Shown one piece after another: positions 1 to 64,000 of a stretch of 64,000 nucleotides of DNA (position 1 is the stretch's first letter; each line of letters begins with the position of its first letter). Position numbers and translations under genes: made by a program. The notes under the pieces were generated by a model. The model made no database searches, was not told the origin of the DNA, and was given only the letters and a program-made list of their open reading frames with translations. Where the stretch lies: assembly GCA_030681675.1 (NCBI GenBank), contig JAUXRP010000040.1:124001-188000 (forward strand), written 5' to 3'. The DNA is from Candidatus Planktophila sp. Lineage in GTDB: Bacteria; Actinomycetota; Actinomycetes; Nanopelagicales; Nanopelagicaceae.

Positions 1-795
1 TCCGCCGGCGTTATAGGCAAGATTGCCTCCATCAACTGGCAGGATAGTTCCGGTAACCATTGCCGCGGCATCACTTGCTAGGAAATGAACCGCATGTGCT
101 ATATCGGCAGGTTCTGCAACCCTACCAAGGGGTATCCCACTGATTAAAAGATCCATAAGAGGTTTGGCTTTTTCTCCCTCTACTTCTATCCATTTTCTCC
201 AACCGGGTGTATTTACTGAACAGGGCTGGATCGCATTGACGCGAATATTTGATTTCGCCCACTCGATTGCAAGTTCACGAGTCAACTGATTTACCCCACC
301 CTTTGAAACGCTATATGCGAAATTTCCGCGTCCAATTGCCGAGCTACCGGCAATAGAGCTTATATTTACAATTACTCCAGGTTTTTTAGCTGCAAGAACT
401 AGTTTCGAAAATTCTCTGGCGTTCAAAAAATATCCTGTTAATGAAGTTCCGATTACCTTATTCCAAATTTCTAAAGTTGTATCTTGAGGAGGTGTATGGG
501 TACCCGCAGCGGCATTATTAATTAAAATATCTGCTACGCCGAATTTATTCGAGACAAATTTAAATAGGCTCACCACATCTGCTTCGATACTAGAATCGCC
601 TCTGAAGGTTGTTGTGGATATCCCCAGGGACTCCAATTCTTTCTGGCCTGCAGCGAGTCCTATTTCATCTATGTCAGACATAATTATTTGCGCACCATCA
701 CCGCCTAGCTGTCTGCAAACCTGCATTCCTATACCGCCGGCAGCTCCTGTAACAACGACAACTTTTCCTTTAACACTGAACGCCCCTATTGTCAT
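1..795 (-). CDS. SDR family NAD(P)-dependent oxidoreductase (3' end cut by window edge)
   Basis: The frame is open from ATG at 795 to the left edge, with no stop seen. Its 265 visible codons already reach the family's C-terminal VDGGN segment, so only a few residues are missing. The N-terminus has the Rossmann motif TGAAGGIG, followed by NNAA, an active-site serine in VNISS and the YxxxK pair in YSVSK. A GGAG ribosome site lies just before the ATG. It follows the E1 beta gene by 13 bases, so it is probably the last gene of the operon that starts near 4022. The classical SDR fold is clear. The substrate is not known, but the setting suggests a sugar acid or hydroxy acid. Confidence 0.85.
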   Translation of the reverse strand, partial: MTIGAFSVKGKVVVVTGAAGGIGMQVCRQLGGDGAQIIMSDIDEIGLAAGQKELESLGISTTTFRGDSSIEADVVSLFKFVSNKFGVADILINNAAAGTHTPPQDTTLEIWNKVIGTSLTGYFLNAREFSKLVLAAKKPGVIVNISSIAGSSAIGRGNFAYSVSKGGVNQLTRELAIEWAKSNIRVNAIQPCSVNTPGWRKWIEVEGEKAKPLMDLLISGIPLGRVAEPADIAHAVHFLASDAAAMVTGTILPVDGGNLAYNAGG

Positions 796-808
796 TTAAT
801 TCTCCATT

Positions 809-1795
809 TCAGTAAGAAACAACTTCTCTAACAGCCTTTGAAATTTGTTCGACTGAGGGTATTGCAGACTCTGTCATTGCGGGGTTAGCACTCAGTGGAG
901 CACGAACAGCGCCAACTCTAATGATCGGGCCTTTCAGCGCACGAAAGTTTCGTTCGGTCGCTGCAGACGCAATTTCACCGGTGATTGAGCCAAACAATGG
1001 TGCTTCATCCAGAACAACAACTCTTCCGAACTCTTGAACCGCTCTGTCGATTGCCTCTTGATCGAGTGGATATAGCGTGCGTAAATCAATGATTTCCACC
1101 GAAATACCTTCGCCTTCTAGTGCTTGAGCTGCTTTTGTAGCGGTTATTACTGAGTAGCCATACGTAATTATTGCCGCGTCTTTACCTGTTTTCACCGTTT
1201 TGGCTTTTCCAAATGGAATAAAGAGATTTTCATCTCCAATTTCACCTCGTGCACCAGACAATTTCTTATGCATTAAGAAGATAACTGGATCCTCAGATCG
1301 CAAAGCAGTTTTTATGAGTCCCTTAACATCTCTAGCTGTCGAAGGAACGGCGATTGAAAGTCCGGGAGTTTGTGCAAAAAGAGATTCCAATGAATTACAG
1401 TGATGAGCTCCCCCAAGTGCAACTCCGGAAGTTGCTCGTATAACCAGCGGAACTGGCGTTCCAAACATAAATCGAATCTTTGCCGCTTGATTAATGATTT
1501 CATCCATAGCTCCTAGAGAGAAATCAATAAAGTTTAAATCCACAATGGGATGGCATCCATACATCGCAGCCCCAACTCCTGCCGCGACCATTGCCGCTTC
1601 AGAGATTGGTGCGTCACGAACTCTGTCATGACCAAACTCCTGCGCGAGGCCTTTCACTTGGGCAAAGTGCCCGCCTCGCTCTACAAGATCGGTTCCGAGA
1701 ATAAAGATGTTTTTATTGAGGTTCATTTCTTCGCGAACTCCGGATTGAAAAGCCTCGGAATACGTTGGTGTAATTGTTTTGACCTCGGTTGTCAT
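809..1795 (-). CDS. 2-oxoacid dehydrogenase E1 component, beta subunit (acetoin/pyruvate type)
   Basis: This 328-residue protein has the transketolase pyrimidine-binding and C-terminal halves of E1 beta. Recognisable stretches are DAPISEAAMV near the glutamate that activates thiamine diphosphate, GGAHHCNSLE, VFLMHKKL and VVLDEAPLFGSITGEIA. It pairs with the alpha subunit just upstream, which it overlaps by 4 bases. Together they should decarboxylate a 2-oxoacid and transfer the acyl unit to a lipoyl domain. The sequence looks more like the acetoin or pyruvate branch than the branched-chain enzyme encoded at 31.9-35.4 kb, but the substrate cannot be settled by eye. Confidence 0.9.
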   Translation of the reverse strand: MTTEVKTITPTYSEAFQSGVREEMNLNKNIFILGTDLVERGGHFAQVKGLAQEFGHDRVRDAPISEAAMVAAGVGAAMYGCHPIVDLNFIDFSLGAMDEIINQAAKIRFMFGTPVPLVIRATSGVALGGAHHCNSLESLFAQTPGLSIAVPSTARDVKGLIKTALRSEDPVIFLMHKKLSGARGEIGDENLFIPFGKAKTVKTGKDAAIITYGYSVITATKAAQALEGEGISVEIIDLRTLYPLDQEAIDRAVQEFGRVVVLDEAPLFGSITGEIASAATERNFRALKGPIIRVGAVRAPLSANPAMTESAIPSVEQISKAVREVVSY

Positions 1796-2778
1796 AGTTG
1801 AACTCCCAACTTGCCTGAATCTACGCCCTGAGTAATTGTTGAAAGGTCAGGCTCTGGTGAAGACTCTGCAAAAGCAACTGCCTCCTCTATTTCCTGGCGC
1901 ACTGATGTACGAAGCTCATCCACTTCAGATTGAGTGATTAACCCTTCGGAGAGTACTTTCTCTGTGAACATGTCAATTGGATCTCGTGTATTACGCCACT
2001 GTTGGATTTCATCTTGAGTGCGATACTGACCTTTTTCGCCGACATTATGACCATAATATCTATAGGTTATGGCATTAATAAAAGTCGGACCCTCGCCCGC
2101 AAGCGCTCGCTCTCGTGCCTGACGTACGTGCTCACGGACTTCGATGACATCTTGCCCATTGATATTAAAAGAAGGTAGTCCAAATCCAGCGCCTCGTTTT
2201 GCTAAATCACCACCACCTGTAACACGACCAACGAAAGTTTCAACGGCGTACTGATTATTATCAACCACAATTATTAATGGTAGTTTCCAGATCACCGCCA
2301 TATTAATTGACTCCCATGTTCTGCCAGTATTCATACCTCCATCTCCGACAAAACCAATCGCTACTTTCTTTTCACCTCTGTGTTGGATTCCAAGGGCAGC
2401 ACCCATAGCTATTCCGACACCGGCGCCTACAATTCCATTTCCCCCAAAATGGCCTCGTGAAACTCCAGCTAAATGCATTGAGCCCCCACGGCCCCCCGAA
2501 ACTCCAGTTGACTTTGCCATTAACTCAGCCATTACCGATTTAGGCGAAAATCCTTTTGCAAGTGTGTGGTGATGAGATCGGTGTGTTGTCGCAATTACAT
2601 CATCATCGGCAAGTGCTGATAAAACACCAACCGCCACGGCTTCCTGCCCGGATGAGTTATGCATACCTCCCGGAACTTTGCCGCGCAGGCACAATTTATC
2701 CGCAGTCTCTTCAAAGTCTCTTATAACCATCATGCCACGCAACAACAAAACGGCTTCACGTTTATCAATGGAAGACAT
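1792..2778 (-). CDS. 2-oxoacid dehydrogenase E1 component, alpha subunit
   Basis: This is a thiamine-diphosphate enzyme of 328 residues, normal for E1 alpha. The cofactor motif GDGGMNTGRTWESINMAVIW carries the expected GDG and Asn residues for Mg-ThDP binding. The substrate-side stretches SSGQEAVAVG, THRSHHHTLAKG and GSMHLAG are also present. The gene starts 3 bases after the free lipoyl-domain gene and overlaps the beta subunit by 4 bases, so lipoyl carrier and both E1 subunits are likely translated together. No E2 acyltransferase or E3 gene follows, which is unusual for this family. Confidence 0.9.
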   Translation of the reverse strand: MSSIDKREAVLLLRGMMVIRDFEETADKLCLRGKVPGGMHNSSGQEAVAVGVLSALADDDVIATTHRSHHHTLAKGFSPKSVMAELMAKSTGVSGGRGGSMHLAGVSRGHFGGNGIVGAGVGIAMGAALGIQHRGEKKVAIGFVGDGGMNTGRTWESINMAVIWKLPLIIVVDNNQYAVETFVGRVTGGGDLAKRGAGFGLPSFNINGQDVIEVREHVRQARERALAGEGPTFINAITYRYYGHNVGEKGQYRTQDEIQQWRNTRDPIDMFTEKVLSEGLITQSEVDELRTSVRQEIEEAVAFAESSPEPDLSTITQGVDSGKLGVQL

Positions 2779-2781
2779 CTA

Positions 2782-3030
2782 TCACTCCACCTCTCCAGGA
2801 GAAAGAACAACGGTAATCGTATTTCCTGCCGGTACTTCATCATTGACTGAGTAGCGATGCTTTCCAAGGATGCCTGATGTTTCAGCGGGAATATCCATAG
2901 TTGTTTTGTCGGTTTCAATCACAGCAACAGCATCACCAACATTGATTGCATCTCCAGGTTGTTTTAACCACTCAAGTAAAACAGCATTATCCATCGCCAT
3001 CCCTAGCGCAGGAACGAAAATTTCTTCCAT
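2782..3030 (-). CDS. Free-standing lipoyl-domain protein
   Basis: At 82 residues, the protein is just one biotinyl/lipoyl-attachment domain. The predicted lipoylated lysine is in IETDKTTMDIP, near residue 43, on the beta turn typical of E2 N-terminal domains. No peripheral-subunit-binding domain or acyltransferase domain follows: the frame stops after GEVE, and the E1 alpha start is a few bases on. It should act as the swinging-arm acceptor for the E1 encoded next to it. A separate E2 core is presumably supplied from elsewhere, or the complex works in a way not known here. A truncated E2 is possible, but the clean end and tight spacing argue for a real small gene. Confidence 0.85.
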   Translation of the reverse strand: MEEIFVPALGMAMDNAVLLEWLKQPGDAINVGDAVAVIETDKTTMDIPAETSGILGKHRYSVNDEVPAGNTITVVLSPGEVE

Positions 3031-3050
3031 GTCTTATTTCTCCTTTTGTT

Positions 3051-4022
3051 TTAGAATGGGCCTGTTGCAAACTTTCCATTTATAATTACTTGGTCTTTAA
3101 TAAATGAGAAAGCATCAGTTAATCCCCATTCGACTAGTCGAGGACCTGAACTTTTCGAATACCAAGCTATATGTGGAGAAAGAATCAAATTCTTCGTTTT
3201 GCGTATTAAAGCATCTTCTACGAGTGGCTCTTTCTCAAAAACATCTAACCCAGCCCCATCTAAGTGACCGCTTTCTAAAGAGTCGATTAGTGCGTCTTCA
3301 TCGATTAATCCACCTCGAGATACGTTTACCAAAATAGATCCCTTTGGCATCAAGGCGAGCTCGCGTCTTCCAATCATATGATGAGTTGCTGGTGAATAAG
3401 GAGCGTGCATGCTGACGATTTTGCTCGCAGTTAAAAGCTCATCAAGAGAATTAACCATTCTTACACCAGGTATTTCTCCAGTTACTGCAGGATCAAAACC
3501 CAGAATCTCATTAACAAAAGGCTTCATTTTTCCGATGAAACTCTGCCCGATACGACCGCAACCAATAACGCCGATTGTAGAATCTTGCAGTGAAGTTATC
3601 TCCGCAATTTGAGTTGCTGGAATCCATTTACCCGCCTGGGTTGTGATAGTTGCTTGTAACAAACCACGATGTAACGCCAGCACCATTGCAGCTGCGTGGT
3701 TTGCTACTTCATTGAATGCATAAGTTGGTTGAAAAATTACGGGTAGTTTATATTTCTTGGCTGCAACCAAATCGATGCTATCTAATCCAACTCCTAATCG
3801 CCCGATACACTTAATCGAGGCGGGCATCTCTGAAATCTTTTCTTCATTCAATTTATGTAGAGCGACCAGAAGCGCTGAACAATCCGTGGCTGTAGCCTTG
3901 AGATCCTCTACAGAGTCAACCGGTCCAAATTTTAGATCTATATCAAGTTTGTCTGCGACAACGGTCGCCCAGGAAGGGTCTGCTAAAGCACCTTCGGCAA
4001 TGGCAATCTTTACTCTCGACAT
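3051..4022 (-). CDS. D-isomer-specific 2-hydroxyacid dehydrogenase
   Basis: This 323-residue member of the D-2-hydroxyacid dehydrogenase family is close in type to phosphoglycerate dehydrogenase-like enzymes. The NAD-binding motif VIGCGRIGQSF lies mid-protein. The catalytic Arg-Glu-His triad is seen in NVSRGGLID, FEKEP and SPHIAWYS. A GGGGAG ribosome site precedes the ATG. It is the first gene of the minus-strand operon and should interconvert a 2-hydroxyacid and a 2-oxoacid, which could feed the E1/lipoyl enzyme downstream. It lacks the ACT regulatory domain of long serine-biosynthesis enzymes, which supports a catabolic role. Confidence 0.88.
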   Translation of the reverse strand: MSRVKIAIAEGALADPSWATVVADKLDIDLKFGPVDSVEDLKATATDCSALLVALHKLNEEKISEMPASIKCIGRLGVGLDSIDLVAAKKYKLPVIFQPTYAFNEVANHAAAMVLALHRGLLQATITTQAGKWIPATQIAEITSLQDSTIGVIGCGRIGQSFIGKMKPFVNEILGFDPAVTGEIPGVRMVNSLDELLTASKIVSMHAPYSPATHHMIGRRELALMPKGSILVNVSRGGLIDEDALIDSLESGHLDGAGLDVFEKEPLVEDALIRKTKNLILSPHIAWYSKSSGPRLVEWGLTDAFSFIKDQVIINGKFATGPF

Positions 4023-4127
4023 CTAGCTCCCCATCACTCCTGTTAGGGGTTTACTGTATACAATTTGCCATGTTTAAGGTAGTGTTTTGGAAAATTAAAA
4101 TTCTCGGTTAACCTGAAAGGAATCGCC
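4023..4127. promoter_or_regulatory. Divergent promoter region with palindrome TGTATACA
   Basis: This 105-base gap separates the divergent hydroxyacid dehydrogenase and FAH-hydrolase operons and should hold both promoters. A perfect 8-base palindrome, TGTATACA, sits at 4055-4062. It could be the core of an operator for a GntR-type regulator controlling both operons, but that is inference from its shape and place. No regulator gene is present nearby. The AT-rich stretch at 4085-4105 may hold the -10 region of the rightward promoter. Confidence 0.4.
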
Positions 4128-4781
4128 ATGGATTTACCCCTACCGATGCCAGGAAAAGTGATTGCTGTAGGCCTTAATTACAAGGATCATGCCGCAGAAG
4201 CCGGCATCCCACTCCCAGAATTTCCTGTTCTATTTACTAAGTGGACAACCTCGCTGATTCCACATGGTGCCGACATTATTCTTCATAAAGGGGTCACCCA
4301 ATTGGATTGGGAGGCAGAGCTCGCGGTTGTAATCGGGAAGCGGGCCACACTCGTAAAGGAGAGTGAAGCGATGGACTACGTCTCCGGCTATGCATGCATG
4401 AACGATGTTACTGATCGCGAAGCTCAGGGCAAGGACGGTCAATGGGTCAGGAGTAAGTCCTACAACACCTATGGACCAATAGGTCCCGTCATTGTTCCAG
4501 CCGGAGAGATTCCAGACCCACACAATCTAAAGATTGAAGCTCGTCTCAACGGCAAAACCATGCAATCTAGCAATACAAAGAATCTGATTTTCAATATTCC
4601 ATTTCTAATTTCTTATATTAGCCAAAGAGTTACCTTAGAAGCCGGAGATGTAATCACGACTGGAACACCGCATGGAGTCGGACTTTTTTACAAACCGCCA
4701 ATCTTCATGAAGCCAGGGGATGTAATCGAAATCGAAATCGAAAAGATTGGAATTTTGACAAATAAGGTAGTTGCCGAGTAA
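4128..4781 (+). CDS. Fumarylacetoacetate hydrolase (FAH) family protein
   Basis: This 217-residue protein keeps the FAH-family core. It has GLNYKDHAAEAG, the metal-binding acidic residues in DWEAELAVVIG, the following NDVTDRE, and the C-terminal TTGTPHGVG. It is shorter than the roughly 280 residues of many members because the N-terminal extension is absent. Family members hydrolyse or decarboxylate 2,4-dioxoacids and acylpyruvates. Followed by a 2-keto-3-deoxy-fuconate-type dehydrogenase and a KDPG-type aldolase, a 2,4-diketo-3-deoxy sugar acid hydrolase is a reasonable guess. An AAAGGA ribosome site precedes the ATG. Confidence 0.88.
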   Translation: MDLPLPMPGKVIAVGLNYKDHAAEAGIPLPEFPVLFTKWTTSLIPHGADIILHKGVTQLDWEAELAVVIGKRATLVKESEAMDYVSGYACMNDVTDREAQGKDGQWVRSKSYNTYGPIGPVIVPAGEIPDPHNLKIEARLNGKTMQSSNTKNLIFNIPFLISYISQRVTLEAGDVITTGTPHGVGLFYKPPIFMKPGDVIEIEIEKIGILTNKVVAE

Positions 4782-4783
4782 TT

Positions 4784-5550
4784 ATGAGCTACAAGGATTC
4801 AGATCGTAAGTTAGCAGTGATCACTGGAGGAGCCAATGGGATTGGTTTAGCCACAGCCCATAACCTTGCCCAAAAAGGGTATGACCTTTTTTAATTGATA
4901 GAGATTTAGAGAACTTGAAAGTTGCTGAGGTTGAGCTAAAAGTTCATGGGACATCAATAAAAATTCTAGATCTTGACTTATCGGAGAGCTCAAATGTTCT
5001 TAACGTAATGAGTAATGCAGTGAGAGGCTTTAATGTTGATGCACTTGTAAACAATGCAGGGGTCGGTTTTGCACGAACAGTCGAGCAAACGACTTTAGAT
5101 GAGTGGGATCTAACCTTTTCTGTCAATATAAAAGCCACTTTTATCATGTGTAAAGTAATTATTCCTCAAATGATTGCAAATGGAGGCGGAGTAGTTGTAA
5201 ATGTAGCTTCGGCTGGCGCTTTGGTTGGGTTAAAAAATAGAGTCGCATACTGTGCCTCAAAATCCGCCGTGGTTGGTCTAACTCGATGTATTGCCGTAGA
5301 TCATGCACAACAGGGTATTCGTATTAATGCAATCGCACCAGGGACAGTTGATTCAACATGGATTGCAAGAATTCTATCTGATGCCACCGATCCTGTTGCA
5401 GCAAGAAAATTAATGGAAGCGCGCCAATTGGATGGAAAGATGGGAACCCCGGAAGAGGTTGCACATGGAATCGCATTCCTATTAAGCCCGGAGGCCAGAT
5501 TTGTAAATGGAAGTGTTTTTTCGATGGATGCAGGATTAACCGCAGTATGA
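4784..5550 (+). pseudogene. SDR family oxidoreductase split by a one-base frameshift
   Basis: The N-terminal part starts at ATG 4784, two bases after the FAH gene, and carries TGGANGIG. It stops at TAA 4892-4894, after 36 codons ending KGYDLF. The rest of an SDR continues at once in another frame (IDRDLENLKV, NNAGVG, VNVASAG, YCASK, DAGLTAV). One T missing from the run of six at 4887-4892 explains the break. The C-terminal part, including APGTVDSTWIARIL and MEARQLDGKMGTPEEVA, resembles 2-keto-3-deoxy-L-fuconate dehydrogenases. The reading could be an assembly error, slippage on the T run, or a real recent inactivation. The downstream part shows no other decay, which favours error or slippage. 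Confidence 0.8.
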
Positions 5551-6155
5551 GCAGAGTTTTTAATTCTGGTGTAATTGCGGTTATAAGAACTAATAATTCA
5601 GACGATGCACTTGTTATCGCTCGTGCCCTAAATGACACAGTCGTAGATGCGATTGAAATTACTATGACAGTTCCAAACGCTTTAGATGTAATTGAAACTC
5701 TGGTGAATGAGGGAGTTGAACGAATCGGAGCTGGTACCGTCAGAACCGTTGACCAAGTTAATGCGATTGCAAAGGTTGGAGGGCAATTCGTTGTTTCACC
5801 TCACACAAACCGAGAGATTATTGAAGCAGCCATTAAAAACAATTTGAAGGTAACACCAGGTACGGCGACTCCAACAGAGATGATGCAGGCCATGGCATGG
5901 GGAGCAACATTGGTGAAGATTTTTCCAATTTGGGCCTTCGGAGGTCTGGAGTATATAAAGAGTGTTTTAGAGCCGCTTCCTGATTTACCAATTGTCGTCT
6001 CTGGCGGTGCCACCCCAGAAGAGGTAAAAGAGTATTTGAAGTTGGGAGTAAAAGGCGTCTGCTTGGGCGGGGCACTGTGGGAGCAATCCATCGTTTCAAC
6101 AGGTAGCGTTTCGGCGGTACGTGCATATGCTGTTAACGCACTTTCGAGAATCTAA
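5547..6155 (+). CDS. KDPG/KHG-type aldolase
   Basis: This 202-residue class I aldolase resembles Eda. The Schiff-base lysine is Lys124 in TLVKIFP, and the base-acting glutamate is Glu37 in AIEIT. The phosphate-site loop SGGATPEEV is present. The arginine usually found a few residues after the glutamate is missing (ITMTVPNAL), and the last phosphate loop reads CLGGALW, so a non-phosphorylated 2-keto-3-deoxy acid is possible. The gene overlaps the frameshifted SDR by 4 bases. It should release pyruvate and an aldehyde. The exact substrate is not known. Confidence 0.85.
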   Translation: MSRVFNSGVIAVIRTNNSDDALVIARALNDTVVDAIEITMTVPNALDVIETLVNEGVERIGAGTVRTVDQVNAIAKVGGQFVVSPHTNREIIEAAIKNNLKVTPGTATPTEMMQAMAWGATLVKIFPIWAFGGLEYIKSVLEPLPDLPIVVSGGATPEEVKEYLKLGVKGVCLGGALWEQSIVSTGSVSAVRAYAVNALSRI

Positions 6156-6178
6156 AAGAGAGAAGTAGTGAGTTCACA

Positions 6179-6499
6179 ATGAAATTTGCGGTCATGGTCG
6201 TTTTCAAAGTTCTCAACTCAGAAGTAACGGTTTTTGAGAAGGAATTGAGAATACACGCAGAGAATACGTGGAAAGAGACTGGGGCTTTGAAATTCATCGT
6301 ATATATCGATGAATTAGATCCATCAACATTCTATCTATACGAACTTTACGAGAATCGAAAAGAATTTGAGAAACATACACAAACTGACTACATAGAAATT
6401 TTCAAAAATAAGGTAACACCTTTGCTGAGAGAACCAGCTCAAATATTTCGAGGCGTTCCAAGAATTTCGAATCCAAAATCTGACAAAGGTGAAATCTAG
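6179..6499 (+). CDS. ABM-domain (antibiotic biosynthesis monooxygenase-like) small protein
   Basis: This 106-residue protein has the ferredoxin-like dimeric alpha+beta barrel pattern of the ABM/YgiN family: a strand near VMVVFKV, a helix with HAENTWKETGALKF, then FYLYELYENRKEFEKHTQT. Relatives include quinol monooxygenases and LsrG-type isomerases acting on small sugar-derived substrates. It lies 23 bases after the aldolase and is probably in the same transcript. A role as an isomerase or detoxifying oxygenase in the pathway fits, but nothing in the sequence fixes it. It is followed by a minus-strand gene 11 bases on. Confidence 0.75.
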   Translation: MKFAVMVVFKVLNSEVTVFEKELRIHAENTWKETGALKFIVYIDELDPSTFYLYELYENRKEFEKHTQTDYIEIFKNKVTPLLREPAQIFRGVPRISNPKSDKGEI

Positions 6500-6510
6500 A
6501 AAAAATTCAT

Positions 6511-7293
6511 TTAACTATCAAAATCTGCTCCGCTTAACACGCCTCCATCAATTAAAATCGATTGCCCAGTAACATAGCTCGAGGCCTCACTTGCAAGATA
6601 TATAACAGCTCCCACAAGTTCCTCAGGTTCTGCCATTCTCCCAATGGGAGTAAAGTTGTTAAACCACTCACTTCGCTTTGGATCCCCCCAAAGAGGACGA
6701 GTAAATTCCGTCTTAACATATCCAGGTTCAATGCAATTAACTCGGATTCCATCTGAAATCCACTCGCGAGCAAAGGATCGAGTCATGGAGGAAACTGCAG
6801 CTTTTGTGGCAGCATAAACGGAGACTGTATTGAAACTAAAACGAGCAGTTATAGAACTTACATTAACAATTGATCCAGAACCCTTTACTTTCATGATTGA
6901 GTGGACTGCCTGACTTAGAAAATAGACAGCTCGCATATTAACCGCAACGATTGCCTCGAAATCATCAAGGGTGACATCAACTATCGATTTACGACGATTT
7001 ATTCCGGCACAATTTACAAGAATATCAATTGAACCTAATGCCGATGCCGCTTCAGCAGCCAAAAGAGTGCAGGCCGCCGTATCGGTCAAATCTGCGGCAA
7101 ATAAGAAAACACGACCACCGGTGGCTTCAATAATCTTTTTCGTTTGTTGCAATTTCTCGAGAGTTAAATCCTGTATTGCAACAGTAGCGCCAGCTTGAGA
7201 CATGGCTTGTGCTAAAACAGAACCAATTGCGCCGCCGGCGCCGCTGATTAATGCAGTCTTACCTTTTAGTGAAAATAACTCCAATCCAGTCAT
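6511..7293 (-). CDS. SDR family oxidoreductase, gluconate 5-dehydrogenase-like
   Basis: This is a complete classical SDR of 260 residues. It has the cofactor loop SGAGGAIG, NCAGINRR, the active-site Ser in NVSSI, and YAATK with Tyr and Lys. The C-terminal GQSILIDGG is typical. The overall pattern, including GINRRKSIVD, resembles gluconate 5-dehydrogenase and 2-deoxy-D-gluconate 3-dehydrogenase families. It begins 2 bases after the stop of the ABC ATPase gene upstream in the same direction, so it is probably co-transcribed with the importer. That links the imported compound with the oxidation steps encoded here. Confidence 0.85.
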   Translation of the reverse strand: MTGLELFSLKGKTALISGAGGAIGSVLAQAMSQAGATVAIQDLTLEKLQQTKKIIEATGGRVFLFAADLTDTAACTLLAAEAASALGSIDILVNCAGINRRKSIVDVTLDDFEAIVAVNMRAVYFLSQAVHSIMKVKGSGSIVNVSSITARFSFNTVSVYAATKAAVSSMTRSFAREWISDGIRVNCIEPGYVKTEFTRPLWGDPKRSEWFNNFTPIGRMAEPEELVGAVIYLASEASSYVTGQSILIDGGVLSGADFDS

Positions 7294-7295
7294 TT

Positions 7296-8081
7296 TTAAC
7301 CGGCGTTTTTAGAGTTAATTTGTAAATGACCAGGAATAGAGGAAATGAGTTTTTGGGTATAAAGCTCTTTTGGATTATTGAATATCTCCTCTGATTTACC
7401 CGACTCGACAAATTCACCATTTTGCATCACGTAGACACTATCTGTGAGGTATCGAATTACTCCTAGGTCATGGGAAACAAGAACAATCGAAAGTCCATCT
7501 TTGATTAGTTCACTAAATAGCTCAAGTAATTGTGATTGTGCACTTTGATCGATGGCCGAGGTTGGTTCGTCTGCAATTAATATCTTTGGTTGAACTGACA
7601 ATGCGCGGGCAACAGATGCGCGTTGGCGTTGTCCGCCAGACAGTGAACTTGGGTATTTGAATGCGTCAATTTCACTAATACTCATTCGCTTAAGTAAATC
7701 AAGAGCAATTTGCTGAGCCTCTGCCTTGTTTGGGTTCTGGTGAATTCGAACTGCTTCTGAAACAGCATTAATAATTCTCATACGGGGATTTAAACTACTG
7801 TATGGATCCTGAAAAACCATTTGAACAGCTTTTCGAAGTTCACCTTTATAAATTTCTCTACCTTCTTGAATCGGCTTTCCCAAGTATGTTACATAGCCAC
7901 TTGTAGGAGATTGGATACCCGATAAGACTCGAGCAAGAGTTGATTTACCACTGCCTGATTCGCCAACAATTCCAACAACTTGGCCTTGAGGAAGCACAAA
8001 ATCAACATTTTTTACTGCTTGGACTTCGTATCCGAATGATTTAAAAGTGACACTTACATCGAAGGCTTCAAGCAAGTTCAT
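7296..8081 (-). CDS. Peptide/nickel-type ABC transporter ATP-binding protein (DppF-like)
   Basis: This 261-residue ATPase shows Walker A GESGSGKST, the Q-loop region QMVFQDPYSSLNPRM, signature LSGGQRQR, Walker B ILIADEPTSA and the switch histidine in LVSHDLG. The QDPYSSLNPRM stretch is characteristic of DppF/OppF subunits. It overlaps the partner ATPase by 14 bases. The C-terminus is shorter than in many DppF proteins, which carry an extra oligopeptide-specific domain. It should power import together with the DppD-like subunit. Confidence 0.92.
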   Translation of the reverse strand: MNLLEAFDVSVTFKSFGYEVQAVKNVDFVLPQGQVVGIVGESGSGKSTLARVLSGIQSPTSGYVTYLGKPIQEGREIYKGELRKAVQMVFQDPYSSLNPRMRIINAVSEAVRIHQNPNKAEAQQIALDLLKRMSISEIDAFKYPSSLSGGQRQRASVARALSVQPKILIADEPTSAIDQSAQSQLLELFSELIKDGLSIVLVSHDLGVIRYLTDSVYVMQNGEFVESGKSEEIFNNPKELYTQKLISSIPGHLQINSKNAG

Positions 8082-9069
8082 TTGAATCCCCCCAAATCTC
8101 CGCTTGGCGAAGGCAGGCGCTTACATGGTCTTTTCCCACTTTGGCGAGTGGAATCTCTATATCTTCGGAACACATAGGCTTTGCATAATCACATCGCGCT
8201 GCAAAGCGACAACCTGTTGGCCAATCGCCAACTGTTGGAGGTTGACCCTTTATTGTTACTAATTTTCCGCGAGGTTCTACTAAGTCAATGCGTGAGTTAT
8301 ATAATGCCTCTGTATATGGATGACGGGTTTCTTTTATTTTAGAAGATGGAATCTCCTCCACTGTGGCACCTGCATGCATAATCACAATATCATCGCAAAC
8401 CTCGTTAATTAATGGAAGATCATGTGAAACAAGAATTATTGAGGTATTGAGATCTTTTCTGATTTGTCGGAGAAGATCCATGATCTCGGCTTGGACAGTC
8501 ACATCCAGGCCAGTTGTCGGCTCATCGGCGACAATCAATTGTGGCTGGCGAGCTATAGCGCAAGCAATCATAATTCTTTGCTTCATTCCCCCAGAGAGTT
8601 CGTAAGGGTACTGCTTTAGTACAACTTCAGGGCGCCGTATCTGAACTATATTCAACAATTCAATCGCTCGTTCCCGAACTACGGAATCATTCATTTTTTC
8701 ACCCTGCCGAATCGCTTCAGCCAATTGCGCGCGGACTGTCATTACAGGATTTGGACCGGCTAAAGCAGACTGAGGGATATATCCAATTCGCTTGCCGCGG
8801 ATATCTCTCCACTCTTTCGGTGATGCATTCACCAAATCAGTACCATCAAATTTGAGGGACCCTGATTTAATATATGCACCTCGACGTTGCAAGGTGCCGA
8901 CTAATGAACGGCACAACATTGTTTTGCCAGACCCAGATTCTCCTATGAGTCCCAGCAGCTCACCTGGCTGAATATCGAAAGTGGCACTATTGACAATAGT
9001 TAATCTGCGTTTGCGGGTAACTTTAACGTCAATACGAAGAGAATCAATTTCAACGAGTGCTTTACTCAT
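8068..9069 (-). CDS. Peptide/nickel-type ABC transporter ATP-binding protein (DppD-like)
   Basis: This 333-residue ATPase has Walker A GESGSGKTM, QSALAGPNPVMT, signature LSGGMKQR, Walker B LIVADEPTTG and VSHDLP. The C-terminal oligopeptide-transporter domain carries the cysteine motif CRFAARCDYAKPMC, which in DppD/OppD proteins binds a cofactor, usually an iron-sulfur cluster. It overlaps both neighbours by a few bases in a tight operon. The set belongs to the family that also carries sugar acids, opines and oligosaccharides, so peptide specificity should not be assumed. Confidence 0.92.
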   Translation of the reverse strand: MSKALVEIDSLRIDVKVTRKRRLTIVNSATFDIQPGELLGLIGESGSGKTMLCRSLVGTLQRRGAYIKSGSLKFDGTDLVNASPKEWRDIRGKRIGYIPQSALAGPNPVMTVRAQLAEAIRQGEKMNDSVVRERAIELLNIVQIRRPEVVLKQYPYELSGGMKQRIMIACAIARQPQLIVADEPTTGLDVTVQAEIMDLLRQIRKDLNTSIILVSHDLPLINEVCDDIVIMHAGATVEEIPSSKIKETRHPYTEALYNSRIDLVEPRGKLVTIKGQPPTVGDWPTGCRFAARCDYAKPMCSEDIEIPLAKVGKDHVSACLRQAEIWGDSNELA

Positions 9070-9935
9070 GAATTCCCTCGATCTCTGCGCGAAAGCCCTT
9101 CAACAATAAATGAGAGAGAGATAGCAGACCAACACAATGCCAGACCAGGGAAAATTGTCAACCACCATGCTTGACCCAGAAAAGTTCTACCATCGGCAAT
9201 CATTGCACCCCACTCTGCTGTGGGTGGCCTTGCCCCTAATCCCAAAAATGAAAGTCCAGAAACCACAATAATTACCAAAATAAAATCGCTTAGTGCATAG
9301 GCAAGACTTTCAGACGAAACATTTGGTGATATATGTTTTGCAATGACTCTACGCTTTGAGAAACCCATGAGTTTTGTTGCTTCAATGTAGTTCTGAGCGA
9401 GAACTACTACAGCTTTGGTACGTGCAATACGAGCGTAACGTGCCCAGTTCATAACAGAAAGAATAATGACGACATTAAACAATCCAGGCCCTAAAAAAGT
9501 AACCATGGCAATTGCAATAATCAGTAATGGAAATGCGTTTATTCCATCAATGAGAGAACTAACAATACTTATAAAGTATTTATTCTTCGCTAATCCCAAG
9601 AGAATTCCAACAATCGTCCCAATAACTAATGGGATTGAAACTCCAAGGAATGCAATTCCTATATCTGAAGGTACTGCAGAAAAAACACGGGTCATGACAT
9701 CACGACCCAATTGATCCAATCCCATGGGATGTGCAAAAGACGGTGACTCAAGAGATTCTCCGACAAACTCATCAGCACCATAAGGGCTGAGCAGTGGGTA
9801 CAAAAACCCGACAATTGTTATAGATGCAAACATAAAAGTGCCCGTAATGATTCCAAATCCACCAGGGCGTGAAATCCATTCCTTTATCTTTTCACTTCTT
9901 GAAGCGTTTGCCAGTATTGCTTTGTTACTCCTCAT
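9066..9935 (-). CDS. Peptide/nickel-type ABC transporter permease (DppC-like)
   Basis: A cytoplasmic N-terminus leads into a first membrane helix near residues 30-50 and four to five further helices in this 289-residue inner-membrane permease. The coupling loop matches the family: NYIEATKLMGFSKRRVIAKH, then SGLSFLGLGARPPTAEWGAM. The segment HPMGLDQLGRDVMTR just after the first helix is a DppC hallmark. It overlaps the DppD-like gene and the DppB-like gene by 4 bases each, so all four transport subunits are translationally linked. Confidence 0.92.
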   Translation of the reverse strand: MRSNKAILANASRSEKIKEWISRPGGFGIITGTFMFASITIVGFLYPLLSPYGADEFVGESLESPSFAHPMGLDQLGRDVMTRVFSAVPSDIGIAFLGVSIPLVIGTIVGILLGLAKNKYFISIVSSLIDGINAFPLLIIAIAMVTFLGPGLFNVVIILSVMNWARYARIARTKAVVVLAQNYIEATKLMGFSKRRVIAKHISPNVSSESLAYALSDFILVIIVVSGLSFLGLGARPPTAEWGAMIADGRTFLGQAWWLTIFPGLALCWSAISLSFIVEGLSRRDRGNS

Positions 9936-10903
9936 AGTTTGACTCTCCGATCTAGAGCGTATGCCAGTAGATCACCAATGAAACTGAGAAACACGGTTAT
10001 AACGCCAAAGATAAGCAGAATTCCTTGAACCATTGGATAGTCGCTAGCAAGGACGGCTCCTACAAGTTCACGCCCAATTCCTGGCAGAGAAAAAATTGTT
10101 TCTAAAATTACGGTTGCCCCCAGCATGGTGCCCATCATGTAGGACATCAAAACTACAGTAGGGGCGAGTGAAGGCTTGAGAATATAGAACCAGAAAAACC
10201 GAGGACGGCTGACGCCTCTGATAATCCCTGTTTCAACAAACTCTTCTGCTTTAGTATCAACAACAGATGTGTGGAGAACTCTGGAAATAATAGCGACAAG
10301 AATCAGACTGTTGATTGAGACTGGAAGCCATAAATATTTGAGGTTTTCTGGAAAGTCACTCACATATCCAAATAGCGGTGCCCAGTTCCTTGTAACGCTA
10401 AAAAGTAAAATTCCAATCATCGCAATAAAAAAGTTGGGAGTCGCAATAATAATCGATGTTAGTCCTCTAAATACATAAACCGTTGAAGCTTTATTTGACC
10501 ATCCAATAATTGTTCCTATTGGAATTGATATCAAGAAAGCAAGTAAAACAGATAAAGTAATGTATGTGAGAGTCAATGGAAACGTTCGCTTTATAGTTTC
10601 TAGAACATCCACACCATTGACCAGTGAAACACCCAGGTCTCCCTGCAACAAATTCTTAAGATAATCAATGAATTGAGTAAAGATACCTCTATTGAGTCCG
10701 AGCTGTTCACGAAGTTGTTCGATGGCTTCAGGTTCAGCGCCAGCACCTAAACGCGCAGAGGCGGGATCGCCCGGAGAGAGTCTGATTAATGAGAAGGAAA
10801 TTACCATTACCCAAAATGAAATGGAGACTGCCCGTAAAAAGCGCCCAAAAATTTTCCGGAGAAAGATATTTCTATTCACGGAACTATTTTCCACCCTCCA
10901 CAT
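9932..10903 (-). CDS. Peptide/nickel-type ABC transporter permease (DppB-like)
   Basis: This 323-residue permease has an N-terminal helix (ISFWVMVISFSLIRL) followed by GDPA, the DppB hallmark. Further helices lead to the EAA-type coupling segment FVETGIIRGVSRPRFF. The C-terminal ETIFSLPGIGRELVGA is a strong family signature. It is the first permease gene after the substrate-binding protein and lies 150 bases downstream of it across a hairpin. That arrangement usually lets the binding protein be made in excess over the membrane subunits. Confidence 0.92.
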   Translation of the reverse strand: MWRVENSSVNRNIFLRKIFGRFLRAVSISFWVMVISFSLIRLSPGDPASARLGAGAEPEAIEQLREQLGLNRGIFTQFIDYLKNLLQGDLGVSLVNGVDVLETIKRTFPLTLTYITLSVLLAFLISIPIGTIIGWSNKASTVYVFRGLTSIIIATPNFFIAMIGILLFSVTRNWAPLFGYVSDFPENLKYLWLPVSINSLILVAIISRVLHTSVVDTKAEEFVETGIIRGVSRPRFFWFYILKPSLAPTVVLMSYMMGTMLGATVILETIFSLPGIGRELVGAVLASDYPMVQGILLIFGVITVFLSFIGDLLAYALDRRVKL

Positions 10904-10956
10904 TCAAAGTTCTGTACACGCTTCGGACAAAATCATTAAAGACTAGAAATCAATTA

Positions 10957-10986
10957 CCTGGGTGTCCACGATTGTGAACACCCAGG
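10957..10986 (-). terminator. Hairpin between binding-protein and permease genes
   Basis: CCTGGGTGT at 10957-10965 pairs with ACACCCAGG at 10978-10986, and an inner CAC/GTG extends the stem past one mismatch. The loop is GATT. On the minus strand the stem is followed by a moderately T-rich stretch. It may be a partial terminator or an mRNA-end-stabilising hairpin between the binding-protein gene and the permease genes. A weaker imperfect repeat, CCAAGA/TCTTGG, lies at 11001-11024. Confidence 0.6.
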
Positions 10987-11053
10987 CTCTCGACTATTGG
11001 CCAAGAGAATTCAATATTTCTTGGCAACTCGTTAACCCAAGACTAAATTAAAT

Positions 11054-12664
11054 TTAGTCTGTTGGGAGAGGTGGGTTTGTAGCCAAAACAAACTGTAATT
11101 GTCCAGGCAATAGGGCTTCCACAATATTGTTTCCTACTCGGCTACCGGATAGATAGAAACGGTTCCCGATCGGAATAAAGGCAGACAAATCAAAAGCTAT
11201 CTTTTCGACGGCCGCTAACTTGTCTTGGATAACAGATGAGCTTTCAGATGCTGAAGCTTCACTAAGGAGTTTTCCTGACTCCAAAATAAGTGCATCCGGG
11301 ACATTTGCAAGACCTGCCCAAACTCCACCTGGCTTAAACCAGTTTGAGAGCTGAAGAATTGGTGTGGCAGCGTTATTTCCAAACCACAACATTTCCCAGT
11401 CCTTCTTGTTAAGTACTGCTGAAATAGCTGAGTCTGGAGTCACCATTTGAATTGTTACATCAATGCCGACGAACTTTAGGCTGTCCTTGACAACCTGAGC
11501 TGCATCTTGCCAGAAGATACGGTTTGGAACTGGCATATTGATCTTGAGTCCATTTGCATAACCAGCGTCTTTAAGTAACTTGCGAGCTGCCGCTGTATCA
11601 CGCTTTCCATTTTTTGGAATTGAACAGACTACATAATCATTGTTGAAATTGAACTGCATTCCACAGTTTGGCTTTCCTAGGTTAGCGAATGCAGTCCGCA
11701 TGATTGCTGCGCGATTAACGGCGAGCGAGATGGCTTGACGTACTCTGGCATCTTTTAGAGCCTTATTTGGTTGATCTGGGCCCATGTTAAATGCCAACAT
11801 AAAAGTACCTGAATCCTGCTCTCCTGTGACGCGGAACTTTGACTTATCCCACTGAATACTCTTTGCACCTAGTGGAAGTTCCATAACATAATCAATTGCC
11901 CCTGACTGGAATGCGGCTAGGCGTGTATTGCCATCTGGAATTGTGACAACACGAAGCTCCTTCACTAGCGACTTTGCCCAGTAATTTGGATTTGCAACGA
12001 GAGTGAAAGCATCTGTTCCAGGAACAAAAGACTTAACCATCATTGGTCCACCGGCAACTGGATTCTTAAAGTATTCCTTGGCCTTATCCTCAGTATCTGT
12101 TTTGCCCGCAGGGTGAATTCCGAGGAACTCTTGTGCAAGTGCAAAGTTGAAATCTGGGTATGGACGCTTCAAACTCCATACGAGTGTTTTGGCATCTTTT
12201 GCTACTACTTTGTCTACTGCGTCAATGTATGAAGCAGAACGCTTTGAATTAATCCAACGACTGAATGAATTAACAACGTCTGCAGCAACAAGTGCTGTGC
12301 CGTCAGAATACTTCGCCGCGCGGAGAGTATGGGTGACAGTTTTTCCATCACTACTCACTTCAGCTGTCTCAACTAAATCGCGACGAGGCTTTCCATTTGC
12401 GTCATAACGGTAGAGCTTGCCTTGAACTAGATATGCCATCTGGCCTTCTGTATATCCACCAACTGGATTGATTGGATCCAATGATTGAACTCTTTGGAGG
12501 GCGCCGTACGTGACAACATCACACACAGCATTCTTAGTGGTTGATTTGACCGTGCAGTTTGTACCTGTTGCCGCTTGAGCAGGTTGTAGTGCAACCAATG
12601 TGCCAATCGCTAAAGCAATTGATACAAAAGTGGCCAACAAGCGACCGGATCTTTTTGACTTCAT
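11054..12664 (-). CDS. ABC transporter substrate-binding protein, family 5
   Basis: This 536-residue secreted binding protein fits the importer encoded downstream. The N-terminus is a signal peptide (basic start, hydrophobic core, AQA/A cleavage near residue 31), with no lipobox cysteine. Family 5 features are RVQSLDPINP near the start of the mature protein, AADVVNSFSRW, VWSLKRPYPDF, and DARVRQAISLAVNR in the hinge region. An AGGGAG ribosome site is spaced 8 bases from the ATG. Family 5 proteins bind peptides but also sugars and opines. The dehydrogenase-rich surroundings make a non-peptide ligand likely. Confidence 0.9.
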   Translation of the reverse strand: MKSKRSGRLLATFVSIALAIGTLVALQPAQAATGTNCTVKSTTKNAVCDVVTYGALQRVQSLDPINPVGGYTEGQMAYLVQGKLYRYDANGKPRRDLVETAEVSSDGKTVTHTLRAAKYSDGTALVAADVVNSFSRWINSKRSASYIDAVDKVVAKDAKTLVWSLKRPYPDFNFALAQEFLGIHPAGKTDTEDKAKEYFKNPVAGGPMMVKSFVPGTDAFTLVANPNYWAKSLVKELRVVTIPDGNTRLAAFQSGAIDYVMELPLGAKSIQWDKSKFRVTGEQDSGTFMLAFNMGPDQPNKALKDARVRQAISLAVNRAAIMRTAFANLGKPNCGMQFNFNNDYVVCSIPKNGKRDTAAARKLLKDAGYANGLKINMPVPNRIFWQDAAQVVKDSLKFVGIDVTIQMVTPDSAISAVLNKKDWEMLWFGNNAATPILQLSNWFKPGGVWAGLANVPDALILESGKLLSEASASESSSVIQDKLAAVEKIAFDLSAFIPIGNRFYLSGSRVGNNIVEALLPGQLQFVLATNPPLPTD

Positions 12665-12834
12665 TTAACAATCTCCCTTTGTGAACGGTTAACGATTTAC
12701 AGGGACTATAGTGGTTTGCATCACAAAAAAAAAGGGCAAAAGAAGCTATTTTGCAACTGTTATGCAATAGTTACAGACAGAAGTTACGAGTGAGTCACAT
12801 GCAACAACAAGGAGTCAATGAAGTTTTATTGTAA

Positions 12835-13881
12835 CTATTCCTTAATTTTCAGAGCTGGCATTCCATATCGCTCGCCCACTGTCTTTAAGCTCTGGAGAAC
12901 TTCGGAGTCGATAGCGATCCCTTCGAGGTTCCGTTTGCTCTTGACTTCATACTCCAACTCTCCAGGCAAATAAACTCGCTCCCCGAAAACGGCTGCAGAG
13001 CCATGGAAAATTGATCCAAATTGTTGGGCAATCAGGCTAAAACTTCCAACATCGATGAAACACGAGATATCTAGGGCGATAAAAACTGTGCCATTTCCGA
13101 AACCACTGTTGGAAATCGCGGCTGGCATGTTACCCGAGAGTATCCCAGCAGCAACGTCGATGAGCGCTGAGAGGCCTGAGCCTTTATGTCCACCGAATGC
13201 AATGAGCGAACCGCCATCATGGAAATCCTGAGGATTCGTTGAGGGCTGGCCATTTTTATCGATGAGGGCTCCCGGCTCAATCTTTTCACCGCTCATTCCT
13301 GCGAGAATAATTTTGCCAGCTGCAACGACCGCCGTAGAAAAATCTAAAACATAATTAAAAGCATCTGTACCAGGAACGGCCCAGGCAAAGGGATTTGTTC
13401 CAAGAACGCCTTTAACTCCACCCCAGGGTGCGACTATCGGACCGCCAGTATTACAAAAGGCTATTCCCATTAGCCCTTCTTGAGCCATTAAATCTACGTA
13501 TTCACCAAGTCGGCCAACGTGATTTGACCTGCTTAAAACAACAGAAGCGGTTCCGTACTTTTTAGCTAATTCAATGGTTTTTTCTGTGGCTAGATAGGAG
13601 GCGCTCTGCCCCCATCCCCACGCCCCATCAACTACAGCTGTTGCCTCTTTGCTCCATGATAAAACAGGCCTAGCGGTTGGAATGAGTGCACCACTTTCAA
13701 CCCAACCAGAGTATTCAACCAATCGAATGACACCGTGGGAGTCATGTCCGACTAAATTTGAGAGTACCAAGGACTTTGAGACTGATTCGGCGATGTCCAG
13801 AGGCGCACCCATGCCAACAAATACGCCAGTAGCAAACTTTTCTAACTCCTGCGCTGTAAAAAGTGAGGGAGAGTTAGACAA
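12835..13881 (-). CDS. Ldh2/malate-lactate dehydrogenase family oxidoreductase
   Basis: This 348-residue protein is of the Ldh_2 (YlbC/MDH2) family, which is unrelated to classical lactate dehydrogenases. Family stretches are VLSNLVGHDSHGV with the catalytic His, VVLSRSNHVGRLGEYV, GVLGTNPFAWAVP and FGGHKGSGLSALIDV. Members use NAD(P) to oxidise or reduce 2-hydroxyacids such as L-sulfolactate, ureidoglycolate, malate or keto-sugar acids. The gene overlaps the hydratase-like gene upstream by 8 bases. Its position upstream of the importer suggests that it acts on the imported hydroxy acid. Confidence 0.87.
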   Translation of the reverse strand: MSNSPSLFTAQELEKFATGVFVGMGAPLDIAESVSKSLVLSNLVGHDSHGVIRLVEYSGWVESGALIPTARPVLSWSKEATAVVDGAWGWGQSASYLATEKTIELAKKYGTASVVLSRSNHVGRLGEYVDLMAQEGLMGIAFCNTGGPIVAPWGGVKGVLGTNPFAWAVPGTDAFNYVLDFSTAVVAAGKIILAGMSGEKIEPGALIDKNGQPSTNPQDFHDGGSLIAFGGHKGSGLSALIDVAAGILSGNMPAAISNSGFGNGTVFIALDISCFIDVGSFSLIAQQFGSIFHGSAAVFGERVYLPGELEYEVKSKRNLEGIAIDSEVLQSLKTVGERYGMPALKIKE

Positions 13882-14803
13882 ATTTTGCCTCTACCAGACC
13901 TAAATCCGCAAAGTCCACACTCACCAAGTCCCCGGGCTGTACAAAACAGTGGCCCGTACAAGTCCCTGTGCTGATGTACTCGCCAGCAAATACATCTCTT
14001 CCCCGCTCTCGAGCCCAATTCACCATCCATGTAAGGCTAGTAACGGGATGGCCCATCGCTTGGTATCCCTGGCCCGATTTAATGTAAAAACCATTTACAT
14101 AGATATCTAAAGTGGATTGTGGAAGATCAATCTCCTGCCAATCTTTTATTTTTTCGCCAATAACAAATGCCGCTCCGCCCGCATTGTCATACATTCCCCC
14201 AAAGTAGCCACTTAAGCTATACCAGTCTTCAAAGACAGAGTCACCAATTTCTATTACAGGCATTAAAGAATCAATCCCCTTACGAAGATCAGATTCCGTA
14301 TAAGGGGTCTGCCGTGCAGGAAAATCCATACCAAGCTGAAATGCGAACTCGCACTCGCACAATCGATAATTTACAAAAAACTCAGAGGAGACTTCCGCTG
14401 GACTTTCTAATATTGAACGGGTGAATAATCTTCCAGGTGAGGGGCTTGGCATATTTTCAGCCTTTTGAACATCCAAACTTGCCGCACCAACTTTCCAACC
14501 CGCACCTTCCCAGCCCAAGGCATACTCCAAGATGAGTAAAACCTCCTCAACCGATTTCCAGGACCTCGCTTTGAGCCTTTCAGGCATGGTAACTGGAGTT
14601 CTAGATTTTCTTCCATTACTGATCAATTCAATTACTTCTGCTACTTCTGATGCCGATAAATCCGTACTCCTTTTTGAGGGCACAGAACCACCTGGTGGAG
14701 TTGGACCATGAATAAGACGACCACGGTCACTCAAATACTCTGGGCGAGGAATAGATTTTCCTAATCTAAGAGTGTTTAACCTTTGAGTCTGCACAATATC
14801 CAT
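13874..14803 (-). CDS. 2-keto-4-pentenoate hydratase-like protein (FAH superfamily)
   Basis: This 309-residue protein has the FAH-superfamily fold in its MhpD-like form: GWKVGAAS, ECEFAFQLGMD for metal binding, SLMPVIEIGDSVFEDW, and STGTCTGHCFVQPGDLVSVDF near the end. MhpD-type enzymes hydrate 2-keto-4-enoates, and 2-oxo-hepta-3-ene-dioate hydratases are close relatives. It starts the minus-strand operon. A CATAAT box lies 6 bases before the ATG with no Shine-Dalgarno site, so the message may be leaderless. No aromatic ring-cleavage gene is near, so a sugar-acid substrate is as likely as an aromatic one. Confidence 0.85.
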   Translation of the reverse strand: MDIVQTQRLNTLRLGKSIPRPEYLSDRGRLIHGPTPPGGSVPSKRSTDLSASEVAEVIELISNGRKSRTPVTMPERLKARSWKSVEEVLLILEYALGWEGAGWKVGAASLDVQKAENMPSPSPGRLFTRSILESPAEVSSEFFVNYRLCECEFAFQLGMDFPARQTPYTESDLRKGIDSLMPVIEIGDSVFEDWYSLSGYFGGMYDNAGGAAFVIGEKIKDWQEIDLPQSTLDIYVNGFYIKSGQGYQAMGHPVTSLTWMVNWARERGRDVFAGEYISTGTCTGHCFVQPGDLVSVDFADLGLVEAKFV

Positions 14804-14809
14804 AATTTT

Positions 14810-14815
14810 ATTATG
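14810..14815 (-). promoter_or_regulatory. -10 box of a probable leaderless promoter
   Basis: CATAAT reads on the minus strand at 14815-14810, and the ATG of the hydratase-like gene begins 6 bases further on. The transcript would then start at or next to the start codon. No Shine-Dalgarno site is visible. No clear -35 box was found. Confidence 0.5.
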
Positions 14816-14981
14816 TTAACACGTGACATCTTGAAAGGATAGGCAGTAAACGCTATTTAAAAGAAGAAAACTATTTTTTAGAATTAATCATGAACAATGA
14901 GGTAAAGTAGTGATGTCTTTGGAGTTCTGCATCATCTTTTCTTTGCAGGTAAATAGAATTTAATAGAAGTCAGGAGTCGTG

Positions 14982-16250
14982 ATGCTTAGGTATAAAGTGG
15001 CAATTATCGGTGCCGGACCTGCTGGCTATTTTGCAGCGCAAGCTCTACACAATTTACAAAACGAGGATCGCATATTTGCGATCGACATGATTGAGCGGCT
15101 TCCAACACCATGGGGTTTAGTTCGAAGCGGAGTTGCACCCGATCACCCAAAGATCAAAACTGTCTCTAAAGTTTTTGAGAAAATAGCTGCGGATCCAAAT
15201 TTCCGCCTTTTTGCTAATGTTGAAATAGGTACAGATATAACCGTTTCTCAGTTAGCTGAAAAGTATGATGCGGTAATCATTGCCACTGGCTCTTCCATTG
15301 GTAAAAAACTTGGAATTCCCGGCGAGGATTTATACGGCTCAATCTCTGCAGCCGATTTTGTACCTTGGTATAACGCTCACCCTGATTTTGCAGATCTAGA
15401 TGTTCCACTTAATTGCGAAAGCGCTGTAGTGATTGGCGCAGGGAACGTGGCGATGGATGTTGCACGTATTTTGGCCCTTGAGCCAACAGAATTAGATCCA
15501 ACTGACACGGCAGATCATGCAATAGATGCTTTGAAGAAAAGCTCGATTCGAGATGTTTACATCAGCGCTCGCCGAGGACCAGAACATGCAGCCTTTACAT
15601 CTCCCGAGCTTCGGGAGCTTCCAAAACTAGAGCACACCAATGTGGTTATAGCACGCAATGACATTGACGCTGCAATCGTGCGTGCAGGTGAAGCGCCAGA
15701 AAAAGATGTGAAGAGTAATTTAGATGCGATGGTGTTAATTGCCGATTCACAAAAGTCTGGACACGAACGAACGATGCACTTTCTATTTCAGCACACACCG
15801 AAAGAGATTCTTGGCGCCGATCGAGTTGAAGGCGTTGTGTATTCGACTCCGACCGGCGAGGTCACTATTGAGTGCGGATTAGTTATTACTGCAATTGGCT
15901 ATCAAGCTGCACCAATTAATGGCGTGCCTTATGAAAATGGCAAGGTTGTAAATATCGATGGCCGCGTAAATGAGAATATCTATGTCGTTGGTTGGGCAAA
16001 GCGGGGACCATCAGGGGTTATCGGTACTAATAAATCAGATGCCGCGGCCGTAATTGACTTACTTGTTTCTGATTTAAGCGAACCGAAAAATGACATCGGC
16101 ATTGAAAAGTTGTTAACCACCCAAGTAGTAGTTGACCAGTTGTGCTGGCAACGCATTAATGAAGCAGAAACTGCAGCTGGTGAGCCAAAAGGTAAACCTC
16201 GAGTTAAGAGTGTTGACCGCAACGAACTTTTAAAGTTAGCTGGTTTGTAA
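14982..16250 (+). CDS. fprA: Ferredoxin-NADP(+) reductase, FprA/adrenodoxin reductase type
   Basis: This FAD- and NADPH-dependent reductase of about 422 residues passes electrons between NADPH and ferredoxin. It has the FAD motif IIGAGPAGYFAA, the family stretch LPTPWGLVRSGVAPDHPK, the NADP motif VIGAGNVAMDVAR, and GWAKRGPSGVIGTNK near the FAD-isoalloxazine end. FprA proteins of this type are typical of actinobacteria. GTG at 14979 and ATG at 14982 are both in frame; the CAGGAG ribosome site at 14971-14976 is spaced best for the ATG. It stands alone, with 76 bases before the next gene. Confidence 0.93.
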   Translation: MLRYKVAIIGAGPAGYFAAQALHNLQNEDRIFAIDMIERLPTPWGLVRSGVAPDHPKIKTVSKVFEKIAADPNFRLFANVEIGTDITVSQLAEKYDAVIIATGSSIGKKLGIPGEDLYGSISAADFVPWYNAHPDFADLDVPLNCESAVVIGAGNVAMDVARILALEPTELDPTDTADHAIDALKKSSIRDVYISARRGPEHAAFTSPELRELPKLEHTNVVIARNDIDAAIVRAGEAPEKDVKSNLDAMVLIADSQKSGHERTMHFLFQHTPKEILGADRVEGVVYSTPTGEVTIECGLVITAIGYQAAPINGVPYENGKVVNIDGRVNENIYVVGWAKRGPSGVIGTNKSDAAAVIDLLVSDLSEPKNDIGIEKLLTTQVVVDQLCWQRINEAETAAGEPKGKPRVKSVDRNELLKLAGL

Positions 16251-16326
16251 CTCAACTCACAGATTCGAACCCAATTCGTTACATGCGTGTTTAGTGAAGC
16301 TACGTTTCCTCTGATTAGATTCAGGC

Positions 16327-18345
16327 ATGAAACAAACCAGCACATCACGCAAATTCCAAGGCTGGGGCGCACTCGCCACAGCCACCGCACTCTTAACCGC
16401 GCTTCTCATTCCAACTGCACAGGCAGAGATTTATTCACTGCCTGGTGCACCTACAAATGTCACTTCATACATCGGCGCTCGAGGCGTAGTAGTTAAATGG
16501 GTACCTGCAACAAATGTAACTCCAGAAGTACGAGGTTATGTTGTCTCTGCCGGCGCGGGCTCATGCCCAATCTATGTGCCTGCTCAGAATCACTCAGTTG
16601 TAACAATGCCTGTAGTTGTTGGACAACCTGCGGGAACTCCCACAGTTCAGGCAGTCAATTCCTATGGTTTTTCAAAGCCTGGAGCATCTAAGCAAAGTTT
16701 TACTGCCGCTCAATTATCAACTGTTTCTTCTCCTAGTAATAGATCTGTGCAGATTTTGCAGTTTAGTGATTTTCACGGCGCAATAGAGACAGGGAACTCA
16801 TTTGGTGCCCCACTGTTTGTGAGTAACTTTGCCGCAGACCGAGCTGTAGCTGCCGCAACATTTACTGTGGCATCAGGAGATAACATCGGTGCTGCACCAC
16901 CAATTTCAACTGAATTTGAAGAGCTACCAACTATTGAATCTATGAATCTGATGAAGGTTGACGCCTCATCATTTGGTAACCACGAACACGATCGAAGCCT
17001 TACTCACCTACAAAAAATCATAGGTGCATCTGATTTCCAATGGGTTGTGGCGAATTATCCAGCTGCATCTTTAGCCGCGTTAAAGTCGGGGGAAAAGGCT
17101 GCAAAGCCTTACACAATTATCAACCGAGGTGGAATCAAGATTGGTGTCGTTGGAGCAAACACCCCAGAGACAATTGAGCAAGTATTTCCAGGAAACCTTG
17201 ATTACATCGACGCATCGGGTAAAAAGGCAACGATTGAAATCGACCCGGGAGTAGTTGGAATCAATAAATCTATCGCAGATGCCAAAGAGGCAGGCGCTGA
17301 GATTGTCATCGTCGTGATACACCAAGGATGGACTGAGAATTCTGACGGCGTTGCCAAAGGCTTATTCAATAGCCTTTCTGCTCAAATAAAGGGAGCGGCA
17401 GCTATTTACGGTGGTCACAGTCATCAAACTTTCTCTACTCTGATTCCTTCATCCGCTCGTGGACAGGCACCGGTTCTTCTCGGTCAGGTCCGTAATTCAG
17501 GTGTTGAATATACTCGTAGCCAAATCTGCATCAGGAATGGCAAAATCGTCGGATCTTCTCTTCAGCATGTATTGAAGTCTGCCGCACCGACAATTAATAC
17601 TGGAGTAGTTAGTACCATAACAACACAGGATGCAACGGCCGCAGCACTTGTAAAGAAATACAAGGATCAGCTCACTGGAAAGCTTGATGTCAAAATCGGT
17701 TCAGTATCAGGAGTATTCCCACGAGGTGGTACCCCTGCAGTTGAACGCTCTGGTGAGAACCCAATGGGTAACTACATTGCAGATCTCCTTCGTACAAAGT
17801 ACAAGACTGATTTTGCAATCTCTAACGGAGGCGGAATCCGTGACACATTCCCGGCGAAGAATTATGTTCCGGTCAATACCGCTCTCGTCAGAACTGGTAC
17901 CGGTCCACTCGATGTAACACTTGGAGATGCACTTACGGTATATCCATTTGGCAACCAAGTTGCGACAACAGTTGTAACGGGAACAAATCTCTGGGCCGCA
18001 CTTGAAAATGGTGTTGGTGGAAACTATCCAGGTGATGGACGTTTCCCACAGATTTCTGGATTCAAGTTCACATTCGATGCTTCTAAGCCACTCGGCGCTC
18101 GCATCGTTACTGTCACGAAGAATGATGGAACGCCGATTGCAAAAGACAGTACTGAATACACACTCACGACCCTTGACTTCATCATTTATGGTGGAGATGG
18201 ATATCTGAATGTATTCTCACCTGCAAAAGCTAAAGTCAAAGGCGCACTACTTGATGTATTTGTGGATGCGTTAAAGGCAGATATGGCAGCCGGCAAAGTT
18301 ACACAAGTTCCAGCACTTGATGGACGTGTGAAAAAAGTTGGTTAA
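16327..18345 (+). CDS. Secreted 5'-nucleotidase / 2',3'-cyclic phosphodiesterase (UshA family) with N-terminal Fn3-like domain
   Basis: This 672-residue protein has a signal peptide (AQA cleavage near residue 33). A beta-rich segment of about 100 residues resembling fibronectin III follows. The calcineurin-like phosphoesterase domain starts at LQFSDFHG and includes VASGDN, FGNHEHDR and YGGHSHQTF, the usual two-metal ligands. The C-terminal substrate-binding domain has NPMGNYIADLLR and ISNGGGIRDTF. It probably releases phosphate or nucleosides from external nucleotides, useful in phosphorus-poor water. A TAGATT box ends 5 bases before the ATG, and a strong terminator follows the gene. Confidence 0.92.
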   Translation: MKQTSTSRKFQGWGALATATALLTALLIPTAQAEIYSLPGAPTNVTSYIGARGVVVKWVPATNVTPEVRGYVVSAGAGSCPIYVPAQNHSVVTMPVVVGQPAGTPTVQAVNSYGFSKPGASKQSFTAAQLSTVSSPSNRSVQILQFSDFHGAIETGNSFGAPLFVSNFAADRAVAAATFTVASGDNIGAAPPISTEFEELPTIESMNLMKVDASSFGNHEHDRSLTHLQKIIGASDFQWVVANYPAASLAALKSGEKAAKPYTIINRGGIKIGVVGANTPETIEQVFPGNLDYIDASGKKATIEIDPGVVGINKSIADAKEAGAEIVIVVIHQGWTENSDGVAKGLFNSLSAQIKGAAAIYGGHSHQTFSTLIPSSARGQAPVLLGQVRNSGVEYTRSQICIRNGKIVGSSLQHVLKSAAPTINTGVVSTITTQDATAAALVKKYKDQLTGKLDVKIGSVSGVFPRGGTPAVERSGENPMGNYIADLLRTKYKTDFAISNGGGIRDTFPAKNYVPVNTALVRTGTGPLDVTLGDALTVYPFGNQVATTVVTGTNLWAALENGVGGNYPGDGRFPQISGFKFTFDASKPLGARIVTVTKNDGTPIAKDSTEYTLTTLDFIIYGGDGYLNVFSPAKAKVKGALLDVFVDALKADMAAGKVTQVPALDGRVKKVG

Positions 18346-18357
18346 TTAAGTAACATT

Positions 18358-18393
18358 CACAAAGGGCACTGGATAATTCCAGTGCCCTTTGTG
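18358..18393 (+). terminator. Strong intrinsic-type hairpin after the 5'-nucleotidase gene
   Basis: A perfect 15-base-pair stem is formed by CACAAAGGGCACTGG (18358-18372) and CCAGTGCCCTTTGTG (18379-18393), with loop ATAATT. The stop codon of the nucleotidase gene is 13 bases upstream. The sequence after the stem is AT-rich but has no long T run. Confidence 0.85.
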
Positions 18394-18472
18394 CATTATT
18401 TACGCTTAGTTTTCACATTTTGGAAGGGCTTGAAAAGAAGGTAGGATGCGCAGGTTCAATAAAACTAAATAT

Positions 18473-18545
18473 GCGCGAGTAGCTCAACGGATAGAGCATC
18501 TGACTACGGATCAGAAGGTTGGGGGTTCGAATCCCTTCTCGCGCA
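18473..18545 (+). tRNA. tRNA-Arg(ACG)
   Basis: This 73-base tRNA has acceptor strands GCGCGAG and CTCGCGC pairing fully, and discriminator A. The D arm contains GCTCAACGGATAGAGC. The anticodon stem TCTGA/TCAGA encloses loop CTACGGA with anticodon ACG, read with inosine for CGN codons. The T arm has GGGGGTTCGAATCCC with two G-T wobble pairs. CCA is not encoded. It is nearly the same in its core as tRNA-Arg(TCG) at 37666-37738. Confidence 0.97.
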
Positions 18546-18632
18546 CTTTTGCGGAGGTATTACTCCGCTTGAAACCCAAAATCACTTTACTCATAAATCA
18601 TTCGAAAATCGGAGATTCTTGTAGGCTTGAAT

Positions 18633-18826
18633 ATGGCTCAATTTAGATTCGACTTGCTTAGGCACAAGGACGGAGAAGCGGCATTACGCAAGTACTCTCG
18701 CGCCCATGCCGGTCTGGGGCGCGAAGTTTGGTTACGGCGCTCACGATGAACTATGCAGAAGAGGCCGTCGGAGTTACGCAAGCTGCCAAAATTGCAGATA
18801 TATCCACAGTCATCTCGATCAATTAG
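18633..18826 (+). pseudogene. Possible remnant of a small gene (two overlapping short frames)
   Basis: The 415 bases between the tRNA-Arg and the next gene (18546-18960) hold no full-length gene. A 38-codon frame starts at ATG 18633 (MAQFRFDLLRHKDGEAALRK) and ends at TGA 18747-18749. A 26-codon frame starts at ATG 18746, overlapping that stop, and reads MNYAEEAVGVTQAAKIADIS. The second piece resembles the first helices of a helix-turn-helix protein. One frameshift would join them, so this may be a decayed regulator or simply chance. No function is claimed. Confidence 0.25.
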
Positions 18827-18960
18827 CCGCAGCATGCTTACCGCTATTTCAGAAACCTAAGTAATCTCCCCAACAGGCAACATTAAATCGGCAGACAACC
18901 TGAACAATTAGGTGCGTCAAGATTGGACCTATAAGCCGGAAACCAAGTAATCTCAGAATT

Positions 18961-19431
18961 ATGACACAACCATTTCTCTACTCAGTAGAGCGCACCGTTC
19001 ATGCACCAATCTCAAAGTTATGGACAGCTTGGACATCTGCGGAAGAACTTGAAGAGTGGTATCACCCAACGGATTTGAAATCTCTAAAGGGCGCTACAAC
19101 CTCCGAATTGAAAGTTGGAGGCCTTTGGTCCTGTGGTGTTGAAGTTCCAGAGCACGGTTTTATTGCCTACTTCTTCGGTAAATACCTCAAGATCGAAGAG
19201 TTGAAAAAGATTGAACACACTCTTCATTACACCCAATCAAAGGATGAGTTTGAAATTAAAGATTTTGAAACTCCATCACATCTAATTGTCCTCGATTTTG
19301 AAGACCATGACCAAAAGTCTTGGGTTAAATTCTCCCAATTTGGAACCCTACCCGAAGGCGAAGAAAAGCTTGCACAAGCAGGGATGGAAAGCTACTTGGA
19401 TTCCCTTGAACTTTTCCTGACTGGCAATTGA
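18961..19431 (+). CDS. SRPBCC / AHSA1-domain protein
   Basis: This 156-residue protein begins with the START-like pattern of the Activator-of-Hsp90 homologue family: VERTVHAPISKLWTAWTSAEELEEWYHP. It ends with MESYLDSLELFLTG, the usual long C-terminal helix. These proteins bind hydrophobic ligands or act in stress response, and the ligand here is unknown. TAATCT at 18948-18953 ends 7 bases before the ATG and no Shine-Dalgarno site is seen, so the transcript may be leaderless. It stands alone, with a convergent VOC gene 75 bases on. Confidence 0.85.
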   Translation: MTQPFLYSVERTVHAPISKLWTAWTSAEELEEWYHPTDLKSLKGATTSELKVGGLWSCGVEVPEHGFIAYFFGKYLKIEELKKIEHTLHYTQSKDEFEIKDFETPSHLIVLDFEDHDQKSWVKFSQFGTLPEGEEKLAQAGMESYLDSLELFLTGN

Positions 19432-19506
19432 TCCGTAGAAAAGTCGCTCAATCTTGCATGAAATTCTTTTGATGCTTGAAGTATGTATTCGGCGAGATTC
19501 TCGTCT

Positions 19507-19905
19507 CTATTGAATATGTTCTGGATTCATCCAGAAAAGTTCCCAGATATGTCCATCGAGATCTTCAAAGCCCCAACCAAACATAAAAGGATGAACGTCA
19601 GGCTCTTTATACCTCCGCGCACCGAGAGAGAAGGCCTTTTCACACAGGTTGCGCACTTGGTCAGTAGATTCGCAAGAGAGAGCAATTAACGATTCGACCG
19701 TACTCTTGTCGGCTATTGGTTTATCGATGAATGTTGAAAACTTTGCTTTTTCAAGAAGCATTACAAAAATATTCTGCCCGACGACCATACACGTTGAATC
19801 TTCGCTGGTGAATTGTGGATTAAAAGTAAAGCCGAGCTCGGTGAAGAATTCGACAGACGTGTTCAGTTTCTCTATTGGAAGATTAACGAAGATTGAGTTG
19901 TTCAT
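19507..19905 (-). CDS. VOC-family protein (glyoxalase/bleomycin-resistance fold)
   Basis: This 132-residue protein has two beta-alpha-beta-beta-beta modules: FVNLPIEKLNTSVEFFTELGF starts the first, and the second ends at GWGFEDLDGHIWELFWM. The family metal-site region is recognisable in the last stretch, including the Glu in IWELFW. The function may be a small dioxygenase or a binding protein. TAAACT lies 6 bases before the ATG on the minus strand with no ribosome site, so it is another candidate leaderless gene. Confidence 0.85.
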   Translation of the reverse strand: MNNSIFVNLPIEKLNTSVEFFTELGFTFNPQFTSEDSTCMVVGQNIFVMLLEKAKFSTFIDKPIADKSTVESLIALSCESTDQVRNLCEKAFSLGARRYKEPDVHPFMFGWGFEDLDGHIWELFWMNPEHIQ

Positions 19906-19964
19906 AACTCTAGTTTAGCGAAAAACGTAAAAAAGAGAGTCGGCATATCTGCTGGATCTTGTCG

Positions 19965-20017
19965 CGCAATTCTTCTACCGATTAGCAGGTTTGGGGTTCA
20001 AATCCCGCACAACCCAC
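19965..20017 (+). pseudogene. Decayed tRNA-like fragment
   Basis: The 19918-20150 gap holds no intact gene. Within it, 19974-20017 resembles the 3' half of a tRNA: CTACCGATTAGCAGG, then GGGGTTCAAATCCC with a perfect T-loop sequence, and ACAACCCA in place of the acceptor strand. It aligns loosely to the 3' half of the tRNA-Arg genes in this window. No matching 5' half or acceptor strand is visible, so it is not a working tRNA. It may be a scar of an integrated element or of a duplication. Confidence 0.45.
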
Positions 20018-20152
20018 TCTTGTGATTTCTCGACACATCGTTGACTGATTAAGCCCAGGCATTGAACAGGACACCTTCGCGTGCACCCGCTCCGAGATTA
20101 AACCAAGAACACCTACCCTGAAATCTATACAGTGAAGATTTCAACTGCTTAA

Positions 20153-20824
20153 ATTCACTATGCGGTTGAGGGGGGCGATTTCCCCATTCCAACTTCAGAG
20201 GGCTACAAATTTAATTTCAAATACAACTCACTCAACCCAGAGAAAATTCAGACTTCACCTTGGTACTCAAAGAAATATATGTCCCAGAATCAATGGAAGG
20301 TGAATTACTCCAATACTTCCTTTATCCCATCTGCCAATGAATACGGTGGAAAATTGTATTTATCGAGATGGCCTCCTCGCGTTGAATTGCCAGCAATGCC
20401 AACAATTCGTGTTCTGAGCGTCAATGATGATGACCCAATTTTCCGGTTGGTCTCATTGGAGATTTCAGGTGGGCAATTCACTTCGACACCAACCGGAGGC
20501 TGGGATAAATGGATGGTTCAATTTACCGACAGCTTCTCTTTGCCGGGAATACCTGGACAATGCAAATACTCTGCAGAGCATGTTGACACCTTTACTTGGG
20601 TGTTGAAAGTTCCTAAGGATGAAGTCCCTACTCCTAGTTTTGAAATTGCGGTAACCCAAGCTGGCTATCGACATTCTTCTCAAGTCGGAGGATTTGTTAT
20701 CCCATCGGTAGGAGAGAGTGTGCATTTGGTAGATGTGCATCTTTTTAAATATTCATGTCTTACTTCTTCTTACCCAACTGTCCACGAACAGCGCCTGCAA
20801 AATAGTCCTTGGTGTGTACGTTGA
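20153..20824 (+). pseudogene. Hypothetical protein, probably 5'-truncated
   Basis: An open frame runs from just after TAA 20150-20152 to 20824, with its first ATG at 20279. Protein-like sequence already precedes that ATG: FPIPTSEGYKFNFKYNS, then TSPWYSKKY. Upstream the same frame is broken by stops (20150 and earlier) around more protein-like sequence (TYPEIYTVKIST). The C-terminal 21 codons run antisense into the CHRD gene at 20760. This suggests a gene that lost its start and perhaps its original end. The sequence, rich in aromatic residues and beta-type patterns, matches no family I recognise. Confidence 0.45.
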
Positions 20825-21203
20825 AGTAATACATGCTTGGGTACATTGAAATATTTAATAAGAGTGCTTTATCAACGGTGACACAATTCTGTGATGCGCT
20901 ATTGAATTTCAATATGTCGAAGGTAATAAAAGGTGGACCATCTACACCCTTTGCACCTTTATGGATGTGAGCTGCTTTCACGTCGGTTAAGTCTTTAGTC
21001 TTGACGTTTGCACAGAGGGTAGATTTTTTTGAGTTGAGAATAAAAGTGCCTTTAGCTGAACCATTCATCGCACCAGTTCCGCCCATGTGATTAGCACCTA
21101 TAGCAGTGACAGCAAGTTTTGTGATTTCTTTGGCTTGCGCCCCCGGTGCCAATCCAATAGTGAGTGTCGCCGCGGTAAGGAGAATAATTGTTCTTTTGAT
21201 CAT
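20760..21203 (-). CDS. Secreted CHRD-domain protein
   Basis: This 147-residue protein starts with a signal peptide (MIKRTIILLTAATLTIGLAP, cleavage after AQA near residue 24). The rest is one CHRD-type domain: AKGTFILNSKKSTLCANV, then AAHIHKGAKGVDGPP, and NVHTKDYFAGAVRGQL at the end. CHRD domains occur in chordin and in many bacterial exported proteins; the function in bacteria is poorly known. A GGAGG ribosome site precedes the ATG. Its 3' end overlaps the opposing remnant at 20153-20824. A lipoprotein of the same type lies at 21802. Confidence 0.85.
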   Translation of the reverse strand: MIKRTIILLTAATLTIGLAPGAQAKEITKLAVTAIGANHMGGTGAMNGSAKGTFILNSKKSTLCANVKTKDLTDVKAAHIHKGAKGVDGPPFITFDILKFNSASQNCVTVDKALLLNISMYPSMYYFNVHTKDYFAGAVRGQLGKKK

Positions 21204-21394
21204 TTCGTTTTCCTCCGTCTAGTTTCTCGTAATTAAGTGTCTTATATTTGCTCCCGAACCTCAAGTAGTTTTTTAATCGACTATTTTCGAAGCGCCAAAA
21301 TGCTGAGCGAATTTTTGCGGCAGACACTCTTTAAACTAGCAAGATCAGGGTTTCCCAGAACCCATTTTCATTCCTTCGCAGAATCTCTTTGCAC

Positions 21395-21550
21395 TCACCA
21401 ATAGTGATTGCGACCACCAACTGAGCGTCCAGATTTACCCAATAAAACAAAGATTACCCCAACGAAAATCAATATGATTCCCAAGCTTTTCAAAATTAAA
21501 ACTTCGGTTACTAGACTCAAAATCAAAAGTACGATTCCTAAAGTAATCAT
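21395..21550 (-). CDS. Small membrane protein of the actinobacterial GRxVGGRxHYW type (DUF6131-like)
   Basis: This 51-residue protein runs from ATG 21550 to TGA 21395-21397. Two hydrophobic stretches, about residues 2-20 and 23-38, should form a membrane hairpin. The C-terminal tail GKSGRSVGGRNHYW is short, basic and very like a conserved tail in many actinobacterial small proteins that I associate with DUF6131; the family name is from memory. The conserved tail and hydrophobic plan make it a real gene despite its size. The ribosome site is weak. It stands alone between two CHRD genes. Confidence 0.8.
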   Translation of the reverse strand: MITLGIVLLILSLVTEVLILKSLGIILIFVGVIFVLLGKSGRSVGGRNHYW

Positions 21551-21801
21551 GAGACCAACTTTCTGTTGCTCTCATTAGACCGCACTTCTTCTCCCATTAC
21601 AATAGAAATACTTCCTTCAAAACTGGACGAAATTAATTCCGAGCGTGCATCTACTTATTTCTAACATTGTTTGACCTTTAATAATAATAATAAATGCTTC
21701 ATTCTCGTCTTGAGGTGATTAAGTATCACTTTAAAGAGATAGGCTTTCATTAGTAACTGTGACACCATTGCATTAATTAGTCGCACCAGAGAGAAGAATA
21801 G

Positions 21802-22251
21802 ATGAAGCACACTAAAATAATTCTAGCAATCACTATCGTAATTTTTGCTAGCGTATTATCCGCCTGTTCGACTTCTTCCGCTCAAAACTTTCATGATCTC
21901 TCAGTTGATGCCTCTGGTGAAAATATGCCTATGGGAACCGATGGCATGGTGACCGGGTTAGCGGATGGCTCTGCCTCCGGAACCTTTACGGTAAATGAGA
22001 ATTTCAAAGAAATTTGCTATTCGATTATGACAAAACGTATGACGGGAATGACTGAAGCGCACATTCAGGTGACTGCTTCCGAGGAGGATGTTGTTGTGTT
22101 TGACATTGCCAATATGAATATGATGAATAAAAGTTGCATGAATGTAGATTCGAATATCTTGATGGATATGGTCGAGCAACCCGACAAATATTCGCTTATG
22201 GTACATACTGACGCCTTTCCAGATGGCGCCGTAATGGGTTCTCTTAAGTAA
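21802..22251 (+). CDS. CHRD-like lipoprotein
   Basis: This 149-residue protein has a lipoprotein signal: basic start, hydrophobic core and lipobox LSAC with Cys at residue 22. The mature part follows the CHRD pattern, with GSASGTFTVNENFKEICYSI, then EAHIQV and LMVHTDAFPDGAVMGSL. It is unusually rich in methionine (MPMGTDGM, MNMMNKSCMN), which could bind copper, but this is speculation. The 250 bases before it show only an AT-rich stretch with a run of AAT repeats at 21681-21694, and no other gene. Confidence 0.82.
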   Translation: MKHTKIILAITIVIFASVLSACSTSSAQNFHDLSVDASGENMPMGTDGMVTGLADGSASGTFTVNENFKEICYSIMTKRMTGMTEAHIQVTASEEDVVVFDIANMNMMNKSCMNVDSNILMDMVEQPDKYSLMVHTDAFPDGAVMGSLK

Positions 22252-22296
22252 GATCTTTTACTGTCTCATTTCTTGATATCCCTCTAGACTCGTGGG

Positions 22297-23370
22297 ATGT
22301 CAGTAGTTGCATCAGTGCATGGGGTCCTGGGATCTCACAGGTATTCGCAAGATGAAATTACAAATATCTTTGCAAAAATTGTCTCGCCACAAGGAAATGA
22401 TTTTGCATTAATTGAACGCATTCACAAAGCCACTGAAGTCAAATTTCGTAACCTTGCACTCCCTGCGGACGAGTACATCGAACTCAATGGGTTTGGTGAG
22501 GCAAATGATGCTTTTATTCGAATCGCTTTGGAACTCGGTGCAAAAGCTATTAATTCCGCGCTTCATGAGGCAGGTATAAACGCAGAGGAAGTCGACTACA
22601 TAATGGCGACGTCAGTTACAGGCGTCGCCACGCCATCACTTGAGGCACGGCTTGTTTCAATTGTGGGCTTCCGTCCCGACGTGAAGAGAGTGCCGATATT
22701 CGGATTGGGATGTGTGGCCGGTGCAGCTGGTATCGCTCGCGTTCATGACTATTTACTTGGTCATCCAGATGATGTGGCAGTTCTTCTCTCCGTTGAACTT
22801 TGCTCGCTCACTTTGCAAGCCGACGATATGTCAATGGCAAATATTGTCTCGTCAGGTTTATTTGGCGACGGAGCCGCTGCCGTGGTTATGGTTGGAAATC
22901 GGCGCGCAGAACGAATGGGCATTCAGGGCCCGCGGGTGATTGACTCAAGGAGCAAGATTTATCCAGATACAGAAGAGACCATGGCATGGAAGATTGGTGG
23001 CAATGGTTTCCACATTGTTCTCACCTCCTCAGTAAGCGATATCGTCGCTCAAAATATTGGTGGTGAGATAAGAGAGTTCCTTGCAGATCACGGAATAACA
23101 ACGTCAAACATTTCGCAGTGGGTCAGCCATACGGGTGGTCCAAAGGTATTACGCGCAATTGAAGAAAGTTTAGAATTGCATGATGGACAACTCGAAATCT
23201 CTTGGCTTTCGTTGGCAGAATATGGCAATTTATCTTCGGCCTCTGTTTTACACATTCTGCGAGATATTCTGGCAGGACATGGAGTAGAGAAACCCACACC
23301 GGGAACCTTCGGACTAATGTTGGCAATGGGCCCAGGATTTTGTTCCGAATTCGTTTTGTTGGAGTGGTAA
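22297..23370 (+). CDS. Type III polyketide synthase (chalcone/alkylresorcinol synthase family)
   Basis: This 357-residue enzyme is of the chalcone synthase superfamily. The catalytic triad is visible: Cys139 in FGLGCVAGAAG, His278 in WVSHTGG and Asn311 in EYGNLSSASV. It condenses an acyl-CoA starter with malonyl-CoA units into a resorcinol or pyrone. The two genes after it, a methyltransferase and an FAD hydroxylase, match the set in the Streptomyces griseus srsABC operon, which makes methylated alkylresorcinols and quinones. A TAGACT box ends 6 bases before the ATG, so the operon may be leaderless. Confidence 0.9.
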   Translation: MSVVASVHGVLGSHRYSQDEITNIFAKIVSPQGNDFALIERIHKATEVKFRNLALPADEYIELNGFGEANDAFIRIALELGAKAINSALHEAGINAEEVDYIMATSVTGVATPSLEARLVSIVGFRPDVKRVPIFGLGCVAGAAGIARVHDYLLGHPDDVAVLLSVELCSLTLQADDMSMANIVSSGLFGDGAAAVVMVGNRRAERMGIQGPRVIDSRSKIYPDTEETMAWKIGGNGFHIVLTSSVSDIVAQNIGGEIREFLADHGITTSNISQWVSHTGGPKVLRAIEESLELHDGQLEISWLSLAEYGNLSSASVLHILRDILAGHGVEKPTPGTFGLMLAMGPGFCSEFVLLEW

Positions 23371-23376
23371 ATATTG

Positions 23377-23901
23377 ATGGAATATATCGCCTTTACGGTC
23401 TTACTTTTTCTCGTGACGTTGGAACGGGTAATTGAGCTAATCATCTCGAAACGAAACCTGAGATGGAGTTTTGATCAAGGTGGAATTGAATTCGGGCGAA
23501 GTCATTACAAATATATGGTTGCACTCCATGTTTTTCTACTTGGAGGTTCGCTCGTAGAAGTTTGGCTCTTCCGACCTACTCTCGTTCCATTCGTAAGTTG
23601 GGCAATGCTCTTCTTGGCTCTTGCTTCCCAAGCACTCAGATGGTGGTGCATTTTCTCGCTCGGAAAGCGTTGGAATACCTTGGTTGTGATTATTCCTGGC
23701 AAGTCTTTGATTGAAGCCGGGCCATATCGTTGGTTTAAACACCCTAATTATGTGGCCGTTGTCATCGAAGGTTTCGCGCTGCCGATGGTGGGGTTTGCAT
23801 GGAGAACAGCGCTCGCATTTTCGCTACTAAACTTTTTTGTTCTCTCTGTCCGTATCCGAACCGAGAATGCAGCTCTAGCAACTTTGCCCCGCAATTCATG
23901 A
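23377..23901 (+). CDS. Isoprenylcysteine carboxyl methyltransferase (ICMT) family methyltransferase
   Basis: This integral membrane methyltransferase of 174 residues has about four or five hydrophobic helices. The C-terminal SAM-binding signature is present: GPYRWFKHPNYVAVVIEG, preceded by SLGKRWNTLVVIIPGK. Bacterial members next to type III polyketide synthases O-methylate phenolic lipids or pyrones. ATG 23377 is chosen over the in-frame TTG at 23374. The 3' end overlaps the FAD enzyme by 4 bases (ATGA), so the two are translationally coupled. Confidence 0.87.
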   Translation: MEYIAFTVLLFLVTLERVIELIISKRNLRWSFDQGGIEFGRSHYKYMVALHVFLLGGSLVEVWLFRPTLVPFVSWAMLFLALASQALRWWCIFSLGKRWNTLVVIIPGKSLIEAGPYRWFKHPNYVAVVIEGFALPMVGFAWRTALAFSLLNFFVLSVRIRTENAALATLPRNS

Positions 23902-24920
23902 TTGATTTACTAGTTGTGGGCGGTGGTCCAGTCGGGCTTGTCACCGCAATTCATGCCGCTAGGGCGGGGCTAGAAGTATCGGTCATTGAACCACGTACTG
24001 GCGACATCGATAAAGCTTGTGGCGAAGGCTTGATGCCAGAAGCAGTAAGACACTTAACGGCTCTTGGGATAGATCCGCCCGGGATGGATTTTCATGGCAT
24101 TCGATATATTTCCGGTAATCGAAAGGCAGAGGCACTTTTTACGCATGGCAGTGGGAGAGGTGTGCGCCGAACGACACTGCATGAATCTCTTCATGAACTT
24201 GCAAGGCAGGAGAAAATAAAATTTATCAATGGAAAAGTCGACACGATAGTAAATGAGAAGCTTTGGGTTGAAGCTGGGGGAATTCGGAGTCGTTACCTAG
24301 TAGGTGCAGATGGATTGCACTCGACCGTAAGGGGTCAGTTAAAGTTAGGAATACCTAGCGATAGCACATCCAATTCACGTTTCGGCCTTCGACAACATTT
24401 TCATATCGAGCCGTGGTCTGATTTAGTTGAGGTGTACTGGGTGAAGAATGCCGAAATTTATGTGACGCCGACAAATTCCCAAACGGTTGGTATTGCGGTG
24501 CTTGGCAAGAACGGAGTTAACTTTAATGAAGTTGTTTCGCATGTTCTGGCGCTCACACAACTCTTAGGAAGAGCAGAGTCTGCGAGCAAACTTCGAGGAG
24601 CTGGTCCTCTTCGGCAACGTGTTTGTGCTAGATCAGTAGGTCGGGTGCTTTTGGTTGGAGATGCAGCGGGCTACGTCGATGCACTTACTGGGGAAGGATT
24701 GCAAGTGGGTTTCGCTGAAGCTCAAGCTGCGGTAAGTGCGGTAGTAGCCGATGACACAAGTGGATATGAAGCCGAGTGGCAAAGAATCACCCGTTCGTAT
24801 CGCTGGCTTACGAATGGATTGCTGTGGGCATCTTCTAACCGAATGGTTCGACCAGTAATAGTTCCTGCTGCACAAGTACTGCCACGCGTTTTTAATCGAT
24901 TGGTCAACACGCTTAACTAG
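23898..24920 (+). CDS. FAD-dependent monooxygenase/oxidoreductase, third gene of the phenolic-lipid set
   Basis: This flavoprotein of 340 residues has the N-terminal FAD motif VVGGGPVGLVTAIHAARAG. The second motif is LVGDAAGYVDALTGEGLQVGF, found in PHBH-type hydroxylases and geranylgeranyl-reductase relatives. ATG 23898 overlaps the methyltransferase stop and places the FAD motif at residue 6. An earlier ATG at 23799 would add an unlikely 33-residue leader. By analogy with SrsC, it may hydroxylate the alkylresorcinol ring so that it becomes a quinone. No terminator is clear after it. Confidence 0.85.
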   Translation: MIDLLVVGGGPVGLVTAIHAARAGLEVSVIEPRTGDIDKACGEGLMPEAVRHLTALGIDPPGMDFHGIRYISGNRKAEALFTHGSGRGVRRTTLHESLHELARQEKIKFINGKVDTIVNEKLWVEAGGIRSRYLVGADGLHSTVRGQLKLGIPSDSTSNSRFGLRQHFHIEPWSDLVEVYWVKNAEIYVTPTNSQTVGIAVLGKNGVNFNEVVSHVLALTQLLGRAESASKLRGAGPLRQRVCARSVGRVLLVGDAAGYVDALTGEGLQVGFAEAQAAVSAVVADDTSGYEAEWQRITRSYRWLTNGLLWASSNRMVRPVIVPAAQVLPRVFNRLVNTLN

Positions 24921-25058
24921 TCTCCGATTTTATAGTTCAACTCTCGGGACTACTAAATCTTTTGAATCGGTGTTTTCAATCGAGTGTTTAGGTGTTGATT
25001 CAACAAAGTAGAAAGCCTTTTCTAGAAAACTTGATCAAATTCAGAGTAAACCAAGTAC

Positions 25059-25415
25059 TTAACCTTTAACGTACGAGAGTTTTTCGCTCACTTTCCCTCC
25101 CTGTACGCGCATCACATCAACTCCTCTAACGTGACCTTCTCCCCATGAGTACCTCCAACGAACTACACATCGGTTTTCGCAGGCAATCAACTCCTCCTCT
25201 TCGAATACAGCCAAGGGTGAACTCTTTAGAAAGCTACCTAGCTCCAATCGAACTTGAGTCTGACCTACATGTCGCGTTCCGTCTGGTGCTGGAAAAGTAT
25301 TTTCAAAAATACAATCATCTGTCATTAAGGCCATAACGGCATCGATGTCATGATTATTAAAAGCATTATTGAAATCTCTAATAATTGACGCAGTTACTTG
25401 CGAATTCTCGTCCAT
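25059..25415 (-). CDS. SnoaL/NTF2-like domain protein
   Basis: This 118-residue protein has the cone-shaped NTF2-like pattern: an opening helix (IIRDFNNAFNNHDIDAVMALM) followed by TDDCIFENTFPAPDGTRHVG and a beta sheet ending FEEEELIACENRCVVRWRY. Members are small isomerases, cyclases or ligand-binding proteins. It is also a possible polyketide-tailoring enzyme, as it lies near the type III PKS set, but it is on the other strand and 138 bases away. A GAGGGAGAG ribosome site precedes the ATG. Confidence 0.82.
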   Translation of the reverse strand: MDENSQVTASIIRDFNNAFNNHDIDAVMALMTDDCIFENTFPAPDGTRHVGQTQVRLELGSFLKSSPLAVFEEEELIACENRCVVRWRYSWGEGHVRGVDVMRVQGGKVSEKLSYVKG

Positions 25416-25488
25416 ATCTCTCCCTCGTTAATTCAATGAACTGGACACCCATAAAGGTAATCCCACTTCAAAAATTTGCCAAGAGTGT

Positions 25489-25541
25489 AGTTTTAAGAGC
25501 TAGGAGTTTCACCCTACTTAAAACTGAGGGCTAAAGCCCTC
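25489..25541 (+). promoter_or_regulatory. Two tandem hairpins upstream of the leucine-catabolism operon
   Basis: AGTTTTAAG (25489-25497) pairs exactly with CTTAAAACT (25517-25525), and TAGG/CCTA extends the stem past a 3-base bulge. A second hairpin, GAGGGC-TAAA-GCCCTC, follows at 25526-25541. Both lie in the 188-base gap between the SnoaL-like gene and liuB, 63-115 bases before the liuB start. They could be a leader structure, an attenuator or the end of a small RNA. Candidate -10 boxes (TATCCT, TAATAT) lie after them, which would put them upstream of the liuB transcript. Confidence 0.4.
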
Positions 25542-25603
25542 CATTTACAGCAAGAAAACCGCTATCCTATTAATATTAGAAAGCCTTACAACGGCGGAGG
25601 CGT

Positions 25604-27217
25604 ATGAGTTTTCCACGGATAGTTAGCGCGATTGATACGCACGATTCTGGTTTCCACGAAAAGAGTGCGGCATTTCAAACGTTGATCAATGAATTTACCG
25701 AGCATATGGCAAAAGCGGCATTCGGCGGTCCGGAGGAGGTTCGCATTCGCCATGAAGCGCGGGGAAAACTTCTTCCTCGCGATCGAGTTAATCAACTGCT
25801 TGATCCAGGTTCACCTTTTCTAGAACTTTCACCGCTTGCAGCTCATGGAATGTATGACAATGAAGCACCTGGTGCGGGTTTAATAACTGGCATTGGAATG
25901 GTGAGCGGGCGAGCGGTGATGATCATTGCCAATGATGCAACAGTTAAAGGTGGAACCTATTATCCAATGACCGTGAAAAAACATCTGCGTGCTCAAGAAA
26001 TCGCCTTCGTAAATAGATTGCCCTGTATATATTTGGTTGATTCGGGTGGAGCATTTTTACCGATGCAACATGAAGTCTTTCCAGATCGCGATCACTTCGG
26101 CCGAATATTTTTTAATCAAGCACGTCTTAGCGCGGCAGGAATTCCACAAATTTCTGCCGTCCTAGGAGCATGCACGGCGGGTGGTGCTTATGTTCCTGCT
26201 ATGAGTGATGAAAATGTAATCGTTGCAGGCCAAGGCCATATATTTCTTGCAGGTCCACCGTTAGTTAAAGCGGCAACGGGGGAAGAAGTTAGTGCTGAAG
26301 ATTTAGGCGGAGGTGCTATGCACTCACGTGTTTCAGGGGTAACAGATCACCTGGCAGAGAGTGAGGGACAAGCCTTAATGACGGTTCGCTCAATCATTTC
26401 TACCGTACCTAAGAGTGCGAGTTGGTTGATACCCGATGAAGAAATTGAACAACCTTTATACGACGGGGAAGAGATTCTTGGAATTGTCCCAACCGATACG
26501 CGAACAACATATGACATCCGTGAAGTCATCGCCAGAATCGTTGATGGAAGCCGTTTCTTAGAATTCAAAGCCGAATTCGGTGAAACTCTGGTGACCGGGT
26601 TTGCTCATATTGATGGGTACCAAGTGGGAATTATTGCCAACAACGGCGTTCTCTTTAGTGAATCTGCGCAGAAAGGTGCGCACTTTATTGAAATCTGTGA
26701 TCAGCGAAAAATTCCGCTGGTATTTCTACAAAATATTTCAGGTTTTATGGTTGGCCGCGAATATGAAACTGGCGGAATTGCCAAACACGGCGCCAAGATG
26801 GTCAATGCAGTGGCCTGTGCGCGAGTACCGAAGTTCACAGTAATTATCGGTGGCTCATTTGGCGCTGGAAATTATTCGATGTGCGGTCGAGCATATGATC
26901 CTCGTTTTCTCTGGATGTGGCCGAACGCTCGCATCTCGGTTATGGGTGGAGAGCAGGCCGCTTCGGTTTTAGCGACAGTGAAGGGCGATCAACTAGCCGC
27001 TCGTGGTCAGGAGTGGAGTACGGAAGATATTGAGGAGTTCAAAGCGCCAATTCGCGATAAATATGAGAGCGAGGGAAGTGCTTATTTCTCAACTGCACGA
27101 ATCTGGGATGATGGAATAATTCATCCTCAAGATACTCGTCGTGTTTTGTCCTTAGCGCTTTCAATCTCTGGGCTTTCGCCTTTACCTGAGACCTCTTTCG
27201 GAATTTTTCGGATGTAA
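25604..27217 (+). CDS. liuB: Methylcrotonyl-CoA carboxylase carboxyltransferase subunit
   Basis: This 537-residue carboxyltransferase beta-type subunit shows the two crotonase-like halves. Landmarks are [53 protein letters not shown] split over the first half, and [21 protein letters not shown] in the second. These match methylcrotonyl-CoA carboxylase rather than propionyl-CoA carboxylase. It transfers carboxyl from biotin to 3-methylcrotonyl-CoA in leucine breakdown. GGAGG precedes the ATG. It is first in a five-gene leucine operon and overlaps liuD by 1 base. Confidence 0.93.
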
Positions 27218-29070
27218 TGGTGTTTTCAAAAGTTCTCATTGCCAACCGAGGAGAAGTTGCACTTCGAATTCATTCTACATTGGAGAAACTTGGAATTGAA
27301 TCAGTTGGAGTTTTTGTACCCGACGATTGGAACTCTCTTCATGTACAACGAATTTCACATAGCTACTTACTTGATGATTTACAGGGAAGTGGTTATTTAA
27401 ATATTGAGGCGATAATTACAGCGGCGTTGCAAAGTGGCGCAGAGGCGATACATCCCGGGTATGGATTTTTGGCTGAAAATGCAGGATTTGCACAAGCGTG
27501 TATTGATGCCAATTTGGTATTCATCGGCCCACCTGCCTTTGCTATGGAAGCGATGGGCGAGAAGATTTCCGCTCGACATTACGCGATCAGCGCAGGAGTT
27601 CCAGTTGTGCCAGGTGCAGGAAGTTCAGGAATGGGAAATGAAGAGTTGCTCGAGGCCTGCAGTAATTTAGCTTTCCCTCTGCTTGTAAAACCTGCAGCCG
27701 GTGGCGGTGGCAAAGGGCTACACGTTGCAAGGAATATTGATGAGTTACGGGGAGTACTTCCAATCGCCCGTCGTGAGGCGAAGAGTGCATTCGGTGACGA
27801 CAATCTACTCGTAGAGAAATACATAGTGAATGCGCGTCATATTGAGTTTCAAGTTGTTGCCGATAACCACGGAAACTGTATGCACTTAGGTGAGCGTGAG
27901 TGTTCACTACAACGACGCCATCAAAAAGTAATAGAAGAGGCACCAGCACCAAACATGTCAAACGAGAGCCGTAAAACAATGAGTGAAGCTGCGTTAGCGC
28001 TGACCTCTGCGATTGGATATCAGAATTTAGGTACGATTGAATTTCTTGTCGATGCGGATTCACCCGAGGTTTTCTACTTTATGGAGATGAATACTCGGCT
28101 GCAAGTCGAGCATCGAGTTACTGAATTGATTACAGGTTTAGATTTAGTCGAGTGCCAACTACGTATTGCCGCAGGTGAGAAATTAAAAGATGTAATTCCA
28201 CAAAGAGTTTTACAAGGGCACGCCATAGAAGCACGCATTTATGCCGAAGATGCTTACAACGGCTTTCTTCCAACTGGTGGAATTATTGGAGTGTATAAAA
28301 CTCCTGATACATCTGGCGCAATTATCGACTCTGCAATCATTAAAGGAACGGTAGTTTCATCTTCATTTGATCCGATGCTGGCTAAAATCGCATGCCGGGG
28401 TGATGATCGAATATCTGCTTTAAACAAGTTACACAATGCTCTGTCAAAAACTGTTGTGTTAGGCGTAACAACCAACATTGACTTTCTGATCGAGCTATTG
28501 AATCGCGCAGAGATTAAAGATTTTCAATACAACACAAATTATCTCGAGTCACATGAGTTCAAGCGAATGAATCCGCCGGTCGAGATCTTGGCGGCGTACT
28601 CAGCAATTGCAACGTCGGCATCAGTACATGGGTCTTGGCGCTCGGATGGATGGCGGATTCACGGCTCGCCAACCTCGACGATTTCTGCCTATATCGATGG
28701 GGTGCGCTATGGGGTTGCAGTCGCGAGTAGCTCAACGGTAGAGGTCGATTCATATCTCGATGATGCCGGTTACTGGATTCACCATCGATCTTTTGGTACT
28801 TGGCTAATAAAACAGGTCAATGAGAGAAGAGGCTTGAGTGATTCGTTGAGTGAAGGGATCGTCAGTCCAATGCCGGGGATGGTTATCGCCATCAATGTCT
28901 CACAAGGAGATCTGGTGAAAATCGGTGACCCACTAGTCGTCATAGAAGCAATGAAAATGGAGCATATAGTGCGTGCAAAGCGTCCAGGACACGTTATTAA
29001 ATGCAATGTCTCCAGTGGGTCTAAAGTGCGTGTGGGACAGGTATTAGTAGAGGTGGTTGGAGATGTTTGA
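27217..29070 (+). CDS. liuD: Methylcrotonyl-CoA carboxylase biotin-containing subunit
   Basis: This 617-residue biotin carboxylase with a fused carrier domain starts FSKVLIANRGEVALRIHSTL. The ATP-grasp loop is KPAAGGGGKGLHVA, and catalytic and metal residues lie in MEMNTRLQVEHRVTE. The biotinyl lysine is near residue 580 in EAMKMEH. It carboxylates biotin with ATP and bicarbonate for the liuB-encoded transferase. It overlaps liuB by 1 base and liuE by about 8 bases. Its match to propionyl- or acetyl-CoA carboxylase alpha subunits is also high; the operon decides the call. Confidence 0.92.
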   Translation: MVFSKVLIANRGEVALRIHSTLEKLGIESVGVFVPDDWNSLHVQRISHSYLLDDLQGSGYLNIEAIITAALQSGAEAIHPGYGFLAENAGFAQACIDANLVFIGPPAFAMEAMGEKISARHYAISAGVPVVPGAGSSGMGNEELLEACSNLAFPLLVKPAAGGGGKGLHVARNIDELRGVLPIARREAKSAFGDDNLLVEKYIVNARHIEFQVVADNHGNCMHLGERECSLQRRHQKVIEEAPAPNMSNESRKTMSEAALALTSAIGYQNLGTIEFLVDADSPEVFYFMEMNTRLQVEHRVTELITGLDLVECQLRIAAGEKLKDVIPQRVLQGHAIEARIYAEDAYNGFLPTGGIIGVYKTPDTSGAIIDSAIIKGTVVSSSFDPMLAKIACRGDDRISALNKLHNALSKTVVLGVTTNIDFLIELLNRAEIKDFQYNTNYLESHEFKRMNPPVEILAAYSAIATSASVHGSWRSDGWRIHGSPTSTISAYIDGVRYGVAVASSSTVEVDSYLDDAGYWIHHRSFGTWLIKQVNERRGLSDSLSEGIVSPMPGMVIAINVSQGDLVKIGDPLVVIEAMKMEHIVRAKRPGHVIKCNVSSGSKVRVGQVLVEVVGDV

Positions 29071-29998
29071 TCGAAGTGGCTTACCTAAGGCCGTCACTGT
29101 TTATGAAGTGGGACCGCGAGATGGTCTGCAAAATGAAGCTCTGACTCTAGCGACTGACACGAAGGCAGAGTTAATAAGACGTTTAATTAACTCAGGTATT
29201 CCAGCGATTGAGGTGGCAAGTTTTGTTCGACCTGACACTGTGCCGGCGCTAGCCGATGCCGACGAACTTCTAACGCAGTTAACTCCATTGTTATCTTCTC
29301 ATCGCATGAGCGCTTTAGTTCCAAATCAACGCGGGCTAGATCGTGCACTACACACAGGTCTGCGTGAAGTAGCCATTTTTGCCAGTGCCACCGAATCTTT
29401 TGCGAAAGCGAATTTGAATAACAGTGTCGCAGGTTCACTTGAAATATACAGCCATGTTATTAAAACAGCTGTTGAAGCTGGACTTCGCGTTCGTGGATAC
29501 ATATCAATGTGCTTTCGCGATCCATGGGAAGGCACAGTCGCAGCCGGGAAAGTAGTCGACGTTGCAGAGAGATTACTTGCAGATGGAGTAGCGGAGATTT
29601 CACTTGGCGATACCATCGGCACCGCGACACCGGGTGAGGTTATAGATCTAATAAATGCTTTGGATTCTCGCGGAATTTCGCGCTCGCTCCTTGCCGTCCA
29701 TTTTCACGATACTTATGGCCAGGCGCTATCTAACACGTTAACGGCGATGTTGGAGGGAATCACAACCATCGACTCTTCAATCGGTGGGCTTGGTGGATGC
29801 CCATTTGCTAAGAGTGCCACGGGAAACTTGGCCACTGAAGATCTTGTATGGCAACTACATGGACTTGGGATTTCGACTGGAATTAATTTCGACGAGTTAT
29901 TAGCGACAAGTAAGTGGCTGAGTGAAAAAAGTGGATTAAAGATTAGATCTAAGAGTGCAATAGCCCTAGTTGGTAACAGTAGATTGGTGGAGAAATAA
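29063..29998 (+). CDS. liuE: Hydroxymethylglutaryl-CoA lyase
   Basis: This TIM-barrel lyase of about 311 residues splits HMG-CoA into acetoacetate and acetyl-CoA, the last step of leucine breakdown. Signatures are VYEVGPRDGLQNE, EVASFVRPDTVPALADADE, GYISMCFRDPWEG, HFHDTYGQALSNTL with the metal-ligand histidines, and GLGGCPFAKSATGNLATEDL with the active-site Cys. ATG 29063 is preferred over TTG 29057, since AGAGGTGG lies at a usual ribosome-site distance. It overlaps the liuD end and shares one base with liuA. Confidence 0.93.
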   Translation: MFDRSGLPKAVTVYEVGPRDGLQNEALTLATDTKAELIRRLINSGIPAIEVASFVRPDTVPALADADELLTQLTPLLSSHRMSALVPNQRGLDRALHTGLREVAIFASATESFAKANLNNSVAGSLEIYSHVIKTAVEAGLRVRGYISMCFRDPWEGTVAAGKVVDVAERLLADGVAEISLGDTIGTATPGEVIDLINALDSRGISRSLLAVHFHDTYGQALSNTLTAMLEGITTIDSSIGGLGGCPFAKSATGNLATEDLVWQLHGLGISTGINFDELLATSKWLSEKSGLKIRSKSAIALVGNSRLVEK

Positions 29999-31164
29999 TG
30001 GATTCAGTCCTTAAGCAGTTATCGTCGGAGCATCAATTACTCGCAGAAACAGTGCGAGCCTTTGCCAATGAAGTTGTTGCACCTGTAGCCGCACTTCATG
30101 ACCAAGAACAGTCCTTCCCTTATGAAATCGTAAAAGGAATGGCGGAGATGGGTCTGTTCGCACTGCCATTTCCAGAAGAAATCGGAGGAATGGGTGGTGA
30201 TTATCTATCGCTGTGCCTTGCAATTGAAGAGTTAGCAAGGATTGACCAGAGCGTTGCCATCACACTGGATGCTGCAGTTGGTCTCGGCGCTATGCCAATT
30301 TATCGGATGGGAACCGAGGAGCAGAAAGAAAAGTATTTAAAACCACTCATTAGCGGCCAATCACTGGGTGCATTCGGGCTTACCGAATCCGACTCTGGAA
30401 GCGATGCGAGTGGTCTGCGTACAACGGCAAGGTTGGAAAACAATGAGTGGGTAATCGATGGAGCTAAGACGTTCATCACCAACTCAGGCACATCGATTAC
30501 ATCATTAGTGATCGTTGCATGTGTTACTGGCGTAAAGAACGATGGATCAAAGGAGATCAGCACGATAATCGTGCCAAATGGAACGCCAGGTTTTACCGTT
30601 GAACCCTCATATAGCAAAGTTGGTTGGCATGCATCCGATACCCACCCACTCTCATTTAACAATGTGCGAGTTCCCGCCAGCAATCTCTTAGGAGAGCGTG
30701 GACGGGGATATGCCAATTTCCTGCGGAGTTTGGATGAAGGCCGCATCGCAATTGCGGCCTTATCGGTGGGAGCGGCACAAGGCTGTCTTGATGAGTCACT
30801 GAAATATGCCAAGGAGCGTAAAACTTTTGGAAAACCCATAGGCCAACACCAATCAATCGCATTTAAAATAGCTGAAATGCAGGCACGAACACATATTGCA
30901 CGGCTGGCCTACTATCACGCTGCCGCTCTTATGGATTCCGGGAGAGAGTTTAAAGCTCAGGCATCTATTGCCAAACTAGTTGGAAGTGAAGCGGCGATGG
31001 ATAATGCACGCGAGGCAACTCAAATCTTTGGTGGCTATGGTTTTATGAATGAGTACTCAGTTGCACGACACTACCGAGACTCAAAAATTTTAGAGATCGG
31101 AGAAGGGACGAGCGAAGTACAGAAGATTTTGATTGCCCGAGACCTTGGCTTGAAGGCCGAATGA
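29998..31164 (+). CDS. liuA: Acyl-CoA dehydrogenase, probably isovaleryl-CoA dehydrogenase
   Basis: This 388-residue FAD enzyme has the family plan: FGLTESDSGSDASGLRTTA in the middle sheet domain, NERGRGYANFLRSLDEGR-like sequence, QIFGGYGFMNEYSVARHYRD and EIGEGTSEVQKILIARDL. No glutamate stands at the usual EGTSE-type catalytic place other than that found in many short-chain members; isovaleryl-CoA dehydrogenases use another position. The leucine operon context supports isovaleryl-CoA as substrate. It overlaps liuE by 1 base and liuC by 4 bases. Confidence 0.88.
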   Translation: MDSVLKQLSSEHQLLAETVRAFANEVVAPVAALHDQEQSFPYEIVKGMAEMGLFALPFPEEIGGMGGDYLSLCLAIEELARIDQSVAITLDAAVGLGAMPIYRMGTEEQKEKYLKPLISGQSLGAFGLTESDSGSDASGLRTTARLENNEWVIDGAKTFITNSGTSITSLVIVACVTGVKNDGSKEISTIIVPNGTPGFTVEPSYSKVGWHASDTHPLSFNNVRVPASNLLGERGRGYANFLRSLDEGRIAIAALSVGAAQGCLDESLKYAKERKTFGKPIGQHQSIAFKIAEMQARTHIARLAYYHAAALMDSGREFKAQASIAKLVGSEAAMDNAREATQIFGGYGFMNEYSVARHYRDSKILEIGEGTSEVQKILIARDLGLKAE

Positions 31165-31919
31165 CTTCTAATAGCCAACTTCTTTATGAAGTCTCCGATT
31201 CAATTGCGACGATAACAATAAACAGAGCAGATGCTCGGAATGCCCTTAACGCAGCGGTACGAAACGGAATTCGAGAATCACTTGAACTCTTTACTCATGA
31301 TGAGAGAGCTAAAGTTTTAATAATTACTGGAGCCGGAGATATTGCTTTTAGCGCAGGGGCGGATTTAAAAGAAATGTCTGATCAGCGACTTACAGTTCCT
31401 GAGGATGATTTCATCTCCGATTTAAAGACCCCAAAGCCAGTTATTGCCGCGGTAAACGGTCTGGCATTTGGTGGAGGTTTTTATTTAGTTCAGCAGGCCG
31501 ACTTGGTTATCGCAGTCGAGCATGCAACTTTTGGAATTACAGAGGCAAGACATGGACGAGGCGCACCCTGGGCAGCACATTTACCTTTATTAATTGCACC
31601 TCGTGTCGCACTGGAACTTCTCTTAACTGCCCAGCCAATTTCGGCCTCAAGGGCTCTAGAAATAGGTTTGGTTAATAAAGTGGTTGCCTCAAAGGCTCTT
31701 ATGGAAACTGCTCGAGAAATGGCAGTTCAAATTGCCGCCAATGCTCCGCTTTCTGTAGCTGCGGGTAAAGCTATGGTTCGAAATACAATCGAATCAACTC
31801 TTGGAACTGGACGCTTGCGGGCCAATGAAATTTGGGATTCGGTTTACAAAAGTGCCGATGCCCAAGAAGGACCACGAGCATTTAAAGAAAAAAGAGCACC
31901 AAAATGGCTGGGTTACTAA
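31161..31919 (+). CDS. liuC: Enoyl-CoA hydratase, probable methylglutaconyl-CoA hydratase
   Basis: This 252-residue crotonase-fold enzyme carries the oxyanion-hole motifs FSAGADLKEM and VNGLAFGGGFYLVQQADLVIA. It shows TEARHGRGAPWAAHLPLLI where many family members have their second catalytic Glu. Last in the liu operon, it should hydrate 3-methylglutaconyl-CoA to HMG-CoA. Several crotonase family roles look alike, so the specific call comes from its neighbours. Its end converges on bkdC 11 bases away, with no strong terminator between. Confidence 0.85.
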   Translation: MTSNSQLLYEVSDSIATITINRADARNALNAAVRNGIRESLELFTHDERAKVLIITGAGDIAFSAGADLKEMSDQRLTVPEDDFISDLKTPKPVIAAVNGLAFGGGFYLVQQADLVIAVEHATFGITEARHGRGAPWAAHLPLLIAPRVALELLLTAQPISASRALEIGLVNKVVASKALMETAREMAVQIAANAPLSVAAGKAMVRNTIESTLGTGRLRANEIWDSVYKSADAQEGPRAFKEKRAPKWLGY

Positions 31920-31930
31920 AACGTTTTTAA

Positions 31931-33286
31931 TTAAGGCGCGATAAGTGCAGAAGGATCTTGTAATAATTTTGCGATAGCGGTTAAAAATTTAGAACCTTGC
32001 GCCCCATCGACCAAGCGATGATCAAATGATAAAGAGAGTGTGCAAACTTGCCGTGCTAATATCTCAGAACCCACAACCCAAGGTCGGGTGACAATTGCAC
32101 CTAAGCAGAGTATTGCCGATTCGCCAGGTGGCAAGATTGGAGTTCCAGTTTCAACTCCAAAGACACCGATATTAGTAATCGACATAGTGCCACCTGTTAA
32201 CTGGCTTAACGATGCTTTCTTTGTACGAGCAGCGTCAACAACTTCTTCTATTGCCTTTGCAAGATTTTTAAAACTCAATTGTTCAGCGTCTTTAACGTTG
32301 GGCACTAATAATCCCCGATCGGTTGCAGTTGCAACTCCGAGATTTATGTAGTGTTTAGTAACTACCTCTTGTGATTCAGCATCCCAAAAACTATTTACCT
32401 CAGGTGTATTAGGCATTGCAATGCACATTGCACGTGCCAGCAGTGACAAGATGGAGAGTCGGATTCCGGAAAATTCAGGTGAGGTTCGAAGTCGATCTAA
32501 CAATTCAATCGCACTGGTCACATCTACAGTGATAAATTCGGTTACGTGAGGTGCGGTAAACGCACTTGCTACCATAGCTTCAGCCATAACTTTCCGGACT
32601 CCGTGAATTGGGGTACGAGTCTCTTTTAAATTACTAACGCTTTTATTTTTTAGATTAGCCCCATTTTTTATTTGGTTGGCAGCGGCCAAAACATCTTCAT
32701 GTGTAATCGAACCTTCGGGACCGCTGCCTATTAAAGAGAGTAAATCCACTCCACAATCTCTAGCAAGTCTGCGCACCGGAGGTTTCGCCAATGCAATTAC
32801 CCGCCTATTTATTGAATCTGGAGCCTCTAATGGTTGTACAGGCACACTAAGTATTGAAGGTTTTGGTATCGGAGGTTTTGGAGCATCGGAGCGAACTGCT
32901 CCTACTTTGATTCCATAGTTTCGAGTAAGACGTTTCCGGTGCGAAGTTTCCTCATTTCGAGGTCCAGAACCGACCAAGATTTCGGTGCGCTCAGATTTTA
33001 ATTCGGTGGTTTGTGCAACCGACGGCTTCTCTGTATCTAACTGGATGCGAATGATGGGCGTTCCTACATGAACAACTTGGCCCTCGTGGACCAGAAGTTC
33101 AAGCACCGTGCCAGAGAAAGGAGTTGGAAGTTCGACTAAAGCTTTTGCTGTTTCGATCTCAACAATAAGTTGATTGACCTGAATTTTTTCTCCCGCTGAT
33201 ACTTTCCATCCTACAATTTCGGCATCTTCCAAACCTTCGCCCACATCGGGAAGTAGAAACTCAAAAACTGAACCAGAAGTTTCCAT
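31931..33286 (-). CDS. bkdC: Branched-chain 2-oxoacid dehydrogenase E2, dihydrolipoyl acyltransferase
   Basis: This E2 of 451 residues has one N-terminal lipoyl domain with the modified lysine in IETAKALVELP. A linker leads to the peripheral-subunit-binding domain (PPVRRLARDCGVDLLSLIGSG). The catalytic domain ends with LSFDHRLVDGAQGSKFL, where the histidine near residue 423 is the active site. ATG 33286 is chosen because it begins right before the lipoyl domain. A longer frame to 33352 overlaps bkdB. E3 is not in the window. Confidence 0.92.
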   Translation of the reverse strand: METSGSVFEFLLPDVGEGLEDAEIVGWKVSAGEKIQVNQLIVEIETAKALVELPTPFSGTVLELLVHEGQVVHVGTPIIRIQLDTEKPSVAQTTELKSERTEILVGSGPRNEETSHRKRLTRNYGIKVGAVRSDAPKPPIPKPSILSVPVQPLEAPDSINRRVIALAKPPVRRLARDCGVDLLSLIGSGPEGSITHEDVLAAANQIKNGANLKNKSVSNLKETRTPIHGVRKVMAEAMVASAFTAPHVTEFITVDVTSAIELLDRLRTSPEFSGIRLSILSLLARAMCIAMPNTPEVNSFWDAESQEVVTKHYINLGVATATDRGLLVPNVKDAEQLSFKNLAKAIEEVVDAARTKKASLSQLTGGTMSITNIGVFGVETGTPILPPGESAILCLGAIVTRPWVVGSEILARQVCTLSLSFDHRLVDGAQGSKFLTAIAKLLQDPSALIAP

Positions 33287-33290
33287 GACC

Positions 33291-34274
33291 TTAATAACCC
33301 ATCCACTTTTCAACTGCGTCGAGAATTCTCTCGGCATCTGGTAAGTAATCATCCTCTATTCGACTTGGAGGATATGGAACGTCATAACCTGTCACTCTCA
33401 TCACAGGTGCTTCTAGTTTATAAAAGCACTCTTGGCTCAGGCGTGTAGCTATTTCTGCACCAACTCCTCCGCTGCGAGAAGCTTCATGAACTATGACGAC
33501 GCGACCAGTTTTATTAGCAGATTTAATTAACACAGGCATATCTATTGGACTTAAAGAGCGTAAATCAATAACTTCAAGAGTGACTCCATCTTCAGCTGCA
33601 AGTCGAGCAGCTTGCAAGCATGTAGCAATGGTCGGACCGTAACCAATAATTGTGCAATCTGAACCATCGCTTAAAACTCTTGCTTCATGCAACGCCGATA
33701 TTTCGTTGAGATGTAAATCAGTGTCGACCTCACTCTTTTGCCAATACCGCCGTTTTGGTTCTAGAAAAATAACGGGATCATCACTAGCAATGGATTGTTG
33801 GATCATCCAGTAAGCGTCATTTGAATTAGAACATGTAACGACTCTTAAACCAGGGGTTGCAGCAAAATACCCCTCTGGAGATTCACTGTGATGTTCAACG
33901 GAGCCAATGCCACCTCCGTAAGGAATTCTTATGGTGATGGGGAGGCTCAATGCACCGGCCGAGCGAAAGCGCATTCGTGCGAGCTGCACAACGATCTGAT
34001 CAAAAGCTGGGAAGACAAAACCATCAAATTGAATTTCGACAACGGGCCGAAATCCGTAGAGCGCTAAGCCAATTGCCGTTCCCACAATTCCAGATTCAGC
34101 TAATGGAGAATCAATCACACGCTCGTCCCCAAAAGATTTTTGAAGTCCTTCGGTCACGCGGAATACACCACCTAGCTTGCCAATATCTTCTCCCATGAGA
34201 AGTACCTTGGAATCAGCATCCATTGCGCGATGTAGACCTTGATTGAGGGCATGAACGATACTGAGTTGGGGCAT
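33291..34274 (-). CDS. bkdB: Branched-chain 2-oxoacid dehydrogenase E1 beta subunit
   Basis: This E1 beta of 327 residues starts MPQLSIVHALNQGLHRAMD. The typical stretches are VLLMGEDIGKLGGVFRVTEGL, DSPLAESGIVGTAIGLALYG, FDGFVFPAFDQIVVQ, RIPYGGGIGSVEHHSESPE and VIVHEASRSGGVGAEIA. They match branched-chain and pyruvate-type E1 beta of actinobacteria. It starts one base after the bkdA stop. ATG 34274 is chosen over 34328 since it matches the family's usual start and avoids a 53-base overlap. Confidence 0.92.
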   Translation of the reverse strand: MPQLSIVHALNQGLHRAMDADSKVLLMGEDIGKLGGVFRVTEGLQKSFGDERVIDSPLAESGIVGTAIGLALYGFRPVVEIQFDGFVFPAFDQIVVQLARMRFRSAGALSLPITIRIPYGGGIGSVEHHSESPEGYFAATPGLRVVTCSNSNDAYWMIQQSIASDDPVIFLEPKRRYWQKSEVDTDLHLNEISALHEARVLSDGSDCTIIGYGPTIATCLQAARLAAEDGVTLEVIDLRSLSPIDMPVLIKSANKTGRVVIVHEASRSGGVGAEIATRLSQECFYKLEAPVMRVTGYDVPYPPSRIEDDYLPDAERILDAVEKWMGY

Positions 34275-34275
34275 T

Positions 34276-35370
34276 TTAATTATCCTGAGATCTAGAGAGA
34301 ATTGTTTCGACTTCTCTCCTTTGCTCATCGATATTCAGATCGGATTCAGCATAAACATGGTTGAACATCGATAGTGGATTTGGATCTGGAAGCTTTCGAC
34401 ACTCATCGCGCATTCTTTCGCTTAATGTGGCAGCTTCATCAGATATTTCACTCTCTAACTCTTTATTGAGAACGCCTTTCGCGCGCAGGTAGACCTTTAA
34501 TCTCTCGATTGGATCTCTATCTCTCCACAGTTCAACGTCGCTAAAAACCTGATATTTGGTGGGGTCATCTGATGTTGTATGTGCGCCCATTCGATAAGTA
34601 ATTGCTTCAATTAAAGTCGGACCTTGACCTGAACGCGCTCGATCTAACGCCTGCTTGGTAACTTCATAGCAAGCAATGACATCGTTTCCATCTACTCGTA
34701 TGCCGGGAATTCCGAAACCTGCGGCACGGTATGCAAGGGGCACTCGACTTTGACGTCTTGTTGGTTCAGAGATTGCCCACTGATTATTTTGACAGAAAAA
34801 TACAACCGGCGCTTGGTAAGAAGCCGCAAATACAAAAGCCTCATTAACATCGCCTTCGCTCATGGCGCCATCACCAAAGTAGGCCATTACTGCTTGATCT
34901 TTTTCCGCATCGCCGGTTTCAGTGTTCCTAGAGAGGTAAGCTCCCATGGCATAACCAGTTGCATGTAATGCATGGGCTCCAATAATAATTTGGTAACCAT
35001 AAAGGCGATATTGATTTGCATCCCATCCTTGATGCTTTGTTCCCCGCCAAAAACTAAGCATGTCAACTGGATCTACTCCGCGGCACCACGCAACCCCATG
35101 TTCACGATATGTTGAAAAAGCAAAATCCTGTTTTTTCATAGCGCGGGCGGAACCAATTTGTGCCGCCTCTTGTCCAAGAAGTGGTGCCCACAAGCCAAGC
35201 TCACCTTGCCGCTGCAGCGCCGTTGCTTGCTCATCGAGGGCACGAACTAAAACCATGTCTCGGTAAAAATCAATTAACTCTGAATCGCTCAATGTTGAAA
35301 TGTATTGTGAATCGTTAGAGAATGAGCCATTGCTATCTAGCAGTTGAACGACGGAATCGGATTGATCCAT
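34276..35370 (-). CDS. bkdA: Branched-chain 2-oxoacid dehydrogenase E1 alpha subunit
   Basis: This E1 alpha of 364 residues has the thiamine-diphosphate motif YFGDGAMSEGDVNEAFVFAA, preceded by GLWAPLLGQEAAQIG and FSTYREHGVAWCRG. The later TYRMGAHTTSDDPTKY is typical of the branched-chain enzyme. ATG 35370 has an ideal GGAGG site 5 bases before it; the open frame goes up to 35442 without better support. It is the first gene of bkdABC and diverges from the PLP decarboxylase gene. The complex should make isovaleryl-CoA and related acyl-CoAs for the convergent liu operon. Confidence 0.93.
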   Translation of the reverse strand: MDQSDSVVQLLDSNGSFSNDSQYISTLSDSELIDFYRDMVLVRALDEQATALQRQGELGLWAPLLGQEAAQIGSARAMKKQDFAFSTYREHGVAWCRGVDPVDMLSFWRGTKHQGWDANQYRLYGYQIIIGAHALHATGYAMGAYLSRNTETGDAEKDQAVMAYFGDGAMSEGDVNEAFVFAASYQAPVVFFCQNNQWAISEPTRRQSRVPLAYRAAGFGIPGIRVDGNDVIACYEVTKQALDRARSGQGPTLIEAITYRMGAHTTSDDPTKYQVFSDVELWRDRDPIERLKVYLRAKGVLNKELESEISDEAATLSERMRDECRKLPDPNPLSMFNHVYAESDLNIDEQRREVETILSRSQDN

Positions 35371-35524
35371 CGGACCTCCGTTTATGAGGGAGTGAGTCAA
35401 GGACGAAAAACTTGTTGTACTAAGCTCAATGATTCTAACCATAGCGAGCCCGAAGGTACAAGCGTTGCAAAAAACTTTTCCTGAGATATATCCTTCAGAC
35501 TCAGATTCCAGGAGAGGGATATCA

Positions 35525-36904
35525 ATGAGTGCAGCGGGCGAGAGCTATGAAGAGACACTAAATATTGCAGTAAAACATTCTCAAAAGTGGCTCAACTCGA
35601 TTCCCACCCGCGATGTTAACCCGGCCAAAACGGCCGATGAGATAAAAGAGGCATTAACTTCGTTTTTACCAGAAGGTCCAACAGATCCTTCGCTTGTTGT
35701 AGAAAAACTTGCGAGCATTGGCGAAGCAGGTTTGATGGCGATGGGGTCAGGTCGTTTTTTTGGTTGGGTTATAGGAGGAACCCTTCCAGCCGCTCTTGGG
35801 GCTGATTGGTTGGTGAGCACATGGGATCAAAATGGTGCAACAAGAGTTGCGACACCGACCACTGCGGCGGTAGAAGAGATTGCCGCAAAATGGCTCTTAG
35901 AGATTTTGGGTCTTCCACTAACTGCCGATGTTGGCTTTCCAACCGGTGGAATGATGGCGAATTTCACTGGATTAATTTCTGCCAGACAAAAAGTTTTAAC
36001 AGATGTTGGTTGGGACTTAGATCGAAAAGGTTTGTTTGGTGCACCTTCCGTTCGTGTTCTAGTCGGTAAGGAGAGACATGACACGGTCGATCGCGCTCTT
36101 CGCTATCTTGGATTAGGTGAACCGATTGAAATTGACGTTGATTCGCAAGGACGCATTCGAGTGGACTCACTTAAGTCGGAGCTTGAGAAAGAGAGCGGTC
36201 CAACAATTCTCTGTTTACAGGCAGGAAATCTTCACTCAGGTGCATTCGATCCATTTCGCGAAGCGATTGAACTGGCGCATAAACACAACGCCTGGGTTCA
36301 TGTCGATGGAGCCTTTGGTCTGTGGGCTTTAGCCTCGCCAACTCTTCGCCCAGCTTTGGATGGAGTCGAACTAGCTGACTCATGGGCAACAGATGCACAT
36401 AAAACATTGAATGTTCCCTATGACTGCGGAGTAACAATAGTGGCGCACCCCGCCGTTTTACGTAGCACGTATGGAGTGCATACAAGCTATTTAATCCCGA
36501 CAGAAGGGGATATGGGGGAGCCATCGGAAAAGGTGCCGGAGTTTTCACGGCGCGCTCGCGGCGTTCCAGTCTGGGCGGCATTACATTCACTTGGCCGGCG
36601 TGGAATCGCTGAATTAGTAGATCGCTTGGTGGCAAATGCAAGGTTATTGGCGAAAGAGTTGTCGAAAATTGAAGGCTGCGAGTTACTCAATGACATCACT
36701 TTTACTCAAGTCTGTTTTGCATTTGAAAATGATGCTCGCACAAATGAAATTTGCGCACTATTAATTGATGATCCTTCAATGTGGATATCTGGTTCGAAAT
36801 GGAAAGGTCGTAGCGTGCTTCGTGTTTCAGTGAGTAATTGGTCAACTACTTCTAGTGATATTGCGGTAGCAGTTGAAGCTATTCGAAGGGCTGCCTCTCA
36901 CTAA
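35525..36904 (+). CDS. PLP-dependent group II decarboxylase (aromatic-L-amino-acid decarboxylase-like)
   Basis: This PLP fold-type I enzyme of 459 residues belongs to the DDC/glutamate decarboxylase family. Features are GFPTGGMMANFTGLISARQ, HVDGAFGLWALASP with the PLP-ring aspartate, and DAHKTLNVPYDCGV with the PLP-binding lysine. AGGAGAGGG precedes ATG 35525, so this start is preferred to 35429. The substrate is not clear. Next to branched-chain catabolism, valine or leucine is possible, as are tyrosine-type substrates. The motif NVPYDCG occurs in an actinobacterial subgroup without a known role. Confidence 0.87.
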   Translation: MSAAGESYEETLNIAVKHSQKWLNSIPTRDVNPAKTADEIKEALTSFLPEGPTDPSLVVEKLASIGEAGLMAMGSGRFFGWVIGGTLPAALGADWLVSTWDQNGATRVATPTTAAVEEIAAKWLLEILGLPLTADVGFPTGGMMANFTGLISARQKVLTDVGWDLDRKGLFGAPSVRVLVGKERHDTVDRALRYLGLGEPIEIDVDSQGRIRVDSLKSELEKESGPTILCLQAGNLHSGAFDPFREAIELAHKHNAWVHVDGAFGLWALASPTLRPALDGVELADSWATDAHKTLNVPYDCGVTIVAHPAVLRSTYGVHTSYLIPTEGDMGEPSEKVPEFSRRARGVPVWAALHSLGRRGIAELVDRLVANARLLAKELSKIEGCELLNDITFTQVCFAFENDARTNEICALLIDDPSMWISGSKWKGRSVLRVSVSNWSTTSSDIAVAVEAIRRAASH

Positions 36905-37032
36905 GTAAGTGAAAAATTTACGATAAGCATCAATTATTTTCATATAAAAATTAATTGACTTCAAAGCAAAAATACCTTCCATTTAACAATTTAATGAGGT
37001 ATGTTCATAATATCCTTAAGGAGGATAAATAA

Positions 37033-37563
37033 ATGTCACTTCTCTATGGCAAGACAATGAAATTTCGACTATTAACTGGAGCGTCACTTATTAGCCTTTC
37101 TTTATTATCATTCTTCTCACCCCCGGCATCTGCCGCAGGTGGTTTTAATGACAATGGATATAACTACAAGGCAAGAATTTTCTCAGGTCCTGCCGATGGC
37201 GTGGACAAAGTTTTGGATGGAAAAGTTTGGGGCGATTCAACATACGCCTCCGACCACTTAGTAATGAAGTGGAACGCTGCATGGGATGCATGTAAAGCAA
37301 ACGGTTATGACAATCCAAAGTACTGTGCCGGAGCGTGGGATACAAATGAATGGAATGGAAATGTTGCCGGAGGTTCTGGTTGGAGCGAACATATAAAAAT
37401 TATTTGGGTCGGTTCTGCAGCCGAAAAAAGTGTGTACTGGGTTGATGGCGGATACTCCATTTGGGGAAACTATGAAGTTATCTCAGATAAAGCGATGGAT
37501 CCGGATCATATGAAAATAATCTGGGCGGCCGGAAGTCCGAGTGGTTTAGGTTTTTCTAAATAG
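37033..37563 (+). CDS. Secreted protein of unknown function
   Basis: This 176-residue protein has a signal peptide ending SAA near residue 35. The mature part is rich in Trp, Gly and Asn, with FNDNGYNYKARIFSGPADG, YASDHLVMKWNAAWDACKANG, CAGAWDTNEWNG, and the repeated pattern HIKIIWVGS / HMKIIWAAGS. One cysteine pair may form a disulfide. No domain is recognised. AGGAGG with 8-base spacing supports ATG 37033, though the signal peptide would also work from ATG 37057. It has its own promoter-like AT-rich upstream region and its own terminator, so it is a single-gene unit. Confidence 0.85.
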   Translation: MSLLYGKTMKFRLLTGASLISLSLLSFFSPPASAAGGFNDNGYNYKARIFSGPADGVDKVLDGKVWGDSTYASDHLVMKWNAAWDACKANGYDNPKYCAGAWDTNEWNGNVAGGSGWSEHIKIIWVGSAAEKSVYWVDGGYSIWGNYEVISDKAMDPDHMKIIWAAGSPSGLGFSK

Positions 37564-37580
37564 CGAACTCTAAATAGGCG

Positions 37581-37620
37581 AGGCATTACGCAGTTTTCAT
37601 CCTTGCGTAGTGCCTTTTCT
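37581..37620 (+). terminator. Intrinsic terminator after the secreted-protein gene
   Basis: AGGCATTACGC (37581-37591) pairs with GCGTAGTGCCT (37605-37615), with one T-G wobble, followed by TTTTCT. The stem lies 18 bases after the stop codon. Confidence 0.85.
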
Positions 37621-37665
37621 GTGTGGCAATGGATCTTTCTTTCACACGGTATTCTTAGCAATCCA

Positions 37666-37738
37666 GCGCGCGTAGCTCAACGGATAGAGCATCTGACTTC
37701 GGATCAGAAGGTTGGGGGTTCGAGTCCCTCCGCGCGCA
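37666..37738 (+). tRNA. tRNA-Arg(TCG)
   Basis: This 73-base tRNA has acceptor strands GCGCGCG and CGCGCGC and discriminator A. The D arm GCTCAACGGATAGAGC and anticodon stem TCTGA/TCAGA equal those of tRNA-Arg(ACG) at 18473. The anticodon loop CTTCGGA gives anticodon TCG. The T arm is GGGGGTTCGAGTCCC. CCA is not encoded. Confidence 0.97.
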
Positions 37739-37768
37739 CAGTGTGATGTCTCGGACAAAAATGTTTTT

Positions 37769-38335
37769 TTAGGAGTTTATTGACCACAAGTTAATTATCT
37801 CCTGGGCTTTATTCGCACCGAAAAAAATCGATACCCACGCTCCTATTAGCAAGTAGGGGCCAAATGGAATTAGCGTTTTTCTGTTGGCTTTTTTGCTCAC
37901 CAATAAAATTAGCCCACATGCTCCCCCCAAGATAAAAGCCACAATAAAACCCATGACTAATACGGGCCAACCAAAGGGAGCAATTAATGCCCCCAGCATT
38001 ATTGCGAGTTTTACATCACCCATTCCCATTCCGCCGCGCGAGAAAAGATAAAGCACTAAGAAAGCACTTCCCGTAAGTAGGGCAACACTCAAAGTGTGTA
38101 TTACTGGTCCGAGACTGCTTTCCTTTATAGCTAGAATTATTGAAACTCCAAGACCTGCAATGAACCCCGTAGAGGTAAACGAGTTTGGCAGTCTGTGCTC
38201 TTTGATATCTGTAACCACAAGAGGCACAGTTACGGTAGCTAGTGCAATTAGGGATAGTAACTGGATAGACCAGCCAGTAACTAAGTACGAAGCCACATAT
38301 AATAGGAAAGTTGCAGGAATCACAATTTTAGCCAT
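37769..38335 (-). CDS. Prepilin peptidase, A24 family (TadV/CpaA-like)
   Basis: This 188-residue membrane peptidase has about six helices. The aspartate protease motifs are DIKEHRLPN in the first half and GMGMGDVKLAIMLG, with the GxGD active site, in the second. It should cleave the leader of the Flp pilin encoded across the divergent gap. It lacks the N-terminal methyltransferase domain of larger PilD enzymes, as TadV proteins do. It diverges from flp and the rest of the Tad locus, with 160 bases between them. Confidence 0.92.
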   Translation of the reverse strand: MAKIVIPATFLLYVASYLVTGWSIQLLSLIALATVTVPLVVTDIKEHRLPNSFTSTGFIAGLGVSIILAIKESSLGPVIHTLSVALLTGSAFLVLYLFSRGGMGMGDVKLAIMLGALIAPFGWPVLVMGFIVAFILGGACGLILLVSKKANRKTLIPFGPYLLIGAWVSIFFGANKAQEIINLWSINS

Positions 38336-38442
38336 GGAGTCGAGCGTATCGCACCACTCAGCGACACTTAAGAGTCAAATTAAATGAAACGCTTATATTT
38401 TCAGCCAATCACCCATACACTTACCATTAAGGATTACGAATT

Positions 38443-38463
38443 ACTCCCAAATTCGTTGGGAGT
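38443..38463 (+). promoter_or_regulatory. Hairpin in the flp leader
   Basis: ACTCCCAA (38443-38450) and TTGGGAGT (38456-38463) form a perfect 8-base stem with loop ATTCG, 17 bases before the flp ribosome site. It is followed by a C-rich stretch, not a T run. It may stabilise the abundant pilin message or tune its translation. Confidence 0.45.
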
Positions 38464-38495
38464 TTCCCCTTGTCGCCTTTAGGAGGGTGCGTATT

Positions 38496-38753
38496 ATGAC
38501 AGGCTTTATTGTTAAAGGGATTATCACGGCCAATCAGGTTCTTGAAGGATTGAAAACTAAAGTTGAATCCATACATTCTGATGAGCGTGGAGTCACTGCT
38601 GTTGAATATGCGCTCATAGTTGGTTTGATCGCTATCGTGATTATCGGTGCGGTTACATTACTTGGAACAAGTGTATCAAATCTATTTGCCAGGGCACGTT
38701 GCGCAGTAGTTGGTGGGGTTTGGACTGCCGCAACGAATACCTGCAGTATTTAA
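38496..38753 (+). CDS. flp: Flp-type pilin
   Basis: This 85-residue type IVb pilin has the processing and assembly region DERGVTAVEYALIVGLIAIVIIGAV: cleavage after Gly, with Glu at position 5 of the mature part. The hydrophobic helix forms the fibre core. Two cysteines in the C-terminal part (RARCAVVG, NTCSI) could make a disulfide loop, unlike shorter Flp pilins. AGGAGG at 38481-38486 favours ATG 38496 over the in-frame GTG at 38487. It is the first gene of the Tad operon. Confidence 0.93.
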   Translation: MTGFIVKGIITANQVLEGLKTKVESIHSDERGVTAVEYALIVGLIAIVIIGAVTLLGTSVSNLFARARCAVVGGVWTAATNTCSI

Positions 38754-38774
38754 GTTTGAATTCTAGCTTTCGAA

Positions 38775-38824
38775 AAGGTTCTTCCTTTCGTGTTAAACAT
38801 ATTAAAAATACAAGGAAGAACCTT
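38775..38824 (+). repeat. Inverted repeat enclosing the tadE start codon
   Basis: AAGGTTCTTCCTT (38775-38787) and AAGGAAGAACCTT (38812-38824) are perfect 13-base inverted arms with a 24-base loop. The likely GTG start of tadE (38790) lies in the loop, and the only AAGG-like ribosome site is in the left arm. A folded message would hide that site. This could lower tadE expression relative to flp. Confidence 0.7.
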
Positions 38825-39257
38825 CTCTGACACTAAAGGCGTAGCAGCAGTTGAATTTGCACTTGTATTGCCCTTACTTCTACTACTTATAGTTTCACTC
38901 ATAGATTTTGGACGTATTTTTTTCGTCCAAATAAGCATTACGAGTGCGAGCAGAGAGGGAGTTAGGTTGAGTTCGTTGTATAGCAATGGAACCCCTACCC
39001 CTCAGAACGTCATAGATTTAGTAAATTCAAGTGCTCCAGGAGCTGCGGTTTTATCTCAACTTGCAAACGTAGCCGCTTTGACTGTAGTCCAAACGCCCTG
39101 TTCAACAACTACTTTAAATGAAAATACTACGGTTGATGTTTCGACTAATTTCAAATGGTTACTACCGGTCGGGGTATTGACGCTTGTCTCCCCAAATTCA
39201 ACACTTGCCAATGACTTCACAATTCGATCAAGAGGAGTTATGAGATGCGTTGGATAA
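38790..39257 (+). CDS. tadE: TadE-like minor pilin
   Basis: This 155-residue protein has the TadE signature near its start: DTKGVAAVEFALVLPLLLLLIVSLIDFGRIFF. It acts as a pseudopilin in the Tad pilus and is processed by the prepilin peptidase. The only sensible start in frame is GTG 38790, in the loop of a strong inverted repeat. The C-terminal half is rich in Thr, Asn and Ser, as in many actinobacterial TadE proteins. It overlaps the next gene by 13 bases. Confidence 0.9.
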   Translation: MLNILKIQGRTFSDTKGVAAVEFALVLPLLLLLIVSLIDFGRIFFVQISITSASREGVRLSSLYSNGTPTPQNVIDLVNSSAPGAAVLSQLANVAALTVVQTPCSTTTLNENTTVDVSTNFKWLLPVGVLTLVSPNSTLANDFTIRSRGVMRCVG

Positions 39258-40444
39258 AGGGTAAGAGCGAATCAGGAACAATCGCTCTTATTGTCGCAAT
39301 TCTTGTTTCTTCTTCGCTAGTTATTGGAATGTTTGTGATCGTGGCAGATACCGGCTCTTTATTTTCAGAAAGGCGGGTAATTCAAAATGCCGCAGATGCT
39401 GCAAGTTTGGCACTTGCCAGAGAGTGCGCCAATCTCGGAAATGGTGTCATAGATGGAGTTAGTTCTGGCTACTCAGGCCCGGTTTGTACTAGCCCTATAG
39501 ATGCTAAAGATTTTGCCCAAAAATACGCAAACCTTAACTCCCCAGATTCACTTACAGATGTAATTGAGGTGTGCGGGCAATCCCCACTAAATTCATGTTC
39601 TAGTAATTCGGGGGCGATATTTGACTGCAAAACTGTTGATCTTAAATATTTAAACTATATTCGAGTCACTACTTCAACTAGAACAACGCAAGGTACTTCT
39701 ATAGAGAATGTTTTTTCCAATATTTTAAATCAAAATGACGCTGGTACAACCGTTCCTGGCTGTGCACAAAGCGCCTGGGGTAAATCTAGTTTTGCTCCAA
39801 TTTTTTTCCCAATGGCTCTTCCAATCTGCGATTACGCATTGGGAGGGACGAGAATTATTAAAAGCTTTTCCTCTAATGACCCTGTCGTTACTGGTGGATG
39901 CACAGTTACAGATTTAAATGGGGTCAATTTTTATTATGCCTCACCTACAAAAGGCTTCAGTTTGTTAGCAAATATTGGCTGTCCGGGTGTGACTTCGCAG
40001 CAAAGTGTCAGGGTGGCTGACTTACTGACTTCCGAACCCTCGCTCTTACAGGTGGAGAAGCCATGTTCAGATATCGGCTTAAATTTTTATTCCCAAGTTT
40101 CGAGCTTCATCAATGTAACTCTCTTCGTACCAGTAGTTACAAGCGTTATATGTTCAAGTACAAGCGTCAACTGTCAAGGAAGTTACCAATTCGAAGTTGC
40201 AAGCTTCTTTGCATTCAAGCTATTGGGTTTGAGATTCAAGAACTCTGGATTAGCAGGGGTAACTCCTGCATGCCCAACTAATGAAATATGTGAGAGCAGC
40301 ACGAATTATTGGCCTTCCTACTGCGATAGCACGGCCTTCTGTGTTTACGGTACATTTGAACGTGCAGCTGCACCCGGTGCAGATGTTTCGACAGATCCAA
40401 ATTTTCCATCAATCGGAGCTCAAGCAATCCAACTACTTCCATGA
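39245..40444 (+). CDS. TadE/TadG-like pilus-assembly protein
   Basis: This 399-residue protein starts with a Tad-type segment: SGTIALIVAILVSSSLVIGMFVIVADTG, then the very typical RRVIQNAADAASLALARECA. The long remainder is predicted outside the cell and has many cysteines (over ten, including CSSNSGAIFDC and CESSTNYWPSYCDSTAFC), suggesting several disulfides. No von Willebrand domain is present, unlike TadG of proteobacteria; that domain is found instead on the TadB-like protein at 43677. Confidence 0.85.
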   Translation: MRWIKGKSESGTIALIVAILVSSSLVIGMFVIVADTGSLFSERRVIQNAADAASLALARECANLGNGVIDGVSSGYSGPVCTSPIDAKDFAQKYANLNSPDSLTDVIEVCGQSPLNSCSSNSGAIFDCKTVDLKYLNYIRVTTSTRTTQGTSIENVFSNILNQNDAGTTVPGCAQSAWGKSSFAPIFFPMALPICDYALGGTRIIKSFSSNDPVVTGGCTVTDLNGVNFYYASPTKGFSLLANIGCPGVTSQQSVRVADLLTSEPSLLQVEKPCSDIGLNFYSQVSSFINVTLFVPVVTSVICSSTSVNCQGSYQFEVASFFAFKLLGLRFKNSGLAGVTPACPTNEICESSTNYWPSYCDSTAFCVYGTFERAAAPGADVSTDPNFPSIGAQAIQLLP

Positions 40445-40461
40445 GAAAAGGAAATTGCTAG

Positions 40462-41160
40462 ATGAAAAAAGTGATATTCAGTGCAAAGAAGGGCAATCTA
40501 CAACTACTCGGAATATTGCTACTTTCAGTACTGACTGCCACCATCATATTCGTTTACACAGCAGGTATTGAATCCAGAATTACATCGCAGCAGGAATTAA
40601 TTCCAACTCTTATAGTGGGGCAACCCATCCCTGTTGGGACATCGTTAGGCACTGCATTTAGCAGTGGGTTAATTCAGATTACGCAAGTTCCGCGCCAATC
40701 TTTGCCCCCTTTTGCCATAACAAGTGTCAATGATTCAAATGGAGCACTTGTAGCACTCAATGAACTTCATCCCGGCCAGTTTGTGACCACGCCAAATTTT
40801 GGTGAAAAAGCTACAAATACCTCAGCTCTTAAAGTCCCACAGGGAATGCTTGCAGTAACTGTGATGATTGGAGAACCTGAAAAAGTTGGCTCTTTTCTAC
40901 AACCAGGTTCAGAGATTGCAATTTTTGGAACTAAGGAGGGTACTTCTGGGGCAAGAATCACAAGTGTTCTTTTTCCCCAAATTACAGTTCTTGCTATTGG
41001 GAATCAAATTCATGCCGATACTTCCGGTCAGGTCCCAGCAACCTCATCGGTATTGATTACAGTAGCAGTTACTCCTGAACAGGCACTAAAACTAATACAC
41101 GCAACAAGAACTGAAAATCTTTACTTTGCTCTACGCTCAGATGGAGTTGAGATAAAGTGA
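40462..41160 (+). CDS. cpaB: CpaB/RcpC-like Flp pilus-assembly protein
   Basis: This 232-residue protein has one N-terminal membrane helix (LLGILLLSVLTATIIFVYTAG). A SAF-like domain follows with LIVGQPIPVGTSLGTAF and LHPGQFVTTPNFG, then the RcpC domain with GMLAVTVMIGEPEKVGSFLQPGSEIAIFGT. In Gram-negative bacteria CpaB works with the outer-membrane secretin. Here there is no secretin, and it may connect with the cell wall. It overlaps tadZ by 4 bases. Confidence 0.87.
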   Translation: MKKVIFSAKKGNLQLLGILLLSVLTATIIFVYTAGIESRITSQQELIPTLIVGQPIPVGTSLGTAFSSGLIQITQVPRQSLPPFAITSVNDSNGALVALNELHPGQFVTTPNFGEKATNTSALKVPQGMLAVTVMIGEPEKVGSFLQPGSEIAIFGTKEGTSGARITSVLFPQITVLAIGNQIHADTSGQVPATSSVLITVAVTPEQALKLIHATRTENLYFALRSDGVEIK

Positions 41161-42326
41161 CCATAGTATTGACAGATGGAACTGATGATGTTCAACGCTA
41201 TCAATTCACCTTAGGAGAAAAAGTCGATGTGACGGACTCAGTCACTGAACTATACGATTTGATTTCCAAGAAGCCAGAAGAAAAATTAATTATTATTGGC
41301 CCAAATATTAAATTGGATACAGCAAGATCTATCGGCGTACATTTTAGGCTTGAACGCCCTGACATTGGTGTAATTCTCATACGCAAGAGAATAGAGATCG
41401 GTATTCTTACAGAGGCACTTCGGGCTGGGCTGCGGGAAGTAATTAGTAGCGAGGATGCTGGTGCATTGGTTGCAGCATGTAAACGATCACTCACTATTTC
41501 ACAACAGATTATTGAGAACTCCACGCATGAAGGGCCGAGCACGACACAGGGAAAAGTCCTTATTGTTTTCTCTGCAAAAGGTGGGTGTGGGAAAACAACA
41601 ACGGCTATAAATTTGGCGTATGCCTTAAGTTCGGACGTCAAAGCGAAAGTAGTGCTACTTGATTTTGACCTTCAATTTGGCGACGTTGCTATAGCTTTGC
41701 AAATTGATCCAAAGAAAACTATAAGTGATGCAATAAGTATGCAGAATAATATAGATGAATTAGGAATTCAATCACTACTAATTAATCAAGAAGACAACCT
41801 AGATATTCTTTTAGCGCCAACCAATCCAACGGATATAGAATTTATTAGCGCAAAATTGGCTGAGAATTTAATAGATAAGCTAAGACAGAGTTACGACTAC
41901 ATAATTGTCGATTCCCCGCCCGCCTTTACCGACGTTATACTACAGGTCTTCGATATGGCAGATCGCTGTTTCCTACTTACTACATTAGATATGCCAGCAA
42001 TAAAAAATTTGAGATTGGTGAAAAACACACTTGAAGCATTAAGTATTCCTAAATCAAAACTTGAGTACGTATTAAATAAAAGTGACTTGAGAGCCGGCCT
42101 CGGAATCGCAGAGGCAGAGGAGATGATCGGAGCACCATTTTCAGTTCAAATTCCATCTAGTGTGGAGGTTTCAGTATCAACAAATAAGGGTGTTCCAATC
42201 GTGCTAGACAGTCCACAAAATCCGGTGAGCAAAGCTTATATTTTCCTTGCTAGAAGCACAGATCGCCGTTTCCGCCGCAATAAAACTGTCGAGAAACCCA
42301 AATTCTTCTTAAGGAGAAATCGATGA
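41157..42326 (+). CDS. tadZ: TadZ/CpaE-like ATPase
   Basis: This 389-residue protein has an N-terminal receiver-like domain (about 1-125) without a clear phospho-acceptor set. It is followed by a MinD/ParA ATPase domain. The deviant Walker A motif is VFSAKGGCGKTTTAINLAYA, with VVLLDFDLQFGDVAIAL and YIIVDSPPAFTDV. TadZ proteins place the pilus machine at a cell position. It overlaps cpaB and tadA by 4 bases each. Confidence 0.92.
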   Translation: MTIVLTDGTDDVQRYQFTLGEKVDVTDSVTELYDLISKKPEEKLIIIGPNIKLDTARSIGVHFRLERPDIGVILIRKRIEIGILTEALRAGLREVISSEDAGALVAACKRSLTISQQIIENSTHEGPSTTQGKVLIVFSAKGGCGKTTTAINLAYALSSDVKAKVVLLDFDLQFGDVAIALQIDPKKTISDAISMQNNIDELGIQSLLINQEDNLDILLAPTNPTDIEFISAKLAENLIDKLRQSYDYIIVDSPPAFTDVILQVFDMADRCFLLTTLDMPAIKNLRLVKNTLEALSIPKSKLEYVLNKSDLRAGLGIAEAEEMIGAPFSVQIPSSVEVSVSTNKGVPIVLDSPQNPVSKAYIFLARSTDRRFRRNKTVEKPKFFLRRNR

Positions 42327-43684
42327 GCCTTTCCAAACGCTTACAGCCGGGAGATCCAACTGAGGCAAAATCCTTTCCGAATATTGAAACATTGAGAGAA
42401 AGAATAGAAACTCTTCCTATCGAAGAGGAGGATAATCAACATCTTAAAAACCGGGTTCTTGAAAAACTAATACAATCTCTCGGTCAACAGCTTTATTCTG
42501 GACAAATTGAAGATGCAGTCCTTGAACAGCACGTATATGAAGCCATTGCTGATGTTTTCTCAGTTAGCGAACGCTCTCTTACAAGTTATGACAGAGCAAC
42601 TCTGGTGCAGCAGATTACCGATGAGATTTTGGGACTTGGGCCATTACAATCATTACTCCGAAACTCAGAGATAACTGAAGTGATGGTAAAGAGATTCGAT
42701 CAGATTTTTATTGAAAAAGGTGGTCGAATTTTGCAATCTGAACTTAAATTTAGTTCGGAGGAACACCTGCGCCGGACAATCGAAAGAATTGTAAGTCAGG
42801 TTGGTAGAAGAATTGACGAATCGAGTCCAATGGTTGATGCTCGCTTACAAGATGGAAGCCGAATAAACGCAGTTGTACCACCAATTGCAATTGATGGTTC
42901 AACAATCACAATTAGAAAATTCTCACAGGATCCATTTACCAGTAAAGATTTAATCGCAATTGGAACTATAAGTATCGACGCAATGAATTTTCTGGCAAGT
43001 TGCATACAGGCAAAGTACAATATTGTGATTAGTGGAGGAACTGGATCGGGTAAAACAACCACTCTCAATGTTCTCTCCTCTTATATAGGTAAAGACGAAA
43101 GAATTATTACAATTGAGGATGCTGCAGAATTACAGTTACCTCAGGAACACGTAATTCGTCTTGAGTCTCGCCCTCTTAATACCGAGGGGAAAGGCATTAT
43201 TACCATTCGAGATTTAGTGAGAAATGCTTTGAGAATGCGCCCAGATCGAATAGTCGTAGGAGAAGTTCGTGACGGAGCGGCCTTAGACATGCTGCAAGCG
43301 ATGAACACGGGCCATGAAGGATCATTAACAACTGTGCACGCAAACACTTCTAGGGATGCACTAATGCGTATTGAAACTATGGCACTTATGGCCGGTATGG
43401 ATCTTCCAGTGGAGGTGATCCGTCAACAAATAGTGGGATCGATTGACATTATTGTTCAACAAAGTCGCATGCGCGATGGATCGCGCCGCATTACTCAAAT
43501 AAGCGAAGTAGTAGGTCTAGAGGCCAACGTGATTCAGATGCAGGATCTCTATACCTTTAAACACAATCAAAATCCAAAATCCCCACATCCGGGAGAGTTA
43601 GTGTCTACCGGTTTATTAGTCAATCAAGGAAGTCACAGATCTGTGATTAACTCAACTCCCACAAAGCAAAGCGATAATGCGTAA
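42323..43684 (+). CDS. tadA: TadA/CpaF-type secretion ATPase
   Basis: This 453-residue VirB11-like ATPase powers pilus assembly. It shows Walker A VISGGTGSGKTTTLNVLSS, the Asp box ITIEDAAELQL, VRNALRMRPDRIVVGEVRDG with Walker B, and HEGSLTTVHANTSRDAL. The N-terminal part, including LGLGPLQSLLRNSEITEVMV, is typical of CpaF. It overlaps tadZ by 4 bases and the vWA-TadB gene by 8 bases. Confidence 0.94.
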   Translation: MSLSKRLQPGDPTEAKSFPNIETLRERIETLPIEEEDNQHLKNRVLEKLIQSLGQQLYSGQIEDAVLEQHVYEAIADVFSVSERSLTSYDRATLVQQITDEILGLGPLQSLLRNSEITEVMVKRFDQIFIEKGGRILQSELKFSSEEHLRRTIERIVSQVGRRIDESSPMVDARLQDGSRINAVVPPIAIDGSTITIRKFSQDPFTSKDLIAIGTISIDAMNFLASCIQAKYNIVISGGTGSGKTTTLNVLSSYIGKDERIITIEDAAELQLPQEHVIRLESRPLNTEGKGIITIRDLVRNALRMRPDRIVVGEVRDGAALDMLQAMNTGHEGSLTTVHANTSRDALMRIETMALMAGMDLPVEVIRQQIVGSIDIIVQQSRMRDGSRRITQISEVVGLEANVIQMQDLYTFKHNQNPKSPHPGELVSTGLLVNQGSHRSVINSTPTKQSDNA

Positions 43685-45290
43685 AAAATATCGGTTTTTT
43701 ATCCTCTCTCTTTTTCTCGGCATTATAATGAGTGCAGGTCTGCCACACATCCATGCAGTGGAGCACAACAAAAATTCTATATTTTTTTTGATCGATGTAA
43801 GTGGTTCCATGAACGGGACCAAAATCAATGCAGTTAAAAATGCAATTACATCGATTATTACAGTTCTGCCCACCAATGTAGATGCAGGAATTATTATCTT
43901 TAGTAGAAAGGCAACTCTGCTCGTTCCGCTTACCAAAAATCGGCAACCTCTTTTGCAAGCAGTAATAAATTTAAAAGTGCAAGGTGAGACGGCCTTATTT
44001 GATGCAGTTAAGCTTGGTTTAGAAAGCGCTCCACAGGTAGGTAAGTCACGCATAATTCTCTTAACCGACGGGGAGGATACGGTTAGTAAAGAAAGTGCAG
44101 GCAATCTTCTAACTACATTGGCGCTTCGAGGGATACCGGTAGATTCAATAGGTTTACAAACCACTTCACAGCAAGGCAAAACCTTACAATCAATATCTGA
44201 CTCAAGTGATGGAGTTTTCTATCCATTAAGTGAGGTGAGTAAATTAATAGAGGTTTACCAGAAAAGCCTCACTACAATTCTAAAACCAACTCTCACACCA
44301 TCGACAGTAACGGTACCTATTGAGTACACTGGGACCAATTGGCGTTTCATCCCATATTTAATTTCGTTTTCAATGTTTTTTCTCACATTTCTCTTTCTTC
44401 TTCTCATTCGTAAAAATTTAGGTGACAAGCGAAATCGCCGAAACCGTTGGGGAGCCCTTGAAACTCATACAATTCAAAAGGTAAGTAATCAACATATTGC
44501 AAAAATTAGGAAAAATTTAAATTTTGATGCTCTCCCTCCTAGATTTGTACGGTGGATAAATATTCGTCTTGAACTAATTCACAGCGAGGTATCCTTTGAG
44601 CGAGTTGTAAAAATTCTTTGCGTACTCTCCATTGTATTATTCTTTCTAGGGTGGTCCATATTTTCCAATGTGTTTGTTGCCGTAATCATGGCCATACTTT
44701 TAACACCATACCTCTTTGCCAAGTATGTAAAGAGAAGACATAAGAAACAGATTCGACTTTTTGCAGAAGAGCTCCCTGATTTACTAAATATTGTGGCAAG
44801 TGCCCTGAGATCAGGGCTAACTCTTCAACAAGGACTTGAGGCTTTTACTCTGGATAACAAGGGAGAGGTAGCGCGGCAGATTCGACGAGCCACTTCTGAG
44901 ATTCAAATGGGTACAACGGCGGAGGATGCCTTAATGAGTATTGCAGTGCGAATGAATAACGAAGATTTAAAGTGGACCGTAACTGCCTTATCAATTCAAA
45001 GAAATGTTGGTGGAAGTCTCGCAACTATTTTGGGGACTACGTATACGACCGTAAAAGAGAGAGCAGAAATTAGACGAGAAGTTCGTACTCTCTCAGCTGA
45101 GGGAAAACTTTCAGCATATATATTGATGGCATTACCTATTGGAATATTTAGTTTTCTATTTCTAACAAAAAGAGAGTACGTGAGAATTTTCTGGACAGAG
45201 GCGGTTGGTCTTCTACTTTTGGGAGTAATAGCATTAGCTTTATCAATTGGTTGGCTGTGGATTAAGAAGATTATAGAGATAAAAATATAA
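43677..45290 (+). CDS. tadB: Fusion of von Willebrand A domain and TadB-type platform protein
   Basis: This 537-residue protein opens with a signal or anchor helix. A vWA domain follows at about residues 34-200, with the metal-site motif DVSGSMNGTK, a central Thr in GETALFDAVKLGL and LLTDGEDTV. A membrane helix near 220-245 leads to a cytoplasmic T2SSF/TadB domain (EELPDLLNIVASALRSGLTLQQGLEAF). The last helices end the protein. TadB is normally about 300 residues. The vWA part would lie outside, where it may bind a pilin or wall component. No stop or frameshift divides the two parts. Confidence 0.9.
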   Translation: MRKKYRFFILSLFLGIIMSAGLPHIHAVEHNKNSIFFLIDVSGSMNGTKINAVKNAITSIITVLPTNVDAGIIIFSRKATLLVPLTKNRQPLLQAVINLKVQGETALFDAVKLGLESAPQVGKSRIILLTDGEDTVSKESAGNLLTTLALRGIPVDSIGLQTTSQQGKTLQSISDSSDGVFYPLSEVSKLIEVYQKSLTTILKPTLTPSTVTVPIEYTGTNWRFIPYLISFSMFFLTFLFLLLIRKNLGDKRNRRNRWGALETHTIQKVSNQHIAKIRKNLNFDALPPRFVRWINIRLELIHSEVSFERVVKILCVLSIVLFFLGWSIFSNVFVAVIMAILLTPYLFAKYVKRRHKKQIRLFAEELPDLLNIVASALRSGLTLQQGLEAFTLDNKGEVARQIRRATSEIQMGTTAEDALMSIAVRMNNEDLKWTVTALSIQRNVGGSLATILGTTYTTVKERAEIRREVRTLSAEGKLSAYILMALPIGIFSFLFLTKREYVRIFWTEAVGLLLLGVIALALSIGWLWIKKIIEIKI

Positions 45291-46447
45291 TGAGACTGCA
45301 GAGCTTCCTAGTCAGTTTTGTTGTCGCTGTCGCCTCATTTACTGTGGTGTACTGGGGGCTTACGTATTTTTCAAAAAATTTTTCGGCAACACGTTTGAGG
45401 ATACGGCGTAAGTACCTGATTAATGCTTATGTGGTGGGCGATAAGCCACGAAGGATACAAAAACCTCCTGTACAAATTTCAACAGCCATAAAGCTATTTG
45501 AAAACTATGGTAACCGAATTATTAGGGACCAGTATAAGAATCGACTCCAAACTTTGATTACCAATTCAGGTGTTATTGGAAGCGAGGGTTTCACTTCCTT
45601 AGTCCGCCGTAAATTGGCTTTCTCATTGGTGGGCTTCGGAATTAGTTTCTTACTTCTCTTATTTAAAACGACCTCAGCCATCCCGTTAGTTTTGGCTTTT
45701 TTTGTTTTCGGGTATTTTTTGCCAAATTTGGAGGAGATCGGCAAACGGATTATTTGGCGAGAGTATAAGACAAAACTGGAAAATCTGTTGAGTAGCGCGG
45801 GCGATTGGGAATCTAGCCATTACTTTACTTTAATTAAGCGAAAACTTGTTTTTTCATTTTTTGCCTTAATTATTTCATATTTCTATCTACTGACCAAGAG
45901 TCAGAGCTTTAGTGTTTTACCCCTTAGCCTTTTTTTGATTTCTTTGGGGTTTTTTATGCCGGATATTCTTTTGCAAAACAGAGTTTTAAAGCGTAAGGAA
46001 CTCATCGCCCAATCGTTACCTGATGCAATTGATATGCTCTTAATGTGCGTCAGTGCCGGATTAGCATTTCCGGCTGCCCTTACTAAGGTGGCTGAAACAC
46101 AGTCAGGGCCAGTGGCTGATGAGTTTTCGCGCGTTACCAAAGAAGTGCAACTAGGTCAGTCACGCACTGACGCATTAAATGCAATGGCGCAAAGAACTAA
46201 TGAAATACACGTTCAAAGATTTGTAGGCGCTATGGTTCAAGTTGATAGGTTTGGTATTCCGGTATCGAGTGTTCTAGAAGAACAGTCGAAGGAAATGCGT
46301 GCGGCCCGCCGAGAGTCAGCGCGAGAGCAAGGCCAGAAAGTGCCGTTGAAAATTTTGGCACCAATCATGTTATTTTTTTTACCATGTGTTCTAATTATTA
46401 TTCTAGGTCCAGCCATATTGGGAATTATTCGCACATTTTCAACTTAA
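45290..46447 (+). CDS. tadC: TadC-type platform protein with a duplicated helical module
   Basis: This 385-residue membrane protein has the T2SSF domain in its C-terminal half: QSLPDAIDMLLMCVSAGLAFPAAL and RFGIPVSSVLEEQSKEMRAARRESAREQ. Before it are two tandem copies of about 75 residues, at about 76-150 and 153-228. Both start RII-x-x-(Q/E)YK, both hold FTxLxRRKL- or FTLIKRKL-like sequence, and both end in FLP or FMP. Normal TadC has only the second. It shares a base with the tadB gene. It should form the inner-membrane platform together with TadB. Confidence 0.9.
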   Translation: MRLQSFLVSFVVAVASFTVVYWGLTYFSKNFSATRLRIRRKYLINAYVVGDKPRRIQKPPVQISTAIKLFENYGNRIIRDQYKNRLQTLITNSGVIGSEGFTSLVRRKLAFSLVGFGISFLLLLFKTTSAIPLVLAFFVFGYFLPNLEEIGKRIIWREYKTKLENLLSSAGDWESSHYFTLIKRKLVFSFFALIISYFYLLTKSQSFSVLPLSLFLISLGFFMPDILLQNRVLKRKELIAQSLPDAIDMLLMCVSAGLAFPAALTKVAETQSGPVADEFSRVTKEVQLGQSRTDALNAMAQRTNEIHVQRFVGAMVQVDRFGIPVSSVLEEQSKEMRAARRESAREQGQKVPLKILAPIMLFFLPCVLIIILGPAILGIIRTFST

Positions 46448-46573
46448 TCTAAGAATATTTGGAACCTCAATACGCCAGATGGTGAAGTAACTGAGATGCC
46501 CAACCTGATCGAAGACAGTAAAGGCGAACTTCATTCATCAAGAATCAGGCGAAGGATTACAGGATCAGACGTT

Positions 46574-46606
46574 AAGCCCTCGGTGCCATTCACACCGGGG
46601 GCTTTT
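46574..46606 (+). terminator. Intrinsic terminator after tadC
   Basis: AAGCCCTCGGTG (46574-46585) pairs with CACCGGGGGCTT (46593-46604), with one T-G wobble, and TTTT follows. It lies 127 bases after tadC and directly before the vapBC palindrome. The 126-base gap before it shows no gene. Confidence 0.8.
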
Positions 46607-46607
46607 C

Positions 46608-46647
46608 TGCCCCCTAAGTGATATCATATGATATCACTTAGGGGGCA
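46608..46647. promoter_or_regulatory. Perfect 40-bp palindrome upstream of vapB
   Basis: The left half reads TGCCCCCTAAGTGATATCAT, and the right half (46628-46647) is its exact reverse complement, with no loop. It ends 2 bases before the vapB ATG and includes the GGGGG ribosome site. Toxin-antitoxin operons are normally repressed by their own complex at such sites, so this is the probable vapBC operator. The site can also fold in the message and hide the ribosome site. Confidence 0.85.
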
Positions 46648-46649
46648 AT

Positions 46650-46871
46650 ATGGCCGATTTATTGATTCGCAACCTCAGCCTTGAGGTTTTGCAGGATCTC
46701 GATATAAAGGCGGCTAATCTGGGAATTTCACGTGCTGAATATGTCCGACGAACATTGACGCAAATAAGTGCTTCTTCCATTGAATCGGTGACTGAACAGC
46801 ATCTTAAAAACCTCATTGCGTTATTACCCGATTTAGCTAATGAGGAGATTATGGATGGAGCATGGCGGTAA
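46650..46871 (+). CDS. vapB: VapB/FitA-type ribbon-helix-helix antitoxin
   Basis: This 73-residue protein starts with a DNA-binding strand (ADLLIRNLSLEVLQDLDIKA) followed by GISRAEYVRRTLTQ, the ribbon-helix-helix pattern of FitA-type antitoxins. The C-terminal tail (LLPDLANEEIMDGAWR) should block the toxin's active site. It overlaps the toxin gene by 10 bases. With the toxin it probably binds the palindrome just upstream. Confidence 0.88.
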   Translation: MADLLIRNLSLEVLQDLDIKAANLGISRAEYVRRTLTQISASSIESVTEQHLKNLIALLPDLANEEIMDGAWR

Positions 46872-47278
46872 CAGGATGGCTCATTGATAAATCGGCGCTT
46901 GTACGTCTGGGTTCTTCCCCCGATGCCAAACTGTGGGCTTTACGAATAACTGCTGGAGTTGTCCATCTCTCCTCAATTACTCGATTAGAGATTGGCTACT
47001 CAGCTAGATCTTCAAAGGAGCTTGTCGCATCCATCAATAACCCGCCAATTTCCACAATGCCAATTGAACTGCTATCACCTGCAATAGAAGAGCGTGCGTG
47101 GGAGGTATTACGTGAACTCGCGCGAGTAGGAAAACATCGTGCGCCCTTAATCCCTGATTTATTATTGGCGGCAACTGCCGAAAAATGCGGACTTACAATT
47201 TTGCATGTAGATAAAGATTTCGAATTGATCAGTAAAGTTACAGGTCAACCGCAGGAGCGTTTGGTCTACAGTTCTTAA
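46862..47278 (+). CDS. vapC: VapC-type PIN-domain toxin
   Basis: This 138-residue PIN nuclease has the acidic residues for metal binding: Asp9 in WLIDKSA, Glu43 in TRLEIGYS, Asp99 in LIPDLLLAATA and Asp117 in HVDKDFE. VapC toxins cut tRNA or rRNA and stop translation. The start overlaps vapB by 10 bases, which ensures that antitoxin is made first. All active-site residues are kept, so the toxin looks functional. It lies at the end of the Tad locus, with a convergent gene 28 bases on. Confidence 0.9.
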   Translation: MAVTGWLIDKSALVRLGSSPDAKLWALRITAGVVHLSSITRLEIGYSARSSKELVASINNPPISTMPIELLSPAIEERAWEVLRELARVGKHRAPLIPDLLLAATAEKCGLTILHVDKDFELISKVTGQPQERLVYSS

Positions 47279-47306
47279 AGAATTTTTCAATGATAAGAAA
47301 GAAAAT

Positions 47307-48062
47307 CTATGCCTGAATAATTCTGATTCCATTGAGAAGGATGATTGCTATAGCTATTAAAATTCCGAGTTGACGTGCGGGAAGCCTGCCTACTAAGCGA
47401 GCAGCAATCGGCGCGGCAAGAGTTCCTCCAAGTGCCAATCCTCCGACGGTGGACCAGTCGAGATCAATTCGATTGAAATTAACAAGGAATCCGATACTTG
47501 CAGATACGGCTACGACAAACTCAGCGGCACTAACGGTGCCAATTACTTTTCGCGGCTGTGTTGCAGTTGTTGAAATGAGAGTTGGAGTGACCAATGGCCC
47601 CCAACCACCACCACCTGAAGCATCTACAAAACCACCCGAAAAACCTAAGAAAGTTAAGAAATTTGGATTCTTAATTTCGATCATATTGACCTGAGACTCT
47701 TCTTTTACGACATTTCGATATAAGAGTAGAAAGCCGAGAAATAACAAGAGGGTCGAGATAAATATCTTTGATGTGGATAGATCAATGAATGAGAGGAAAG
47801 TTGCACCTAAGAATGCGCCAATTCCACCAGGAATTGCGAGTCGAATAAGAATTCGTTTATCAATATTTTCGGCGTGCCAGTGAGAGACGCCGGAGGCAAG
47901 TGTTGTTCCCATCTCTGCCGCATGCACAGCCGCAGATGCAACTGCAGCACCGGCACCCATAGTCACCAGAAGAGTTGAACTAGTTAACCCAAAGCCCATT
48001 CCCAGCGCCCCATCAATTAACTGAGCGAAAGCTCCGATAAAGGCAAAAGCTATCCAATTCAC
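47307..48062 (-). CDS. TauE/SafE-family permease
   Basis: This 251-residue membrane protein has about eight helices. It has the family opening, GAFAQLIDGALGMGFGLTSS, and a similar second-half repeat with GGFVDASGGGGWGPLVTP. Members move sulfite, sulfonates or other sulfur anions. It is the last gene of the sulfation operon and overlaps cysNC by 4 bases. It may therefore bring sulfate in, or remove sulfite or sulfate, in support of PAPS synthesis. Confidence 0.9.
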   Translation of the reverse strand: MNWIAFAFIGAFAQLIDGALGMGFGLTSSTLLVTMGAGAAVASAAVHAAEMGTTLASGVSHWHAENIDKRILIRLAIPGGIGAFLGATFLSFIDLSTSKIFISTLLLFLGFLLLYRNVVKEESQVNMIEIKNPNFLTFLGFSGGFVDASGGGGWGPLVTPTLISTTATQPRKVIGTVSAAEFVVAVSASIGFLVNFNRIDLDWSTVGGLALGGTLAAPIAARLVGRLPARQLGILIAIAIILLNGIRIIQA

Positions 48063-49882
48063 AAGAGCTCCTTCATAATGAGATCGACGTTTTCGTTAAC
48101 CAGTTTTGTTCCATCTAGAATCAAATTTGGATGAGCCGGGCGCTCGTAATCCTGTCCAACTCCAGTGAAATTAGGGATTTGGCCTGCCGCCGACTTTTTA
48201 TATAATCCCTTTGGATCGCGTGTTCGACAAATTTCGACCGGTGTGTCAACAAATACTTCAAGGAATTCACCATCTTGAAAAATTGATTTCGCCCGTTGGC
48301 GATCAACCTCAAATGGACTTATGAGCGCCGTAATAACGATTAACCCTGCATCAACCATCAATTTTGCAACTTCAGAGGTTCTACGTACATTTTCAGCGCG
48401 ATCCTCAGGCGTGAAACCAAGATCCATATTTATACCTAACCGTAGATTGTCGCCATCCAGGACGTATGCGTGAGCTCCTTGGGCAAGCAATCTCTTTTCA
48501 AGCGCGTTTGCAATGGTGGATTTACCTGAACCAGATAGGCCAGTGAGCCAGACGGTTCGAGATTTTTGATTCTTTTGCGCCGACCTAATAGTTTTTGTAA
48601 TTTCATAATCTTGAAGGACGACGTTGGAGGCACGGCGCAGTGAGTGTAGAATCATTCCTGCACCAACTGTTTTAAGAGTTAGACGATCTATGAGTATGAA
48701 GTTTCCGAACTCTCGTGACTGGTTATAAGGCTGCATAACCATTGGAAAGTCAGTTGCAATTTCAACTAAACCAATTTCATTCATTTTTAAAGCATCAGAT
48801 GAAATATGCTCTCCGCTATTCACATCGACTTTATGTTTAATCTTTGTGATTATTGCCGGAGAAGTAGTTGGTCCAGAAACCATTAAATATGAACGGCTGT
48901 GAATGAGTGGGTCTTCATTTAACCACACAACGTGTGCGGCAAATCGATCTGATGGGATTAAATCCGCAGGGTTCTTAGCGACTATATCTCCGCGTGTCGC
49001 ATCAACTTCTGGCTCCAAGACAAAAGTGATTGCATCATCTTCCACAGCCTTCTCAACATCTCCAGTAAAGGTTGCGATTCTTGCAATTTTTGCCCTCTGA
49101 TTGCTTGGGTAAATGACAATCTCATCTCCGGCGCTAAATGAGCCGGCTCGCACGGTCCCTGCTACCCCACGAAAATTCTCAGCTCTAGAGATCATTTGAA
49201 TCCTCATTAAGCCATCTATCTCTAAATCCTTAGGAGCGATCCAGCTCTGGATAGCATCTTGCAGAGTTGGACCGACATACCACGGCATATTCTCACCTGG
49301 GAATACCACGTTGTCGCCAGCTAATGCGCTGATAGGCACAATGTGCACATCGGATAGTTGTAAACGATTAGTGGCAGCTGTTATTGCCTGTGATATTTCA
49401 TCGAAAATCTTTTGTGAATAATTTAGGGCATCTAATTTATTGATAGAGATTATTATGCGGTTGACACCCATCAATGAGCAGATTGTTAAGTGGCGAAGAG
49501 TTTGAGTTCGTACACCTTTAGTTGCATCAATTAAAACGAGCGCAATATCTGCCCTTGATGCGGCTACAACCATGTTTCGGGTGTACTGCTCGTGGCCAGG
49601 AGCATCGGCAATAATTAGCCGTTTACCGTTCAGAAGCGACATGGAGCGGTACGCGACATCGATAGTTATTCCCTGCTCGCGCTCTGCCTCTAAACCATCT
49701 GTCAACAAACTAAAGTCAATTTCCCCAGCTGGAATTGTGGATCCAGTCCTGCGTACTTTTCTCGCTGCGCCAACCGTGTCATGTGGAACGCTATCGGTTT
49801 CAACAAGAAGGCGGCCGATTAAAGTGCTCTTTCCATCATCAACACTGCCACAAGTCAGTAGGCGTATAACAGAGGTAGTCAT
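48059..49882 (-). CDS. cysNC: Sulfate adenylyltransferase large subunit fused to APS kinase (CysN-CysC)
   Basis: This 607-residue fused protein begins with a GTPase domain: LTCGSVDDGKSTLIGRLL, ADAPGHEQYTRNM and NKLDALNY. Beta-barrel domains follow to about residue 430. From there the APS-kinase domain has WLTGLSGSGKSTIANALEKRL, LDGDNLRLGINMDLGFTPED and the FVDTPVEICRTRDPKGLY stretch. It makes APS with CysD and then phosphorylates it to PAPS. It shares one base with cysD and overlaps the TauE gene by 4 bases. Confidence 0.95.
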   Translation of the reverse strand: MTTSVIRLLTCGSVDDGKSTLIGRLLVETDSVPHDTVGAARKVRRTGSTIPAGEIDFSLLTDGLEAEREQGITIDVAYRSMSLLNGKRLIIADAPGHEQYTRNMVVAASRADIALVLIDATKGVRTQTLRHLTICSLMGVNRIIISINKLDALNYSQKIFDEISQAITAATNRLQLSDVHIVPISALAGDNVVFPGENMPWYVGPTLQDAIQSWIAPKDLEIDGLMRIQMISRAENFRGVAGTVRAGSFSAGDEIVIYPSNQRAKIARIATFTGDVEKAVEDDAITFVLEPEVDATRGDIVAKNPADLIPSDRFAAHVVWLNEDPLIHSRSYLMVSGPTTSPAIITKIKHKVDVNSGEHISSDALKMNEIGLVEIATDFPMVMQPYNQSREFGNFILIDRLTLKTVGAGMILHSLRRASNVVLQDYEITKTIRSAQKNQKSRTVWLTGLSGSGKSTIANALEKRLLAQGAHAYVLDGDNLRLGINMDLGFTPEDRAENVRRTSEVAKLMVDAGLIVITALISPFEVDRQRAKSIFQDGEFLEVFVDTPVEICRTRDPKGLYKKSAAGQIPNFTGVGQDYERPAHPNLILDGTKLVNENVDLIMKELL

Positions 49883-50790
49883 CAGAAGTAACCTTCCGTC
49901 TTCTTCTTTTCCATAGAATCCTCCTTGTCGCCATCGATGAGTCGCGTTGCTCTCTCACTGAGTTTTACATGTAAGACTTCTTCAACAACATCCTCAATTG
50001 TTAGCGCATCTGATTCGACAGCTGCAGTCAATGGGTAACAACCCAAAGTTCTAAAACGAACTCTTTTCATAACCGGGGTTTCATTATTAACCAATGGGAA
50101 ACGTTCATCATCGACCATAATTAATTGGTCACCGCGCTGAACCATTGGTCTCTCTTTTGAAAAATAAAGGGGATTAACTTCGATATTTTCCTGATAGATG
50201 TAGCGCCAAATATCAGTCTCAGTCCAATCTGAGATAGGAAAGACACGCATCGTTTGTTCAGGCAACAATCGCGTATTGTAGGTTCGCCACAGTTCAGGAC
50301 GCTGCTCACGCGGATTCCATCTGTGGCCTGGATCTCGCACGCTAAAAATTCGTTCCTTAGCTCTGCTCTTTTCCTCATCTCGACGTGAACCACCAATTGC
50401 GGCATCGAAACCATGAAGATCCAAAGCCGCCTTTAGCGCCACGGTCTTCATAATTCTCGTGTATTCAGAGGCGTTTAAGGTGAAGGGATTTACTCCAGCT
50501 GCGACGCCTTCCTCATTGGTATAGACGATGAGCTGAGAGTTTGTTTGAGCGACGATACGATCACGGAACTCAATCATCTCCTTGAATTTCCACGTTGTGT
50601 CAATGTGTAGCAAAGGAAATGGTACTGGAGAAGGGAAAAATGCTTTTCTTGCTAAGTGCAACAGCACCGAAGAGTCCTTACCAATGGAGTACATCATCAC
50701 AGGTTTACGAAAAGAGACTGCCGCCTCTCGGAATATTTCGATAGACTCATTTTCTAACTCTTTTAATATTTGATTTTCTATGCGCATCAA
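49882..50790 (-). CDS. cysD: Sulfate adenylyltransferase small subunit
   Basis: This 302-residue ATP-PP-loop enzyme has the motif [19 protein letters not shown], then [21 protein letters not shown] and [18 protein letters not shown]. The C-terminal [16 protein letters not shown] is a CysD signature. With CysN it forms APS from sulfate and ATP. It overlaps the sulfotransferase gene by 4 bases, which links sulfate activation to sulfotransfer rather than to a PAPS reductase. Confidence 0.95.
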
Positions 50791-51695
50791 ATAACTTCAA
50801 TCTTCTCAAAATCAAAATCCGAAATCTTTTTCCCACGGTTCGCCAAATACTTATCCTGAACTGTACGAGAAGAGTCTTGTTTAGCCGTTGTCGGAATTTT
50901 TGCTAACTTGTTAAAATCTGTAAAGCCTTCCCATGCCGAGAAATGCTGTATCGACTCAATGGTTTTTGTATCCTGTAACATTTCATAGTCAACATCCAAT
51001 ATTGCACACTGATGGGCATTAGCAAAGTGAACGTACCTACTGTAAAATTTTTCATATTCATTAATGAATTTACTAAGTTCAGTTTCATCAATATCGATTT
51101 CCACGCCTTCGGTAGAAGCTGTGTGCCACTTACCCGTTTTATTAGCTTTTTTATGCGAAACAAAGCGATCAAGATGATTTCGGCGTAAGAAAATAATATG
51201 AGGATTGTGCTCGGCAATTATCGACTCTAAAACCGGGTCCGAAAGGTGTGTAGGGAAAACCTTAATAATATGAATTCCATGAATTTTCTTCATTGCCCTT
51301 ATTGTCCTAGTTGCACATAAGGTAGATGACTCAAATCGGTACGTACGCCATTTTTGCCTTTGAGTCTTAAAATTCAAATAAAATCGAAAGGAGAAAAATG
51401 GGTAGTAACGATTGAGTCGTTCAATCACTGAACTCCAATGATTAAATGCAAAGAACTCTCCGTGGTACCTAAACCCAATATTTTCCTGCGAAACCAGACT
51501 ACCCAAAGCATGCGTACCTGAGCGCGGGAAAGAGATAACTAAGACCAGCTTTGATTTCACTGGTTTTACCTTACCGAACCGCTCTTTTACGAAATAAATC
51601 CCGGACTTAGGCAGAGCCTTACAATTCAAAAGAAGCTTTTTTAGGGTCGTGAGGCTTTGATTGTTTTTCTTGGGGGAAGAAACTCCTTGAGACAT
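50787..51695 (-). CDS. PAPS-dependent sulfotransferase
   Basis: This 302-residue protein has the 5'-phosphosulfate-binding loop in [16 protein letters not shown] near residues 53-68. The 3'-phosphate-binding region is [20 protein letters not shown]. These match carbohydrate-type sulfotransferases. Between them lies [12 protein letters not shown], which may contain the catalytic base. The gene is first in the operon with cysD, cysNC and tauE, and diverges from two glycosyltransferases, so the acceptor is probably a surface glycan. TAAGAT stands 6 bases before the ATG with no ribosome site. Confidence 0.88.
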
Positions 51696-51770
51696 GTCAA
51701 AATCTTAGCAGGATTGGCCCAATCTTCATGAGACGAACACCTTTGCATGCATTATTGGTAATCTAGCCAA
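51696..51770. promoter_or_regulatory. Divergent promoters for sulfation and glycosyltransferase operons
   Basis: On the minus strand, TAAGAT (51707-51702) lies 6 bases before the sulfotransferase ATG. On the plus strand, TAATCT (51759-51764) lies 6 bases before the glycosyltransferase ATG. Neither gene has a Shine-Dalgarno site. Both transcripts would start at or next to the ATG. The whole divergent gap is 75 bases, so the two promoters could share a regulator. Confidence 0.5.
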
Positions 51771-52586
51771 ATGTATTCAGGTGAGAATAACTCGTTGGAT
51801 CGCTCAACAACATTTTCTCAGGAAATTCAAGCGATTTTAGAACTTCGTTTATCTCGCCGTAAAAAAATGAAAAAATATCCAACGGTATCTGTCGTGCTTT
51901 CTACGGTTAGATCAGATGATCTAACCTCTATACTTTCCCAAATTAAGTTACAAACCTTGAAAAACTTTGAATTAGCGATTGGTCTGCACGGGATCCAATT
52001 GAATGCGAGACACAAATTATTAATAAGTGAATTAAACAAACGAGGCGTAAAAGTAAAAGTCGAAAAATTTACCAAGACGGCAACTCTTGGATTTGTTTTA
52101 ACAAACCTTGCTGATAAAACATCTGGAGATTATGTTGCCAAAATGGATGATGATGATTATTACGGAGCAGAGCACTTACGTGATCTAGTAGATGCAATAG
52201 TTGATAAAGGGGCAGACGTTGTTGGACGGGCAATGAACTATGTTTATCTAGAGCCACTCGATTTAACCGTTCGCCGCTTTGGAGTTCAAGGCACACAAGC
52301 AGTTGAAATTTGGAGTGATTGGGTCTGTGGTGGAACTATTTTAGTTTCGCGCTCCGCTGGAGAATTGGCTGGGTGGTTTGGGAGCGGCACAACTGCTGTT
52401 GATAGATACTTACTTGGCCGTGTCACTGAAAATGGTGGGAGAATTTGGCGAACTTTTGGTGCTGGCTATATATATAGGAGAAGCTTCACTTTTCACACGT
52501 ATGTCACTAATTATTCGAAGTACCTTAAAAATGCCAATCAACAAGTAGTTGGTCTCTGGCAGGATAAAATTTTTGGTACACAATGA
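51771..52586 (+). CDS. Family 2 glycosyltransferase
   Basis: This 271-residue GT-A-fold protein starts with PTVSVVLSTVRSDDLTSILSQI after a 30-residue leader. The acidic metal and nucleotide-sugar motif is GDYVAKMDDDDYYGAEHL. It ends with a region carrying GRVTENGGRIWRTFGAGYIYRR. It has no membrane segment. It overlaps the next glycosyltransferase by 4 bases. The donor and acceptor are not known. Confidence 0.86.
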   Translation: MYSGENNSLDRSTTFSQEIQAILELRLSRRKKMKKYPTVSVVLSTVRSDDLTSILSQIKLQTLKNFELAIGLHGIQLNARHKLLISELNKRGVKVKVEKFTKTATLGFVLTNLADKTSGDYVAKMDDDDYYGAEHLRDLVDAIVDKGADVVGRAMNYVYLEPLDLTVRRFGVQGTQAVEIWSDWVCGGTILVSRSAGELAGWFGSGTTAVDRYLLGRVTENGGRIWRTFGAGYIYRRSFTFHTYVTNYSKYLKNANQQVVGLWQDKIFGTQ

Positions 52587-54115
52587 CCGATAAACCTATA
52601 TTTAGATTTGAGAGACCGGCAAATCTCTCTCTGGTTAAAAGCCCCACTCTCTCAGTAGCAATCATTACAGCCTGCCGAGATGGTCAAGAAAAACTCGATC
52701 TGCTCATGGTATCTCTCGCCGCTCAGACCTACCCAAAGAACTTAGTAAGTGTGCATGTAATCGATGACGGCAGTGAAATACCAATAACAATTCCCGTAAT
52801 TGCTCCCAAAAAGAGCAAGGTAATTCGATATAGAAATACCCAGAACCGCTGGGGCAAAACTGCGGCAACCAATGATGTGACGGCAACAATTAAAGCCGAT
52901 GTTTACTGGTTTGTAGATGCCGATATGGTTTTTGAGAAAGAGCATTTGGCGCACCATATGAAGTGGCATCACGATAGTGATGATTATGCGGTTTTGGGTT
53001 GGAAGCGTTTTGTCCAGAAGTGGGATTATTCGCCACAAGCTGCTTTTGAAATGATAAATTTCGGAAAATTTGCGGATATGCATTCAGAGAGTTGGAGTAA
53101 AGATCTCTGGGAAAAGCGTATTGAGCGAACGTCAGATTTATTACACCCAGCCCTAGAGGGATATAGATCTTTTGTTGGAGCAACTTTTTCAATTAAAAGC
53201 GCACTCTGGAAAAAACTTGGGGGTTATAGGCGAAATTTAGTGACAGGTGAAGATACGGAATTGGGTTGGCGCCTATTTATGGAGGGTATCCGTATTGTTC
53301 CCGAACGATCAGCTCTCTCCTGGCACTTGGGTTACAGCACTGTTGAATCAAATAAGGATTTGATTGACCGACACAATCAACCGTCGCTAGCCCAATATAT
53401 TCCGGAGATGAAGAAAACTCGTTCGCGTGCCACTAATTCGTGGGTGATCCCAACATACGAGGCGATTATTGACGTAAGAACCTGCAATTTGCAGCAATTA
53501 AAGGGTATTTGTTCACGTTTAACTTCACTTCCAGGAACCCAAGCTAACTTCATTTTGCTTGGTAGTTGGAGCCAATTAAAGAAACGTTACTCACCTGTGA
53601 GTGATAAGCACGCAGATTTACGCGAAATATTAAGCTGGTTAAAGAGTGAAAGTAACGTCACTTTCGAAGAAGTAGGCGAAGAAAATCTAGAGATTGCTAA
53701 TATTTTATCTCGATTTTCTAATGCACCAATCCCATTTCATCTCTTTATTGAAGGGGATTTCGATGGCGATTTCGACGGGAAACAATTGTGCGACTACCTA
53801 CTTGCCACAGAGTACGGAATGGTCGGTTTAGCGACCAAAGCGGATAGAAGGGCATTTGCGCTCTTTCAGCCTGCTTTAGCTCGCTCAATCTCAACACCAG
53901 GATCGATTTACCAGAATCTTTCAGCTACGTGGGGGGTTTTATGGCTAACCCACGAGAGCTTCATTGAAATACATAGTGGAAGTAAATTTAGACGTGCGCG
54001 GTTCATAAACTTTTTAAAACGTGAAGGTAAAAAAGTTAATTCACCACAACAACTTCTGATTTTCATAAAGAAACTAATAGGCATCTTGCTTCTCAAAGCT
54101 CTAAAGCGATCGTAA
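52583..54115 (+). CDS. Family 2 glycosyltransferase, two-part protein
   Basis: This 510-residue protein has a GT-A catalytic domain in the first 270 residues. Motifs are SVAIITACRDGQEKLDLLMVSL, HVIDDGSE, YWFVDADMVFEKEHL and VTGEDTELGWRLFMEG, the last providing the ED base. The second part (about 290-510) resembles a domain of unknown role, with a DGDFDGKQLCDYLLATEYGMVG stretch read in two halves. It probably works with the first glycosyltransferase on the same polymer, perhaps the target of the divergent sulfotransferase. Confidence 0.86.
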   Translation: MTDKPIFRFERPANLSLVKSPTLSVAIITACRDGQEKLDLLMVSLAAQTYPKNLVSVHVIDDGSEIPITIPVIAPKKSKVIRYRNTQNRWGKTAATNDVTATIKADVYWFVDADMVFEKEHLAHHMKWHHDSDDYAVLGWKRFVQKWDYSPQAAFEMINFGKFADMHSESWSKDLWEKRIERTSDLLHPALEGYRSFVGATFSIKSALWKKLGGYRRNLVTGEDTELGWRLFMEGIRIVPERSALSWHLGYSTVESNKDLIDRHNQPSLAQYIPEMKKTRSRATNSWVIPTYEAIIDVRTCNLQQLKGICSRLTSLPGTQANFILLGSWSQLKKRYSPVSDKHADLREILSWLKSESNVTFEEVGEENLEIANILSRFSNAPIPFHLFIEGDFDGDFDGKQLCDYLLATEYGMVGLATKADRRAFALFQPALARSISTPGSIYQNLSATWGVLWLTHESFIEIHSGSKFRRARFINFLKREGKKVNSPQQLLIFIKKLIGILLLKALKRS

Positions 54116-54275
54116 GTAAGGCGTATTTAAATTAAATAATTCGTCCAAGGCCATATAAGTATTGAAGATCAGTGCTACTCATATTTGGTTGATCAGACTT
54201 TGAATTTGATCGTGAGCTCTTATGCAGACATCCATTGTATTTGTTATTTTTCATTTTGCTTATTTCCTCTCCTGG

Positions 54276-54950
54276 TTAATTTCTTGCTAGATTAAAATTG
54301 CCACTTATTGTGGAGGTTTTTATTCTTACTACTTTGCTGCTGCCCGTTGATAAGTCATTAGAACCATCAAGTGAAATCTCAGAGTTCAAGTCACCACTTA
54401 CTGAGTTTCCATCAACGTCAACCTCTAAATCCGGAGCAACATGAACTTTTATGTCACCACTAATACTCTTTAATGTGTAATCGCAGGCTGAAAAAGTGTG
54501 TGTCGCAATAGAACCTGATACCGTTTTGACAATGCATATAGTCGCAGGGTTATGACTAATCTCGACGTCACCTGTTACAGACTTAATCTGTAGACTTTCA
54601 AGAGTTTGATTAACTTCGACATCACCGGTAACTGTTTTGATGCTGACTTTAGAGCTACGGGGAAGCGCTATTTCGGCCGAGAGGCCTTTTAATAAGTCCT
54701 CACTGATACCTAAAAATCTACGTCCCTTTTTATGGAAGCGCACATTCAACTCGCCCACCTCTGCGCTAATCTCAACAAACTCGGCCTCTTCTAAAGCTTT
54801 CTTTGAATTGGCAAGGATCTTGACGTGACACAGACCATCGTGTGACTCGTTAATTGTAATCTCGCTTGAAATACCTTCGAGAAAAACTTCGGGGTTCTCA
54901 ATCTCGAAACTCTCTTCTCTTGCCGTAAAAATCTCTTTTTGGAATTTCAT
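54276..54950 (-). CDS. DUF4097-family beta-repeat protein
   Basis: This 224-residue protein is made of short beta-strand repeats of the DUF4097 type. The run KSVTGDVEI, KTVSGSIATHTF, KSISGDIKVHV, NSVSGDLNSEI and STISGNFNL shows the SGD/TGD beat, about every 20 residues, of a right-handed beta helix. No signal peptide is seen. Its gene shares one base with the ribbon-helix-helix gene upstream. In actinobacteria such pairs are common, and their role is unknown. Confidence 0.85.
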   Translation of the reverse strand: MKFQKEIFTAREESFEIENPEVFLEGISSEITINESHDGLCHVKILANSKKALEEAEFVEISAEVGELNVRFHKKGRRFLGISEDLLKGLSAEIALPRSSKVSIKTVTGDVEVNQTLESLQIKSVTGDVEISHNPATICIVKTVSGSIATHTFSACDYTLKSISGDIKVHVAPDLEVDVDGNSVSGDLNSEISLDGSNDLSTGSSKVVRIKTSTISGNFNLARN

Positions 54951-55390
54951 TAGCTCTTTCCCTTTCCTCTTAATTGTCGTTTCCCGATAGTGATGGAGAG
55001 GCTGTTGCGGTCACTTGCCTTGAGTAGCCATGAATTCAAAGAGATGCCCTCATTCGTGGCCGCACTTTCAATTCGAGATTTCAAATCCTCAGGAAGCCTT
55101 AAGGTGATTCGGGCATTTAGGTCGGCTGGGTTCTCCCTGACTGTGGAGCTATCTTCGACGTATATGAGCTCGATTTCATCGCCTTGAACCCGAGCCTCTA
55201 AATGGGCACCGGGGAGTTGCTCGCTGAGCTCTTCTGCGATTTCAGTAAGAGCCTCTAATAAACGAGTGCGTAAAACCGGTGCAAGTGTAGGAATTAAGCG
55301 TGAAACCGCTGAATCTAGTTCTTGGCCACCGAGCTTACCCAGGGCCTTAATATCACTCGATAAGAGCTCTATAAACTTTGACATCTTCAT
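54950..55390 (-). CDS. Ribbon-helix-helix regulator (HicB/Arc-type C-terminus)
   Basis: This 146-residue protein has an N-terminal helical part (about 1-60) and a short beta part (ARVQGDEIELIYVE). A C-terminal ribbon-helix-helix segment follows: NARITLRLPEDLKSRIESAATNEGISLNSWLLKAS. No HicA toxin is next to it; the neighbour is a DUF4097 gene. It probably represses its own operon through the palindrome TGTCATTATGACA over the -10 box. A CATAAT box lies 6 bases before the ATG, so the transcript may be leaderless. Confidence 0.82.
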   Translation of the reverse strand: MKMSKFIELLSSDIKALGKLGGQELDSAVSRLIPTLAPVLRTRLLEALTEIAEELSEQLPGAHLEARVQGDEIELIYVEDSSTVRENPADLNARITLRLPEDLKSRIESAATNEGISLNSWLLKASDRNSLSITIGKRQLRGKGKS

Positions 55391-55392
55391 GG

Positions 55393-55426
55393 TGTCATTA
55401 TGACATCACTTTGGCATTGCTGTCAA
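55393..55426 (-). promoter_or_regulatory. Promoter with operator-like palindrome over the -10 box
   Basis: On the minus strand TTGACA (55426-55421) and CATAAT (55402-55397) are spaced 18 bases apart, a near-consensus promoter. The palindrome TGTCATTATGACA (55393-55405) covers the -10 box. A third TGTCA half site overlaps the -35 box. The layout fits self-repression by the ribbon-helix-helix protein. Confidence 0.75.
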
Positions 55427-55449
55427 GTACCTAATCCTTAGGCAGCACA

Positions 55450-55472
55450 AAGCCACCTGAGGCCGGTGGCTT
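55450..55472 (-). terminator. Hairpin after the GSA-aminotransferase-like gene
   Basis: AAGCCACC and GGTGGCTT form a perfect 8-base stem with a 7-base loop, 22 bases after the stop codon. On the minus strand a short TTTG follows, so it is a modest terminator. Confidence 0.6.
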
Positions 55473-55494
55473 ACAGATGGCTTGGTGGGAGAGG

Positions 55495-56889
55495 CTAGGC
55501 GCGCAAGGTTTGAGCAAACAAACGGAAGTCTTCAACGAGAAGATCTACCTCATTTTGTCCATGCGCTAAGGAGATTAACCACTGCTCATCTAGGCCTGGA
55601 GGCGTAATGATTCCGCGATTCAGCGAGAAAAGCCATGACAACTCGGCAATCGCAAAATCTGTGGCTTTGTAGTCACGGTAATTGCGAAGCGGCGTCGTTG
55701 ACCAGGTAATGCAGCCTTTAACACCAAAGCCAACAGTGTGTGCTGGCAACTGGTACTCATCGATTATTTCATTAATGCGATCTAACGCTTGTTGGTTGAA
55801 TGCCTCAGCAACTGCGAGAGTTTCCTTAGTACATATTTTATCAACGGCGCGAACACCTGCCATGGCAAGTGGATTGCCGTTGAAAGTACCAAAATGTGCC
55901 ATCTTGCCATTTGTGACAAAGTCCATGTACTTCTTCTTGCCACCGAAGGCGGCCAAAGTAAGCCCGCCGCCGATAGATTTTGCGAGAGTAATCAAATCCG
56001 GAATGACTCCTAAGCGCTGTGCTGCGCCTTGATGTCCAGCGGTTAATCCTGTTTTAACTTCATCGAAGATTAAAACAACGTTGTACTCATCGCAGAGTTC
56101 GCGAACGCGCTCCAGATAACCCACGTCTGGCAAGATAATTCCAAGGTTTTCCATTACAGGTTCGATGATAAAGCAGGCGATCTTAGAGGCGTTTTCTTCA
56201 AAAATGCGCTCTAGTGAATCGGCATCGTTGAAGGAAACTACGTAAACATCTCCAGGAACTATACCTGCCGGAACATACGCAATTGGATCACTAACATCAC
56301 CAATCACATTAATTGGTGGTTTGGCTGAGACTACAAATGGGTCGTAACTACCGTGATAGCCGCCCTCAACTTTGACAATCCCATTTTTGCCGGTTGCTGC
56401 TCGAGCAGTGCGAACGGCATACATTGTGGATTCAGTTCCGCTATTCGTGAAGCGAACTTGATCGATGACAAAGCGGCGACAAATACGCTCAGCGGCATCG
56501 GTAGATATTGGAGATGGGGTTACGAAGAGCATGCCTGTCTCAAGAGAACTCTTCACTTCCTCCACAACCGTTGGGTTTAAGTGACCGGCGAGCATGGCGC
56601 CAAAACCCATGGATAAATCCAAGAGCTTGCGACCATCGACGTCAGTCATCCAAGCCCCTTTAGCGCTAACAATTGAGATCGGATATGGATCCCAGTGTTG
56701 GAAACTCGAGGTCACTCCCAAAGGAAGTGATTTAAAAGAGCGCTTACTTTCTTCGGCACTTTTCCCGGTTTGCTTGGTAAATAACTCCCATTCAGATTTC
56801 AAAAGGGCGGCAACTCTTTCAGGTGGAATTTCGACTGAAGTTGCAGGGACGAATCTAAAAGTTTCCTTGTGATTGGTTTGTGTAATCAT
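55495..56889 (-). CDS. Class III aminotransferase, glutamate-1-semialdehyde aminomutase-like
   Basis: This 464-residue PLP enzyme has FTNSGTESTMYAVRTARAATG, IIEPVMENLGIILP, LIFDEVKTGLTAGHQGAA with the ring aspartate, and TLAKSIGGGLTLAAFGG with the PLP lysine. The general form is that of HemL, but the SSxxGxGxP-type gate of true HemL is not clear, and there are no heme genes nearby. It may instead be an aminotransferase of a modified amino acid. No neighbour gives a hint. The upstream 160 bases hold its promoter and the terminator of the next gene. Confidence 0.85.
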   Translation of the reverse strand: MITQTNHKETFRFVPATSVEIPPERVAALLKSEWELFTKQTGKSAEESKRSFKSLPLGVTSSFQHWDPYPISIVSAKGAWMTDVDGRKLLDLSMGFGAMLAGHLNPTVVEEVKSSLETGMLFVTPSPISTDAAERICRRFVIDQVRFTNSGTESTMYAVRTARAATGKNGIVKVEGGYHGSYDPFVVSAKPPINVIGDVSDPIAYVPAGIVPGDVYVVSFNDADSLERIFEENASKIACFIIEPVMENLGIILPDVGYLERVRELCDEYNVVLIFDEVKTGLTAGHQGAAQRLGVIPDLITLAKSIGGGLTLAAFGGKKKYMDFVTNGKMAHFGTFNGNPLAMAGVRAVDKICTKETLAVAEAFNQQALDRINEIIDEYQLPAHTVGFGVKGCITWSTTPLRNYRDYKATDFAIAELSWLFSLNRGIITPPGLDEQWLISLAHGQNEVDLLVEDFRLFAQTLRA

Positions 56890-57021
56890 TGTAAAGCTTG
56901 TACGGCAAAGGTTTCAGCGTTTGAAACTCGTTTGAGAAGTACTCTCCCGGTTCGTTTTTTAGTCCTTTCGAACTAAGACCTAAGTATCTCATGCCAATTT
57001 TTTTTTGCAACCCCCGAAACT

Positions 57022-57037
57022 CCGCGTGTTTACGCGG
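57022..57037 (-). terminator. Possible hairpin terminator after the exporter operon
   Basis: CCGCGT and ACGCGG form a 6-base GC-rich stem with loop GTTT, 12 bases after the permease stop on the minus strand. The flanks are T-rich on the plus strand (TTCTTTTTT) and A-run rich on the other side (57000-57006), so it may work in both directions. Confidence 0.5.
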
Positions 57038-57048
57038 GAATTTCTTTT

Positions 57049-57876
57049 TTATTTCATAAAAAGAGCATTTAATCGCTTAGTTGTAAAGAAAAGTCCGCAA
57101 ATAATCATAATTACAAAATACATTGCATGGCCGACTAGTGCTATATCTATATATCCTAAACACAGACCGCGGACTAAATTAATGGCATGCGTGAGTGGGA
57201 GCAGATTTGCAGTGAACTGCAGCCACTGTGGAAAAACGCTTAAAGGGAAAAAAGAGCCAGAAAATAGGAACATCGGAAGCAGTAACATGTTTACTATCTC
57301 TAACTGTTGAAATGATTTCATATAAGAAGTTAATGCCATTCCACAGGATGCAAATCCAAATGCAATCAACACAGCGGCAGGAATAGCTAGAACCCCCCAA
57401 ATACTTGGAATTAAACCAAGAGGAATCACAACAACCATAAATGCACATGCATAACTAAATCCCCGTAGAAGTGCCCAACCAATTTCGCCAAGTGCAACAT
57501 CGAGTGGCCCCATAGAAGTGGCAAGCATTCCATGGTAGATCCGGTCATGAGTTAGTTTAAAGAAGACGTTCATTGTTGAATCGTAAATAGCGCCATTCAT
57601 TGCACTCGTTGCAAGCAATGCTGGTGCGATGAAAATAGCGTATTTTATACTCTCTCCACCGCTTTCAATCGTAGGTAAAAGCATTCCAATTCCATATCCA
57701 AAAGAGAGCAGATAAAGAACTGGCTCAACGAAACCAGATAAGACAATCATCCAAGTTGAGGATCGAAAGACAATAAAGCCACGCTCTAAAAGTTGTGGCA
57801 CACGACCTGAGTAATAGCGCTCCCCCCTCTTACCGATTCGGGCTTCGGCGATTGCAACGGCCATTGGAATAAACAT
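57049..57876 (-). CDS. ABC-2 type exporter permease
   Basis: This 275-residue membrane protein has six predicted helices. It resembles the DrrB/NodJ group: VLSGFVEPVLYLLSFGYGIG, IFIAPALLATSAMNGAIYDS, LGEIGWALLRGFSYACAFM and MFLFSGSFFPLSVFPQWLQ. It lies next to the second permease gene without a gap. With the ATPase it should form an exporter of a lipid, drug-like compound or polysaccharide. The substrate is not known. Confidence 0.87.
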   Translation of the reverse strand: MFIPMAVAIAEARIGKRGERYYSGRVPQLLERGFIVFRSSTWMIVLSGFVEPVLYLLSFGYGIGMLLPTIESGGESIKYAIFIAPALLATSAMNGAIYDSTMNVFFKLTHDRIYHGMLATSMGPLDVALGEIGWALLRGFSYACAFMVVVIPLGLIPSIWGVLAIPAAVLIAFGFASCGMALTSYMKSFQQLEIVNMLLLPMFLFSGSFFPLSVFPQWLQFTANLLPLTHAINLVRGLCLGYIDIALVGHAMYFVIMIICGLFFTTKRLNALFMK

Positions 57877-58719
57877 CTACTTGGCCAATCTCTTCGTGAA
57901 AATGCGAGCCGAGAGATAGAGACCGCTGATTAACATGATTACAAGGAGCAGGAAGTGAACCCACAACATCATCGGGGAAATAGCGTGACCATACGTCAAA
58001 TATCGCCCAAGTTCAGTTGCATGCCACAAAGGTGAAATCCAACCGATCCACTGCAAGAAGAAAGGCATTGACGTAAGGGGAAAAAAGGTTCCAGAGAATA
58101 AAAACAACGGCATCATAATAAAACGGCCCAAAATCACAAAGAAGATATTTTCATTCTCCAATCGCGCAGCTAATGCCTGCATGAGTGCACCAAATGAGAC
58201 CCCAGCTAGTATCGCCGTTGGAATTGCTAACCATGCCGCAGGTGATTCAAGGGCACCAAAAGCCCACATAACACCGAAGTAAAAAAGAACTGTATATACT
58301 GTGCGAAAAATCGCTGCCAGAAATACTCCTATTGAGATTTGTACTCCGCTCAATGGTGTTGAGTTCATAGAGAAGAAAGTCTTATTCCATTTGAAACCTT
58401 CAATAGTTGGATAAACAGTTTCCTCAAGCGCACCTTGTATCGCAGCCTGTGCTAGCAGGGCAGGAGCTAAGAAGGTCAGGTATTTAACGCCATCAACTCC
58501 GGTAGCTCCGACACTCTCATCTATCAAACCACCTAGACCTATTCCGACGGATATTAAATACAAAACTGGGTTAGCTATGGCTATACCAATAATCAGCCAG
58601 ATCCATTTCATCATGGCACGAATGCGTGCCTCTGCAACATATAAAGCTCCGCGTAGTTTGACCTTTTCTGAATTTACAAGTTGAGCAGAGCCCTTTCGAA
58701 TAGTTGTCATACTCATCAT
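57877..58719 (-). CDS. ABC-2 type exporter permease
   Basis: This 280-residue paralogue of the permease downstream has the matching blocks IAIANPVLYLISVGIGLGG, FLAPALLAQAAIQGALEETV and MMPLFLFSGTFFPLTSMPFFL. The two permeases probably form a heterodimer with one ATPase type. Its start overlaps the ATPase stop by 4 bases. Several Met codons at the start (MMSM) leave the exact start open by a few residues. Confidence 0.87.
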   Translation of the reverse strand: MMSMTTIRKGSAQLVNSEKVKLRGALYVAEARIRAMMKWIWLIIGIAIANPVLYLISVGIGLGGLIDESVGATGVDGVKYLTFLAPALLAQAAIQGALEETVYPTIEGFKWNKTFFSMNSTPLSGVQISIGVFLAAIFRTVYTVLFYFGVMWAFGALESPAAWLAIPTAILAGVSFGALMQALAARLENENIFFVILGRFIMMPLFLFSGTFFPLTSMPFFLQWIGWISPLWHATELGRYLTYGHAISPMMLWVHFLLLVIMLISGLYLSARIFTKRLAK

Positions 58720-59642
58720 TCAATCAACGTTCTTCCAGTCAAGCGCAGAAAAACATCCTCTAAAGAACTTCGACGTACTAAAGAGGTCTTTGGGTGTAAT
58801 CCACTTGCATAAATCTTTTCTAGCAGCGATTCACCATCATCGGTGTACATCAAGATGCGATCGGGAAGCTCCTCAATCCGTTCGCAAAGAGAGTTCAATG
58901 TGTCAGCTACACCTTGATTTCGATCCGAGCCAAAGCGGACCTCAAGAACTTCTTTGCTTGAGTATTCTTTTATAAGCGATGCAGGACTTCCCTGCGCCAT
59001 GATCCTGCCTTTATCCATAACAATGAGTCGATCGCACAACTGTTCGGCTTCATCCATGAAATGTGTCGTTATGAGAAGTGTTACTCCCTGCTCCTTTAAT
59101 CGGAAGAGACGGTCCCACAAAATATGCCGTGCCTGTGGGTCTAGCCCAGTTGTAGGCTCATCCAGCATCAATATTTCAGGCTCACTTACAAGGGCGCGGG
59201 CAATTGTCAAACGGCGCTTCATACCACCACTGAGTGATTGGACTTTAGCGTTTCGCTTTTCCTCTAACTGTGCAAAGGCCACAAGCTCTTCAATCTTTGC
59301 CTTAACAAAGGCACGGGGTAAGCCAAAGTAACGCCCATAGATGTAGAGATTTTCAATAACGCTTAACTCTGTATCCAGATTATCCTGTTGTGGCACAACC
59401 CCTAAATGTGCGCGGATTTGAGGTCCCTGCCTGTCCGGATCCTTTCCAAGAATCGTGAGAACCCCGGCATCACGTTGGGATGTGGCACCAACCATGCGCA
59501 TAACCGTTGACTTGCCTGCTCCATTTGGTCCGAGCAGGCCAAAGGACTCACCTTTTGAAACATCAAAGTCAATACCGTCCACAGCAACTAAATCACCAAA
59601 CTTCTTCGTCAGACCACGGGCGGAAATGAGGGATTCAGACAT
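58716..59642 (-). CDS. ABC transporter ATP-binding protein (DrrA/NodI type)
   Basis: This 308-residue ATPase has Walker A GLLGPNGAGKSTVMRM, the Q-loop VVPQQDNLDTELSVIENL, signature LSGGMKRR, Walker B ILMLDEPTTGLDP and the switch TTHFMDEAEQLCDR. QQDNLD is characteristic of NodI/DrrA proteins. It is first in the exporter operon. On the minus strand TAGAAT lies 6 bases before the ATG with no ribosome site, so the message may be leaderless. It diverges from guaB1 across only 32 bases. Confidence 0.93.
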   Translation of the reverse strand: MSESLISARGLTKKFGDLVAVDGIDFDVSKGESFGLLGPNGAGKSTVMRMVGATSQRDAGVLTILGKDPDRQGPQIRAHLGVVPQQDNLDTELSVIENLYIYGRYFGLPRAFVKAKIEELVAFAQLEEKRNAKVQSLSGGMKRRLTIARALVSEPEILMLDEPTTGLDPQARHILWDRLFRLKEQGVTLLITTHFMDEAEQLCDRLIVMDKGRIMAQGSPASLIKEYSSKEVLEVRFGSDRNQGVADTLNSLCERIEELPDRILMYTDDGESLLEKIYASGLHPKTSLVRRSSLEDVFLRLTGRTLIE

Positions 59643-61111
<1,469 letters not shown>

Positions 61112-61123
61112 ATATAAAGAGAG

Positions 61124-61933
61124 TTAAAAGCGCCCGCCAGAGGTTGAGTCTTGACTCAGACGTTGAGACAAATAGATAGGAAGAATCGAGAGAACCACCA
61201 GAGTTGCAGCGACAACATTTACGATTGGTGCTTGGTTTGGACGAAATAGATTATTGTAAATCCAAATTGGCAGCGTTTGAATTCCTGGACCTGCAGTAAA
61301 TGTAGTTACGACGATTTCATCAAAGGAGAGACCAAAAGCTAGCAACCCTCCAGCAAATAAAGCCGAAGCTAGATTCGGTAAAGTGATTAAACGAAAAGTC
61401 GTAATGCCATTTGCCCCTAGATCCATCGATGCCTCTTGCAGGGATGTTCCCATTCGACGCAATCTGGCAATCGCATTGTTGTAGACGATGACGATACAAA
61501 ATGTTGCGTGACCTATTACAACCGTAAGTAATCCAGTAGACATTCCTAACTGCTTAGTGAAGGCGTTATTTAGTGCTATTCCAGTTACAACACCAGGCAA
61601 TGAAATTGGAAGAACGACAAGTAAAGAGATAACTTCGCGGCCAAAAAAACTATAGCGACTTACAGCAAAGGCCAAAGTTGTACCTAGTAGTAATGCGATA
61701 AAAGTAGCCGCTAAACCTGCAAAAAGGCTCCATTTCAACGCCTCACGAACACCAGTATTTTCAACGGCTTTAGACCACCACAAAGTTGTAAAACTAGATG
61801 GTGGCCATGAAAAGGTCTTACTTGCATTAAAAGAGTTGATAACTACAACTGAAAGTGGAATATAGATAAAGGCAAGCCCGACTCCCATAAGTGCCATGAG
61901 AGCATATTTGGCGCGAGTAGAAATAGTCATCAC
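61124..61933 (-). CDS. potC: Polyamine-type ABC transporter permease
   Basis: This 269-residue permease of the PotC type has about six helices. It opens YALMALMGVGLAFIYIPLSVVVINSF. The ATPase-coupling loop is LQEASMDLGANGITTFRLITLPNL, and SFDEIVVTTFTAG is a hallmark of the family. It overlaps potB by 4 bases. It is the last gene of the operon, and no ATPase gene follows, so potA should lie upstream, outside the window. Confidence 0.92.
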   Translation of the reverse strand: MMTISTRAKYALMALMGVGLAFIYIPLSVVVINSFNASKTFSWPPSSFTTLWWSKAVENTGVREALKWSLFAGLAATFIALLLGTTLAFAVSRYSFFGREVISLLVVLPISLPGVVTGIALNNAFTKQLGMSTGLLTVVIGHATFCIVIVYNNAIARLRRMGTSLQEASMDLGANGITTFRLITLPNLASALFAGGLLAFGLSFDEIVVTTFTAGPGIQTLPIWIYNNLFRPNQAPIVNVVAATLVVLSILPIYLSQRLSQDSTSGGRF

Positions 61934-62790
61934 ATGCTCGCTAAGGCGCCAGTTCGGCGAACTAGATAAAGATAAATTACCATAATAGTGATAGGTATCA
62001 TCGATATAGTTGCAGCGAAAGGCAGATTAATACTGAAATTTTGGTAGACAACATTTCCCAACATCTGTAGTTTCCCACCGAGAATCTGAGCGGTAATGTA
62101 GTCTCCAAGGCTCAATGAAAAAGTAAACATAGAACCTGCCACCAGCGATGGAAAGATTAGAGGCAAAATTATTTTTCTAAATGTATAGAAATTATGTGCC
62201 CCTAAATCCCCAGATGCATCTAAAAGGTTATTGGGAAGTCTTTCTAAACCAGCGAAAATTGGAAGAATCATGTAAGGAAGCCATAGATATGAAAGCCCAA
62301 TAATAATTGCTGGTCCTCCAAAACCAGGAGAGTGAATTCCGAGAGAGCCAAAGAGCCAGTCAACCACGCCCGTATTGGGTTCTAACATGGTGCGCCAGGC
62401 ATAGATTTTTACTAAGTATGAAGCCCATAGCGGAGTGAGAACGAGTGCTACTAGGAGCTTTTGTGACTTCGGTTTTGCAATTTTTGCCATATAAAAAGCC
62501 ATAGGAATTGCCAGAATTGAACAAATAACTGTGACACCAATAGCTATTCCAAGTGTTCTTAAAACTACGTTTTTATATGCGGCATCGGTGAACATGTCGT
62601 AGAAATTCTCAAGGTTAAATTTTTTGACAACATTTCCTGTGAAGCTATCAATTGTGAAGAACGCTGTGACAAGTAGTGTGGCTAGTGCGCCTAGATAGGC
62701 AACTACTAACCATAAAACAGGTGCAGTTAATAGAACCGCCAATCGAAGACGTGGCTTACGGTGCATCGAAGTTGCGAGTGAATCCAACAT
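61930..62790 (-). CDS. potB: Polyamine-type ABC transporter permease
   Basis: This 286-residue permease of the PotB type has six helices. Landmarks are YLGALATLLVTAFFTIDSFTG, PLWASYLVKIYAWRTML, LWLPYMILPIFAGLERLP, and the coupling loop LLDASGDLGAHNFYTFRKIILPL. FSLSLGDYITAQILGG is typical. It sits 61 bases after potD across a strong hairpin and overlaps potC by 4 bases. Confidence 0.92.
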   Translation of the reverse strand: MLDSLATSMHRKPRLRLAVLLTAPVLWLVVAYLGALATLLVTAFFTIDSFTGNVVKKFNLENFYDMFTDAAYKNVVLRTLGIAIGVTVICSILAIPMAFYMAKIAKPKSQKLLVALVLTPLWASYLVKIYAWRTMLEPNTGVVDWLFGSLGIHSPGFGGPAIIIGLSYLWLPYMILPIFAGLERLPNNLLDASGDLGAHNFYTFRKIILPLIFPSLVAGSMFTFSLSLGDYITAQILGGKLQMLGNVVYQNFSINLPFAATISMIPITIMVIYLYLVRRTGALASM

Positions 62791-62813
62791 CTTTGCCCCT
62801 TATCTAATAAAAG

Positions 62814-62844
62814 GCCGGGTATGAGGTAATACCTCATACCCGGC
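62814..62844 (-). terminator. Strong hairpin between potD and potB
   Basis: GCCGGGTATGAGGTA (62814-62828) and TACCTCATACCCGGC (62830-62844) are perfect 15-base arms around a single A. On the minus strand CTTTTATT follows. It should stop or protect most transcripts after potD, giving excess binding protein, just as the hairpin does after the family 5 binding protein at 11 kb. Confidence 0.85.
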
Positions 62845-62851
62845 TTAGAAT

Positions 62852-64000
62852 TTATGAGTTACGTAAACTAGACCAGGCTTTCACCCATTCAGAGTACGGA
62901 ACGCACTTCACATCTTTCCGGCCATCAAGGCAGGCTTCAGTTGCAGTATTCCAGTAATAAACATCTTCCCAGTAGGCATCATCTGCTGCATGGAAAGTTG
63001 TGCAGTGATTTGGATCAGCAGTTAAGGCACATGATTTAGCGTTAGAAGGAGCCTCACCAAACCATTCTGCAACTCCAGCATTTGCTTCAGGAGATGCAAT
63101 GTGGTTGATCCACATGTAGGCACAATTAGGATTCTTAGCTTTACTGCTCACCATCCATGTATCTGACCAACCCGTTGAACCTTCGATTGGTTTAATTCCT
63201 TCAACAGGAGTCTTTTCACCCTTAGCTAAATTAATGTTTATTTGCCAAGTAGTTCCAAGAACTGTTCCGCCAGATTTGAGAGAGGCAACGTGCTTTAGGT
63301 AGTCGCCCCAATACTCACCAATGAGCGGCTTTTGGACTTCAAGAAGTGCAATCGCAGCATCAAACTGTGCCTGATCAAGGGCGTAGGGGTATGTAATACC
63401 AAGATCAGGTTGGGTTGCCATTAAGTACAAGGCAGCATCTGCTATATAAATCGCCGAGTCGTATGCAGTTATTGTGCCCTTATATGGCGAGTTAGCGTCG
63501 AAGACAGAACTCCAAGATGTAGGAGCAGGCTTGACTATATCGGTGCGGTAGGCCAGTAAATTAGCTCCACGTCCATGAGGCACTCCATAAGCAACACCAT
63601 CAACTGAGTTCCACTGTTGCATCTTCAAATTCTCAAAGACATCAGCATAGTTTGGAGTCAGGTCAGTGTTTATGGGTGCAACATCGCCGCCATAAATTAA
63701 ACGAAGAGAGGCATCACCAGAGGCAGATACAACATCATATTCACCGGTCTTCATCAATGCGACCATGTCGTCAGAGGATGTGCCATTTTTTACATTTACT
63801 TTGCAACCAGTTTCAGTTTCAAAACCAGTGACCCAGTCAACTGCTGGATCGGTCGATCCATTCTCGACATACCCTGCCCAAGCAACAACATTAACTTGAC
63901 CTTCACCTGTGCCAAGCTCCTGCATCATCTCTATTTCAGGCAGAGCTCCTTCGGATGCAGAGTCGCTACCTGAACTGCATCCAGCGAGAATAAGTGCTGC
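62852..64000 (-). CDS. potD: Polyamine-type ABC transporter binding lipoprotein (5' end cut by window edge)
   Basis: The frame is open to the right edge. The visible N-terminal residues AALILAGCSSGSDSAS are the end of a lipoprotein signal with lipobox LAGC, so only the first part of the signal peptide is missing. A later ATG at 63928 is therefore not the true start. The mature protein has the PotD-like fold: VNVVAWAGYVENGSTDPAVDW, NVKNGTSSDDMVALM, YDVVSASGD, YGVPHGRGANLLAYRTD and WMVSSKAKNPNCAYMWINH. Four cysteines at the C-terminal end may pair. Confidence 0.92.
   Translation of the reverse strand, partial: AALILAGCSSGSDSASEGALPEIEMMQELGTGEGQVNVVAWAGYVENGSTDPAVDWVTGFETETGCKVNVKNGTSSDDMVALMKTGEYDVVSASGDASLRLIYGGDVAPINTDLTPNYADVFENLKMQQWNSVDGVAYGVPHGRGANLLAYRTDIVKPAPTSWSSVFDANSPYKGTITAYDSAIYIADAALYLMATQPDLGITYPYALDQAQFDAAIALLEVQKPLIGEYWGDYLKHVASLKSGGTVLGTTWQININLAKGEKTPVEGIKPIEGSTGWSDTWMVSSKAKNPNCAYMWINHIASPEANAGVAEWFGEAPSNAKSCALTADPNHCTTFHAADDAYWEDVYYWNTATEACLDGRKDVKCVPYSEWVKAWSSLRNS

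Follow-up and report, generated by a model that had tools for sequence, protein, structure and literature searches.

Which compound is broken down by the genes in the first 14,803 bases of the window, and does a known pathway account for them? The window is the whole stretch of DNA that was analysed, 64,000 nt (C40:124001-188000) of an actinobacterial genome of 1.83 Mb. An earlier note on this DNA named several dehydrogenase families, two FAH-superfamily enzymes, a KDPG-type aldolase, an ABM protein, an E1/lipoyl unit and a family 5 ABC importer as members of one catabolic locus. All these families indeed lie together, spread over three transcription units. Unit A (minus strand) contains D2HDH, a lipoyl-only protein, E1-alpha, E1-beta and SDR1, and then a GntR/FCD regulator beyond the window. 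Unit B (plus strand) contains FAH1, SDR2, the aldolase and the ABM protein, and unit C (minus strand) contains an MhpD-like protein, Ldh2, the binding protein, two permeases, two ATPases and SDR3:

-802..-89 (left of the window): GntR/FCD regulator, directly after SDR1; ends unit A
1..795, minus, extends 17 bases beyond the left edge: SDR1, final enzyme gene of unit A; ortholog in 17 loci
809..1795, minus: E1-beta, thiamine-dependent 2-oxoacid/acetoin-type dehydrogenase (Transket_pyr and Transketolase_C); ortholog in 20 loci
1792..2778, minus: E1-alpha, partner of E1-beta (PF00676, 272 bits)
2782..3030, minus: free-standing lipoyl-domain protein, 82 aa (PF00364, 57 bits)
3051..4022, minus: D2HDH, D-2-hydroxyacid dehydrogenase, opens unit A (family matches and relatives)
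4050..4064, plus: predicted operator, palindrome TTTACTGTATACAAT, located where the divergent promoters of D2HDH and FAH1 lie
4128..4781, plus: FAH1, FAH-family hydrolase, candidate 2,4-diketo-3-deoxyaldonate hydrolase (PF01557, 251 bits)
4784..5550, plus: SDR2, candidate 2-keto-3-deoxyaldonate 4-dehydrogenase, frameshifted here
5547..6155, plus: KDPG/KHG-type aldolase (TIGR01182, 160 bits, cut-off 156)
6179..6499, plus: ABM-fold small protein, LsrG-like, possible isomerase or mutarotase (PF03992); ortholog in 11 loci
6511..7293, minus: SDR3, KduD-like (family matches)
7296..10903, minus: family 5 ABC importer, two ATPases and two permeases (orthologs in relatives; one ATPase by Pfam)
11054..12664, minus: family 5 solute-binding protein (PF00496, 231 bits)
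12835..13881, minus: Ldh2-family dehydrogenase (PF02615, 310 bits)
13874..14803, minus: MhpD-like FAH-superfamily protein with a conserved N-terminal extension (clear NCBIfam and PDB matches)

Ortholog searches covered 296 genomes of the order and found E1-alpha in 18 of them, an acid-sugar dehydratase encoded left of the window in 19, and FAH1 and the binding protein in 17 each. The E1-alpha orthologs are at least 72% identical and come from eight genera. Any two of these four genes share 14-16 genomes, where about one would be expected (p 6e-18 to 2e-23 for the pairs among the 296 genomes, by a statistic that ignores kinship). The order FGGY kinase, dehydratase, Ldh2b, GntR, SDR1, E1-beta, E1-alpha, lipoyl protein and D2HDH, with FAH1, SDR2 and aldolase divergent from it, recurs across genera as far as the contigs extend. 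One genome of another genus (loci L023 plus L029) keeps the order of the window from the FGGY kinase through the ABM protein, importer, Ldh2 and MhpD-like protein, and lacks only SDR3. The three SDR genes counted earlier are all there, but one is frameshifted and SDR3, which was not conserved in the loci of relatives, falls outside the conserved set. In a phylum-wide sample no E1-alpha ortholog was found outside the order, and plasmid records contained relatives of E1 and the dehydratase that are only about 45% identical and stand in other contexts. Comparison of genes of the window with their best relatives gave dN values of 0.09-0.26 with saturated synonymous sites, which indicates that all compared genes are under strong purifying selection. 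The first 15 kb is the right half of a real and conserved catabolic island, shared by eight or more genera within a small-genome actinobacterial order, and it is undescribed as far as literature searches reach, since paper searches found no description of the locus. Genomes of these actinobacteria are about 1-2 Mb in size and several of the relatives are labelled as lake or acI bacteria. That at least eight small-genome genera have retained more than 15 genes as an island with its own operator suggests a dissolved compound that is widely available.

The earlier note let the locus start at position 1 and regarded a dehydratase and a lactonase as missing. The leftward extension that it had suggested took in 20 kb (L014; an L014 coordinate minus 20000 is the window coordinate), which contain, besides the GntR gene:

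L014:18150-19211: second Ldh2 (Ldh2b)
L014:16889-18097: enolase-superfamily acid-sugar dehydratase, overlapping the FGGY kinase
L014:15424-16920: FGGY kinase
L014:13929-14735: UlaG-like metallo-hydrolase, candidate lactonase

The regulator, the second Ldh2, the dehydratase and the FGGY kinase belong to the locus and extend it 4.6 kb leftward. The dehydratase lies 1.9 kb and the UlaG-like protein 5.3 kb left of the window, so that the absence of the dehydratase, and that of a candidate lactonase, was an effect of the window edge. The dehydratase is a core member, conserved alongside the other core genes in 19 genomes. Its top characterised model is galactonate dehydratase (198 bits, cut-off 311), and it has His/His and Glu/Glu/Glu residues that, judged against general family knowledge, we take to be the DgoD-type pattern. 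The UlaG-like protein contains an HxHxDH motif and accompanies the core in seven loci; it scored 74 bits on the UlaG model (cut-off 306). The same flank encodes a sugar ABC importer, a KduD-like SDR, a DapA-type aldolase, LldD and an FAD-linked oxidase.

We propose, with a probability of roughly 0.6, that the region belongs, as its right part, to a catabolic island specific to the order, which breaks down aldonic (sugar) acids through the non-phosphorylating Route III plus an aldolase. A sugar or sugar acid would be imported by the family 5 ABC system of the window and the sugar ABC system to the left, where an SDR and the UlaG-like lactonase may supply the aldonate. The dehydratase would convert the aldonate to 2-keto-3-deoxyaldonate, SDR2 would oxidise C4 of this compound, and FAH1 would cleave the resulting 2,4-diketo acid to pyruvate and a 2-hydroxyacid (lactate, glycolate or glycerate) as in Route III; the KDPG-type aldolase may provide the alternative split of Route I. 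The hydroxyacid could then be oxidised by the LldD, Ldh2 and D2HDH dehydrogenases, and the E1-lipoyl unit may decarboxylate or cleave the resulting 2-oxoacid or hydroxyketone. The GntR/FCD regulator, acting on one operator, would control the D2HDH-E1 and FAH1 operons jointly. This proposal is supported by the co-occurrence, the gene order and purifying selection mentioned above, the dehydratase pattern, the shared operator, the catalytic dyad of FAH1, structure matches of FAH1 and SDR2, and an E1 unit distinct from the housekeeping pyruvate dehydrogenase. Several observations speak against it: apart from the aldolase on its general model, every enzyme scored below the curated cut-offs of substrate-specific families, SDR2 is frameshifted here and matches many SDRs, the operator is absent before the importer, the MhpD-like and Ldh2 genes are detached in some relatives, and a route entirely without phosphorylation would have no use for the FGGY kinase.

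In Route III systems for L-fucose, L-rhamnose and pentoses, an acid-sugar dehydratase, an SDR 4-dehydrogenase, a FAH hydrolase, an ABC importer and a regulator are clustered (PMC11199699, PMC6336799). The locus likewise clusters a dehydratase, an SDR and a FAH hydrolase having the His-Glu dyad with an ABC importer and a regulator, and the match of some of its parts to a non-phosphorylating route, already seen in the earlier note, is borne out for the FAH/SDR part. FAH1 matches L-2,4-diketo-3-deoxyrhamnonate hydrolase (PDB 8gsr, E 2.9e-56), and its catalytic dyad His21/Glu24, of the kind known from C785_RS20550, a Route III hydrolase (PMC6336799), is invariant across 15 sequences. The reading frame of SDR2 slips by one base in a run of T near 4886. 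The gene has no such shift in 11 relatives (255 aa, one truncated by a contig end), so that the frameshift is either an error of the assembly or a loss that happened recently. An intact ortholog matches the L-KDF 4-dehydrogenase (PDB 8xwk) with E 7e-39, and other SDRs match it equally well or better.

These matches to fuconate/rhamnonate enzymes could imply that the locus is exactly the known Route III for L-fucose or L-rhamnose with incidental neighbours, the more so as LldD, which would use L-lactate, lies next to the kinase in several relatives. We consider this improbable. FAH1 is short, as the N-terminal part of the rhamnonate hydrolase family is absent, and it scored 229 bits on the model for that hydrolase (NF053535, cut-off 500), while the dehydratase scored 111 bits on the rhamnonate dehydratase model (cut-off 393). 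The E1 unit is the most conserved part of the locus and therefore no incidental neighbour. Unlike Route III clusters, the locus moreover adds conserved E1-alpha and E1-beta, the lipoyl-only protein, D2HDH, two Ldh2 genes, the FGGY kinase and the KDPG-type aldolase. A glycerate kinase gene is inserted after the aldolase in unit B of two relatives (L060 and L061), and PPDK or enolase genes lie near the locus in others; these enzymes suit glycerate rather than lactate. They favour the aldonate route proposed here and suggest glycerate as one of its products. LldD beside the FGGY kinase would suit lactate or glycolate, between which solved structures gave no separation. A detour dehydration of the sugar acid by the kinase, enolase and PPDK of the relatives was also considered, and was dropped because their enolase and PPDK pass the curated thresholds set for the ordinary enzymes, and both suit the breakdown of glycerate.

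In KDPG aldolases a Ser helps to bind phosphate. The aldolase of unit B has Gly where aligned KDPG aldolases have this Ser (alignment to 1wa3), and the Gly, which is conserved in relatives, suits non-phosphorylated substrates. The ABM protein scored 32.7 bits on PRK10486 (cut-off 135).

The operator lies in the promoter region that units A and B share. Palindromes of the form TACTGTATACAAT are common for GntR/FCD regulators. The TACTGTATACAAT palindrome is invariant in 13 loci with diverged flanking sequence, and nine genomes contain exactly one copy each, always between D2HDH and FAH1; weak additional matches are at chance level. An invariant single-copy site in a shared promoter, together with the GntR/FCD gene that ends unit A, makes it very probable, as judged from the sequences, that units A and B are one regulon. 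Upstream of the importer operon (unit C) there is no copy of the operator.

Unit C stands apart in other respects as well. Ten relatives contain the MhpD-like protein (72-80% identity), and its pairing with Ldh2 is kept in all ten genomes. The earlier note had raised the separation of the genes in relatives; the core is kept as a unit, but the MhpD-like/Ldh2 pair lies away from it in three loci (L021, L024 and L025), and a short contig (L020) contains the pair with no core gene. The pair behaves as an accessory module, which means that the enzymes listed in the earlier note need not all share one pathway, and the full gene set is probably one core with one accessory module. This could be taken further to two adjoining pathways, one being the aldonate route from the FGGY kinase to the aldolase and the other the importer with the MhpD-like and Ldh2 proteins for another acid. 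The restriction of the operator to the core would agree with that, as would a genome in which the core is present but the MhpD-like protein is matched only weakly (G010), and the neighbours of the detached pair in L021 and L024, which are an enolase, an MTR-kinase-like protein and a second enolase-superfamily protein. However, all ten genomes with the MhpD-like protein contain an E1-alpha ortholog (one is a fragment at a contig end and the one in G065 is distant, 44%), and in 14-15 of the 17 genomes that encode the binding protein it goes together with the core, with its gene close to FAH1 in several of them. Two separate pathways therefore seem rather doubtful. We infer that the imported compound is an acid.

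The MhpD-like protein resembles the 2-keto-4-pentenoate hydratase/4-oxalocrotonate decarboxylase family (MhpD, NahK) by homology over the C-terminal two thirds of 13874-14803. It differs in its N-terminal extension and falls far under all curated cut-offs (about 70 bits on MhpD-type families, cut-offs at least 350), and its Pfam score of 23.4 bits is narrowly below the cut-off of 23.9. AlphaFold predictions reached pLDDT values of 46 for this protein and 43 for the binding protein, which is too low for a fold search.

The E1-lipoyl unit is what sets the island apart. Of a 2-oxoacid dehydrogenase the locus encodes the E1-alpha domain, the E1-beta domain and the lipoylation motif ETDK, which is kept in 15 sequences of the lipoyl protein, and it contains no E2 acyltransferase or E3 gene. 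AceE, three E2 genes and one full-scoring E3 gene are encoded elsewhere in the genome, so that the unit is not the housekeeping pyruvate dehydrogenase. The parts are those of acetoin and 2-oxoacid dehydrogenase complexes, but here the lipoyl domain is a separate protein, the E2 catalytic domain and E3 are lacking, and the operon partners are sugar-acid enzymes. Our literature search found no published pathway in which E1-alpha/beta stand with a separate lipoyl protein while an E2 and E3 of their own are lacking, and the earlier statement that no single known pathway uses this set still stands. Tentatively, the unit, which is co-regulated with FAH1 and the aldolase, may be dedicated to a thiamine-dependent step on a sugar-acid intermediate, either C-C cleavage or oxidative decarboxylation, that gives an acyl-CoA or aldehyde, and may thereby form a branch outside the described aldonate pathways.

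The substrate might instead be an alpha-hydroxyketone derived from the sugar acid, cleaved in the manner of acetoin dehydrogenase, and not a 2-oxoacid from the FAH1 branch. Both E1 subunits are below the pyruvate dehydrogenase cut-offs (E1-alpha 344 bits on TIGR03182, cut-off 394; E1-beta 274.7 bits on PRK09212, cut-off 321), their partner is lipoyl-only, a similar set of E1-alpha, E1-beta and lipoyl-only protein occurs in a sugar/polyol cluster of Rubrobacter, and sugar clusters of Rhizobium carry related E1 pairs, with E2. Yet no sequence feature tested separated acetoin-type from pyruvate-type E1, and the alpha-hydroxyketone is itself putative, which makes this version unlikely. Most likely, the island joins known non-phosphorylating aldonate chemistry to an unusual E1/lipoyl arm, and with a defined gene set, dehydratase and operator, both the substrate and the role of the arm are directly testable. 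The Rubrobacter cluster (L067, on a plasmid of R. indicoceani) also shares a sugar importer and an FGGY-type kinase with the locus; its E1-alpha is 45% identical, and a class II aldolase and a glycerol-phosphate dehydrogenase replace the dehydratase, FAH and SDR enzymes.

In relatives, an enolase paralogue and a kinase-like protein adjoin the MhpD-Ldh2 pair (an MhpD-like FAH-superfamily protein and an Ldh2-family dehydrogenase), as does a second member of the enolase superfamily (L021:11971-15339, L023:118-8411, L024:207-4656), with PPDK and glycerate kinase additionally beside the pair in L023 (118-8411). In L023 an acetoacetate-decarboxylase-family gene and an SDR (L023:8401-9924) also directly adjoin the pair and, because of this adjacency, the following genes may be part of the MhpD-Ldh2 module.

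L014:6331-7839 (in the 20 kb flank), 12-14 kb left of the window: acetoacetate-decarboxylase-family gene and SDR

A second E1-alpha-like gene inside the window, together with an E2, probably encodes a branched-chain-type 2-oxoacid complex.

Window about 31940-35298 (G000:C40:155940-159298), minus strand: E1-alpha-like gene and E2 acyltransferase

Within unit B, SDR2 (window 4784-5550), the candidate 2-keto-3-deoxyaldonate 4-dehydrogenase, is broken by a one-base shift near 4886, at a run of six T; its frame is unshifted in 11 relatives. The shift reflects either an assembly slip or a recent loss. Unit B of three relatives contains an inserted 788-aa AceE/transketolase-like thiamine enzyme (L028:16295-18661), which is of its own kind. 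The window genome carries a similar gene with one in-frame stop on another contig (G000:C17:81851-84208).

Follow-up and report, generated by a model that had tools for sequence, protein, structure and literature searches.

The inverted repeat that separates the pilin gene flp from tadE is more than a chance occurrence. It specifies a hairpin that closely follows the flp stop codon, is restricted to flp ends, has arms that covary among relatives and encloses the start codon of tadE; the ribosome binding site of flp is strong and that of tadE weak. The reading that we favor, with a probability of roughly 0.55, is that this post-flp hairpin acts as a 3'-end barrier for flp, possibly with partial termination, to which a lowered initiation of tadE would have been added in this genus. 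Its effects on RNA decay, termination and translation, and the protein ratio resulting from them, are predictions. Tad pili require many Flp subunits and few copies of TadE, encoded by neighboring genes. If the hairpin sets their ratio, a machine that is widespread and serves adhesion and DNA uptake would follow a compact rule open to testing, and a start codon and a regulatory RNA would be seen to occupy the same bases yet co-vary.

The window, that is, the whole 64-kb stretch of DNA analyzed, is part of a 1.83-Mb genome (G000) whose host, judging from its named relatives, is an actinomycete. Its tad locus looks complete, from flp through two T2SSF genes, all on the forward strand. The first gene, flp (38496..38753), encodes an Flp/Fap pilin of 85 aa (PF04964) and has a strong Shine-Dalgarno (SD) sequence, TTTAGGAGG. 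Then come tadE, coding for a minor pilin-like protein (38790..39257, PF07811), a TadE/G-like gene (39245..40444, PF13400), rcpC/cpaB (40462..41160, PF16976) and a tadZ/cpaE-like gene for a ParA ATPase (41157..42326), named from its domain and position. The remaining three genes, also with inferred names, are tadA/cpaF for an ATPase (42323..43684, PF00437), a tadB-like gene for a T2SSF protein with a fused N-terminal VWA (von Willebrand A) domain (43677..45290), and a tadC-like gene for another T2SSF protein (45290..46447). A prepilin peptidase gene at 37769-38335 is divergent from the tad genes.

A 21-nt spacer (38754..38774, forward strand, as are all elements of the hairpin), with an in-frame TGA at 38757, lies between the flp stop codon and the hairpin. 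The non-coding left (5') arm, AAGGTTCTTCCTT (38775..38787), and the right (3') arm, AAGGAAGAACCTT (38812..38824), are perfectly complementary over 13 bp. Between them, a loop of 24 nt (38788..38811) holds the GTG start codon of tadE (38790..38792), and the right arm consists of tadE codons as well, specifying a basic N-terminus (QGRT). A preliminary description of this DNA had reported a perfect 13-bp repeat around the tadE start, and both the arms and the placement of the GTG inside the loop proved exact. RNA folding of 38740-38860 gave -29.5 kcal/mol (z -2.5), with 3 of 200 shuffles equally good, and none of 2000 dinucleotide shuffles of the 90 nt that follow the flp stop matched the observed stem score. 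The window holds only 4 perfect inverted repeats with arms of at least 11 bp and 3-40 nt between them. Elsewhere in the genome, the 13-mer arm has no exact copy and one copy with a single mismatch. A known RNA family was considered and discarded, as Rfam returned zero matches above the gathering score for the hairpin; the sub-threshold matches were mostly to microRNA-precursor models.

The Flp pilin was found in 7 of the 135 genomes of the genus, the source genome counted, and the hairpin is present in all seven, with a stem of 13-20 bp, a loop of 12-24 nt and a beginning 14-21 nt past the flp stop. In each of them, none of 2000 shuffles of the corresponding 90-nt stretch reached the stem. The letters of the arms vary widely (AAGGTTCTTCCTT in the source genome, AAACACCTCTTCGCATTG in G041, GACGGCGCTTCATTTCCTTT in G237) and are more similar within the pairs G057/G248 and G041/G269. 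When arms were cross-paired between genomes, a genome's own left and right arms formed the strongest combination of the row in 6/7 cases; the exception is G057, for which the arm of a close relative pairs better than its own by 0.6 kcal/mol. Pair columns had changed on both sides in 13/13 cases with outer anchoring and in 12/13 with inner anchoring, a count that is descriptive and carries no test because the arms had been picked for pairing. The stems contain 10 G.U pairs among 114, in a search that permitted G.U and not A.C, and the sense reading gives the longer stem in five genomes, the antisense reading in the source genome (16 vs 13), and one genome shows a tie. Altogether, relatives keep the arms with compensatory changes, and strongly so, in every Flp-bearing genome of the genus.

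This structure is not a general property of gene junctions in these loci. At the other co-directional junctions of the same seven loci (ORFs of at least 120 aa, gaps below 100 nt, some junctions lying beyond the tad genes), 0 of 49 reached the lowest flp score, the highest value being 23 vs 31-43 for flp, and the sole value of at least 31 among the 50 entries listed is the flp of G049 itself. Two genomes have flp genes in tandem, L186/L189 in G041 and L180/L188 in G269, and there a strong hairpin follows the last copy only. A matching 5' hairpin ahead of flp was dropped as a candidate, since a 5' stem stands out from its locus in just 1/7 genomes of the genus (G057).

Beyond the genus, a comparable stem is absent at both sister-genus loci with flp-tadE (G146 and G319). 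Among Actinomycetes outside the order, a strong post-flp hairpin follows 44 of 100 flp copies, in 37 of 59 genomes; median values are 5 nt for the loop and 15 nt for the distance from the flp stop to the hairpin. The other 56 copies fall below the threshold. By strong we mean a stem of at least 11 bp, in the top 5% of its locus and starting within 45 nt, a definition that was fixed after the first survey had been seen and outside of which fall several 14-bp stems starting beyond 45 nt. The 59 genomes examined belong to 83 with an Flp match, own genus apart. A truncated flp copy of G344 was left out, and of the three loci without the motif in the first survey (L162, L184 and L188), L184 was later counted and the other two were left out. 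An independent set, with loci located through TadE similarity in named genomes, showed strong hairpins at 20/42 flp ends vs 2/77 tadE ends, and at 19/30 direct flp-tadE junctions with the own genus excluded. In this set, tadE mostly starts downstream of the hairpin, with candidate starts inside it at L064 and L079 and upstream of it at L071 and L075. The class stems, with G.U allowed, are longer in sense in 26 cases and in antisense in 8, with 10 ties; this 26 vs 8 count is the only fair strand comparison, as a G.U-permitting search biases the G.U tally. Some of the class hairpins may be plain operon-end terminators, the downstream gene being established for part of them.

We propose that the repeat encodes an RNA hairpin and that, within the tad operon, this hairpin would mark where the abundant flp mRNA has its 3' end. 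Such a hairpin would form just outside the reach of a ribosome halted at the flp stop codon, block 3'-to-5' decay and, in some members, partly end transcription too. The flp mRNA would then outlast and outnumber the part that encodes tadE, the TadE/G-like gene, cpaB, tadZ, tadA, tadB and tadC. The element and the start of tadE overlap in this genus, with the start codon in the loop and the codons of the TadE N-terminus in the 3' arm, and the same fold probably lowers tadE initiation as well. A U-tract (at least 5 T in 8) follows 1/42 hairpins in the class and 3/7 in the genus, and plain intrinsic termination is for this reason a less likely general role. Together with the sense-strand bias, the scarcity of U-tracts matches the protective hairpins of E. 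coli operons, and we therefore favor a 3'-end barrier. On the opposite side stand the lack of a stem in G146 and G319, the 56/100 class copies below the threshold, the longer antisense stem of the source genome and the absence of a loop start in G237.

Several known systems are comparable. According to a report on differential RNA decay in E. coli, based on RNA data, 26 of 34 stabilized upstream genes have a hairpin lacking a U-tract at their end, 17 of these 26 hairpins lie within the downstream coding sequence, and the embedded structures average 107 nt into it (Dar and Sorek, 2018; PMC5927463). The intercistronic 3'-protective hairpins, including those of malE-malF, the puf operon of Rhodobacter capsulatus and the E. 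coli set, resemble the flp hairpin in being stable, free of a U-tract and placed behind a gene needed in excess; they also frequently lie within the following coding sequence and are conserved in relatives. The flp hairpin agrees with this type in being stable and lying between co-directional genes, in the missing U-tract of the source genome and in its presence in 7/7 genomes of the genus (0/2 among the sister-genus loci). Unlike in the E. coli set, the start codon itself is in the loop here and the letters of the arms turn over widely. The hairpins on either side of hcp4 in the T6SS4 operon of Yersinia pseudotuberculosis likewise concern a subunit with more mRNA than the neighboring genes, made from a polycistronic message with a hairpin behind the gene, in a different machine and phylum (PMC12503267). 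Processing was demonstrated for hcp4; for the flp hairpin it is a prediction. In papBA processing of E. coli, as cited in PMC5927463, RNA structure also secures an excess of the major pilin, but a 5' structure protects the pilin message there, while 5' flp stems are notable in 1/7 genomes of the genus. Among the papers listed by full-text searches, mostly outside subscription journals, none had a title or abstract opening that describes a hairpin behind flp.

The preliminary description had suggested that the hairpin sets the ratio of pilin to assembly proteins. This would still be the best reading of its role, and the processing option that came with it fits better than caging of the start codon; occlusion of an SD sequence and a switch are the parts that found no support. 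A broader version is that the tad loci of Actinomycetes share a general post-pilin hairpin that sets the Flp:machinery ratio, and that in one lineage this hairpin fused with the initiation site of the next gene. One fold would then be both flp decay barrier and tadE brake, and compensatory changes would preserve it despite the constraints imposed by encoding the TadE N-terminus. We offer this generalization tentatively, as one that may well not hold.

Among the alternatives to a 3'-end barrier, the one that survives best is a partial intrinsic terminator, or attenuator, at which most polymerases would stop after flp and a minority would read through to tadE and the rest. Intrinsic (Rho-independent) terminators also have a strong stem after the stop codon, and the 14-21 nt between stop and hairpin suit this explanation. 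The U-rich stretch TATTTTCT behind the stem in G041 and G269 makes it resemble an ordinary terminator and counts against a barrier; G248 has TCTGTTTA, and T is weakly enriched after the class hairpins (0.24 vs 0.15). However, the source hairpin is followed by CTCTGACA, has a long loop with a start codon in it and is not among the terminator-like sites in a search allowing loops of 3-8 only. A plain intrinsic terminator at the source locus was rejected for its missing U-tract, which 41/42 class hairpins lack as well, and the genus loops of 12-24 nt are long for a terminator. Since terminators without a U-tract have been proposed in actinobacteria, attenuation, though unlikely, is far from negligible.

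Less probable still is a translation gate, in which the hairpin would mainly keep the tadE start structured and so provide a low rate of synthesis for TadE, needed in few copies. In the source genome, GTG 38790 is the only ATG, GTG or TTG start for tadE between the in-frame TGA and the TadE motif, and 6/7 genomes of the genus have an ATG or GTG either within the loop or at the margin of the 3' arm, as in start-sequestering structures. The left arm comes after the flp stop and before the likeliest tadE start, and the right arm codes for the basic TadE N-terminus. The loop of G041 holds an in-frame stop, so translation of tadE must start there or later; in G057, G248, G049 and G269, starts upstream of the hairpin are also possible, and the loop start is the likeliest choice, not the sole one. 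The best anti-SD pairing in the source genome is -3.6 kcal/mol before the tadE GTG vs -10.4 for flp. In the six genomes whose tadE can start at the hairpin, the range is -1.1 to -3.6 for tadE, poor in 6/6, whereas flp, at whichever of its starts has the best SD, shows a good -5.8 to -11.9 kcal/mol. Moreover, folding without the left arm and the upstream part raised the unpaired fraction around the start in 5/6 genomes (0.42 to 0.67 in the source genome).

Against a gate, the left arm had no such effect in G248 (0.45 vs 0.44), and G237 has no ATG, GTG or TTG start for tadE at the hairpin. Its frame opens upstream, the candidates being an ATG inside flp, 34 nt ahead of where its stop codon ends, and a TTG 4 nt ahead of that point, overlapping the stop; the tadE start of this locus (L182) is perhaps coupled or unusual. 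Nor does the left arm carry a conserved SD. In the source genome, a weak AAGG in this arm ends 11 nt before the GTG, and the left arms of the other genomes of the genus are pyrimidine-rich and hold no SD. Occlusion of a ribosome site by the left arm is thus not supported. Nor is the earlier reading of the hairpin as a switch, for which neither an alternative structure nor a ligand was seen. The claim that the only plausible tadE start is caged stands for the source genome, but caging is not general, since in the class most tadE genes start past a hairpin that is kept without the start. Because many Actinomycetes show this arrangement, the hairpin is unlikely to have evolved for caging in the first place; caging would be a local twist on an older post-flp feature, surviving as an added effect. 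Read-through from flp to tadE was also discarded: although tadE is in frame with flp in the source genome, TGA 38757 intervenes and the frame relation varies among relatives.

Finally, a repeat due to chance, or one acting as DNA (a cruciform, a palindrome bound by protein or mutational palindrome correction), is very improbable, for although the source stem is perfect as DNA and longer in antisense, chance is ruled out by the shuffles (0/2000 in each genus genome), the repeat count of the window and the junction control, the differing arm letters of the seven hairpins are incompatible with a sequence-specific protein, and the 26 vs 8 strand count and, with the reservation given above, the 10 G.U among 114 pairs speak against a DNA-level element.

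Two observations concern the surroundings of the locus. The patchy occurrence of Flp across the genus (7/135 genomes) suggests that 38496-46447 is an accessory island, and a tRNA-Arg gene (tcg) at 37666-37739 adjoins the tad locus and is a possible insertion point. Past the last tad gene, a perfect palindromic repeat, TGCCCCCTAAGTGATATCATATGATATCACTTAGGGGGCA, is found at 46608-46647, immediately 5' of a gene for a FitA-like RHH antitoxin (46650) whose partner is a PIN-domain gene at 46862; the palindrome is probably the operator of this toxin-antitoxin pair.
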